Shown in pieces: positions 1-32,810 of a stretch of DNA of 32,810 nt; the stretch's first letter is position 1, and every line of letters starts with the position of its first letter. Both the position numbers and the translations under genes were made by a program. This DNA is from Eubacteriales bacterium (GTDB lineage Bacteria; Bacillota; Clostridia; Tissierellales; GPF-1). The notes beneath the pieces were generated by a model. The model worked only from the letters and a program-made list of their open reading frames with translations. It was not told the origin of the DNA and ran no database searches. The DNA is taken from positions 83,166 through 115,975 of the forward strand of contig DAOUQF010000007.1 of assembly GCA_030625815.1 (NCBI GenBank), written 5' to 3'.

Positions 1-755
1 GGATGGGAGAGCAAAGAATTGTCTCTCACCTTGATGGCTACCCCGTCATGCAAGGAAACGGCAAATCGTCTCGCTTCCGGCGTATCGCCCGACAGGGTGA
101 TATCTACGGCCAGCCCGACATCGGGCTCAATGCGGTAAGCGCTGGTTTTGGCGCCTCGTGTGCCCACCTCTTCCTGCACCGTGAACACAAAATAGCAGTC
201 GTTTTCCACAGTCTCCAGCCGCTTCAAGGCTTCCATCATCACAAAACAACCGATTCGATCGTCCATGGCGCGAGCCATGGCTGTGTGTTCCGATTCCACA
301 TACTCGCTATAGTAGACACATGTATCGCCAATGGCTACCCAACTCAAGGCTTCTTCCTTGGTTTTCGCTCCGATGTCCAGGTACAAATGCTCCAGCTTCG
401 TCTTCTCAATGGCCTGCTTCTCTTCCTTGCCTACAATGCCGATCCGTCCATCCCCAAAGATGAAACGCTGTCCAATGGTGACCGCCACCGAAATGCCACC
501 AACATTGGTAAACCGTACAAAACCCTTGTCGTCCACGTCCGTAACCATCAAGCCGATCTGATCCATATGACCGGCAATCATCACCTTGGGACCCTTGCCC
601 TTTTTGCGGGCGATCACGTTGCCAAGGGCATCCACTCGCAGCTCATCGACATATTCCTTAATCTCTTCTTGAATATAGGCAACCACTTTTTCTTCATGGC
701 CCGAGGGACCATAGATCCCTGTAATTTCTTTAAGTCCTTCTGAATTGAATTTCAT
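1..755 (-). CDS. M42 family metallopeptidase (aminopeptidase), partial, C-terminus outside window
   Basis: The reading frame starts at ATG 755 directly after the stop of the upstream gene (TAG then ATG, no gap) and runs off the left edge. The N-terminus reads MKFNSEGLKEITGIYGPSGH, followed by GHMDQIGLMV (first metal-binding His and Asp) and FTVQEEVGTRGA (catalytic Glu and metal-ligand Glu), all hallmarks of M42 glutamyl/leucyl aminopeptidases that assemble into dodecameric tetrahedral (TET) particles in the cytoplasm and finish peptide degradation. The EE pair is intact, so this copy should be active. It is the last visible of three tandem M42 genes and is probably translationally coupled to the preceding one. 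Substrate preference cannot be read from the sequence. Confidence 0.93.
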   Translation of the reverse strand, partial: MKFNSEGLKEITGIYGPSGHEEKVVAYIQEEIKEYVDELRVDALGNVIARKKGKGPKVMIAGHMDQIGLMVTDVDDKGFVRFTNVGGISVAVTIGQRFIFGDGRIGIVGKEEKQAIEKTKLEHLYLDIGAKTKEEALSWVAIGDTCVYYSEYVESEHTAMARAMDDRIGCFVMMEALKRLETVENDCYFVFTVQEEVGTRGAKTSAYRIEPDVGLAVDITLSGDTPEARRFAVSLHDGVAIKVRDNSLLSH

Positions 756-1766
756 CTATGCTTCCTCCTTCTCGTTCACCCATGCTGCCAAAAGTGTTTT
801 CATTCCCTGCAGATCCCGTTCATCGCAAAGCGCCACAGGACTATGCATATATCGAATCGGCAAGCCGAGAACACCCACTGCGCGTCCCTCTTCCACCAAT
901 TGCATAAAATTCGATTCAAAATATTGAGTGCCGTGGACCACGCTCTGCACGGAAACCGCCGCCTTTTTGGCGCTTTGTTCCAATCGCTTGCGCAGCTTGG
1001 GATCCATAATTGCACGCATGCCCTTAATCAGGACACAAGGTCCCTCTCCCAGGGTGATCTTGGATTGCTTTCCCTTGTGATCCGGCGCATCGGTTGCATC
1101 GATACCGTCCAGAATCAAGATTTCATCGGGTTGAGTCCCCCAGCTAACAGGGATCGCACCGCGCCCGCCAATCAATCTCATAACCGTAAAGGCCACAATG
1201 ACAGTCGCTTCATGCTCTTCCTTTAAAAGTTCAAGCAAGGCTTCAATGGGAAGACGGCTGTCCAAGGCTTTTCCCTTCCACTTGCGGTCACCGAAGGCTT
1301 CCCCTTCCACCGCCAGAGAAACAAAATCGCCCCGCTTCACTTTCCCCTCCGCTTCCTCTTTGTTGGAAGCGCCAATATCAATATACAAGGACTTTCGTTC
1401 AATCATCTGTTTTCTTTCCGCAGCCTCCTGAAGATGAATCGGTTTTGCTCCGATCACGCCGGGAATTTGATCCTTTCCGATCATGACACGCTTGGACACC
1501 CATTGCTTTAAATCAACGGGACCCACGGTTAAGAATTTGATCAGGCCGGCTGAATCAATCTCCGATACCATCAAACCCACTTCGTCCATATGAGCAACCA
1601 ATAAAATTTCACGCTGGCTCCTGCCGGGCTTCTTCACCACCACATTTCCCAGGGCGTCAATCTTTGGCGTTAATCCTAAGCTTTTAATCTCTTGAAGAAT
1701 CTGATCTCGAACCGCTGTCTCCTCTCCCGATACCCCGGGCAGTCGAACTAGTTTGTCTCGTAACAC
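756..1766 (-). CDS. M42 family protein lacking the catalytic Glu-Glu pair (probable non-catalytic paralogue)
   Basis: 336 aa, GTG start at 1766 with AAGGAGG seven bases upstream, overlapping the end of the preceding M42 gene by 19 nt. It has M42 architecture: AHMDEVGLMV (H59, D61), GKALDSR (D169), LILDGIDATD (equivalent of the later metal Asp) and RYMHSPVALCD (last His). The segment that should read VQEEVGxRGA reads FTVMRLIGGRGA, so the catalytic-base Glu and the adjacent metal-ligand Glu are Arg197-Leu198. The rest of the frame is intact, so this is not ordinary decay. Known: M42 enzymes form TET dodecamers and some archaeal ones are hetero-oligomeric. Inferred: this may be a structural or regulatory subunit of a mixed complex with its active neighbours, or may have changed function. 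Confidence 0.9.
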   Translation of the reverse strand: MLRDKLVRLPGVSGEETAVRDQILQEIKSLGLTPKIDALGNVVVKKPGRSQREILLVAHMDEVGLMVSEIDSAGLIKFLTVGPVDLKQWVSKRVMIGKDQIPGVIGAKPIHLQEAAERKQMIERKSLYIDIGASNKEEAEGKVKRGDFVSLAVEGEAFGDRKWKGKALDSRLPIEALLELLKEEHEATVIVAFTVMRLIGGRGAIPVSWGTQPDEILILDGIDATDAPDHKGKQSKITLGEGPCVLIKGMRAIMDPKLRKRLEQSAKKAAVSVQSVVHGTQYFESNFMQLVEEGRAVGVLGLPIRYMHSPVALCDERDLQGMKTLLAAWVNEKEEA

Positions 1767-2815
1767 AGCAATTCCTCCTTCTTCTCCCCAGTCAAGTCTG
1801 CAATCAAACGCGCCAACAATTGAGCAGTCAAATCCACATCCTTCATTCGAATCGTTTCAACCGAGGTGTGCATATATCGAAGCGGCAGGGAAATAACCGC
1901 TACCGGCACCCCTTGTCTCACAATCTGCATCGGCTGGCCATTGGTGCCGGATCCCGTCGGCGTCAGTTCCAATTGCGTTGGAATCTGATACGCCTTCGCC
2001 GTATCCAGCAACATGTTGTATAACTTGCGATGAGAGTTGGAGCCCAGGCTGATCCCGGGTCCTTTGCCCATTTCCAATCCATCTTCAACAGAGACTTCCG
2101 GAGTCATGCCAAATCCAACATCAACGGCTATGGCAAAATCAGGCCGCCACTTATGCACCCCGACGCTTGCGCCCAATGCCGTGGTCTCTTCTTGAACGGA
2201 TGCTTGAAAGATCACACGCGCTTCATGACGAAGCTTTTTCAACTCCTGCGCGCAGGCATACATCACCGCGATCCCGGCTCGATCATCCAAGGCTTTCCCC
2301 GTCACACAATCATTCATCAAATCCATGGTTTCTCTTCGGATCGTCGCGCGATCGCCAATTCGGATCAGGGTGCGAACCTGTTCCACCGACAATCCCGTAT
2401 CAATCATCAATTCGCCCAAAGGCAAAACCTTTTCCTTCTCATCCGGGGCTTGAATCGCGTTTGATTTCGCCGCGATAATCCCGATTACCTCTTGCCGTCC
2501 ATGGATTACTACCTCTTGCGCCAAAAGGGTTCGAGGATCAAATCCACCCGCTTGATGAACATATAAATAACCCTCATCCGTAATATCTTTGATCATTAAG
2601 GCAATCTCATCCACATGGGCATCGATTAAGATGATTGGCGGATTTCCACTGCTCTCCGTCGGTTCTTTCACTGCATACACATTCCCCATGCGATCCGTTT
2701 CCACTGAGTCAACCCATGGTGAAAAACCGCTCGCAACGACTGCGCTAGCTTCATACTCTTGGCCGGAAGGGCCATTGGCATTGGCAATTGCCTGCAAGAA
2801 TTCTTTCGTATTCAT
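1748..2815 (-). CDS. M42 family metallopeptidase (aminopeptidase)
   Basis: The start is set at ATG 2815 (MNTKEFLQAIANANGPSG), preceded by GAGGG; an upstream extension to 2881 would begin inside the previous gene and has no ribosome binding site. 355 aa, the usual length of the family. Visible motifs are HVDEIALMI (metal His and Asp), GKALDDRAG, VQEETTALGA (catalytic and metal-ligand Glu), AVDVGFG and LRYMHTSVE (last metal His). All metal and catalytic residues are present, so it should be an active cobalt- or zinc-dependent aminopeptidase. It is the first of three tandem M42 genes and follows the TPR-like membrane protein gene by 16 nt, so all four are probably one transcript. Confidence 0.93.
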   Translation of the reverse strand: MNTKEFLQAIANANGPSGQEYEASAVVASGFSPWVDSVETDRMGNVYAVKEPTESSGNPPIILIDAHVDEIALMIKDITDEGYLYVHQAGGFDPRTLLAQEVVIHGRQEVIGIIAAKSNAIQAPDEKEKVLPLGELMIDTGLSVEQVRTLIRIGDRATIRRETMDLMNDCVTGKALDDRAGIAVMYACAQELKKLRHEARVIFQASVQEETTALGASVGVHKWRPDFAIAVDVGFGMTPEVSVEDGLEMGKGPGISLGSNSHRKLYNMLLDTAKAYQIPTQLELTPTGSGTNGQPMQIVRQGVPVAVISLPLRYMHTSVETIRMKDVDLTAQLLARLIADLTGEKKEELLCYETN

Positions 2816-2831
2816 GTCATCCCTCTTTTCT

Positions 2832-3623
2832 TTATTGCTCGGCTGTCCATTGTTCAGCCGTATCTGTAAATACATTTTCATAGGCTGGATTCTTCAGTTT
2901 TTCCCACCACTCATCTCGGATTGCCTCTTCCTGCATCCGATAATGGGTTGCGCCGATATAGAATTGATACAACATTCTCTCCAATCGATAATCCGGCGAC
3001 AAATATCCCTTAAAACTGCCGATCTTATCAGATTCCGCATTTTCTTTCGCCTGTTCCACCCATTTTTTCGCTTCTTCAAATTGATTCATGGACGCGCAGG
3101 CAAATGCCATAATCGACTCGCTTCCCTTCAAATAAAAGGCTCCCTTTGCGTCTTTCAGCAATTTCATGGCGCGAGCGGGCTGCTTATCCTGCAATAAAAA
3201 GGTTTGCGCCAGATACACATCGCGAAGGGCTTTTTGCGGCGCCTCCATATTCTCTATTTCCACTTCCATCAACAGCGCTTCCGCCTCTTTGACTTCGCCC
3301 ATATTCAGATGGCAAATCGCCATATTCATCTTCATGTTTTCAACGACTTGCGGTTTCTTTTTTGACAACCTTGGCATTTCCCGTTCATAGATCATAATCG
3401 CATATTCAAAATCGCCCTTCAATAAGGCTTCCGCCAAACGCCGCTTTTCCTTTTGTCGATCGAATAGGGTTAAAACAAAAAATAGGATCAGCAAAATTCC
3501 ATAGTGCCGATAGTCAAATCTCCATCCGCTCTTGTAGCCTACAAACCCAACAATTGCTGCAACCGCAACAAAAACACTCACCATTGGGATTGGTTGTCTC
3601 GTCTTCTTTTTCTTTTTCTGCAT
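2832..3623 (-). CDS. Membrane-anchored tetratricopeptide-like protein, function unknown
   Basis: 263 aa from the chosen start MQKKKKKTRQ; AGAGGTG lies six bases upstream, whereas the upstream Met codons have no ribosome binding site. A lysine-rich N-terminus is followed by two hydrophobic segments (about residues 12-32 and 40-55). The remainder is a soluble, helical domain with TPR-like features (alternating small and aromatic residues, repeated EAxxLL patterns, for example MNMAICHLNMGEVKEAEALL). Orientation would put the TPR part in the cytoplasm. It heads the M42 operon, 16 nt ahead of the first peptidase, and might recruit or organise the peptidase particle at the membrane; that is inference from position only. 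Confidence 0.75.
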   Translation of the reverse strand: MQKKKKKTRQPIPMVSVFVAVAAIVGFVGYKSGWRFDYRHYGILLILFFVLTLFDRQKEKRRLAEALLKGDFEYAIMIYEREMPRLSKKKPQVVENMKMNMAICHLNMGEVKEAEALLMEVEIENMEAPQKALRDVYLAQTFLLQDKQPARAMKLLKDAKGAFYLKGSESIMAFACASMNQFEEAKKWVEQAKENAESDKIGSFKGYLSPDYRLERMLYQFYIGATHYRMQEEAIRDEWWEKLKNPAYENVFTDTAEQWTAEQ

Positions 3624-3650
3624 GCCCTTCACCTCTGATTTCATCATTAT

Positions 3651-3679
3651 TTGCAACTCACATGAACATATTATATCAT
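3651..3679. promoter_or_regulatory. Overlapping divergent promoters of the 3623 and 3720 genes
   Basis: On the plus strand TTGCAA (3651-3656), 17 bp, TATCAT (3674-3679) points at the small membrane protein gene. On the minus strand TGATATAAT (complement of 3670-3678), an extended -10 with a weak -35, points at the TPR/M42 operon. The two -10 elements share bases, so the polymerases should compete. Confidence 0.55.
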
Positions 3680-3719
3680 GGGACATATGGAAAAAATAGC
3701 CGTTAAAAAGGAGATTCCC

Positions 3720-4028
3720 ATGCATCTATTCGCCTGGGGAGGAATTGTTCTTGGATTTCTCTTCGTCATCACTGGATTCACCCTGCAAAAGAACCTTATC
3801 GGTCATCCCTTGTCCCGATTCGCGGAGCGTCATCAAAGCCCGAGCTTCTATCGACGCATGCAGGGACAGGCCTTGTATTTTCTTGCCCTCTTTCTCTGGA
3901 TTCCAAGTTTGCGGATTCTGCGCGGACTGGAAACCAGCAGAATCCAATTCCTTGTGCTCATAGGAGTCGGCCTTCTCGTCTTCGGATTTTTCCAATTGAT
4001 TCTCATCTTTACCAACCGTCGTGATTGA
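3720..4028 (+). CDS. Small membrane protein, function unknown
   Basis: 102 aa from ATG 3720, preceded by AAAGGAG; an earlier in-frame ATG at 3678 falls in the promoter region and is not used. Two or three hydrophobic segments are visible (FAWGGIVLGFLFVITGF near the start, ALYFLALFLWIPSL in the middle, FLVLIGVGLLVFGFFQLIL at the end) joined by a basic loop. I do not recognise the family. It is transcribed alone, divergently from the M42 operon, and its stop codon lies inside a terminator hairpin. Confidence 0.72.
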   Translation: MHLFAWGGIVLGFLFVITGFTLQKNLIGHPLSRFAERHQSPSFYRRMQGQALYFLALFLWIPSLRILRGLETSRIQFLVLIGVGLLVFGFFQLILIFTNRRD

Positions 4029-4039
4029 CGGTTTTTTTT
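4014..4039 (+). terminator. Rho-independent terminator
   Basis: AACCGTC (4014-4020) pairs with GACGGTT (4027-4033) around a 6-nt loop, followed by eight T. It overlaps the stop codon of the small membrane protein gene and separates it from the Crp/Fnr unit. Confidence 0.75.
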
Positions 4040-4081
4040 ATGGATTAATCGAACTGGATGTGATATATTATTATCAAGTAA

Positions 4082-4099
4082 GTGTCTTATATGAGACAC
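4082..4099 (+). promoter_or_regulatory. Palindromic operator in the leader of the Crp/Fnr-type regulator gene
   Basis: GTGTCTTATATGAGACAC is an inverted repeat with perfect 6-bp arms (GTGTCT/AGACAC), a palindromic ATAT centre and only one mismatched pair (16 of 18 positions symmetric). It lies between an AT-rich likely -10 (TGATATATTATTAT, 4061-4074) and the ribosome binding site at 4104-4110, so a bound protein would block initiation or clearance. The TGTCT-N6-AGACA layout has the same half-site length and spacing as CRP-type sites (TGTGA-N6-TCACA), consistent with autoregulation by the gene that follows. Confidence 0.6.
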
Positions 4100-4116
4100 A
4101 TTGGGAGGTGAGCGCT

Positions 4117-4770
4117 ATTCAATTTATTGAACTTCAAAAACAATTTCCACTTTTTTCGGCAACTACTGCCGATGAATGGGAGACATCTGTTGTCCCAAAC
4201 GAAACGGAAACCGCGGCCTTTGTCTCCGGCGAAGTCCTGCAATCCTTTCAGCCCGCCCAGGCGCGGATTGGAATTATCTTAAGGGGAAGTGCAACGGCTT
4301 TCACCCACGACACTAAAATCGTGCGAAAGTTTACAGCCCCCCATCTATTCGGGCTGTCGGCGCTCTTTGCCCTCACCCCCTCCTACCCAACCGAAATTAT
4401 CGCCGCGTCCAGCGGGGAAATTTTTTGGCTGGAGGGACAAGCGATTCATCGGCTTCTGCAAAACTCTTCTGGTTTTCTCGATCAATACCTGCAGGTAACC
4501 AGCGAAAAACTGATCTTTCTCAACGCGCATATCGATCTTCTGCTTCACGAAACGGCGCGTGAACGAATCGAGGCCTTCTTGATCCACACCTGGAAGAGAA
4601 CGGGAAACCCCTGCCGCACGCCGTACAATCGCAAGGAATGGGCGCAATACTTAGGCATAAGCCGTGCAAGCCTGTATCGCGAATTGCACGCCCTGGAGGA
4701 AAAGGGCTGGATCGAAATGAAGAACAAAGAAATCCATTTAACAAAAATAATTCTAGAAAAGAGGACTTAA
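4117..4770 (+). CDS. Crp/Fnr-family transcriptional regulator (apparent ATT start)
   Basis: 217 aa, the normal length for the family: N-terminal cyclic-nucleotide-binding-type beta barrel (about residues 10-120), dimer helix (about 120-150), C-terminal winged helix with recognition region EWAQYLGISRASLYRELHALEEKGW. It lacks the N-terminal cysteine set of FNR, so an iron-sulfur oxygen sensor is unlikely. Start choice: a strong GGAGGTG (4104-4110) lies six bases before ATT 4117; no in-frame ATG, GTG or TTG occurs downstream until near the C-terminus, and the upstream in-frame GTG codons (4021, 4060, 4108) have no ribosome binding site. A rare ATT start is therefore the best reading. It is followed two bases later by the ABC importer genes, which it probably controls. 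Confidence 0.85.
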   Translation: MQFIELQKQFPLFSATTADEWETSVVPNETETAAFVSGEVLQSFQPAQARIGIILRGSATAFTHDTKIVRKFTAPHLFGLSALFALTPSYPTEIIAASSGEIFWLEGQAIHRLLQNSSGFLDQYLQVTSEKLIFLNAHIDLLLHETARERIEAFLIHTWKRTGNPCRTPYNRKEWAQYLGISRASLYRELHALEEKGWIEMKNKEIHLTKIILEKRT

Positions 4771-4771
4771 T

Positions 4772-5806
4772 ATGAAGAAAAAAATTGTAGTTTCACTTTT
4801 ATTGATCATGATTCTAATGGTTGTCGGCTGTACCCCAACGGAGGCGCCGACACCCGAAGCAGCAGAGCTTGCAGTGCAGACCGAAGAACCCGCACCGCAA
4901 GAAGAACCGGCTCCGGAACCAATCGATATCCTGGTGGGCACCCTGAAAGGTCCAACCGGAATGGGCATGGCGCAATTAATGAAGGAACAGCCGGAAGGCC
5001 TGTCTCTTGAATTTGCCATCGAAGCGGCACCGGACGCCATCACAGCCAAGATACTAAGCGGCGAATTGGATTTTGCGGCCGTTCCCACAAACCTGGCATC
5101 CATTCTCTATCAAAAGACGGGAGGGGCTTATCGCCTGGCGGGAATCAATACCCTGGGCGTGCTGTCTATCGTGACCGATTCGACACTATCGATTGAATCC
5201 ATTAACGACCTGAAAGATCAATCCATCAATATCAGCGGCAAGGGAGCAACCCCGGATTTCGCCCTTCGCTACCTGCTGGAAAACGCAGGCCTTGATCCCG
5301 AAACCGATGTAACCTTGGATTACGCCTTGGATCATGCCAGCTCAGCCCAAGCCTTGATTGGCGGCAAGATTCATGCAGCGCTTTTGCCACAGCCCTTCGT
5401 CACTCAGGTCATGATGAAAAATCCAGATCTGTCCATTGGCTTGGATTTAACCAAAGTCTGGGAAGAAGCCGTACCGGGAACCACCATGCCAATGGGCGGC
5501 TTGCTCGTGAAAAGCGAATTCGCCGACGCACACCCGGAAGCGGTGAGCAATTTCTTGAAAGCCTATGACGCTTCCATCGACTGGGTGAACGCAGATCCGA
5601 AGGCGGCCAGCGAAGTGATCGCTGAAGTCGGCATCTTGCCGGTAGCCGCATTGGCTGAAAAAGCCATCCCCAATTCCAATATTGTATGGATTAGCGGAAC
5701 CGATATGCAAAACACTTTGACCCCATTCCTAGCAGCCATGGAAGCCTTTAATCCAAAATCCATAGGAGGCGGCATGCCAGATGAAAACTTCTATTACTTC
5801 CAATAA
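4772..5806 (+). CDS. ABC transporter substrate-binding lipoprotein (NMT1/SsuA/TauA type)
   Basis: 344 aa with a lipoprotein signal MKKKIVVSLLLIMILMVVGC (lipid-modified Cys20), a Pro/Glu-rich linker to about residue 48, then a periplasmic-binding-protein type II fold starting DILVGTLKGPTGMGMAQLM. Motifs typical of the COG0715 family are present: LSGELDFAAVPTNLASILYQ, and a LKDQSINISGKGATPDFALRY stretch beginning lobe two. It captures a small molecule outside the membrane for the permease and ATPase encoded next. Family substrates include sulfonates, taurine, pyrimidine or thiamine precursors and riboflavin; the ligand cannot be assigned here. It starts two bases after the regulator stop, and its 3' end overlaps the permease gene by 26 nt. 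Confidence 0.9.
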   Translation: MKKKIVVSLLLIMILMVVGCTPTEAPTPEAAELAVQTEEPAPQEEPAPEPIDILVGTLKGPTGMGMAQLMKEQPEGLSLEFAIEAAPDAITAKILSGELDFAAVPTNLASILYQKTGGAYRLAGINTLGVLSIVTDSTLSIESINDLKDQSINISGKGATPDFALRYLLENAGLDPETDVTLDYALDHASSAQALIGGKIHAALLPQPFVTQVMMKNPDLSIGLDLTKVWEEAVPGTTMPMGGLLVKSEFADAHPEAVSNFLKAYDASIDWVNADPKAASEVIAEVGILPVAALAEKAIPNSNIVWISGTDMQNTLTPFLAAMEAFNPKSIGGGMPDENFYYFQ

Positions 5807-6548
5807 ACCTTGGAAAAGAAAACTGATTGCAGGTTTATTTTGGCTCCTCCTATGGGGGGGCCTTTCGGCCTTGATCCAAAAAGAGATTTATCTGCCCAGT
5901 CCCATAACGACGCTTCGGCAATTAACAGCCAACCTCAGTCAGCCGGACTCCTGGCTGATCCTTGGGTATTCATGGATCCGGGTATGGGGCGGTTTTTTTC
6001 TCTCCTTCAGCCTTGGCATTCTCCTGGGGTTTCCCAGCGGATTGAATCCTGCGATCCACGAGTGGCTGGAACCGATGGTTCAGACCATCAAATCGACCCC
6101 GGTCATCGCCTTGATTCTCTTGGTCTTGATCTGGGTGCCTTCGGATATGGTTCCCCTGATCATCAGTTTTTTAATCGGTTTCCCCTTGATCTGGGCGCAA
6201 ACCACCGAGGGTGTGAAACGAACAGATCCGAAGCTCTTGGAAATGGCACGGGTCTTTCACCTATCCCCCGCCAAGCGAATAAAACAGATCTATTTTCCTT
6301 CCGCTTGGCCATCCATTCGCCATGCATCCCAGACCGCAGTCGGATTGTGCTGGAAGGCATCCGTAGCAGCGGAGGTATTGAGTCATCCGCGCTTTGCCAT
6401 CGGATCCAAGCTCTATGACGCCAAGGTCTATCTCGAAACGCCGGACCTATTTGCCTGGACCATGATTCTCATACTGGCCAGCGTGATCACGGAGAAACTC
6501 TTTTTAGCCGTCTTCCATCAAAGGAGGGATCTTCATGCCAACAATTAA
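5781..6548 (+). CDS. ABC transporter permease (SsuC/TauC type)
   Basis: 255 aa, about six transmembrane segments. The binding-protein-dependent transport permease signature (EAA loop) is visible as LLEMARVFHLSPAKRIKQIY followed by FPSAWPSI, which contacts the ATPase. ATG 5781 lies inside the 3' end of the binding-protein gene (26-nt overlap) with GGAGG at 5765-5769; its own 3' end overlaps the ATPase gene by 14 nt, so the three subunits are translationally coupled. It forms the membrane channel of the importer whose binding protein is encoded upstream. Confidence 0.9.
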   Translation: MKTSITSNKPWKRKLIAGLFWLLLWGGLSALIQKEIYLPSPITTLRQLTANLSQPDSWLILGYSWIRVWGGFFLSFSLGILLGFPSGLNPAIHEWLEPMVQTIKSTPVIALILLVLIWVPSDMVPLIISFLIGFPLIWAQTTEGVKRTDPKLLEMARVFHLSPAKRIKQIYFPSAWPSIRHASQTAVGLCWKASVAAEVLSHPRFAIGSKLYDAKVYLETPDLFAWTMILILASVITEKLFLAVFHQRRDLHANN

Positions 6549-7203
6549 ACATCTCACCCAATCCTATGGGTCGTTGCTTCTCTTTGAGGATTTTTCCTTG
6601 GACTTGCAAAAGCATGCCATTACCGCCTTGATCGGACCGTCCGGATGCGGAAAGACCACCCTGGCACAGATCTTATCGGGACTCTTGCCCGTTGAATCAG
6701 GGGATCTTAACGAGTTTGAATCTCTCTCCATCTCCTATGTATTTCAGGAGCCTCGGCTCCTGCCCTGGCTGAGTGTGCGGGAGAATCTGACCATGATTTA
6801 CGATGATCCATCCGCCATCGACGAGATTCTTTCAGCCGTTTCCTTGACGGACAAGGCAAACGCCTTGCCTCAAACCCTTTCAGGCGGACAGCAGCAGCGG
6901 GTTGCCTTGGCTCGGGGATTTTTGTACCCTTCCGATCTCCTGATCCTGGATGAACCCTTCAGCAATCTGGATCCTCAACTGAAAGAGCAGATGATTCAAC
7001 TCTTTGAACAGCTTTGGATCCGCAACCGAAAGACGGTCCTGCTAATCACTCATGATCACAAAACCGCCCTGCAAGTTGCAGATGAACTCTATCAATTGGA
7101 AATGCCTCCCCATCGGGACGCCAAGCATCTCCATCTCACCCTCGACCGAAAACTAAGAAACGAGACTTGGATGCAGGGGATGCAGGAAAAAATTCTATCA
7201 TAA
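6535..7203 (+). CDS. ABC transporter ATP-binding protein (SsuB/TauB type)
   Basis: 222 aa nucleotide-binding subunit with all motifs: Walker A GPSGCGKTT, Q-loop FQEPRLLPW, signature LSGGQQQRVALAR, Walker B LLILDEPF, H-loop LLITHD. The Q-loop sequence is characteristic of the nitrate/sulfonate/taurine importer class. It is shorter than most SsuB proteins at the C-terminus. AAGGAGG lies just before ATG 6535 within the permease gene, and the gene ends at a strong bidirectional terminator that closes the operon. Confidence 0.93.
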   Translation: MPTIKHLTQSYGSLLLFEDFSLDLQKHAITALIGPSGCGKTTLAQILSGLLPVESGDLNEFESLSISYVFQEPRLLPWLSVRENLTMIYDDPSAIDEILSAVSLTDKANALPQTLSGGQQQRVALARGFLYPSDLLILDEPFSNLDPQLKEQMIQLFEQLWIRNRKTVLLITHDHKTALQVADELYQLEMPPHRDAKHLHLTLDRKLRNETWMQGMQEKILS

Positions 7204-7233
7204 AAAAACCCGCGAATTTTCTTCGCGGGTTTT
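7203..7233. terminator. Bidirectional terminator between the ABC operon and pta
   Basis: CCCGCGAA (7209-7216) pairs perfectly with TTCGCGGG (7222-7229), flanked by A-run on the left and T-run on the right, so it works in both directions for the converging genes. Confidence 0.85.
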
Positions 7234-7249
7234 CTGTCGGTTTATGCGT

Positions 7250-8254
7250 TTATGCGTTTTTTGCCATCTGTGCTTGAAGCGCAGTTAAGGCTACCGTGCC
7301 GACAATGTCTGCCGCGAAGCAACCGCGGGACAAATCGTTAACCGGTTTCGCCAAACCTTGAATAACAGGGCCGTAGGCATTGGCTTTTGCAAAGCGTTGA
7401 ACCAATTTGTATCCGATATTTCCGGCATCCAGATCCGGGAAGACCAATACATTGGCTGATCCCGCCACTTTTGATTCCGGCGCTTTCTTCTTGCCGATTG
7501 CGTCCACGATGGCTGCGTCCAATTGAAGTTCACCGTCCAGAGCCAATTCAGGCGCCAATTCCTTGGCAATCCTAGTCGCTTCAACAACCTTGTCCACGTC
7601 CGCATGTTTTGCAGAACCGTAGGTTGAGTGAGAAAGCATCGCTACAACTGCTTCCTTTTGCACAAAGGCTTCAAATGTCTTTGCTGAGGTAATGGCAATA
7701 TGCGCCATCTCTTCCGCGCTTGGATTCTGGTTCAATGCCGTGTCGGCAAATACCAAGATTCCATTTTCGCCGAATTCGCAATTTGGCACTTCCATCACGA
7801 ATGCAGCCGATGCCAGTTTCACGCCGGGAGCCGTCTTCAAAATTTGAAGAGCCGGTCGAAGCACATCGCCGGTTGAGTGGATCGCGCCGGAAACCATGCC
7901 GTCCGCCAATTCCATCTTCACCAACATACATCCGAAATACAAAGGATTCGTCAGCAACAATTCCTTTGCCGCTTCTGGCGTCATGCCCTTTTTCTTTCGA
8001 AGCTCGACCAAGGTCTCAATCATTTTCTCCGTGCCTTCATAAGTCGCCGGGTCAATGATGATCGCTTTTTCCACTTCCGGGTTGCCGGCTGCCGCGACAA
8101 TCTCATCACGCTTTCCGATCAATACGATCTTTGCGATCCCATCTTTCAAAATCTCGCACGCAGCTTCCAGATTGCGTTCCTCCAATGATTCTGGCAATAC
8201 AATTGTTTGCAGATCTTTTTTCGCTTGTTCCTTTAGTTTAGTTAAAAAATTCAT
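7250..8254 (-). CDS. pta: Phosphate acetyltransferase
   Basis: 334 aa, the usual short Pta form. It converts acetyl-CoA and phosphate to acetyl phosphate and CoA, feeding acetate kinase for ATP in fermentation. Recognisable segments are TIVLPESLEERNLEAACEIL near the N-terminus, the substrate-site region KMELADGMVSGAIHSTGDVLRPALQ, NVLVFPDLDAGNIGYKLVQR, and the C-terminal GPVIQGLAKPVNDLSRGC. The start ATG 8254 is preceded by AAGGAAGG. A good promoter lies just upstream (8291-8319) and a bidirectional terminator downstream, so it is monocistronic; no ackA is adjacent. Confidence 0.96.
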   Translation of the reverse strand: MNFLTKLKEQAKKDLQTIVLPESLEERNLEAACEILKDGIAKIVLIGKRDEIVAAAGNPEVEKAIIIDPATYEGTEKMIETLVELRKKKGMTPEAAKELLLTNPLYFGCMLVKMELADGMVSGAIHSTGDVLRPALQILKTAPGVKLASAAFVMEVPNCEFGENGILVFADTALNQNPSAEEMAHIAITSAKTFEAFVQKEAVVAMLSHSTYGSAKHADVDKVVEATRIAKELAPELALDGELQLDAAIVDAIGKKKAPESKVAGSANVLVFPDLDAGNIGYKLVQRFAKANAYGPVIQGLAKPVNDLSRGCFAADIVGTVALTALQAQMAKNA

Positions 8255-8290
8255 CCCTTATCCTTCCTTTGTCAAAAAATTTACTTCTAC

Positions 8291-8319
8291 ATTATATAGA
8301 AAAGGGTTTCGCTTCACAA
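8291..8319 (-). promoter_or_regulatory. Sigma-A promoter of pta
   Basis: Read on the minus strand: TTGTGA (8314-8319), 17 bp, TATAAT (8291-8296). It overlaps the last codons of the inositol-phosphatase-like gene. Confidence 0.7.
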
Positions 8320-9114
8320 GGTGGAATCCGTCAAAATCGGCATGAGCTTTTGTACAAGGGTTGAATTCCCCGCCACAATAGAAATTTCACGCTCTTCCTG
8401 ATAAATTTTCCATACCGCGCCCGCCTCTTCCAAGATCACGCAAGCCGCTGCAATATCCCATTCCTTCAGCGTCATTTCCCAGAAAAAGTCAAATCTTCCA
8501 CAAGCTACACAGCAAAGATCAAAGGCCGCGCTTCCCGTACGGCGAAGTCCTCGAATCTGAGGGATCAAGGTCGAAACCTCTCGAAGATTGTTGCGTTCAT
8601 TCGTTCCCTTGTCATAGGGAAAACCTGTTCCTGCCAGGCAATGAATCAGCTCAGTCTTGTCTCCCACCTGAATCGTCTTGCCGTTCAGGGTAGCCCCTTC
8701 GCCTTTCACTCCAATAAACCACTCCTTCAACGCGGGAATATGTACGATGCCGCCAACACCGACTTTTCGGAACTTTATCCCCACACTGATGCCGAAGATA
8801 GGGAAACGCTGTGCATAATTATTGGTTCCATCCACAGGATCCACAACCCATTGATACGCCGCTTCCGGATTGTGCTCCGTCCCTTCCTCCCCCAGAATGC
8901 CGTCATCGGGATAATTTTCCATAATCCAAGCGGAAATGACTCGCTCCGATTCCTTGTCGACTCGAGTAACCAAATCCATTTCCGATGACTTGGTATCAAT
9001 CCCCAAGTCATCCTTTTGCTGCTCAATCAACTGGTATTGTCCAACTTCTTCAATCAGATCGTGAATCCGCTCCAAGCGAATCCGCGCTCCCTGGCTTGCT
9101 TCCTTAATTTCCAT
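8314..9114 (-). CDS. Inositol monophosphatase family protein
   Basis: 266 aa, normal length for the SuhB/IMPase family of Mg2+-dependent, Li+-sensitive sugar and inositol phosphatases. Metal-site motifs are present in order: GEEGT (about residue 75), DPVDGTNNY (about 92-100) and WDIAAACVILEEAG (about 215-228). AAGGAG precedes ATG 9114 by nine bases. The gene overlaps the preceding membrane-protein gene by 11 nt, so it is the last gene of the operon starting at 12362. Substrate unknown; related proteins act on inositol-1-phosphate, fructose-1,6-bisphosphate, NADP or 3'-phosphoadenosine phosphate. Confidence 0.92.
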   Translation of the reverse strand: MEIKEASQGARIRLERIHDLIEEVGQYQLIEQQKDDLGIDTKSSEMDLVTRVDKESERVISAWIMENYPDDGILGEEGTEHNPEAAYQWVVDPVDGTNNYAQRFPIFGISVGIKFRKVGVGGIVHIPALKEWFIGVKGEGATLNGKTIQVGDKTELIHCLAGTGFPYDKGTNERNNLREVSTLIPQIRGLRRTGSAAFDLCCVACGRFDFFWEMTLKEWDIAAACVILEEAGAVWKIYQEEREISIVAGNSTLVQKLMPILTDSTL

Positions 9115-9520
9115 ATCGATTCACTCCTTGATAAACCATATCCGAAAAAGCGATAAACAAAAAAAATGCAGAACTGACAATGGGAACAAATACACCGACA
9201 ATAATCACTACCACTCCGAGTATGGGTTCTACGCCAAAACGCTGATAAAACTCATATTGAAAATAGGCAAAGATCAACGGCGCGGCAAGCCACCCGATCA
9301 CCGGAATGACGAATAGCAATACAATTAAGATATGCCATGCGCTGCGATCAATAATATGGAAGAATAGAATAAACTGCAAAATCGGAATAAAAGCAATCCA
9401 TTCATTCTTGACCCCGGACTTTTGCGCCAATCGATAAAATCCAAAGGCTTGCAAAAGATAAATGGCAAAAAGCATGAGTGGACTTTGAGTAAGTTCTTGT
9501 AACCCTGATAAAGTTGACAT
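9104..9520 (-). CDS. Small integral membrane protein (DUF5684-like), function unknown
   Basis: 138 aa from ATG 9520, which has AAGGAGGAG immediately upstream; the longer frame to 9568 lacks a ribosome binding site. Four hydrophobic segments are visible, including LMLFAIYLLQAFGFYRLAQK, FIPILQFILFFHII, IVLLFVIPVIGWLAAPLIF and ILGVVVIIVGVFVPIVSSAF. The pattern (KSGVKNEWIAFIPILQ followed by GWLAAP) resembles a widespread family of small bacterial membrane proteins of unknown role. It sits between a flavoprotein and an IMPase-like gene in one operon. Confidence 0.75.
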   Translation of the reverse strand: MSTLSGLQELTQSPLMLFAIYLLQAFGFYRLAQKSGVKNEWIAFIPILQFILFFHIIDRSAWHILIVLLFVIPVIGWLAAPLIFAYFQYEFYQRFGVEPILGVVVIIVGVFVPIVSSAFFLFIAFSDMVYQGVNRYGN

Positions 9521-9531
9521 GATTCTCCTCC

Positions 9532-11115
9532 TTATGCTTGAATCTTCTCTACGATTTTCTCCGCGCATCGAATTCCATCGATGGCAGAGGAAGTTATGCC
9601 TCCCGCATAACCGGCACCCTCTCCGATTGGATAGAGTCCGTTATGGGAAATACTCTCTAAGCTCTCCGGATCCCGCACCAAGCGAACCGGCGAGGACGAA
9701 CGGCTTTCAACGGCAGTCAACACCGCATCGGCTCGATCGAAGCCTTTGATCTTGCGCCCAAAATAAGGGATCGCTTCTCGAAGGGCTGAAACCACAAATC
9801 CGGGTAACACTTGATCCAACTCGGCCCATGCAACCGCTGGCCGATAACTCGGGGCAATCGCCCCTTCACCGGCATCTGCCCGGCCTAAAAATGCGCCGAC
9901 CCGCTGTGCTGGAGCCGCATAGTTTTCTCCACCCAGTCGAAACGCCTTCTGCTCCAGATCCCGTTGAAAGCCAATCCCCGCCAGGGGGTGAATTGATCCG
10001 AAATCCGCCGGGTTGACCTGAACCAAAAGCGCAGAATTGGCATTCTCTTGATCCCGGACAAATTCGCTCATCCCGTTGACCACAACACCACCCCGCTCCG
10101 ATGCCGCCGCAACGACTTCGCCGCCAGGACACATGCAAAAGGAATATACCCCTCGTCCAGTTGAATCCGTAAATCGCAGGGCATAGCTGGCTGCGCCCAA
10201 TCGCGGATGACCCGCATGCTCGCCATACTGATTCTTGTCGATCATTGCTTGTGGGTGCTCGATTCGAACCCCTACGGCAATGGCTTTGGCTTCCATTTGA
10301 ATTCCCTTTTCATGCAGCCAGGCAAAGGTGTCTCTGGCGCTATGGCCAATCGCCATGCAGACTTGATCCGTGGAAAGAATTTCTCCATGATTGATCTCGA
10401 CGCCAACCACTCGATTTCCTTCAAGAACCAAATCTGTCACTCGTTGCTGGAACCGCACGGTTCCCCCCAAAGCTTCAATCTCCTGACGAATCTGTTGAAC
10501 AATTTCCCGCAAGCGGTCTGTTCCCAAATGAGGCTTTTTCGTCCATAGAATTTCCCGAGGCGCACCCGCCTTTACAAAGGTCTGCATCACCCGCTCAATT
10601 CGTTGATCCTTACTGCGAGATGTCAATTTCCCATCGGAAAAAGTTCCCGCTCCCCCTTCGCCGAATTGAACATTGGATTCCTCGTTTAAGATTCCTTCCG
10701 ACCAAAATTTCTCAACGTCAAGTTGACGTTCATCCACGGGTTTCCCCCGCTCCAGTACGATAGGTTTTAAACCCGCCTGAGCCAGATACAGGGCGCAGAA
10801 CATGCCTGCGGGACCAAAACCCACCACAACAGGCCGTGTTTTCTGCGACCTTGAAACGGCCTGAATCTCTTTAAGCGCCGGGGGCGTACTCTTTAAGGCA
10901 GGAAACTGCTTCAAGAGTTTCTTTTCATTTTTCACACTTGCATCCACGGTATAAATCAGCCTTAGGGCTCTTCCCTTCCTCGCATCAATGGATTCTCGAT
11001 AGATTTCATACCCGAGCAACTCTTTCTTGTCGATCTTTAATTTTTCGCAGATCTTAAAGAAAAGCTTATCCGTCGGCTCCGTGATTCGCAAGGCGATATC
11101 GTGCACCCGTATCAT
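9532..11115 (-). CDS. FAD-dependent dehydrogenase (COG2509-type NAD(P)/FAD oxidoreductase)
   Basis: 527 aa. An N-terminal domain of about 90 residues (MIRVHDIALRITEPTDKLFF) precedes a Rossmann FAD-binding motif VVVGFGPAGMFCALYLAQAG (about residues 96-115) and the segment FGEGGAGTFSDGKLTSR; a C-terminal FAD motif is YPIGEGAGYAGGITSSAIDG. This matches a family of uncharacterised FAD-dependent dehydrogenases found in many anaerobes. The reaction is not known. It overlaps the preceding HI0933-type flavoprotein gene by 4 nt (ATGA), so the two flavoproteins are made together. Confidence 0.9.
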   Translation of the reverse strand: MIRVHDIALRITEPTDKLFFKICEKLKIDKKELLGYEIYRESIDARKGRALRLIYTVDASVKNEKKLLKQFPALKSTPPALKEIQAVSRSQKTRPVVVGFGPAGMFCALYLAQAGLKPIVLERGKPVDERQLDVEKFWSEGILNEESNVQFGEGGAGTFSDGKLTSRSKDQRIERVMQTFVKAGAPREILWTKKPHLGTDRLREIVQQIRQEIEALGGTVRFQQRVTDLVLEGNRVVGVEINHGEILSTDQVCMAIGHSARDTFAWLHEKGIQMEAKAIAVGVRIEHPQAMIDKNQYGEHAGHPRLGAASYALRFTDSTGRGVYSFCMCPGGEVVAAASERGGVVVNGMSEFVRDQENANSALLVQVNPADFGSIHPLAGIGFQRDLEQKAFRLGGENYAAPAQRVGAFLGRADAGEGAIAPSYRPAVAWAELDQVLPGFVVSALREAIPYFGRKIKGFDRADAVLTAVESRSSSPVRLVRDPESLESISHNGLYPIGEGAGYAGGITSSAIDGIRCAEKIVEKIQA

Positions 11116-12362
11116 GATTGCCCCCCCGAAGCGGAAAGCCCAGCCAGATATCCCGTTGAAAAGGCGATCTGCAGATTAAAGCCGCCGGTCAAGGCATCCA
11201 CATCCAACACCTCTCCCGCGAAATACAATCCATCCACCTTTTTTGACGCCATGGTGGAAGGATCTACCTCTTTAACAGAAACACCGCCAACCGTGATAAT
11301 TGCTTCCTTGAATCCCTTTAGCCCTCTGCCTTGAATCGGCAAGGCTTTGAGGGTTTGAACCAAGACCTCACGCTGCTTTTTATTGACTTGATGCACGGCC
11401 ATTTCCGGATCAAGGCCGCTCTTCTCAATCACAATGGGAATCAATGCCTGCGGCAGCAATTCCTTCAAGACGGTTTTCAGTTGCTTGAGGTGAAAAGCCT
11501 CAAAATCTCGAAGAATTCGGCGATCCAATTTTTCCTTGCTCAAGGCCGGCTTCAAATCAATCCAGAAGGAAACGCCCTTGAACTCGCCATTCGCCCTGAC
11601 CGCACCCTCTTGAATCAAAACCCGCCCTGCCGTGAGAACAACCGGACCCGAGATTCCGTCATGAGTGAATAGAAGATCTCCGAAATATTCCTTTTTCTTT
11701 TTTGTCTTTGTGACAAGACTTACATTTTTCAAGGACAATCCGGCCAAATCCGGATTCCAAGAATCCTCTGTCTTAAAGGCAACAAGGGCTGGCAAGGGTT
11801 GAACAATGGTATGATCGACCGCTTTCGCCATATGATACCCGTCCCCCGTCGATCCCGTTGCCGGATAGCTCTTTCCACCCGTAGCAAGGATCACCCGATC
11901 GGCCGGTATTCGATTTCCCTTCTGATCTTCGACGCCGCGAATCTGCCCCTCTTCAATCCATAGAGACTGAATGGGCGATCGCGTTCTCACCTTGATTCCC
12001 AGATCCGTGCAGGCCTTCAGAAACACATCCGCCAAGGTGCTCGATCGATCACTCTCCGGAAAGACGCGATTGCCGCGTTCCACCTTTAAGGCAACACCTT
12101 GGCCGCGAAAGAAATCCATCACCTGTTCATTGGTGAAGGTATAGAATGCGCTATATAAGAAATGTGGATTCACCATGGTTTGTTCAATAAACTCATCGAT
12201 GGGCGCAGCGTTGGTCAGATTGCATCGACCCTTTCCCGTAATCAAGAACTTGCGCAAAACCCGCTCCATTTTTTCATAGACGATGACTTCCGCCCCGTTT
12301 TTTCTTGCAGCATAGGCTGCCATCAAGCCGGCGGGACCGGCTCCAATTACCAATATTTTCAT
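11112..12362 (-). CDS. HI0933/BaiN-type NAD(P)/FAD-dependent oxidoreductase
   Basis: 416 aa from ATG 12362, with AAGGAG six bases upstream. A longer start at 12386 would fall at or before the transcription start of the visible promoter. N-terminal FAD motif MKILVIGAGPAGLMAAYAAR, conserved GKGRCNLTNA, VILATGGKSYPATGSTGDGY and C-terminal LYFAGEVLDVDALTGGFNLQ are signatures of the HI0933 family, which includes BaiN (bile-acid intermediate reductase) and many proteins of unknown substrate. First gene of a four-gene minus-strand operon. Confidence 0.92.
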   Translation of the reverse strand: MKILVIGAGPAGLMAAYAARKNGAEVIVYEKMERVLRKFLITGKGRCNLTNAAPIDEFIEQTMVNPHFLYSAFYTFTNEQVMDFFRGQGVALKVERGNRVFPESDRSSTLADVFLKACTDLGIKVRTRSPIQSLWIEEGQIRGVEDQKGNRIPADRVILATGGKSYPATGSTGDGYHMAKAVDHTIVQPLPALVAFKTEDSWNPDLAGLSLKNVSLVTKTKKKKEYFGDLLFTHDGISGPVVLTAGRVLIQEGAVRANGEFKGVSFWIDLKPALSKEKLDRRILRDFEAFHLKQLKTVLKELLPQALIPIVIEKSGLDPEMAVHQVNKKQREVLVQTLKALPIQGRGLKGFKEAIITVGGVSVKEVDPSTMASKKVDGLYFAGEVLDVDALTGGFNLQIAFSTGYLAGLSASGGQS

Positions 12363-12389
12363 ATTTTTCTCCTTATCCGAATTCATCTC

Positions 12390-12420
12390 ATTGTAACATA
12401 TAAAGAAGCCCTCAATTCAA
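12390..12420 (-). promoter_or_regulatory. Probable promoter of the flavoprotein operon
   Basis: Minus strand: TTGAAT (12415-12420), 19 bp, TACAAT (12390-12395). Spacing is longer than ideal; the -10 is convincing and supports the ATG 12362 start. Confidence 0.45.
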
Positions 12421-12500
12421 CCATTCAGAACCCTTGCTAAAGATCATCAAAAAAAGGCGCCCCTCAATAAGCGGCAAGCAGAATTTTTCCATCGATCGAC

Positions 12501-12529
12501 TTCATTCTTCCGCAATCCTGTGGTATAGT
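12501..12529 (+). promoter_or_regulatory. Promoter of the amidohydrolase gene
   Basis: TTCATT (12501-12506), 17 bp, TATAGT (12524-12529), with an extended -10 TGG in front. Confidence 0.6.
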
Positions 12530-12578
12530 TACCCCAGATAAACAATTCCACAAGGACGATTTCGAAAGGAGAAACACA

Positions 12579-13733
12579 ATGAAATTGATTCAAAATGCAA
12601 CCCTTTACCAACTCAGCGGACATCTTCTGGCGAACCAGGACATACGCATTGAAAACGGAAAGATTACGGAGATCGGAAGCGATCTGCCCGTTAACGACTG
12701 TACCGTCATCGACGCACAAGACGCCCTTCTCTTCCCTGGCTTTATTGACGCCCACTGCCATCTAGGCATGTGGGAAGACGGCATTGGATTTGAAGGCGCA
12801 GACGGCAACGAAAGTGTCGATCCCGTTACGCCGCACATGCGCGCTATCGATGGAATCAATCCCATGGATCGCACCTTTGAAGAAGCGAGAAACGGCGGCA
12901 TTACCGCCTGCGCAACGGGTCCTGGAAGCGCCAATGTCATCGGCGGCACCTTTGTGGCGATTAAAACCGCTGGAAACCGCATCGACGACATGGTCCTTCA
13001 AGATCCCTTGGCCATGAAATGCGCCTTTGGCGAAAATCCAAAACGCGTGTATTCGGAACAAAAGAAAACGCCTTATACGAGAATGGGCACAGCGGCGACT
13101 TTGCGCAATACCCTCTTCCAAGCCAAGGAGTACTGGACCAAAAAAGACAGCAATCGAAACGACCCAAACAAGCAGCCTGCCTTTGACATGAAATTGGAAG
13201 CCCTTGGTCCCGTTTTGAAGCGTGAGATTCCACTAAAGGCTCATGCGCACAGAGCGGACGATATCCTGACCGCCATTCGGATCGCCAAGGAATTCGATCT
13301 GAAATTAACCCTGGATCACTGCACCGAGGGACATCTCATTGCAGATCATTTGGTAAAAGAAGGCTATCCAGCCCTCGTCGGACCGTCTCTGTCGGAACGA
13401 TCCAAGTTTGAATTGAAAAATTTGACCTTTGAAACGCCGGGAATCCTGCACCAAGCTGGCATGAAGATCGCCATCATCACAGATTCTCCCGTGATTCCGC
13501 TTCAATACTTGCCCCTTTGTGCTTCTCTTGCATCCAAGCATGGATTGCCGAAGGAAGAGGCGATCAAGGCCATTACCATCAACGCCGCGGAAATCCTCGG
13601 TCTTGATGATCGAATCGGCAGCATCGAAATCGGCAAGGATGCCGACCTGGTTCTTTGGGATCAACATCCCTTCCAATATGATGCAAAAGTTCTGATGACC
13701 CTGATCAATGGTGAAGTTGTGTATAAAGCGTAA
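12579..13733 (+). CDS. Amidohydrolase (imidazolonepropionase-like, COG1228)
   Basis: 384 aa metal-dependent amidohydrolase. N-terminal small beta domain (NATLYQLSGHLLANQDIRIENG), metal motif FPGFIDAHCHLG (about residues 52-63), later His in KAHAHRADDI and DHCTEGH, a catalytic-type Asp in IITDSPVIP, and the C-terminal IGSIEIGKDADLVLWD. AAAGGAG precedes ATG 12579. Members hydrolyse cyclic amides or dipeptide-like substrates; the specific substrate is unknown. It lies 82 nt before a binding-lipoprotein gene that has its own promoter, so they need not be one transcript. Confidence 0.9.
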   Translation: MKLIQNATLYQLSGHLLANQDIRIENGKITEIGSDLPVNDCTVIDAQDALLFPGFIDAHCHLGMWEDGIGFEGADGNESVDPVTPHMRAIDGINPMDRTFEEARNGGITACATGPGSANVIGGTFVAIKTAGNRIDDMVLQDPLAMKCAFGENPKRVYSEQKKTPYTRMGTAATLRNTLFQAKEYWTKKDSNRNDPNKQPAFDMKLEALGPVLKREIPLKAHAHRADDILTAIRIAKEFDLKLTLDHCTEGHLIADHLVKEGYPALVGPSLSERSKFELKNLTFETPGILHQAGMKIAIITDSPVIPLQYLPLCASLASKHGLPKEEAIKAITINAAEILGLDDRIGSIEIGKDADLVLWDQHPFQYDAKVLMTLINGEVVYKA

Positions 13734-13755
13734 TATGAATTTCCAACAACTCCCC

Positions 13756-13784
13756 TTGTTCCGTTATTTTGCCCATGATACAAT
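13756..13784 (+). promoter_or_regulatory. Promoter of the orphan binding-lipoprotein gene
   Basis: TTGTTC (13756-13761), 17 bp, TACAAT (13779-13784), with an extended TGA in front of the -10. Confidence 0.65.
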
Positions 13785-13814
13785 GGCATTTATGAATTAA
13801 AGGGGGAAGAAATA

Positions 13815-14747
13815 ATGAAAAGAATTATTTTGGGCATTCTTATGATCGCCTTACTGCTGACCGGTTGTGCAACTGATCCAGCGGCAGTGCAAAATGAAGG
13901 ACCAAAAACACTTCGGGTGGGATTGATGCCCGATGATGGCATATTGCCGTATCTATATGGAAATCAACAAGGCTTTTTCTCAAATGAAGGCATCGAAGTA
14001 TCCTTTGTAATCTTTATGAGTGCCCTTGATCGCGACGCCGCCTTGCAGGCCGGCGAACTGGATGCCATTTATTCGGATGTAGTTTCATTGGTGTATTATG
14101 CGGAAGCAGGCACACCGCTTGTAGCCGTTAGCAGCACCCAAGCGACTTATGGCATTGCCATTCATGAAGCAGGCACCGATGCCAATGCTTTAGCTGGAAA
14201 ATCTGTGGGCCTGTCTACCAATACCCTTATGGAATATCTGGTTGACAATGCACTTTCCGAAGCGGGTTTAACAGAAGCTTCAATCGAAAAGATTGCAATC
14301 CCGTCGCTGCCCAATCGCTTGGAAAGCTATCGAGCGGGTCAAATTGACGCCATTGCGCTTCCTGAACCTCTTTTAAGCCTCGCGGTATTAAAAGAGGGAA
14401 ACGTGATTGCCACTGCCGAGTCTATCGGCTTGGCTCCTGGAGTCCTTCTGGTTCAATCCGTTTGGATGGAAAACGCGCCTGAAGCCATGGAGGCATTCTT
14501 TGCAGGATATGATCTTGCCGTCGACGGGTTAAATGCAGGTGCGAAAGAAGAAGATTTGTTGGCAATCTACGCGGAAGCCAAGTTTCCGGAACCCGTTCAA
14601 CAAGGTTTTGTCTTACCGACATACCGCCACGCTGAAGCGCCGGCGGAAGAACAGATTCAAAGGGCGATTGATTGGCTGACAGCTCGAGACTTAATCGAAG
14701 GAGAACACAGCTATAAGAGCCTCGTTTCTCCTTTGCTGCAAAAATAA
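13815..14747 (+). CDS. Orphan ABC transporter substrate-binding lipoprotein (COG0715 type)
   Basis: 310 aa with lipoprotein signal ending ILMIALLLTGC (Cys18) and a type II binding-protein fold: LRVGLMPDDGILPYLYGNQQ (N-lobe), ALQAGELDAIYSDVVSLVYY, LAGKSVGLSTNTLMEYLVDN (second lobe), YRAGQIDAIALPEP. AGGGGG precedes the ATG. It belongs to the same broad family as the 4772 protein but is clearly diverged. No permease or ATPase gene is adjacent, and it has its own promoter and terminator. The only ABC permease/ATPase pair in the window without a binding protein is at 31186-32621, making a functional pairing possible (inference). Ligand unknown. Confidence 0.88.
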   Translation: MKRIILGILMIALLLTGCATDPAAVQNEGPKTLRVGLMPDDGILPYLYGNQQGFFSNEGIEVSFVIFMSALDRDAALQAGELDAIYSDVVSLVYYAEAGTPLVAVSSTQATYGIAIHEAGTDANALAGKSVGLSTNTLMEYLVDNALSEAGLTEASIEKIAIPSLPNRLESYRAGQIDAIALPEPLLSLAVLKEGNVIATAESIGLAPGVLLVQSVWMENAPEAMEAFFAGYDLAVDGLNAGAKEEDLLAIYAEAKFPEPVQQGFVLPTYRHAEAPAEEQIQRAIDWLTARDLIEGEHSYKSLVSPLLQK

Positions 14748-14793
14748 AAAATGATCCCTTGGGGAAAATCTCCCCGGCGGGATCATTTTTTTC
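14746..14793 (+). terminator. Rho-independent terminator with a two-part stem
   Basis: ATGATCCC (14751-14758) pairs with GGGATCAT (14779-14786), with an inner GGGGA/TCCCC stem (14761-14765 with 14771-14775), followed by a T-run. It ends the binding-lipoprotein transcript. Confidence 0.85.
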
Positions 14794-14795
14794 TG

Positions 14796-14804
14796 TGTTA
14801 TAAT
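14796..14804 (+). promoter_or_regulatory. Extended -10 promoter of the U32 gene
   Basis: TGTTATAAT: a perfect TATAAT with extended TG. The -35 would fall in the terminator stem and is poor. Confidence 0.5.
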
Positions 14805-14825
14805 GAGTCAGAAAGTGAGGTTGTT

Positions 14826-16751
14826 ATGAGAACTTTTTTAGGAAAACCCATCGAATTATTAGCTCCCGTTGGCCATTACGCCATCTTTAAAGAGTTGCTC
14901 CACTCCAAGGCCGACGCCTTTTATCTGGGTGGAAAACAACTCAATATGCGCATGCATCGCTCGCAATTCAATTTCTCCCTTACGGAGATGGAAGCAGCCA
15001 TCCATGAGGCTCATGCCATTGGAAAAAAGATCTACGTCACCGTCAACAATCTGGTGTCCTCCGATGAACTCGAGTCCGCCAAAACATACTTGCGCGAATT
15101 GGAACGGATTCAACCGGACGCGCTTATCATTCAAGACCTGGCCATCGTCTCCCTGATTCAGGAGATGAATCTGAATCTGGAAATGCACGCCTCGGTGATG
15201 ATGAATGTTCACAATAAAAAAACCATTGAATATTTGCAGATCCAGGGATTTACCCGCGTGGTTGCATCCCGGGAAGTGGACCTGAAAACCGTCCGGAACT
15301 GGGTGGATCAAACCGGAATTGAAATCGAATACTTCACCCATGGAGACATGTGCGGCATCAACGGCGCCACCTGCTATTATTCCAGCCTCGTATTTGGTCA
15401 AAGCTCCAATTGCGGGCGCTGCATGAAGCCCTGCCGCTGGCACTACCAAAGCCTCTATCAGGGACAACTCTACGATACGGACTATCCCTTGGCGGTGAAG
15501 GATATGTGGATGTACCCCCATATCCCGGAAATGATTGAAAGCGGCATTGTTTCCTTCAAGATTGAAGGACGAATGCGGGAAGCCGACTTTCTCTTACCCA
15601 TCATCAACGCCTACGGCGATGCCATGGATCGTTATCTTGCCGATCCATTGAACTATGATCGAAACAAGGACTCCGACGCCTTATTTGAAAACCGCAAGCG
15701 CGACCCTTATCAAAGCTTTGCCTTCGGCAATCCCGGAGCCTCAGCCATCAATCGACGCTATGAAGGCACCGGCTATTTCTACTCCCACGGACGCGTCTTC
15801 TCCAAGCCCGTCGACGAGCATGAAATCAAGGACTGGGAATTGGATGCCCTGAAGGGGCAAACAATGGCGAATCACGCCGCGGGAAGTCCCGCGCTTTTGG
15901 TCAGCCTGCAAACCGAGGAGCAATTGACCCTCGCGCTGAAATCCAAGATGGATCAGATCGAAATTGCAACGGAATGCTTTGACGGAAACAAAGGCATCTC
16001 CGTGGATACCATCCACTCCGTTGTACGCAACCATCCGAATCGCCACTTTGTCATCCGGTTGCCTCGGGCTGCCCAGGATCATGAACTTGCGCGATTGGAA
16101 CAATGGCTGTCTGTCCATCAAGCCTGGCTGAAGAATCGCGTCATCCTGCGAGTCAGCACCATCGGACAGGCCATTCTTGTGAAACAATTTGGAATTCAAG
16201 TCACCGGCGATTTGGGTCTCAATCTCTATAATGAAAAAACTGCCAATCGCTTGCTTGAAGAAGGCTTCGAATCCGGGATTGCCTCAATTGAATTGAAAGC
16301 AAAGGACCTTTGGTCCCTTGCGGAAAAATCGAAGCTTCCCTTGGAATTGGTGGTCTTCGGATCCCCGACTCTAATGCTCAGCGACCTGGATTTTGTTCAG
16401 CACTTGGAAGGAAAACAGCCCAGCCACCCGGAAAGCAGCCAATATTTCTCGGATGAAGTTTTGGTCTTGCGGGACGACAATGGATTTGAACATCCCGTCT
16501 ACCGCGATCAATTCAAACGAAACCATGTTCGTCTCAATAAGGATCTGAATTTGGCAACCCTTTGGCCGACCCTGAAAACCCACGGGTTTTCCACCCTCCG
16601 ATTGGAGATGGAACACTTCGAAATCGCCGATTTTCAAACCGCACTTCAATACTGGTGCGATCTGAAAGCCAATGATGGAATGGACAGCCCCATGAATCCC
16701 ATCCATGCCGGTTTCACCTTGGGCGCGCTTCACTTCGAAAAAGGAGAGTAA
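14826..16751 (+). CDS. Peptidase U32 family protein (RlhA/TrhP-like RNA hydroxylation family)
   Basis: 641 aa from ATG 14826 with GTGAGG upstream; a frame extension to 14751 would start inside the terminator. It opens with PIELLAPVGHYAIFKELL and has DAFYLGGKQLNMR, the U32 signature region FTHGDMCGINGATCYYS followed by NCGRCMKPCRWHY (cysteine cluster, about residues 177-204), then SFKIEGRMRE. Members once called collagenase-like proteases are now known as iron-sulfur RNA hydroxylases (RlhA on 23S rRNA, TrhP on tRNA, the latter prephenate-dependent). The C-terminal 300 residues make it the long form. The exact RNA target is not readable. It is followed after one base by an aminotransferase gene. 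Confidence 0.9.
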   Translation: MRTFLGKPIELLAPVGHYAIFKELLHSKADAFYLGGKQLNMRMHRSQFNFSLTEMEAAIHEAHAIGKKIYVTVNNLVSSDELESAKTYLRELERIQPDALIIQDLAIVSLIQEMNLNLEMHASVMMNVHNKKTIEYLQIQGFTRVVASREVDLKTVRNWVDQTGIEIEYFTHGDMCGINGATCYYSSLVFGQSSNCGRCMKPCRWHYQSLYQGQLYDTDYPLAVKDMWMYPHIPEMIESGIVSFKIEGRMREADFLLPIINAYGDAMDRYLADPLNYDRNKDSDALFENRKRDPYQSFAFGNPGASAINRRYEGTGYFYSHGRVFSKPVDEHEIKDWELDALKGQTMANHAAGSPALLVSLQTEEQLTLALKSKMDQIEIATECFDGNKGISVDTIHSVVRNHPNRHFVIRLPRAAQDHELARLEQWLSVHQAWLKNRVILRVSTIGQAILVKQFGIQVTGDLGLNLYNEKTANRLLEEGFESGIASIELKAKDLWSLAEKSKLPLELVVFGSPTLMLSDLDFVQHLEGKQPSHPESSQYFSDEVLVLRDDNGFEHPVYRDQFKRNHVRLNKDLNLATLWPTLKTHGFSTLRLEMEHFEIADFQTALQYWCDLKANDGMDSPMNPIHAGFTLGALHFEKGE

Positions 16752-16752
16752 T

Positions 16753-18048
16753 ATGAGCTATCTTGGTCCCAAAACTATCATTGAAAAGAAAAAACAATTC
16801 CTGCTGCCTTGCTCCTATCATTTTTATCAAGATCCCCCTCAGTTGGTGCGGGGCTCCATGCAATATCTCTATGATCATACAGGCAAGCAATATCTGGATT
16901 GTTTTGCCGGGGTTTCCGTTATGAATTGCGGACACAGCAACCCGGAAATACTGCAAACAACCCTTAAACAGATGGAAACCCTGCAGCATACAACAACGAT
17001 CTATCTGACAGAGCCCATTGTCGCCTTGGGAGAACGCCTAGCCCATTATCTGCCAGGCAATCTGACGCGATCCTTTTTCTGCATGTCGGGTTCGGAAGCA
17101 AATGAAGGAGCGCTGCTGCTGGCAAAAAAAGCAACCGGGAGAATGGGGCTGATCGGATTGGAAGGGGGGCTTTCCGGCCGAACCCATCTGACCATGAGCC
17201 TAACGGGAATTCCCATGTGGCGCACCATGGACGATCCCTCGCCCAATACCTATTTGGCTAAAGGATACGGCAAGGAACCGGAAGAAACGGCTTCAGCAGC
17301 CATGGAACGCTCCCTGGCCAGCATCCGATCGATTTTAGAGGCACACCCGAATGGGATCGCCGCTGTGATCTGTGAACCCATCCAAGGCAATGGCGGCATT
17401 CAAGTCCCTCACGTCCGCTACTTCAAGCGATTGAAAGCCATGCTCCAGGAATTCGGAGCGCTTTTGATCATCGATGAAGTGCAGACCGGATACGGGCGCA
17501 CCGGAAAGAACTTTGCCATCGAACATTTCGATGTTGTTCCCGATATTTTGACATCGGCCAAGGCCCTAGGTAATGGCGTGCCCATTGCAGCCTTCTCCAC
17601 AACGGATGAAATCGCCGCAGGATTCACAAGCCCCTCCGCATCCACCTTGGGCGGGAACCCCGTTTCAGCCGCCAACTCCCTGGCTGTGCTGGATTATTTG
17701 GAATCTCATCAATTAAAAGAGCGCGCTTCCAATCTTGGGAACCTATTGCTGGAGAAACTGACGCAATTACAAAAAAAACATTCCTTGATTTCCGATGTGC
17801 GCGGCATCGGCCTAATGGCCGGCATGGAAATCCGCACCCCTGACGGGTTGCCGGCACCGGAAGCAGTCGATCGCATCCTGGAACGCATGAAAGATGCCGG
17901 TTTCCTGATCGGCAAAAACGGCATCGACCGAAATGTCCTGGCATTCCAGCCGCCGTTGGTGGTCACAAAAATCAATCTGCTGCACATGATGGAATCCTTA
18001 GAAACAGCACTGCAGAAAGAATATGCAAGTTATTCCCCTTGCAAATAA
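16753..18048 (+). CDS. Class III pyridoxal-phosphate aminotransferase
   Basis: 431 aa from ATG 16753 with AAGGAG upstream; it starts one base after the U32 stop. Fold-type I class III signatures are visible: YLDCFAGVSVMNCGHSNPEI, FFCMSGSEANEGALLLAKKA (PLP phosphate region), CEPIQGNGGIQVP, LLIIDEVQTGYGRTGK (Asp binding the pyridine nitrogen), and the Schiff-base lysine in LTSAKALGNGVPIAAF. This group includes AGXT2-like alanine-glyoxylate, GABA, ornithine and beta-alanine transaminases. I cannot assign the donor amine. A strong terminator closes the two-gene operon. Confidence 0.92.
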   Translation: MSYLGPKTIIEKKKQFLLPCSYHFYQDPPQLVRGSMQYLYDHTGKQYLDCFAGVSVMNCGHSNPEILQTTLKQMETLQHTTTIYLTEPIVALGERLAHYLPGNLTRSFFCMSGSEANEGALLLAKKATGRMGLIGLEGGLSGRTHLTMSLTGIPMWRTMDDPSPNTYLAKGYGKEPEETASAAMERSLASIRSILEAHPNGIAAVICEPIQGNGGIQVPHVRYFKRLKAMLQEFGALLIIDEVQTGYGRTGKNFAIEHFDVVPDILTSAKALGNGVPIAAFSTTDEIAAGFTSPSASTLGGNPVSAANSLAVLDYLESHQLKERASNLGNLLLEKLTQLQKKHSLISDVRGIGLMAGMEIRTPDGLPAPEAVDRILERMKDAGFLIGKNGIDRNVLAFQPPLVVTKINLLHMMESLETALQKEYASYSPCK

Positions 18049-18067
18049 AAGTCACTGCAAATTTTTT

Positions 18068-18118
18068 GCATGAAGAAAGCGTGCCTAATCCGCACGCTTT
18101 CTTCATGCTTATTTTATT
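18068..18118 (+). terminator. Strong terminator of the U32-aminotransferase operon
   Basis: A perfect 17-bp stem (18068-18084 with 18092-18108) and 7-nt loop, followed by a T-rich stretch. It abuts the 3' end of the convergent membrane-protein gene. Confidence 0.85.
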
Positions 18119-18513
18119 ATTACATACTCTCTGGTGAAGATAACGCCTGCAACCGCAAGTGCCAACCCCATCCCCGTATAAAAGACAGCAATTAACAACA
18201 TAGGAACCAAGTTTGCGTAACGCAGCCAAATTCCTCCGGTCATCATAAAACCCATGATGCAATAGGCTTTCAAATCAAAGAAGCGATAAGCAAAATACTT
18301 TTCTTCTTTATAGCTCAAGATTCGGTTAATATGCTTTCCGCACATTTTGAAAAACATAAATCCAAATACAAAAAAAACAATAGCCGATAAAACAATATGT
18401 CCCACTGATACATACCCGCTGTATGCCATAAGTCCAATTCGGGCAACATTAAATCCTGCAATCAGCCACACGATGCCAGCGATAAGAATCAGTGTCTCTT
18501 TCTTTACTTTCAA
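18109..18513 (-). CDS. Small membrane protein, function unknown (TTG start)
   Basis: 134 aa with about four transmembrane segments (ETLILIAGIVWLIAGFNVAR, VGHIVLSAIVFFVFGFMFFK, YCIMGFMMTGGIWLRY, LVPMLLIAVFYTGMGLALAV). The start is TTG at 18513 with GGGAGGAG eight bases upstream. I do not recognise a named family. It is transcribed alone from a consensus promoter with a palindromic operator at the transcription start, so expression is probably held off by a repressor encoded elsewhere. Confidence 0.75.
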   Translation of the reverse strand: MKVKKETLILIAGIVWLIAGFNVARIGLMAYSGYVSVGHIVLSAIVFFVFGFMFFKMCGKHINRILSYKEEKYFAYRFFDLKAYCIMGFMMTGGIWLRYANLVPMLLIAVFYTGMGLALAVAGVIFTREYVIIK

Positions 18514-18604
18514 TCGAATCTCCTCCCTTCTTTCTGCGATAAATCTCCGCCATTTTTATCGAATCCAGACCCTACCGGACATGCATTCAATTATTCTCTT
18601 TATT

Positions 18605-18617
18605 TGAACATTGTTCA
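18605..18617 (-). promoter_or_regulatory. Palindromic operator TGAACATTGTTCA
   Basis: A perfect inverted repeat TGAACA-T-TGTTCA beginning at the last base of the -10, covering the transcription start of the 18513 gene. The form resembles TetR-family operators; no TetR gene is in the window. Confidence 0.55.
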
Positions 18618-18645
18618 GTATAGCTCGTTTTTTTTCAAAAGTCAA
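18617..18645 (-). promoter_or_regulatory. Sigma-A promoter of the small membrane-protein gene
   Basis: Minus strand: TTGACT (18640-18645), 17 bp, TATACT (18617-18622). The leader to the TTG start is roughly 95 nt. Confidence 0.75.
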
Positions 18646-18672
18646 ACCTCAATACCCATTCGCGCCTGGAAA

Positions 18673-18704
18673 GAAAATAAAAAAAAGAAGGAACAACTTG
18701 TTCC
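18673..18704 (-). terminator. Minus-strand terminator hairpin
   Basis: GGAACAACTTGTTCC (18690-18704) is a perfect inverted repeat; on the minus strand it is followed by a T-rich run. It lies downstream of the tRNA terminator and upstream of the membrane-protein promoter. Between it and the tRNA terminator (18705-18836) I see no gene. Confidence 0.55.
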
Positions 18705-18836
18705 TCCCAATTCAATCTCACAATTAACTTTCATTGAATCTTCTTATCTGATTCATCCTTGATATTCGTTGACGATCTCACCGATAAAGAAGACATGATA
18801 GTCTTGATTGGCGATATACCACCTTCTTTTACAACT

Positions 18837-18868
18837 AAAAAAACGCCAAGGAAAATCCCTGGCGTTTT
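18837..18868 (-). terminator. Terminator of tRNA-Gly
   Basis: On the minus strand AACGCCAGG pairs with CCTTGGCGTT-type sequence (one offset base), followed by seven T. It starts a few bases after the tRNA CCA end. Confidence 0.75.
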
Positions 18869-18874
18869 CGTCTT

Positions 18875-18948
18875 TGGAGCGAGTGAGGGGAATCGAACCC
18901 CCGTAGTCGGCTTGGGAAGCCGGAGCTCTACCATTGAGCTACACTCGC
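18875..18948 (-). tRNA. tRNA-Gly (anticodon CCC)
   Basis: 74 nt with encoded 3' CCA. Acceptor GCGAGTG/CACTCGC, D-arm GCTC-AATGGTA-GAGC, anticodon loop TTCCCAA giving CCC, variable loop CTAC, T-arm GGGGG-TTCGATT-CCCCT, discriminator T. The anticodon stem has CGGC/GCCG paired but positions 27 and 43 are C and A, a mismatch. A consensus promoter lies just upstream and a terminator just downstream. It reads GGG codons. Confidence 0.95.
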
Positions 18949-18963
18949 ATGTCGAATAGATTT

Positions 18964-18992
18964 ATTATACTCTTTTTCCCCATTGAAATCAA
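18964..18992 (-). promoter_or_regulatory. Promoter of tRNA-Gly
   Basis: Minus strand: TTGATT (18987-18992), 17 bp, TATAAT (18964-18969). Confidence 0.75.
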
Positions 18993-19072
18993 GAAAGAAA
19001 AATCGAAAAAATGGAAAAAAATCTCACAAACAAAAGTTTGTTGTTTTAGGAAGAAATCGTTTCCAAATCCTA

Positions 19073-19101
19073 TTGACAATCGGTTGTTAAGAAAGTAAGA
19101 T
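19073..19101 (+). promoter_or_regulatory. Promoter of the cold-shock gene
   Basis: TTGACA (19073-19078), 17 bp, TAAGAT (19096-19101). The leader is only about 33 nt, much shorter than the long thermosensing leader of E. coli cspA. Confidence 0.75.
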
Positions 19102-19140
19102 AAAAAAAGATGAAACATTACTTTTAGGAGGGATTCAAAC

Positions 19141-19341
19141 ATGCAAAAAGGTACAGTAAAATGGTTCAACGGCAGAAAAGGTTTCGGATTCATCGTAGAT
19201 GATACAGGGCAAGACGTATTCGTACACTTCAGCGCCATCCAAATGGAAGGTTATCGCGTCCTTGAAGAAGGACAAGCGGTCGAATATGAAATGGAACAGG
19301 GTGAACGGGGTCCCATCGCAAAAACAGTAATCGGATTATAA
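19141..19341 (+). CDS. Cold-shock domain protein (CspA family)
   Basis: 66 aa, the standard length of a single cold-shock domain. It begins [20 protein letters not shown] (RNP1 KGFGFI) and continues [10 protein letters not shown] (RNP2 VFVHF). It binds single-stranded RNA and DNA and acts as an RNA chaperone. TAGGAGGG precedes the ATG. It is monocistronic, with its own promoter and a bidirectional terminator. Confidence 0.96.
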
Positions 19342-19344
19342 GAC

Positions 19345-19374
19345 AAAAGCCGCTGAAATTTCAGCGGCTTTTCA
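19345..19374. terminator. Bidirectional terminator, perfect 28-bp palindrome
   Basis: AAAAGCCGCTGAAA (19345-19358) is immediately followed by its exact complement (to 19372). It serves both csp and the convergent AcoX-like gene, whose last codons lie within it. Confidence 0.8.
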
Positions 19375-20341
19375 AATGCTTCACCAGCGTTTCTTCTACA
19401 AGAATTCGATTTGGTCCTTTCTGATCGACCTGCAACTTCACACAATCGCCCTTTCGTATCCGCACCATGCGCTCTCCGTCAAGGGCTAAGGTACCGCCGC
19501 GATCTGCCACCCATTCATGTTTCTCCTTGCAGGAATGCCTGGTAAGGGCGATTTTGCCAACGGGAATCATCCTGCCGGGGATAATCGGAGATAGTCGAAT
19601 CTCTCCTTCTGCTCCGCAGACAAAGAAAATCCATCCGGATTCTCTCGGGGACAGATATTCCCATTGTCCGACAATGGACGATAATCCAATGGATGCAGGG
19701 GTTGCCCGCGTCACAGCCAGCCAGCGAATATCATCTGAAGACCAGACGGCGCGAGATGCGATCTCCGTCTGCTCGGAACAAACCACATCCACCAAGGCGA
19801 TCCATTCCTCTCCGCCATTGACGCTCACGCGAATCCGCTTGTCTCTCCGAGTCAAAACAGACTCTGGATCCATGGCAACAACTCCCATCGTCATCCCGGC
19901 AATGGTTCCTTCGATAGCTTCCGGGTACACATTGTTCGTTCCCGTCGAAATAGGCAAGATCGGAATCATCGTGCCCGTTTGGGCAATATCCCGCGAGGTT
20001 CCGTCGCCGCCCATCACCAAAATCGCCCGGCATTCCAATCGCTCGAACTCCGCCACTGCCTTAGCCGTATCCGTCGCCTTGCCCATGGGCAGAAAATCCA
20101 GAATCTTAATCAATTGCCAGGGTCCGCCATCCTGCTTTAGCTTGGCTTGAATTGCACGCGCCAACCCCTGGGGATCCGGCATAAAATAGATCTCTTCAAT
20201 CCCCTTCGACTCGGCCGCAATCATCACTCGCAACAAGAGATTCATTTTCTCCATGTGGCCCACGCTATCCGCATAAGATACAATTCTTCTGATATCCTTC
20301 CCGCTGGAAGGGTTGACAATCACTCCGATGGCTCTTTTCAT
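19361..20341 (-). CDS. ATP-NAD kinase/AcoX-like protein
   Basis: 326 aa. The N-terminus MKRAIGVIVNPSSGKDIRRIV, the central ILVMGGDGTSRDIAQ (GGDGT motif, about residues 110-115) and the following ISTGTNNVYPEAIEGT are the signatures of the NAD kinase/diacylglycerol kinase fold in its COG3199 branch, where AcoX of acetoin operons also lies. The enzymatic activity of this branch is largely unassigned. No acetoin dehydrogenase gene is adjacent. AGGAGG precedes the ATG, and an extended -10 (TGATATAAT, 20370-20378 on the minus strand) gives it its own promoter. Confidence 0.85.
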   Translation of the reverse strand: MKRAIGVIVNPSSGKDIRRIVSYADSVGHMEKMNLLLRVMIAAESKGIEEIYFMPDPQGLARAIQAKLKQDGGPWQLIKILDFLPMGKATDTAKAVAEFERLECRAILVMGGDGTSRDIAQTGTMIPILPISTGTNNVYPEAIEGTIAGMTMGVVAMDPESVLTRRDKRIRVSVNGGEEWIALVDVVCSEQTEIASRAVWSSDDIRWLAVTRATPASIGLSSIVGQWEYLSPRESGWIFFVCGAEGEIRLSPIIPGRMIPVGKIALTRHSCKEKHEWVADRGGTLALDGERMVRIRKGDCVKLQVDQKGPNRILVEETLVKHLKSR

Positions 20342-20369
20342 TGAATTTCCTCCTGTTTACCTCTCATTT

Positions 20370-20378
20370 ATTATATCA
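20370..20378 (-). promoter_or_regulatory. Extended -10 promoter of the AcoX-like gene
   Basis: Minus strand TGATATAAT with no good -35. Confidence 0.5.
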
Positions 20379-20446
20379 GCTGGGAACAAAAACTCATCTA
20401 TTTGTTACAATTTCTAAAAAATGATGAAATGGAACCGGTTTCAGGA

Positions 20447-20452
20447 TATAAT
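20447..20452 (+). promoter_or_regulatory. -10 element before the 5'-nucleotidase gene
   Basis: TATAAT 38 nt before the ribosome binding site; the -35 region is weak, which may mean activator dependence. Confidence 0.4.
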
Positions 20453-20496
20453 TAATAACGTGGATAACGTTTCTAAAATTTTAAGGAGGAGATATC

Positions 20497-22026
20497 ATGA
20501 AAAAACTCAACAAACATTTAAGTATCATTCTTGTACTCAGCCTCATTTTACTCGCCTTTGCGACACCTGGTTTTGCCGCAGGGCAAGAAACAAACATTAC
20601 CATCTTCCACTTCAATGACACCCACGGCCGGGTTGTCGAAGGAAAGTATGATGGCATGGGATTCCCGCGCCTCGCTGATGTAATCGAGCAAACCCGTGCA
20701 GATGGCGGCAATGTGCTTGTCCTGGATGCCGGTGATTCCTATCACGGAAAACCCGTTGTCAACTTGAACCAAGGAAAATTGGTTCTTGATATCCTGAACG
20801 AAATGGGTCTTGACGCTCAAGCGCCAGGCAACCACGACTTCAACTACGGGTACGAGCGCTTACTTGAATTAGAAGAGATGGCGAACTTTCCAATCATGGC
20901 CGCCAATGTCAAAATGGATGGCAAAAGCCTGCTGAAGCAGGACTATACCATCAAAGAATTCGATGGCGTAAAGGTCGGGATCTTCGGTCTTTCCACTCCA
21001 GAAACTACGTACAAAACCAATCCATTAAACGTGATTGGGGTTGATTTTGAAGCCCCTGCCAAAGCGGCAGCCGAAATGGTAACAGCGTTGAAAGCAGAAG
21101 GCTGTGACGTCATTATTGCCTTGGGCCACTTGGGCAACGATGACGAAACAAAAACGGAAGAAACAAGCAAATACGTATTGGAAAATGTAGATGGCATTGA
21201 TATCTTTGTTGATGGCCATTCCCATGAAACCCTACCAGACGGCGAAATAATCAATGGCGCCCTTTTGGTGCAGGCTGGCTCCTATGACAAGAATGTCGGC
21301 CGTATCGACCTTACCGTGAAAGACGGTGTTATTACCGCAACCGCAACCTTGATTGAAAAGGGTGCGGAAGGCTATGAAGACAATGCAGAAATCCAGGCAT
21401 TGATCGATGCAACCGTTGAAGAAAATCGCATGATTACCGATGTTAAAATTGGCTACACCATCTACGAACTCAATGGTGAAAGAGACTTTGTCCGCACCGG
21501 CGAAACTCGAATGGCCAACTTGATCACAACTGCCATTGGCATCCGAACCGGATCCGATGCAGTCATCACCAATGGCGGAGGAATTCGCGCAACCATTGGA
21601 CAAGGCACTATGACGAAGGGACATATCCTAGAAGTCTTGCCATTCGGCAACTACGTAGTCGTTAAAAACATGAGCGGCCAGGCAATCTTGGATGCATTGA
21701 ACCACGGAATCAGCGCATATCCAGCAACAAGCGGTGCGTTCCCACAAGTTTACGGCATCAAGTATACCTTGAACTACAGCGAAACAGCTGACAATTACGT
21801 TTCCAATGTCATGATCAAAGGACAAGCATTGAGTCCGATGAAAATGTACACCGTAGCTACCAATGACTTTCTGGCAGCCGGTGGAGACGGATACACCACC
21901 TTTGGCGATGCAACAACTGCAGCGGAATACGGCGACATGGCCGATGTTATAATCGCGCATATCGAAAAATACAGTATCGCCGGCGCAGCACCTCGCCGCT
22001 GGATTACCAATCAAGAAATCAAATAG
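20497..22026 (+). CDS. Secreted 5'-nucleotidase/UDP-sugar hydrolase family protein
   Basis: 509 aa. Sec signal peptide MKKLNKHLSIILVLSLILLA ending ATPGFA, then a metallophosphoesterase domain (ITIFHFNDTHGR, LDAGDSYHG, PGNHDFNYGYERL, FVDGHSHETLPDG; about residues 33-290) and a 5'-nucleotidase C-terminal domain (about 310-480, with ITNGGGIRATIGQGT and ATNDFLAAGGDGYTTF). It dephosphorylates extracellular nucleotides so nucleosides and phosphate can be taken up. No cell-wall anchor or S-layer domain follows, so it is probably released or loosely held. AAGGAGGAG precedes the ATG; a bidirectional terminator follows. Confidence 0.93.
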   Translation: MKKLNKHLSIILVLSLILLAFATPGFAAGQETNITIFHFNDTHGRVVEGKYDGMGFPRLADVIEQTRADGGNVLVLDAGDSYHGKPVVNLNQGKLVLDILNEMGLDAQAPGNHDFNYGYERLLELEEMANFPIMAANVKMDGKSLLKQDYTIKEFDGVKVGIFGLSTPETTYKTNPLNVIGVDFEAPAKAAAEMVTALKAEGCDVIIALGHLGNDDETKTEETSKYVLENVDGIDIFVDGHSHETLPDGEIINGALLVQAGSYDKNVGRIDLTVKDGVITATATLIEKGAEGYEDNAEIQALIDATVEENRMITDVKIGYTIYELNGERDFVRTGETRMANLITTAIGIRTGSDAVITNGGGIRATIGQGTMTKGHILEVLPFGNYVVVKNMSGQAILDALNHGISAYPATSGAFPQVYGIKYTLNYSETADNYVSNVMIKGQALSPMKMYTVATNDFLAAGGDGYTTFGDATTAAEYGDMADVIIAHIEKYSIAGAAPRRWITNQEIK

Positions 22027-22032
22027 AACAGC

Positions 22033-22063
22033 AAAATGGCTCCCGATTGGGAGCCATTTTTTC
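22033..22063. terminator. Bidirectional terminator
   Basis: AAAATGGCTCCC pairs with GGGAGCCATTTT around GATT, with T and A tracts on each side; serves the 5'-nucleotidase and the convergent apbE-type gene. Confidence 0.85.
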
Positions 22064-23138
22064 ATTCCGCATATACAAGTTCTTCCATCACTTCATTTGT
22101 CGATACATAGCGATCCAACAATTCCTGCGAACTGAAGATCATCCGATCATCCTTGGTAACAAAGATCGCGTCGATCTCAGGCAAGGCACGAATCAAGCGT
22201 ATCCCCTCATCCAGCCCCATTAAAAAACAGGTTGTCGACAAGGCGTCGCCGTCCGACGATTTCGGACTGATAATCGAAACGGAACGCAATTCGTTTTCAG
22301 CAGGAAACCCTGTAAAGGGATCTAGAATATGGTGATATCTCTTTCCATCCACTTCAAAATATCGCTCATAATCTCCAGAGGTTACAATCGACTCGTCCTG
22401 CAAGGAGACGACTCCCAAATACTCGCCCCGCAGGCTGTCCGGATCCTGAACGCCAATTCGAAAATCCGATCCGTCCGGCTTGCCGCCGATCAGAAGGACA
22501 TTCCCGCCAAGATTGATAATCCCGCTGGTTACACCGGCATCCATCAATTGCTCTTTCACCTCGTCAGCGATATAGCCCTTGGCGATGGCACCGAGATTTG
22601 CAATCATTTTTTCATCCTGGAGAAAGACCGTTTTGTTTTCCCCATCCACAATCAATTTCCGATAATCGATCAGCGGCTGAACTGCATCCAATTCATCTTC
22701 CGTCGCCACATGGCCCTCCGGAGGATCAATGCCCCACAAGTCGATCAGCGGACCTGCCGTGGGATCAAATCGTCCCTGAGAAAATTCCGCGTATTGAAGC
22801 GCAGCCTCCATCACTTCGATCGTCTCCGCCTCGACTGAAACCGCAGCCTTCCCCGCTTGGTCTCTCACCTTCGCCAAATCGCTCTCCTCAAGGTGAACAC
22901 TCAGGATTTTTTCCAATTGATCAATCCGCGAAAAAGAATCCGTTATCAAGCCGGCATCCTCTTCCCCGTATAATTTTATCGTTACGATGGTATCGAGCTG
23001 AAAAGCATGATCCTCGATATATGCCGGTTTCGAGGGCGTTTCCGCTGTTGGAACAGGTTCTGCTTGCGCGCATGCTGTAAACCCAATTGCTGCCCACAAA
23101 ATCAATCCCATTGCCTGAATCATTCGTTTTTGTCTCAT
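22062..23138 (-). CDS. fmnB: FAD:protein FMN transferase, lipoprotein (ApbE/FmnB type)
   Basis: 358 aa from ATG 23138, chosen because AAGGGG is eight bases upstream, while ATG 23144 abuts it. Signal ending AAIGFTAC (lipidated Cys23). ApbE motifs: QLDTIVTIKLYG, FDPTAGPLIDLWG, LGAIAKGYIADEV, INLGGNVLLIGGKPDG, YHHILDPFTGFPAENE, and SSDGDALSTTCFLMG (Mg2+-binding Asp and Thr). The enzyme cleaves FAD and attaches FMN covalently to Ser/Thr of extracytoplasmic FMN-binding domains. Its obvious substrate is the adjacent two-domain FMN-binding lipoprotein. In Listeria the same pair is FmnB and PplA of the FLEET locus. It has its own promoter. Confidence 0.95.
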   Translation of the reverse strand: MRQKRMIQAMGLILWAAIGFTACAQAEPVPTAETPSKPAYIEDHAFQLDTIVTIKLYGEEDAGLITDSFSRIDQLEKILSVHLEESDLAKVRDQAGKAAVSVEAETIEVMEAALQYAEFSQGRFDPTAGPLIDLWGIDPPEGHVATEDELDAVQPLIDYRKLIVDGENKTVFLQDEKMIANLGAIAKGYIADEVKEQLMDAGVTSGIINLGGNVLLIGGKPDGSDFRIGVQDPDSLRGEYLGVVSLQDESIVTSGDYERYFEVDGKRYHHILDPFTGFPAENELRSVSIISPKSSDGDALSTTCFLMGLDEGIRLIRALPEIDAIFVTKDDRMIFSSQELLDRYVSTNEVMEELVYAE

Positions 23139-23163
23139 CCTCATCCCCCCTTAATCTGTCCTC

Positions 23164-23192
23164 ATTGTAACGAAGGTTCCGATTCTTTGCAA
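23164..23192 (-). promoter_or_regulatory. Promoter of the fmnB-type gene
   Basis: Minus strand: TTGCAA (23187-23192), 17 bp, TACAAT (23164-23169). It directly follows the terminator of the pplA-like gene. Confidence 0.6.
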
Positions 23193-23223
23193 TAAAAAAA
23201 GCTGGACCCAGCCCAGCTTTTTC
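23193..23223 (-). terminator. Terminator of the pplA-like gene
   Basis: On the minus strand AAAGCTGG pairs with CCAGCTTT around a 7-nt loop, followed by a T-run. Confidence 0.8.
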
Positions 23224-23230
23224 AATCTAG

Positions 23231-24088
23231 TTACTTCAATGCTTCGTTGAACAATTCAACAAATTGAGTCAAGTGAATCGATGCTCCGGCAACCGCGTCA
23301 GTTTTGCCTTCCGCGTCAAGTGTCACATCAAATCCTTGGTTCGCAAGAATAAAGGCTTCCACCGCTTCCGCTTGCGCATACCATTCCGCTTGCGCGCCGC
23401 CGTATGCAACCATGCCATAGTCGTCGCCCAATTCTTTTTTCGATGTGTCTTTGCCTTCTTCATTCAATGATTTCGCGTTCAAGTTTGCCCCAACGATGGT
23501 TCCATTGACTACTTGGAACTGACCAAGGTAAGTGAATCCTTGATCGTCTTCAGCAAGCTCCGCATAATAATATCCATCTGTATAGTCGCCTTTGGCAATC
23601 GGTTCGTTCGCCAATGCTTCATCTGCCAAGCCAAAAAACTCTGTTACATGAATCGAAACGCCGGTAATTGCATCCGTATGACCTTCATCATCCGTATAGA
23701 CAACTTCCGTTGTTTGGTTATCCAACAGATATTGCTCCACTGCCTCCGCCTGCACATCCCATTCTGACTGCGCAGCGCCGTAAGCAACCATGCCATATCC
23801 GCCATTGGCAGAAAGGGTCTTCTTGTCGTCGCCGCCGCGAACGTTCGTGCCGTTCCAGTCAACATTAACAACTTTCCCGCCAGCAACCTCTAGGGTTACA
23901 TTAGTTTTCCAACCGCTTCCAGCAAATCCAGCCTCTTGTGCATAATATACACCATCTGCAACATCAAAGCTTGCCGTTTCTTCTACTGGTTCCGTTGGCG
24001 CTTCTGGTTCAGCTGCTTCCGCTGGCGCACAGCCTGCAAACGCAGCAACCGTCATTAAAACAATCACTAACAATGTTAATTTTTTCAT
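23231..24088 (-). CDS. pplA: Lipoprotein with two FMN-binding domains (PplA-like electron carrier)
   Basis: 285 aa from ATG 24088 (GGAGGAG upstream). Lipoprotein signal MKKLTLLVIVLMTVAAFAGC (Cys20), an acidic/proline spacer to about residue 40, then two homologous FMN-binding domains (about 41-158 and 167-285), each starting DGxYYA, with a GMVAYG-AQ-EW core and ending in the flavinylation motif. The motifs are DAITGVS (acceptor position Ser145) and DAVAGAS (Ser270); the usual acceptor is Thr in D-x-x-S/T-G-A-T, so both copies carry Ser. In Listeria PplA the flavinylated domains sit outside the membrane and pass electrons to extracellular acceptors. Located next to fmnB and divergent from ndh2. 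Confidence 0.93.
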   Translation of the reverse strand: MKKLTLLVIVLMTVAAFAGCAPAEAAEPEAPTEPVEETASFDVADGVYYAQEAGFAGSGWKTNVTLEVAGGKVVNVDWNGTNVRGGDDKKTLSANGGYGMVAYGAAQSEWDVQAEAVEQYLLDNQTTEVVYTDDEGHTDAITGVSIHVTEFFGLADEALANEPIAKGDYTDGYYYAELAEDDQGFTYLGQFQVVNGTIVGANLNAKSLNEEGKDTSKKELGDDYGMVAYGGAQAEWYAQAEAVEAFILANQGFDVTLDAEGKTDAVAGASIHLTQFVELFNEALK

Positions 24089-24128
24089 AAACTCTCCTCC
24101 TACACTTTGTTTATTATTGGACAAACTT

Positions 24129-24157
24129 ATTCTAGCCTGAGAAAGTTTACCTGTCAA
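24129..24157 (-). promoter_or_regulatory. Strong promoter of the pplA-like gene
   Basis: Minus strand: TTGACA (24152-24157), 17 bp, TAGAAT (24129-24134). Confidence 0.8.
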
Positions 24158-24244
24158 ACTATTTTTATTTCTGGTTTTGATTAAGTTTCACGGGTACAAT
24201 CGTTTTCAGAGAGTTTTTTCATGAAAATACTTACTTTTGCTGAA

Positions 24245-24256
24245 TTTTGTACAAAA
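24245..24256. promoter_or_regulatory. 12-bp palindrome in the pplA-ndh2 divergent region
   Basis: TTTTGTACAAAA, a perfect palindrome. No regulator can be assigned. The stretch 24089-24513 contains no gene; it holds promoters for both directions, this palindrome and a Rex-like site. Confidence 0.3.
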
Positions 24257-24373
24257 AGTTACAAATTCTTCATCCTTATCAAGACCAAATCCTTTTTTAT
24301 TACCCTTATGAACAAATCGAAAACAGCACATTCGAATCTGATAAACTGGCTTTAGTTTGCAACCAAATTTTCC

Positions 24374-24402
24374 TTTGCATTCTGAAAAACATAGGCTATA
24401 AT
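24374..24402 (+). promoter_or_regulatory. Candidate upstream promoter of the ndh2-quinone operon
   Basis: TTTGCA (24374-24379), 17 bp, TATAAT (24397-24402); about 105 nt of leader before ATG 24514. Confidence 0.6.
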
Positions 24403-24434
24403 AAAGACGCCAACAGTTTCACAAGGAAACTTTT

Positions 24435-24464
24435 TTGCACTATTTATTTGTCCATTTATACAAT
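24435..24464 (+). promoter_or_regulatory. Candidate downstream promoter of the ndh2-quinone operon
   Basis: TTGCAC (24435-24440), 18 bp, TACAAT (24459-24464). Its transcription start would fall just before the Rex-like site. Confidence 0.45.
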
Positions 24465-24477
24465 TCTACACAATTTA

Positions 24478-24495
24478 TTGTTAATTAATTACCAA
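24478..24495 (+). promoter_or_regulatory. Rex-type operator (redox-sensing repressor) before ndh2
   Basis: TTGTTAATTAATTACCAA matches the clostridial Rex consensus TTGTTAANNNNTTAACAA at 13 of 14 fixed positions. It lies between the candidate promoters and the ribosome binding site (24502-24509), where a repressor would block transcription. Rex senses NADH/NAD+, and NADH dehydrogenase genes are established Rex targets in Firmicutes. Confidence 0.6.
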
Positions 24496-24513
24496 CACAC
24501 TGGGAGGGGAACT

Positions 24514-26376
24514 ATGAATCCGACGAAAATTGTAATTCTTGGCGGTGGATACGCCGGAATTAAAGCGGGAAAAGTCCTGCATAAAGCATTTCGGAAAGAG
24601 TCGAATGTAGAGATCACTTTAATTGATCGCCATCGATTCCATACACTAATGACTGAACTCCACGAGGTTGCCGGCCATCGAACAGAACCCGATGCCATCA
24701 CCGTTGATCTGAAGAAGGTCTTCCGGGGTCGAATGGTGAACGTTCGATTTGACAACATCGCATCCATTGACTTTGAAGGTCAATGCCTAAAGGGAGAACA
24801 AAACGAATACCCTTACGATTATTTGGTTGTTGCAACAGGCAACGAATCAAACTTCTTTGGGGTTGAAGGTGCCGAAGAAAATTCGCATACCCTATGGTCT
24901 TATGAAGATGCCGTTGATCTTCGCAAGCATGTAGAAAACATGTATGACCTTGCATCTCGCACCGAGGATCCTGAAAAACGAAAAGAACTCTTGACCTTTG
25001 CAGTCTGCGGCGGCGGATTTACCGGCGTTGAAATGGCAGGCGAGCTGGGAGAAGCTAAAGAGCATCTTTCCCGCAAGTACGACATCGACTCAAGCGAAGT
25101 GAAAATCTACAATATAGAAGCGATGGGACGCATTCTCAACATGCTGGAAAAAGACAGCCAGGTTGAAAAAGTGCAACAGCGATATCAAAAACTCGGAATC
25201 GAGCTTCTTACCAACGCGCCAATCATTGAAGTGGAAGAGAATGCCTTTACCCTGAAAAGCGGCGAAGTCGTTCCGTGCCGAACTTTGATCTGGGCTGCCG
25301 GAATCAAAAACAACTCCTTTGCATCAAAACTGGGTTTAACCGTCGGTCGCGGCGGCCGTATCCTAGTTAATGATTATATGCAAACTGCTGAATACAAAAA
25401 CGTATTTGCTGTCGGTGACAATGCAGCATATGAAGATCAAGACGGTCCAATGCCTCAGATCGTTCAAGCGGCAGAGGCTTCAGGCCACACCGCAGCGAAC
25501 AACATCATTCAAATGATTCAAGGCGGCGAACTCCATACCCATTCACAAAAATATGACGGCTTTATGGTTTCAGTGGGATCGCGTTACGCGGTATCCGATA
25601 CTCGTGGAATTCGATTCAATGGTTGGATGGCGATGTTGGTCAAGCACTTGGTCAACTTCCTATACCTCTTCAGCGTTGGCGGCGTTCGACAGCTTTGGAA
25701 TTACTGGCGTCACGAATTCTTCCGCGTGAAGCATCGCCGCTCTTTCGTTGGCGGCCATTTTGCAACGGCTTCACCGAACTTCTGGTTGGTTCCATTGCGA
25801 ATTTATCTGGGCATCATGTGGTTGATCGAGGGCTACAACAAAATTGGTGAAGGATGGCTTAAAGAAATGAAGATGGGTTGGTTGTTGACCCCTTCTCCTG
25901 TTGCTGCGGATGCAACTGCAGCCGCGACAGAAGCTGCTGAAGCAGTCGTTGAAACGGTAACTGCCGCCAGCGGAGCTGCAGAAGCAGTTGTGGAAACAGC
26001 ATCTGCCTACGGTGAGCCATTATTGAAAAATGTACCTGGAATCATGCAATGGTTCCTTGACAATATCTATGCGCAAGCGCCTATTTTGTTCCAAACCATG
26101 ATCGTCTTAACGGAAATGGCCGTGGGCCTCTTGTTGGTTGTCGGATTGTTTACTTTCCTATCATCCGCGATCAGCGTTGTGTTAACCATCGCTTTTACCC
26201 TTACGACCATGACGGACGTCAGCATCCTTTGGTTCTTCTTCGGTGGAATCGCCTTGATCGGCGGCGCCGGCAGCACCTTCGGACTGGACTATTATGTTCT
26301 TCCTCGACTGCGACTCTGGTGGAGTAAAACGCATATCGGCGGCAAGGCATATCTATACTGGGACGAACTTGAATAG
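24514..26376 (+). CDS. ndh2: Type II NADH dehydrogenase with C-terminal membrane domain (Ndh2 of FLEET)
   Basis: 620 aa from ATG 24514 (GGGAGGGG upstream); an in-frame extension to 24247 runs through the promoter region. FAD motif KIVILGGGYAGIKAG (residues 5-19), NAD motif FAVCGGGFTGVEMAGELGE (162-180), FAVGDNAAYED (298-308). After residue 375 it carries hydrophobic segments, beginning WMAMLVKHLVNFLYLFSVGG, then a DoxX-like membrane part (about 425-600) split by an Ala/Glu-rich linker (464-499) in which AAEAVVET occurs twice, 14 residues apart. Ordinary Ndh-2 proteins end near residue 400-450; the membrane extension is typical of Listeria Ndh2, which feeds electrons from NADH into a dedicated demethylmenaquinone pool. 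First gene of the plus-strand operon. Confidence 0.94.
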   Translation: MNPTKIVILGGGYAGIKAGKVLHKAFRKESNVEITLIDRHRFHTLMTELHEVAGHRTEPDAITVDLKKVFRGRMVNVRFDNIASIDFEGQCLKGEQNEYPYDYLVVATGNESNFFGVEGAEENSHTLWSYEDAVDLRKHVENMYDLASRTEDPEKRKELLTFAVCGGGFTGVEMAGELGEAKEHLSRKYDIDSSEVKIYNIEAMGRILNMLEKDSQVEKVQQRYQKLGIELLTNAPIIEVEENAFTLKSGEVVPCRTLIWAAGIKNNSFASKLGLTVGRGGRILVNDYMQTAEYKNVFAVGDNAAYEDQDGPMPQIVQAAEASGHTAANNIIQMIQGGELHTHSQKYDGFMVSVGSRYAVSDTRGIRFNGWMAMLVKHLVNFLYLFSVGGVRQLWNYWRHEFFRVKHRRSFVGGHFATASPNFWLVPLRIYLGIMWLIEGYNKIGEGWLKEMKMGWLLTPSPVAADATAAATEAAEAVVETVTAASGAAEAVVETASAYGEPLLKNVPGIMQWFLDNIYAQAPILFQTMIVLTEMAVGLLLVVGLFTFLSSAISVVLTIAFTLTTMTDVSILWFFFGGIALIGGAGSTFGLDYYVLPRLRLWWSKTHIGGKAYLYWDELE

Positions 26377-26386
26377 AAAGCGGTTG

Positions 26387-26419
26387 AAAATCCTTTCGCA
26401 ATCTGCGAAGGGATTTTTC
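26387..26419 (+). terminator. Hairpin with T-run between ndh2 and eetA (possible partial terminator)
   Basis: AAAATCC-T-TTCGCA (26387-26400) pairs with TGCGAA-G-GGATTTT (one wobble pair) around a 3-nt loop and ends in five T. It could lower expression of the downstream genes relative to ndh2. Confidence 0.65.
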
Positions 26420-26445
26420 GTGCCTATTCAGAAAAGGAGAGTACT

Positions 26446-26802
26446 ATGAAGAAAAATGATCTTATCCTTATCCTCATCGTCGCGGCAATCGCGGCCGTTG
26501 CCTTGATCTGGATGCAATCAGCAAAGGACCCGGAAGCTGATCGTTGGGTTGTCATCGAATCATACGGGGAATTGCTTGAGGTAATTCCATTAACCGAATC
26601 AACGGAACGGGAGATTCGAATCGGTGACGACGCCGTCTATAACCTTGTGATCATTTCACAAGGAGTGGTGAACATGATAGAATCGGATTGTCCTGACCAG
26701 ATCTGTGTGGAGACAAAATCGGCAAGTGAAGTCGGCGATATGATCGTCTGTCTCCCGCATCAAGTGATTATTTATATCACCGATCAACCTATCGAGGAGT
26801 AA
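26446..26802 (+). CDS. eetA: NusG domain II-containing membrane protein (EetA-like)
   Basis: 118 aa with one N-terminal transmembrane helix (LILILIVAAIAAVALIWM, residues 6-23) and an extracytoplasmic NusG-II-type beta domain. The family cysteines are present: SDCPDQICVET (Cys82, Cys87) and IVCLPHQVII (Cys102). EetA is required for flavin-based extracellular electron transfer in Listeria and is thought to help move electrons from quinol to surface flavoprotein; the mechanism is not established. AAAGGAGAG precedes the ATG. It is three bases ahead of eetB. Confidence 0.88.
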   Translation: MKKNDLILILIVAAIAAVALIWMQSAKDPEADRWVVIESYGELLEVIPLTESTEREIRIGDDAVYNLVIISQGVVNMIESDCPDQICVETKSASEVGDMIVCLPHQVIIYITDQPIEE

Positions 26803-26805
26803 ACC

Positions 26806-27321
26806 ATGAAATCAAACACAAGAAAGCTTGTCTTTTTATCCCTTCTTGTTGCCCAAGCAATGGTCTTAAGTTGGCTTGAATCTATGATCCCCTTTACACC
26901 TGGAATTCCAGGCGCAAAGTTGGGACTTGCAAATATTGTCACCCTGATCGCACTTTCCACCCTGGACTTTAAGAGCAGTTTCACCATTGTTGTGATGCGC
27001 ACAACTTTAACCTCCTTCCTTTTTGGAACGGTTTCTTCTCTGCTCTATTCCTTGTCCGGTGGATTGCTCAGCTTGGTTGTAATGGCTCTCGTGCTGAAAT
27101 TTCTGCCTAAGAGCTTCAGCTTGATGGCAGTCAGCATCATCGGCGCCATCACCCATAACCTGGGACAATTGCTCATGGCAGCCTTGGTCATTGAGAACGT
27201 GAATATTTTGTATTATCTGCCGTTCTTGATGTTGCTTGCCATTCCAACCGGTCTTTTTGTTGGAATCGTAACCCGCTATCTTCTGCCTTATCTCAAACGA
27301 TTTGGCTTTCAGTTTCAATAA
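26806..27321 (+). CDS. eetB: Gx transporter family membrane protein (EetB-like)
   Basis: 171 aa, five or six transmembrane segments. It shows the family's N-terminal pattern LSWLESMIPFTPGIPGAKLG followed by LANIVTLIAL, and FLFGTVSSLLYSLSGGLLS. These proteins are often annotated as heptaprenyl diphosphate synthase component I but resemble ECF-transporter S components; in Listeria the homologue EetB belongs to the FLEET electron path with EetA. Spacing of 3 nt to eetA and 16 nt to the prenyl synthase gene indicates one operon. Confidence 0.9.
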   Translation: MKSNTRKLVFLSLLVAQAMVLSWLESMIPFTPGIPGAKLGLANIVTLIALSTLDFKSSFTIVVMRTTLTSFLFGTVSSLLYSLSGGLLSLVVMALVLKFLPKSFSLMAVSIIGAITHNLGQLLMAALVIENVNILYYLPFLMLLAIPTGLFVGIVTRYLLPYLKRFGFQFQ

Positions 27322-27337
27322 ACCAAAGGAGAACCAC

Positions 27338-28306
27338 ATGCAAAATTATTGGGAGCAATTTCCCTCTATCAAATATGAGCTTCAGCGGGTACATGACTTG
27401 ATGCTCCAAGAGACAACGGATGCCGAACCCTTTATTTCCCGACCCTTGATTGAACTGATCGAAACGGGCGGAAAAAAAATGCGTCCGGCTTTTGTTCTAA
27501 TCGCCGGAAATTATGGCGATCCGAATCCAAAACGAATTCGAGCTGTCGCAGCATCTGTGGAATTGCTTCATCTTTCCACTTTGATCCATGACGATATTAT
27601 TGATCAATCCAAGCTGCGCCGCGGAATTGAAGCCGTCCCATCCAAATATGGAACCGATGTTGCCGTTTATTTAGGCGATTATCTCTTTGCCAAGACCTTT
27701 CTGATGATGAGTCGTTATCAAAAAGAAGATTCAAATACCGAAATCGCCAAAGCGATCTTTAAGATCTGCCGAGGAGAACTCAAACAATATCGATTTCGTC
27801 ATGATACCGACCTCTCGGTTTCGCAATATTTGCGAGTGATCAGCGGGAAAACCGCCGCGCTTTTTGCAGTAAGTCTCTACGCAGGCGCTATTGAGGGAGA
27901 ACTCTCTTCGCGAAAAGCCCATCAGCTGGCCCTTTCCGGGTTGCGCGCAGGCATGGCCTTTCAAATCATCGACGATTGTCTGGATTATACCAGCAAAGAC
28001 CAAACCCTTTCGAAAAGCGCGCAAAACGATATCAAGCAGGGGTTTATGACCCTGCCGATCATCTATGCTTTGCAAGCGGATTCAACGGGCGAACTGCGAA
28101 AGCGGCTCAAGGAGTCTTCTCTCAACAAAGACGATCTCGCTTGGATTCAAAATCAAGTCATCGCATTGGGCGGCGTCGATAAGGCACGGTCCCTTGCCAA
28201 AAAATATACGAAAAAAGCATACGAGGCATTGAATCGCACCCCGGATTGCGAAAGTCGCGCAATCCTTCATACGGTTTATCAAGCCCTGTTGGAACGCCGA
28301 TACTAG
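27338..28306 (+). CDS. dmkB: Polyprenyl diphosphate synthase (DmkB-like)
   Basis: 322 aa from ATG 27338 (AAAGGAG upstream). Trans-prenyltransferase motifs: first Asp-rich motif HDDIID (Asp85, Asp86, Asp89), second IIDDCLDY (Asp212, Asp213, Asp216), plus GGKKMRP near residue 44-50. Small residues Ser80 and Thr81 before the first motif suggest a long (C30-C40) product; chain length is inference. It makes the isoprenoid tail for the quinone assembled by the next genes, like DmkB in the Listeria FLEET locus. Confidence 0.93.
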   Translation: MQNYWEQFPSIKYELQRVHDLMLQETTDAEPFISRPLIELIETGGKKMRPAFVLIAGNYGDPNPKRIRAVAASVELLHLSTLIHDDIIDQSKLRRGIEAVPSKYGTDVAVYLGDYLFAKTFLMMSRYQKEDSNTEIAKAIFKICRGELKQYRFRHDTDLSVSQYLRVISGKTAALFAVSLYAGAIEGELSSRKAHQLALSGLRAGMAFQIIDDCLDYTSKDQTLSKSAQNDIKQGFMTLPIIYALQADSTGELRKRLKESSLNKDDLAWIQNQVIALGGVDKARSLAKKYTKKAYEALNRTPDCESRAILHTVYQALLERRY

Positions 28307-28316
28307 GAGGCATTTT

Positions 28317-29762
28317 ATGGCTTATAAAGATCTGCAAGATTTTATCAAAGAATTAGAAAAGATAGGCGAGCTGAAACGAATCAAGACCCCCGTTTCCGCG
28401 AACCTTGAAATTACAGAAATCACCGATCGAATCTCCAAGCAAAACGGTCCCGCCCTTCTTTTTGAAAATGTGGAAGGCTCAGATTACCCGGTATTGATGA
28501 ACGCCTTCGGCTCAGAAAAGCGTATGGCGATGTCCCTCGGAGTCAATCACCTGGACGAGATTGCCGATCGCATCACGGACTATCTGGATATCAAGCAATA
28601 TATGAGCTTCTTGGGTGCGGTGAAATCACTGCCGAAACTGGCACCCCTTACGGCTGTGATTCCACGCAAAGTCAAGGTGGCGGAATGTCAAGAAGTGGTT
28701 GAGGATGCGAATCTCGATGAATTGCCCATTCTAACCTGCTGGCCGCAGGATGGCGGTCCCTATATGACTTTGCCTTTGGTTATCACCAAGGATCCGGAAA
28801 CCGGTCAACAAAATATGGGGATGTATCGTTTGCAAAAATACGATGCCAAAACCACCGGCATGCACTGGCATCTGCATAAGGATGGCAAAATGATTTATGA
28901 AAAACATCGGGAAATGGGCATTCAACGAATGCCGGTCTCCGTTGCTTTCGGTTGCGATCCTGCAACAACCTATGCGGCAACGGCTCCGTTGCCAAAAATG
29001 ATTGACGAAATGCTCTTTTCCGGTTTCCTTCGAAAGAAACCCTTACGCATTGTCAAATCCGTTACCAATGACATCTACGTACCCGCCAATGCGGAATTCG
29101 TTTTGGAAGGCTATGTCGATCTCGATGAGAAACGACTTGAGGGTCCCTTCGGCGACCATACGGGCTATTATTCCCTGGCGGATGAGTATCCGGTTTTCCA
29201 TGTGGAAAAGGTCACGCGAAGACGAAACCCGGTATATCCGGCAACCATCGTTGGAAAACCGCCGATGGAAGACTGCTATATGGCAAAAGCCACGGAGCGA
29301 ATCTTCTTGCCGTTGATGCGCCTCTTCGTTCCGGAGATCGTTGATATGAACCTTCCTTTGGAAGGGGTGTTTCATAATTGCTGCATCGTTTCCATCGAAA
29401 AAAAATATCCCAAGCACGCCCATAAAATTATGCAAGCCCTATGGGGGCTTGGCCAGATGATGTATACCAAGATGATTATCGTGGTGGATCACACCGTTGA
29501 TGTACAGGACGTCTCCACGGTGATGTGGAAGGTATTCAACAATATCGATCCGAGACGCGATCTTGTCATTACCGACGGTCCCCTTGACGCCTTGGATCAT
29601 TCTTCTCCAACGGCATTCCACGGCAGTCGATTGGGCATTGACGCCACGAAAAAAACCGTTAGCGAAGGCCATCCGCGAGAATGGCCGGACGATATCGAAA
29701 TGGATGAGGATATCATGGAACAGGTCACAAAGAGATGGGCAGAATATGGGCTTGATCAATAA
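28317..29762 (+). CDS. UbiD family prenylated-FMN decarboxylase (MqnL-like candidate)
   Basis: 481 aa, usual UbiD length. Conserved prFMN and metal-site motifs are visible: QNMGMYRLQ (Asn166, Arg171), HWHLHKDG (about 183-190) and the catalytic RLEGPFGDHTGYY (Glu275, Asp280), the E-x-x-x-x-D/E arrangement of the family. The enzyme uses prenylated FMN made by UbiX, encoded two genes later, to decarboxylate an aromatic acid. With a UbiA prenyltransferase and a prenyl synthase as neighbours, the likely substrate is a prenylated dihydroxynaphthoate. AGGAGG precedes ATG; 10 nt follow dmkB and it overlaps ubiA by 17 nt. Confidence 0.93.
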   Translation: MAYKDLQDFIKELEKIGELKRIKTPVSANLEITEITDRISKQNGPALLFENVEGSDYPVLMNAFGSEKRMAMSLGVNHLDEIADRITDYLDIKQYMSFLGAVKSLPKLAPLTAVIPRKVKVAECQEVVEDANLDELPILTCWPQDGGPYMTLPLVITKDPETGQQNMGMYRLQKYDAKTTGMHWHLHKDGKMIYEKHREMGIQRMPVSVAFGCDPATTYAATAPLPKMIDEMLFSGFLRKKPLRIVKSVTNDIYVPANAEFVLEGYVDLDEKRLEGPFGDHTGYYSLADEYPVFHVEKVTRRRNPVYPATIVGKPPMEDCYMAKATERIFLPLMRLFVPEIVDMNLPLEGVFHNCCIVSIEKKYPKHAHKIMQALWGLGQMMYTKMIIVVDHTVDVQDVSTVMWKVFNNIDPRRDLVITDGPLDALDHSSPTAFHGSRLGIDATKKTVSEGHPREWPDDIEMDEDIMEQVTKRWAEYGLDQ

Positions 29763-30618
29763 GGTCCGTCAATTTGGCGAATTGGTGATGTTCTCGCACA
29801 CCCTTTTCTCCCTGCCCTTTGCGGCAGTATCCATGATTTGGGCTGCAGAGGGACTTCCCTCTGCCCGCGTTGTCTTTTGGATTCTCGTCGCCTTATTTGC
29901 CGGCAGAAATGCGGCAAACGCCATCAATAGAGTCATTGATGCCGATTACGACAAGCAGAATCCACGAACGGCCGGCCGCCATATCCCGCAGGGATCGGTG
30001 CGAAAATCAGAAGCTGTCGGTTTGACGACAGTCCTTTTGGCGATCTTTGTTTTCGCGGCCTATCAGCTGAATTTTCTTTGCCTTGTCTTATCGCCCATTG
30101 CCATCGCCCTCTTTCTTTTGTATTCCTACACCAAAAGGTGGACTTGGGCCTGCCACCTCATCCTCGGCGCCATTTGCGCCGGCGCGCCCATAGGCGCCTG
30201 GATCGCGGTAACGGGCAAACTCGCCCTTCCCCCTTTGGTTTTAGCCGCGGGAGTCACCTTCTGGATTGCAGGCTTTGACACCCTCTACGGCACGCAAGAT
30301 ATCGATTTTGACAGAGAAGTCGGGCTCCATTCCATTCCGGAACGTTTCGGACTGAAAAATGCCCTCTTGATCGCAAAGGGCTTTCATGTTTTGGCTTGGG
30401 GATTTTTCTTCCTCGCCGGAGCCTTGGGCGGAATCGGCTGGCTCTTTTCAGTCGGCATGGTCATCATCGCCTTTCTTCTCAGCGTCGAACATCGAATCGT
30501 GGAACCGGCGAACCATGGCATCATGAATTGGGCGAGCTACCATATCAATCAAATTGTCAGCATCCTCTACTTTGCCGTTGCATTGCTGGATGCTTGGATG
30601 ATCGGGAGGATCGGATGA
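29746..30618 (+). CDS. UbiA family prenyltransferase (MqnP/DmkA-role candidate)
   Basis: 290 aa, eight or nine transmembrane helices, from ATG 29746 within the end of ubiD (17-nt overlap). Two Asp-rich motifs: NRVIDADYD (Asn61, Asp65, Asp69) and DTLYGTQDIDFD (Asp178, Asp185, Asp189). The sequence NAANAINRVIDADYDKQNPR followed by TAGR is typical of the 4-hydroxybenzoate/MqnP type rather than MenA, which lacks a separate decarboxylase need. It attaches the polyprenyl tail to the aromatic acid at the membrane. Its stop overlaps the UbiX start (ATGA). Confidence 0.92.
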   Translation: MGLINKVRQFGELVMFSHTLFSLPFAAVSMIWAAEGLPSARVVFWILVALFAGRNAANAINRVIDADYDKQNPRTAGRHIPQGSVRKSEAVGLTTVLLAIFVFAAYQLNFLCLVLSPIAIALFLLYSYTKRWTWACHLILGAICAGAPIGAWIAVTGKLALPPLVLAAGVTFWIAGFDTLYGTQDIDFDREVGLHSIPERFGLKNALLIAKGFHVLAWGFFFLAGALGGIGWLFSVGMVIIAFLLSVEHRIVEPANHGIMNWASYHINQIVSILYFAVALLDAWMIGRIG

Positions 30619-31184
30619 AACCATTCATCGTTGGAATCACCGGCGCCTCAGGCAGTCCCTATGCCTGGCGCTTGCTGCAAAAATTGAATGAACGAAAACT
30701 TGAGACTTATGTGGTTGCCACGAAAACAGGCGCATTGGTCTTTGAACACGAGCTGGGCTTCTCCCTGGAAGCGGGCATTGCCCGCCTTAAGGAAGCCAAA
30801 TTCCATATCGAAACTGTAACCTCTTTTTTCTCACCCATCGCTAGCGGATCGCGCCGATTCTCCGGGATGATCGTCTGTCCCTGCTCCATGGGGACCGCGG
30901 GGCGAATCGCCGCCGGCACCAGCGACAACCTCTTGATTCGCGCGGCCGATGTCTGCCTGAAGGAGAAATTCCCCTTGCTTCTCTTAACCCGGGAAACCCC
31001 TTTACACGCAATTCATTTGGAGAATCTTCTAAAACTGTCAAAAACAGGAGCAACCATTATGCCCATCAGTCCTTCCTTTTATCATCATCCTGCAACCATT
31101 GATGAATTATTGGATCAGATGATGGGACGAATCTTTGATCATTTGGGGCTGGAGCACAGCTTTCATGCCCGCTGGGAGGAATAA
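30615..31184 (+). CDS. ubiX: UbiX family flavin prenyltransferase
   Basis: 189 aa from ATG 30615 with GGGAGGA upstream. GITGASGSPYAWRLL near the N-terminus binds FMN; CPCSMGTAGRIAAGTSDNLLIRAADV and LLLLTRETPLHAIHLENLL are conserved family segments. It prenylates FMN from dimethylallyl phosphate to make the UbiD cofactor. The genetic neighbourhood with ubiD confirms the role. One base separates it from the ABC ATPase gene, whose ribosome binding site is inside the ubiX 3' end. Confidence 0.94.
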   Translation: MKPFIVGITGASGSPYAWRLLQKLNERKLETYVVATKTGALVFEHELGFSLEAGIARLKEAKFHIETVTSFFSPIASGSRRFSGMIVCPCSMGTAGRIAAGTSDNLLIRAADVCLKEKFPLLLLTRETPLHAIHLENLLKLSKTGATIMPISPSFYHHPATIDELLDQMMGRIFDHLGLEHSFHARWEE

Positions 31185-31185
31185 G

Positions 31186-31896
31186 ATGCTGGATGTTCAA
31201 AATCTATCAATCTCTTTCTCCGATGGCGCGATTCCCTTTTCTAACCTCTCCTTCTCTCTGAAGGAACATGAAGTATTAACCGTCATTGGCGCCTCCGGCT
31301 TGGGAAAAACCACCCTGCTTAAGACTCTGGGGGGAATTCATCCCCTGAAAACCGGCACCATTTCATTTAACCGTGAAGAATTGTCCGTGAATCGCCATCG
31401 GATTGGATACGTCCCGCAAGGCTACGGTCTCTATCCTTGGCATTCCGTAAAAAAGAATATCGAAATTGGCAGAAGAATTAGAAAGATACCTTCCGATCCC
31501 GAACTCTTTCAGGAGATTGTGGACGGCTTCAATCTGAATTCTCTGCTGGAACGATCGCCGCGGCGACTCTCCGGAGGCGAACAGCAACGTGTTGCCCTGG
31601 CAAGGGCTTTCTATCTTTTGCCCGACCTCTTCCTTCTGGATGAACCCTTTTCCGCCTTGGACGAGATCACAAAAGAAACTGCCTATCGGCTCTTCGACCA
31701 GGTATGGTCCAAGACAAAACCCACCACCTTGCTGGTCACCCACAGTCTGGAGGAAGCCGTCCGATTTGGCGATCAAATCCTCGTGATGCAAGCTGGAAGC
31801 TGTCAACAGCTTGCCAACCCGAAGGTGCCGGAGAAAAAAGAAGCGCTCCTTGTTGAACTGCGAAATCTTTTAATCAATCCGGAGGTGAACGCATGA
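31186..31896 (+). CDS. ABC transporter ATP-binding protein attached to the quinone operon
   Basis: 236 aa from ATG 31186 (GGGAGGA at 31174-31180, inside ubiX). Walker A GASGLGKTT, Q-loop PQGYGLYPW, signature LSGGEQQRVALAR, Walker B LFLLDEPF, H-loop LLVTHS. It is of the SsuB/TauB class. Gap to ubiX is one base and it overlaps the permease gene by four (ATGA), so it is co-translated with quinone genes. No binding protein gene is adjacent. The substrate is unknown; a quinone head-group precursor or flavin is plausible from context. Confidence 0.93.
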   Translation: MLDVQNLSISFSDGAIPFSNLSFSLKEHEVLTVIGASGLGKTTLLKTLGGIHPLKTGTISFNREELSVNRHRIGYVPQGYGLYPWHSVKKNIEIGRRIRKIPSDPELFQEIVDGFNLNSLLERSPRRLSGGEQQRVALARAFYLLPDLFLLDEPFSALDEITKETAYRLFDQVWSKTKPTTLLVTHSLEEAVRFGDQILVMQAGSCQQLANPKVPEKKEALLVELRNLLINPEVNA

Positions 31897-32621
31897 AACG
31901 CCATCCTTGGATTTATGCCATCCTGGTCGTACTCGGCATTTGGTGGCTGGGCTACGCCCTTCTGCAAGCGCCGATTCTTCCCTCACCCCTTCGGGTTTTA
32001 GCCTTTATCTTTTCCAAGAAGGGGCTTGTGATGGGGACTCATTTGCTCGCCAGCATCCGCCGCTTGTTCCTTGGAGTAACCAGCGGACTTTTAATCGGCT
32101 ATCCCTTGGGTTTGATCCTGGGTACCTATCCGAGAACCCATCACGTTCTTTCGCCCATTATCGCCCTGCTGTATCCGATTCCCAAAACAACCTTTCTTCC
32201 CCTGTTTATGTTGGCCTTTGGCCTGGGGGATGCACCGAAAATCGGATTGATCCTGCTGATCATCGTCTTCCCCATCGTGATTATGACGCGAGATCAAGTC
32301 ATGCAATTGGAACCGGAACTCTTTACTCCCTTGATCGCCTTGGGAGCCAGCGAATCGCAGATCTTTCGGGAGCTTGTGATTCCCGCAACGATTCCGCAAC
32401 TGTTGTCGACCACCCGAATTTCAACAGCCACCGCCCTTTCCGTTCTCTTTTTAGCGGAAGCCTTCGGCACTCGATCCGGCATTGGATTTTTTATTATGGA
32501 TGCCATGCAGCGAATCAATTATGTGCAGATGTTTGCCGGTATTTTGATCCTGGGCGGCTTGGGGGTTCTTTGCTTTCAAGGCATTGACTGGATCGAAAAA
32601 CAATGGAATCGAAAATTGTGA
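31893..32621 (+). CDS. ABC transporter permease attached to the quinone operon
   Basis: 242 aa, about six transmembrane segments, SsuC/TauC class. The ATPase-contact loop is visible as ELFTPLIALGASESQIFREL followed by VIPATIPQLL, and the class-typical SIRRLFLGVTSGLLIGYPLG near the N-terminus. It overlaps the ATPase gene (ATGA) and is the last gene before a terminator. It lacks an adjacent substrate-binding protein; the orphan lipoprotein at 13815 is of the matching class. Confidence 0.92.
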   Translation: MKRHPWIYAILVVLGIWWLGYALLQAPILPSPLRVLAFIFSKKGLVMGTHLLASIRRLFLGVTSGLLIGYPLGLILGTYPRTHHVLSPIIALLYPIPKTTFLPLFMLAFGLGDAPKIGLILLIIVFPIVIMTRDQVMQLEPELFTPLIALGASESQIFRELVIPATIPQLLSTTRISTATALSVLFLAEAFGTRSGIGFFIMDAMQRINYVQMFAGILILGGLGVLCFQGIDWIEKQWNRKL

Positions 32622-32631
32622 GAGATTTATC

Positions 32632-32660
32632 AAAACGGTAACCCATGTTACCGTTTTTTA
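32632..32660 (+). terminator. Terminator of the ndh2-quinone-ABC operon
   Basis: AAAACGGTAAC (32632-32642) pairs with GTTACCGTTTT (32647-32657) around CCAT, followed by T's. It isolates hcp from the operon. Confidence 0.85.
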
Positions 32661-32745
32661 TTTTCCCTTGGGATATGATTGTCTCATCAACAAAGACCCA
32701 TGCTACTTGGGTATCCATATAGGGAAGTAAAAAAGGAGGACTATT

Positions 32746-32810
32746 ATGTCAATGTTTTGTTATCAATGTCAAGAAGCAGCAAAGGGTCAAGGATGTACAG
32801 TAAGAGGTGT
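32746..32810 (+). CDS. hcp: Hybrid-cluster protein/hydroxylamine reductase, partial (N-terminus only)
   Basis: Only 21 full codons are in the window: MSMFCYQCQEAAKGQGCTVR. The FCYQC and GQGCT spacing matches the N-terminal iron-sulfur cysteine cluster of Hcp, which reduces nitric oxide or hydroxylamine in anaerobes. AAAAAGGAGGA precedes ATG 32746. The leader contains a short inverted repeat ACCCA-N7-TGGGT (32696-32712). It is transcribed after the upstream terminator, so from its own promoter. Confidence 0.88.
   Translation, partial: MSMFCYQCQEAAKGQGCTVRG

Follow-up and report, generated by a model that had tools for sequence, protein, structure and literature searches.

A flavin electron-export locus in a predicted quinone-ring auxotroph carries a candidate dihydroxynaphthoate importer

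Why should a locus for flavin-based electron export carry genes for quinone synthesis and an ABC transporter, and where does its quinone ring come from? The eleven genes concerned (22062-32621, within the 32,810 nt stretch analysed, here called the window) are all open and lie where the initial annotation had placed them, and Pfam matches over cut-off were obtained for ten of the eleven, the exception being pplA. That annotation envisaged a self-contained chain from NADH to surface flavin, with its own quinone supply. We find the electron-export genes as proposed, a quinone module that begins late in the pathway, and an ABC transporter, unexplained in the first reading, that is the more important part of the locus.

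The identity of the locus as one for flavin-type electron export is well supported by gene content, as Ndh2 with its membrane extension, the FmnB lipoprotein, EetA and EetB are all recognised. FmnB, a lipoprotein FAD:protein FMN transferase of the ApbE family (22062-23144, minus strand; PF02424, 291 bits; lipobox FTAC), has as its best PDB match the FAD:protein FMN transferase 7esa (245 bits). The type II NADH dehydrogenase Ndh2 (24514-26376, plus strand; PF07992, Pyr_redox_2, 149 bits) ends in a membrane extension of which residues 506-606 are DoxD/DoxX-like, just over the Pfam cut-off. It is followed on the same strand by EetA (NusG_II; 26446-26802; PF07009, 95.6 bits) and EetB (26806-27321; PF07456, Hpre_diP_synt_I, 158 bits). 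The last of these, first described only as a Gx protein, stands as a gene and is now predicted to be an ECF-S-type flavin-export subunit, the role assigned to EetB in the accessible part of the published account (PMC9973259). The PplA-like lipoprotein (23231-24088, minus strand) matches the NCBIfam PplA model weakly (29.7 bits, cut-off 325) and shows no FMN_bind domain at E 1e-3 in Pfam; its residues 44-161 match PDB entry 2kzx (138 bits), and it has two flavinylation-type motifs of the form D-x-x-[TA]-G-x-S (DAITGVS and DAVAGAS, residues 139 and 264).

Because pplA-fmnB (minus strand) and ndh2 point away from each other across 425 nt, we infer two transcription units with predicted boundaries; the genes do sit together as annotated, but not as a single unit. 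The plus strand reads ndh2-eetA-eetB-prenyl synthase-ubiD-ubiA-ubiX-ABC ATPase-permease, with a gap of 69 nt between ndh2 and eetA, then 3 nt to eetB, 16 to the prenyl synthase gene, 10 to mqnL (the ubiD gene), -17 to mqnP (the ubiA gene), -4 to ubiX, 1 to the ATPase gene and -4 to the permease gene. The claim that no gap after the start of eetA exceeds 44 nt thus holds (the largest is 16 nt), while 'mostly overlaps' was too generous, overlap occurring at three of the seven junctions. The longest stems of a hairpin scan are the two terminator-like ones directly after fmnB (22033-22060, minus strand; 12-pair stem, T-containing tail) and directly after the permease gene (32632-32657, plus strand; 11-pair stem, T tail), such hairpins being as a class barely above chance (17 found against 12.6 expected, sd 3.6). 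The window ends with its contig, 189 nt past the permease gene, and in between begins a reading frame that looks like the first part of hcp, named by eye rather than by profile, as were a 5'-nucleotidase and the mqnE-, mqnC- and mqnZ-like genes below. Rfam at gathering threshold gave only a single tRNA, and a scan of genome contigs yielded a single close relative, besides a short match on a contig of Paenibacillus.

The quinone genes of the plus-strand operon encode a terminal futalosine set. A DmkB-like polyprenyl diphosphate synthase (27338-28306; PF00348, 213 bits; DDIID and DDCLD motifs) precedes MqnL, a menaquinone-type decarboxylase of the UbiD family (28317-29762) with three UbiD Pfam domains over cut-off and 658 bits for TIGR03701 (cut-off 495.9). 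The MqnP-like UbiA prenyltransferase (29746-30618) passes its subfamily model TIGR01475 (292 bits, cut-off 180.8) and scores 212-290 bits with the MqnP-specific models, under their cut-offs; the MenA model is not among the 23 NCBIfam families that it matches at E 1e-3. The UbiX-type, MqnM-like flavin prenyltransferase (30615-31184; Flavoprotein over the Pfam cut-off; NF004685, 198 bits, cut-off 188; TIGR00421, 197 bits, cut-off 108.9) is expected to supply the prenyl-FMN cofactor for MqnL. MqnL and UbiX are thus present over cut-off and MqnP over that of its subfamily, and by these assignments the operon is predicted to encode no step before completion of the naphthoate ring.

The genome that carries the locus yielded no MqnC (TIGR03699) at E 1e-3, no MqnA or MqnD (PF02621) at E 1e-10 and no MenD (TIGR00173) at E 1e-30. 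One weak PF02621 match, of 25 bits and barely at the cut-off (27.1 with its neighbours, cut-off 26), is a lipoprotein-like frame adjoined by a permease-like frame; PF02621 genes across the phylum nearly all score 160-270 bits. A second, of 37 bits by hmmscan, falls in a binding protein at window positions 4772-5806 and does not appear in the genome-wide search, so weak matches can be missed. With MqnC, MenD and a credible MqnA or MqnD not found by the genome searches, we reject the proposal that the locus has its own quinone supply; the cluster appears limited to the closing steps of quinone synthesis, as in a ring auxotroph.

All parts of a NitT/TauT-type importer are present. The ABC ATPase (31186-31896, plus strand; PF00005, 98.8 bits; Walker A GASGLGKT, signature LSGGE) and permease (31893-32621, plus strand; PF00528, BPD_transp_1, 67.7 bits) are predicted to serve dihydroxynaphthoate import, and the permease scores 135-204 bits with those of six related loci. 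The third part is an orphan substrate-binding lipoprotein (SBP) of the NMT1/THI5 type (13815-14747, plus strand; A1 profile, 235.6 bits; lipobox LTGC), the only A1-profile match in the genome at E 1e-20, whose gene lies 9.8 kb upstream of ndh2 and 16.4 kb from the ABC genes. In many relatives an SBP of the ABC pair's family is encoded beside mqnL-mqnP, and this one is the putative partner of the pair. It forms a long, unplaced branch in the SBP tree, and its structure prediction from a single sequence (mean pLDDT 32) was set aside.

A broader association is evident in 398 genomes of the phylum, a sample not chosen by Ndh2, in which MqnL-positive genomes number 104 plus G341, over cut-off together with a neighbouring fragment (tables compiled by hand). 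The SBP occurs in 37 of the 39 MqnL-positive genomes without PF02621 (22 families), some of them incomplete (e.g. G196 81%, G271 84%, G360 89%), and in 34 of the 66 with it (Fisher p 1.4e-6, genomes treated as unrelated and kinship ignored). It is present in 21/256 genomes with neither MqnL nor PF02621, and in 9/19 with sub-cut-off MqnL. An SBP gene within 10 kb of mqnL is seen in 19 of 37 genomes without PF02621, nine of 27 with one such gene and none of seven with two or more. Of the 59 genomes in which an Ndh2 homologue was found, 19 also have an MqnL that passes its cut-off; none of these 19 has PF02621 at E 1e-10 or MenD over cut-off, and all 19 have the SBP, as against 18 of the 40 that lack an MqnL over cut-off. 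In 11 of the 19, from six families, genes of the ABC family share a stretch of about 20 kb with mqnL and an ndh2 homologue. The exact order ndh2-eetA-eetB-pps-mqnL-mqnP-ubiX-abcA-abcP is found only within the genus (3/3 genomes; 42 loci compared); the looser linkage is not limited to close relatives. We reject the SBP as a marker of auxotrophs only: in one family (f25; L202-L204, L188, L191) SBP and ABC genes are linked to mqnL-mqnP despite an apparent mqnE-mqnA-mqnC-mqnZ cluster, and such complete-looking upstream clusters indicate that auxotrophs are not its only bearers. Salvage could account for an importer there, as an extra assumption.

MqnP and MenA both use a dihydroxynaphthoate. In L164, L166 and L189 a neighbour of the SBP is a MenA that passes its NCBIfam model (TIGR00751, 222-245 bits, cut-off 102), and in L138, L140, L141 and L154 it is a MenA-like protein that falls short; this switch between MenA and MqnP beside the SBP points to naphthoate. 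A UbiA-family gene is in view in 14 of 60 SBP-centred loci (13 of 28 families), 12 of the 14 within 220 bp; the other 46 show none in view, nor did stretches taken arbitrarily from 19 of the SBP-locus genomes, 380 kb in all, contain one. The 60 were drawn from 110 SBP places, the rest having been examined earlier or being of lower rank or the same family, and the control comprises 19 of 20 stretches, G045:C24 being left out as it overlaps a locus of interest. When the UbiA profile, which had held sequences from the tested loci, was rebuilt from earlier loci only, the result was still 14 versus 0; the UbiA-like gene of L153 is doubtful (18.9 bits with an independently seeded model). The UbiA links are dispersed across the SBP tree, where L078 and L079 are labelled menA-linked by a MenA-like gene in view, though mqnP is closer, and where G406, G081 and G275, within the MenA-linked clade, have no UbiA-family gene in view.

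The terminal enzymes present, the ring genes not found, the SBP association and the repeated linkage together support an importer. We consider it probable that this is a flavin electron-export locus in a quinone-ring auxotroph, whose ABC pair and SBP import ready-made dihydroxynaphthoate for demethylmenaquinone. The ABC pair (31186-32621) and the SBP lipoprotein would take up a dihydroxynaphthoate, most likely 1,4-dihydroxy-6-naphthoate. MqnP would join this to a polyprenyl tail from the prenyl synthase of the operon, and MqnL, using the prenyl-FMN that UbiX supplies, would take off the carboxylate to give demethylmenaquinone. Ndh2 would reduce this with NADH, and electrons would pass via EetA to the FMN of PplA, itself flavinylated by FmnB with flavin exported through EetB. 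Substrate, transport direction, electron path and quinone product are here predicted from sequence.

The SBP gene is directly followed, as in relatives, by a gene for a U32-family protein (14826-16751, plus strand; PF01136, 233 bits), and this by one for a class III PLP aminotransferase (16753-18048, plus strand; PF00202, 321 bits), both of which recur with the SBP-ABC system. In six families the U32 gene, mostly together with the aminotransferase gene, has an SBP gene, mqn genes or ndh2 as neighbours, and its product here matches UbiU below cut-off (124 bits). These two proteins could belong to an undescribed third route to the naphthoate ring, the SBP-ABC system then moving something else or retrieving a leaked intermediate, which would be in keeping with its linkage to mqnL-mqnP even in genomes that seem to have the upstream genes. 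However, the U32-aminotransferase pair is not in view in many of the viewed MqnL-positive loci without PF02621 (e.g. L074, L078, L088, L170, L197) and does occur where there are two PF02621 genes (G022, G219), and we regard such a route as unlikely. Alongside dihydroxynaphthoate import, the linked proteins may further alter the precursor or quinone without oxygen, yielding an undescribed naphthoquinone.

Three further readings have been lowered rather than dropped. That the ABC pair follows the operon by chance, as an ordinary importer of sulfonate, taurine or the like, would accord with the nearest NCBIfam types of permease and SBP (SaoP, TauC, SsuC and SsuA, all below cut-off) and with the want of an SBP adjoining the pair in its own genome, but is improbable given the overlap of ATPase and permease genes, their single-nucleotide distance from ubiX ahead of the terminator-like hairpin, and a linkage that recurs in many families along with the SBP. 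Some riboflavin importers are served by NMT1-type binding proteins, the ABC genes here stand within a flavin-dependent locus, and SBP-ABC genes adjoin fmnB in G341, G381 and G176. Yet supply of riboflavin or FAD for FmnB and PplA, as by RibXY-type importers or the Listeria flavin-trafficking subunits, is very improbable, since in several loci SBP-ABC genes accompany mqnL-mqnP or menA while fmnB, pplA and ndh2 are all out of view (e.g. L163, L170, L179, L188, L193, L197, L164, L189), and the Listeria system is ECF-type in the part of the account available (PMC9973259) while this permease is PF00528. Least probable of all is synthesis of a benzoquinone from 4-hydroxybenzoate by UbiD-UbiA-UbiX, as for ubiquinone: the enzyme families are the same and the closest solved sequence to UbiD is 2idb, a 3-octaprenyl-4-hydroxybenzoate carboxy-lyase, but UbiD passes the menaquinone-type TIGR03701 and reaches only 417 of the 788 required by PRK10922 (4-hydroxy-3-polyprenylbenzoate decarboxylase), the UbiA protein scores 290 bits for MqnP_DT versus 121 for proteobacterial UbiA, and the switch with MenA in other lineages argues for naphthoate.

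The Listeria locus reportedly comprises ndh2, pplA, fmnB, fmnA, eetA, eetB, dmkA and dmkB. The present locus likewise groups a membrane-extended Ndh2, FmnB, a PplA-like lipoprotein, EetA, EetB and a long-chain prenyl synthase, but has MqnP-MqnL-UbiX in place of the MenA-type DmkA, lacks FmnA (ECF-T) among its eleven genes, ends in a NitT/TauT-type ABC pair and forms two divergent units. Its three terminal enzyme types, here in one operon, are those that close the futalosine pathway (MqnP-MqnL-MqnM) in Ravcheev and Thiele 2016 (PMC4746308), whereas MqnA, MqnC and MqnD were not found in the genome and the module is tied to electron export and an ABC pair. Lactiplantibacillus plantarum, also a bacterium that exports electrons while unable to make the quinone ring, uses exogenous DHNA (1,4-dihydroxy-2-naphthoate) by an uptake route given as unknown (PMC10746273); here, in contrast, the prediction is of 6-naphthoate-type enzymes with an ABC importer linked to them. 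The ATPase, permease and binding protein share their Pfam families with the NitT/TauT importers SsuABC and TauABC and with NMT1/THI5 proteins, but fall below the cut-offs of the NCBIfam models named above, and related SBPs repeatedly adjoin naphthoate prenyltransferases.

Uptake systems for such quinone precursors are stated to be unknown in the published extracts available, and the open literature searched, a portion of the whole, contained no named dihydroxynaphthoate importer. This ABC transporter most probably takes up, from other microbes, the ring that the bacterium lacks, which would make it a candidate for an importer long sought for shared vitamin K precursors. Whether its family is the missing soluble menaquinone-precursor importer of anaerobic Firmicutes, for both 6-naphthoate (MqnP-MqnL-UbiX) and 2-naphthoate (MenA), with electron export in the genus dependent on ring-sharing between microbes, we judge evenly balanced. 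A specific candidate family with a purifiable binding protein makes the importer reading directly testable. If it is true, annotators could use the family to pick out bacteria that may scavenge naphthoate, and electron export in these anaerobes would be tied to the community's supply of a vitamin K precursor.

The window, the final 32.8 kb of contig C9 (genome 3.2 Mb, 58 contigs, 98.5% complete), very probably holds an electron-export locus that carries a terminal mqn module. The minus-strand genes pplA (23231-24088) and fmnB (22062-23144) make up a single unit with a hairpin 3' of it (22060-22033). The plus-strand series, from 24514 to 32621, comprises ndh2, eetA, eetB, a gene for a polyprenyl synthase, ubiD, ubiA, ubiX and genes for an ABC ATPase and permease (abcA-abcP), spaced by 69, 3, 16, 10, -17, -4, 1 and -4 nt, and a second hairpin follows at 32632-32657. 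A scan of the window gave terminator-like matches barely above chance overall (17 vs 12.6 expected), and the stems of these two hairpins are the longest among them. The 189 nt between the permease and the contig end hold a single reading frame, judged by eye to resemble the start of hcp, so the operon probably closes with the ABC genes. A secreted protein of 509 aa (20497-22026), by eye resembling a 5'-nucleotidase, is encoded directly adjoining the fmnB end, a position kept in the genus.

The closest solved sequence to FmnB is the FAD:protein FMN transferase 7esa, which we take to be the Listeria FmnB entry; the membrane extension is present in Ndh2, and EetA and EetB are both present. Profile support for PplA is weak. 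The pplA frame of a genus-mate, G398 (locus L053, 11253-12893), is far longer, at 547 codons with stop against 285 aa in the window, which suggests extra domains. EetB is probably not part of a prenyl synthase, since it is described, in the portion of PMC9973259 consulted, as kin to ECF-S subunits and required for flavin export. A MenA-type DmkA, a feature of the Listeria-type locus, was not found in the window locus, which is thus a variant rather than a plain member of that type.

The UbiD protein scores 658 bits against the menaquinone model TIGR03701 (cut-off 495.9), UbiX exceeds the cut-offs of its models, and the UbiA protein is MqnP-like, yet below the MqnP-specific cut-offs. The three correspond to MqnL, MqnM and MqnP, respectively, to which PMC4746308, in the part consulted, ascribes the final steps from 1,4-dihydroxy-6-naphthoate to demethylmenaquinone. 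Profile searches of the genome found neither MqnC nor MenD, and the sole match there to PF02621 (the MqnA/MqnD family) reached 25 bits, or 27.1 with neighbours, against a cut-off of 26; it is a lipoprotein-like frame adjoining a permease-like frame. Nearly all PF02621 genes found in the phylum score 160-270 bits. A binding protein at 4772-5806 scores 37 bits by hmmscan and is absent from the genome-search listing, so that search can miss weak PF02621 matches. It belongs to a second set of NMT1-type binding protein, permease and ATPase (4772-7203), and because it exceeds the PF02621 cut-off, weak matches of this kind are suggested to be binding proteins rather than MqnA/MqnD. As MqnC, MenD and a strong PF02621 match were not found, the ring would not be made by known routes, as the models see them, and we consider auxotrophy for it, by those routes, likely in this organism. 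In one related locus (L123 of G423) mqnL-mqnP is followed by another gene of the UbiD family (11971-13809, 612 aa). A longer UbiD type that scores just under the cut-off for MqnL is present in 19 of 398 genomes sampled across the phylum.

In ten relatives' loci (L074, L078, L079, L088, L125, L126, L127, L130, L131, L132) the mqn genes and the ABC ATPase gene flank one for a substrate-binding protein (SBP). The four products tested are of NMT1/THI5 type (PF09084, PF13379), and most of the ten loci's SBPs, though not all, have a lipobox. The only member of this SBP family in the window's own genome at E 1e-20 is encoded at 13815-14747, separated by 9.8 kb from ndh2 downstream and by 16.4 kb from the ABC genes, and it sits on a long branch of the SBP tree. 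Gene order is SBP-U32-aminotransferase in the window, SBP-abcA-abcP-U32-aminotransferase in L123, SBP-U32 in L122 and, on one strand of L165 (G307), mqnP-ubiX-U32-aminotransferase-SBP-abcA-abcP, where 6.3 kb separate mqnL from the SBP. The simplest history from these surroundings would be that abcA-abcP moved to the ndh2 operon end in this genus. The operon permease matches permeases of six related loci at 135-204 bits; the other window permease (5781-6548) matches that of L078 at 25 bits. The arginine of the motif IPxRLEM, invariant in 12 aligned SBPs, could hold a ligand carboxylate. A U32-family protein is a recurrent neighbour of SBP, mqn or ndh2 genes, seen in six families (f1, f144, f147, f149, f129, f34) and in most cases accompanied by a class III PLP aminotransferase (the two together span 14826-18048 in the window); a role in oxygen-free ring hydroxylation or in amination of the quinone or a precursor is possible. 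In L068 and L069 (G022, G219) U32-aminotransferase-mqnP-like genes adjoin ndh2-pplA, and both genomes have two PF02621 genes.

Among 59 genomes with an Ndh2 homologue, 19 have MqnL over cut-off; none of the 19 has PF02621 at E 1e-10 or MenD over cut-off, and all have the SBP at E 1e-20, against 18 of the 40 others. In the 398 genomes, drawn regardless of Ndh2 (SBP at E 1e-40, PF02621 at E 1e-20; counts uncorrected for kinship), the SBP occurs in 37 of 39 MqnL-positive genomes without PF02621, some of the 37 being incomplete, in 34 of 66 with both, and in 21 of 256 with neither. Of 19 genomes whose MqnL falls below the cut-off, 9 have it, as do 7 of 18 that have PF02621 without MqnL. The 37 span 22 families, and the two exceptions (G108, G379) belong to one, f39. 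The distance between SBP and mqnL is at most 10 kb in 19/37 genomes without a PF02621 hit, in 9/27 with a single hit and in 0/7 with at least two (kinship again uncorrected).

A UbiA-family gene is found in 14 of 60 SBP-centred loci (8 MqnP, 6 MenA-like, L153 doubtful), in 13 of 28 families and in 12 cases within 220 bp of the SBP; no prenyltransferase is in view in the remaining 46, and arbitrary stretches drawn from 19 of these genomes, 380 kb in total, contain no UbiA-family gene. On the SBP tree mqnP links require 10 changes and menA links 7, so they look repeated rather than one inherited arrangement. A second SBP clade occurs in genomes without MqnL: in G433, G427, G227 and G363 the SBP gene and one for a MenA-like prenyltransferase, under curated cut-offs, are divergently oriented, and no such prenyltransferase was seen in the stretches fetched from G406, G081 and G275, or within the 1.5 kb flanks available for G422 and G434. 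In other lineages (L164, L166, L189) MenA over the curated cut-off adjoins the SBP, and three f48 loci (L078, L079, L132) have mqnP plus a MenA-like gene (65-67 bits) across ndh2. The substrate of MenA is a dihydroxynaphthoate. That of MqnP is predicted to be one too (PMC4746308, part consulted). Mainly because of this shared substrate we consider it fairly probable, from gene context, that the SBP-ABC system is a dihydroxynaphthoate importer.

The candidate importer is not confined to predicted auxotrophs. Among 20 stretches retrieved with a PF02621 gene at their centre, 11 (L202-L207, L211-L213, L216, L217) show that gene flanked by two radical-SAM genes and near an mqnZ-like gene, the cluster being named by position, motif and eye; mqnZ is a predicted replacement for mqnD (PMC4746308, same part). 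Family f25, among these clusters, nonetheless links the SBP to mqnL-mqnP, which salvage by prototrophs would explain, and which another role might too.

Electron export using outside quinones is already known in L. plantarum (PMC10746273), and importers or uptake pathways are called unknown by PMC4746308, PMC5738691 and PMC10746273, each in the portion consulted. Our literature search results contained no described naphthoate or menaquinone-precursor importer, and the terms 'ABC transporter', 'UbiA' and 'DmkA' do not appear in the main text of the flavinylated-systems survey PMC8238504. PF02621 at E 1e-10 was not found in 57 of the 59 Ndh2-homologue genomes, nor MenD over cut-off in any, G362 alone having a sub-cut-off match. 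Quinone-ring auxotrophy may thus be common among Ndh2-type electron exporters.
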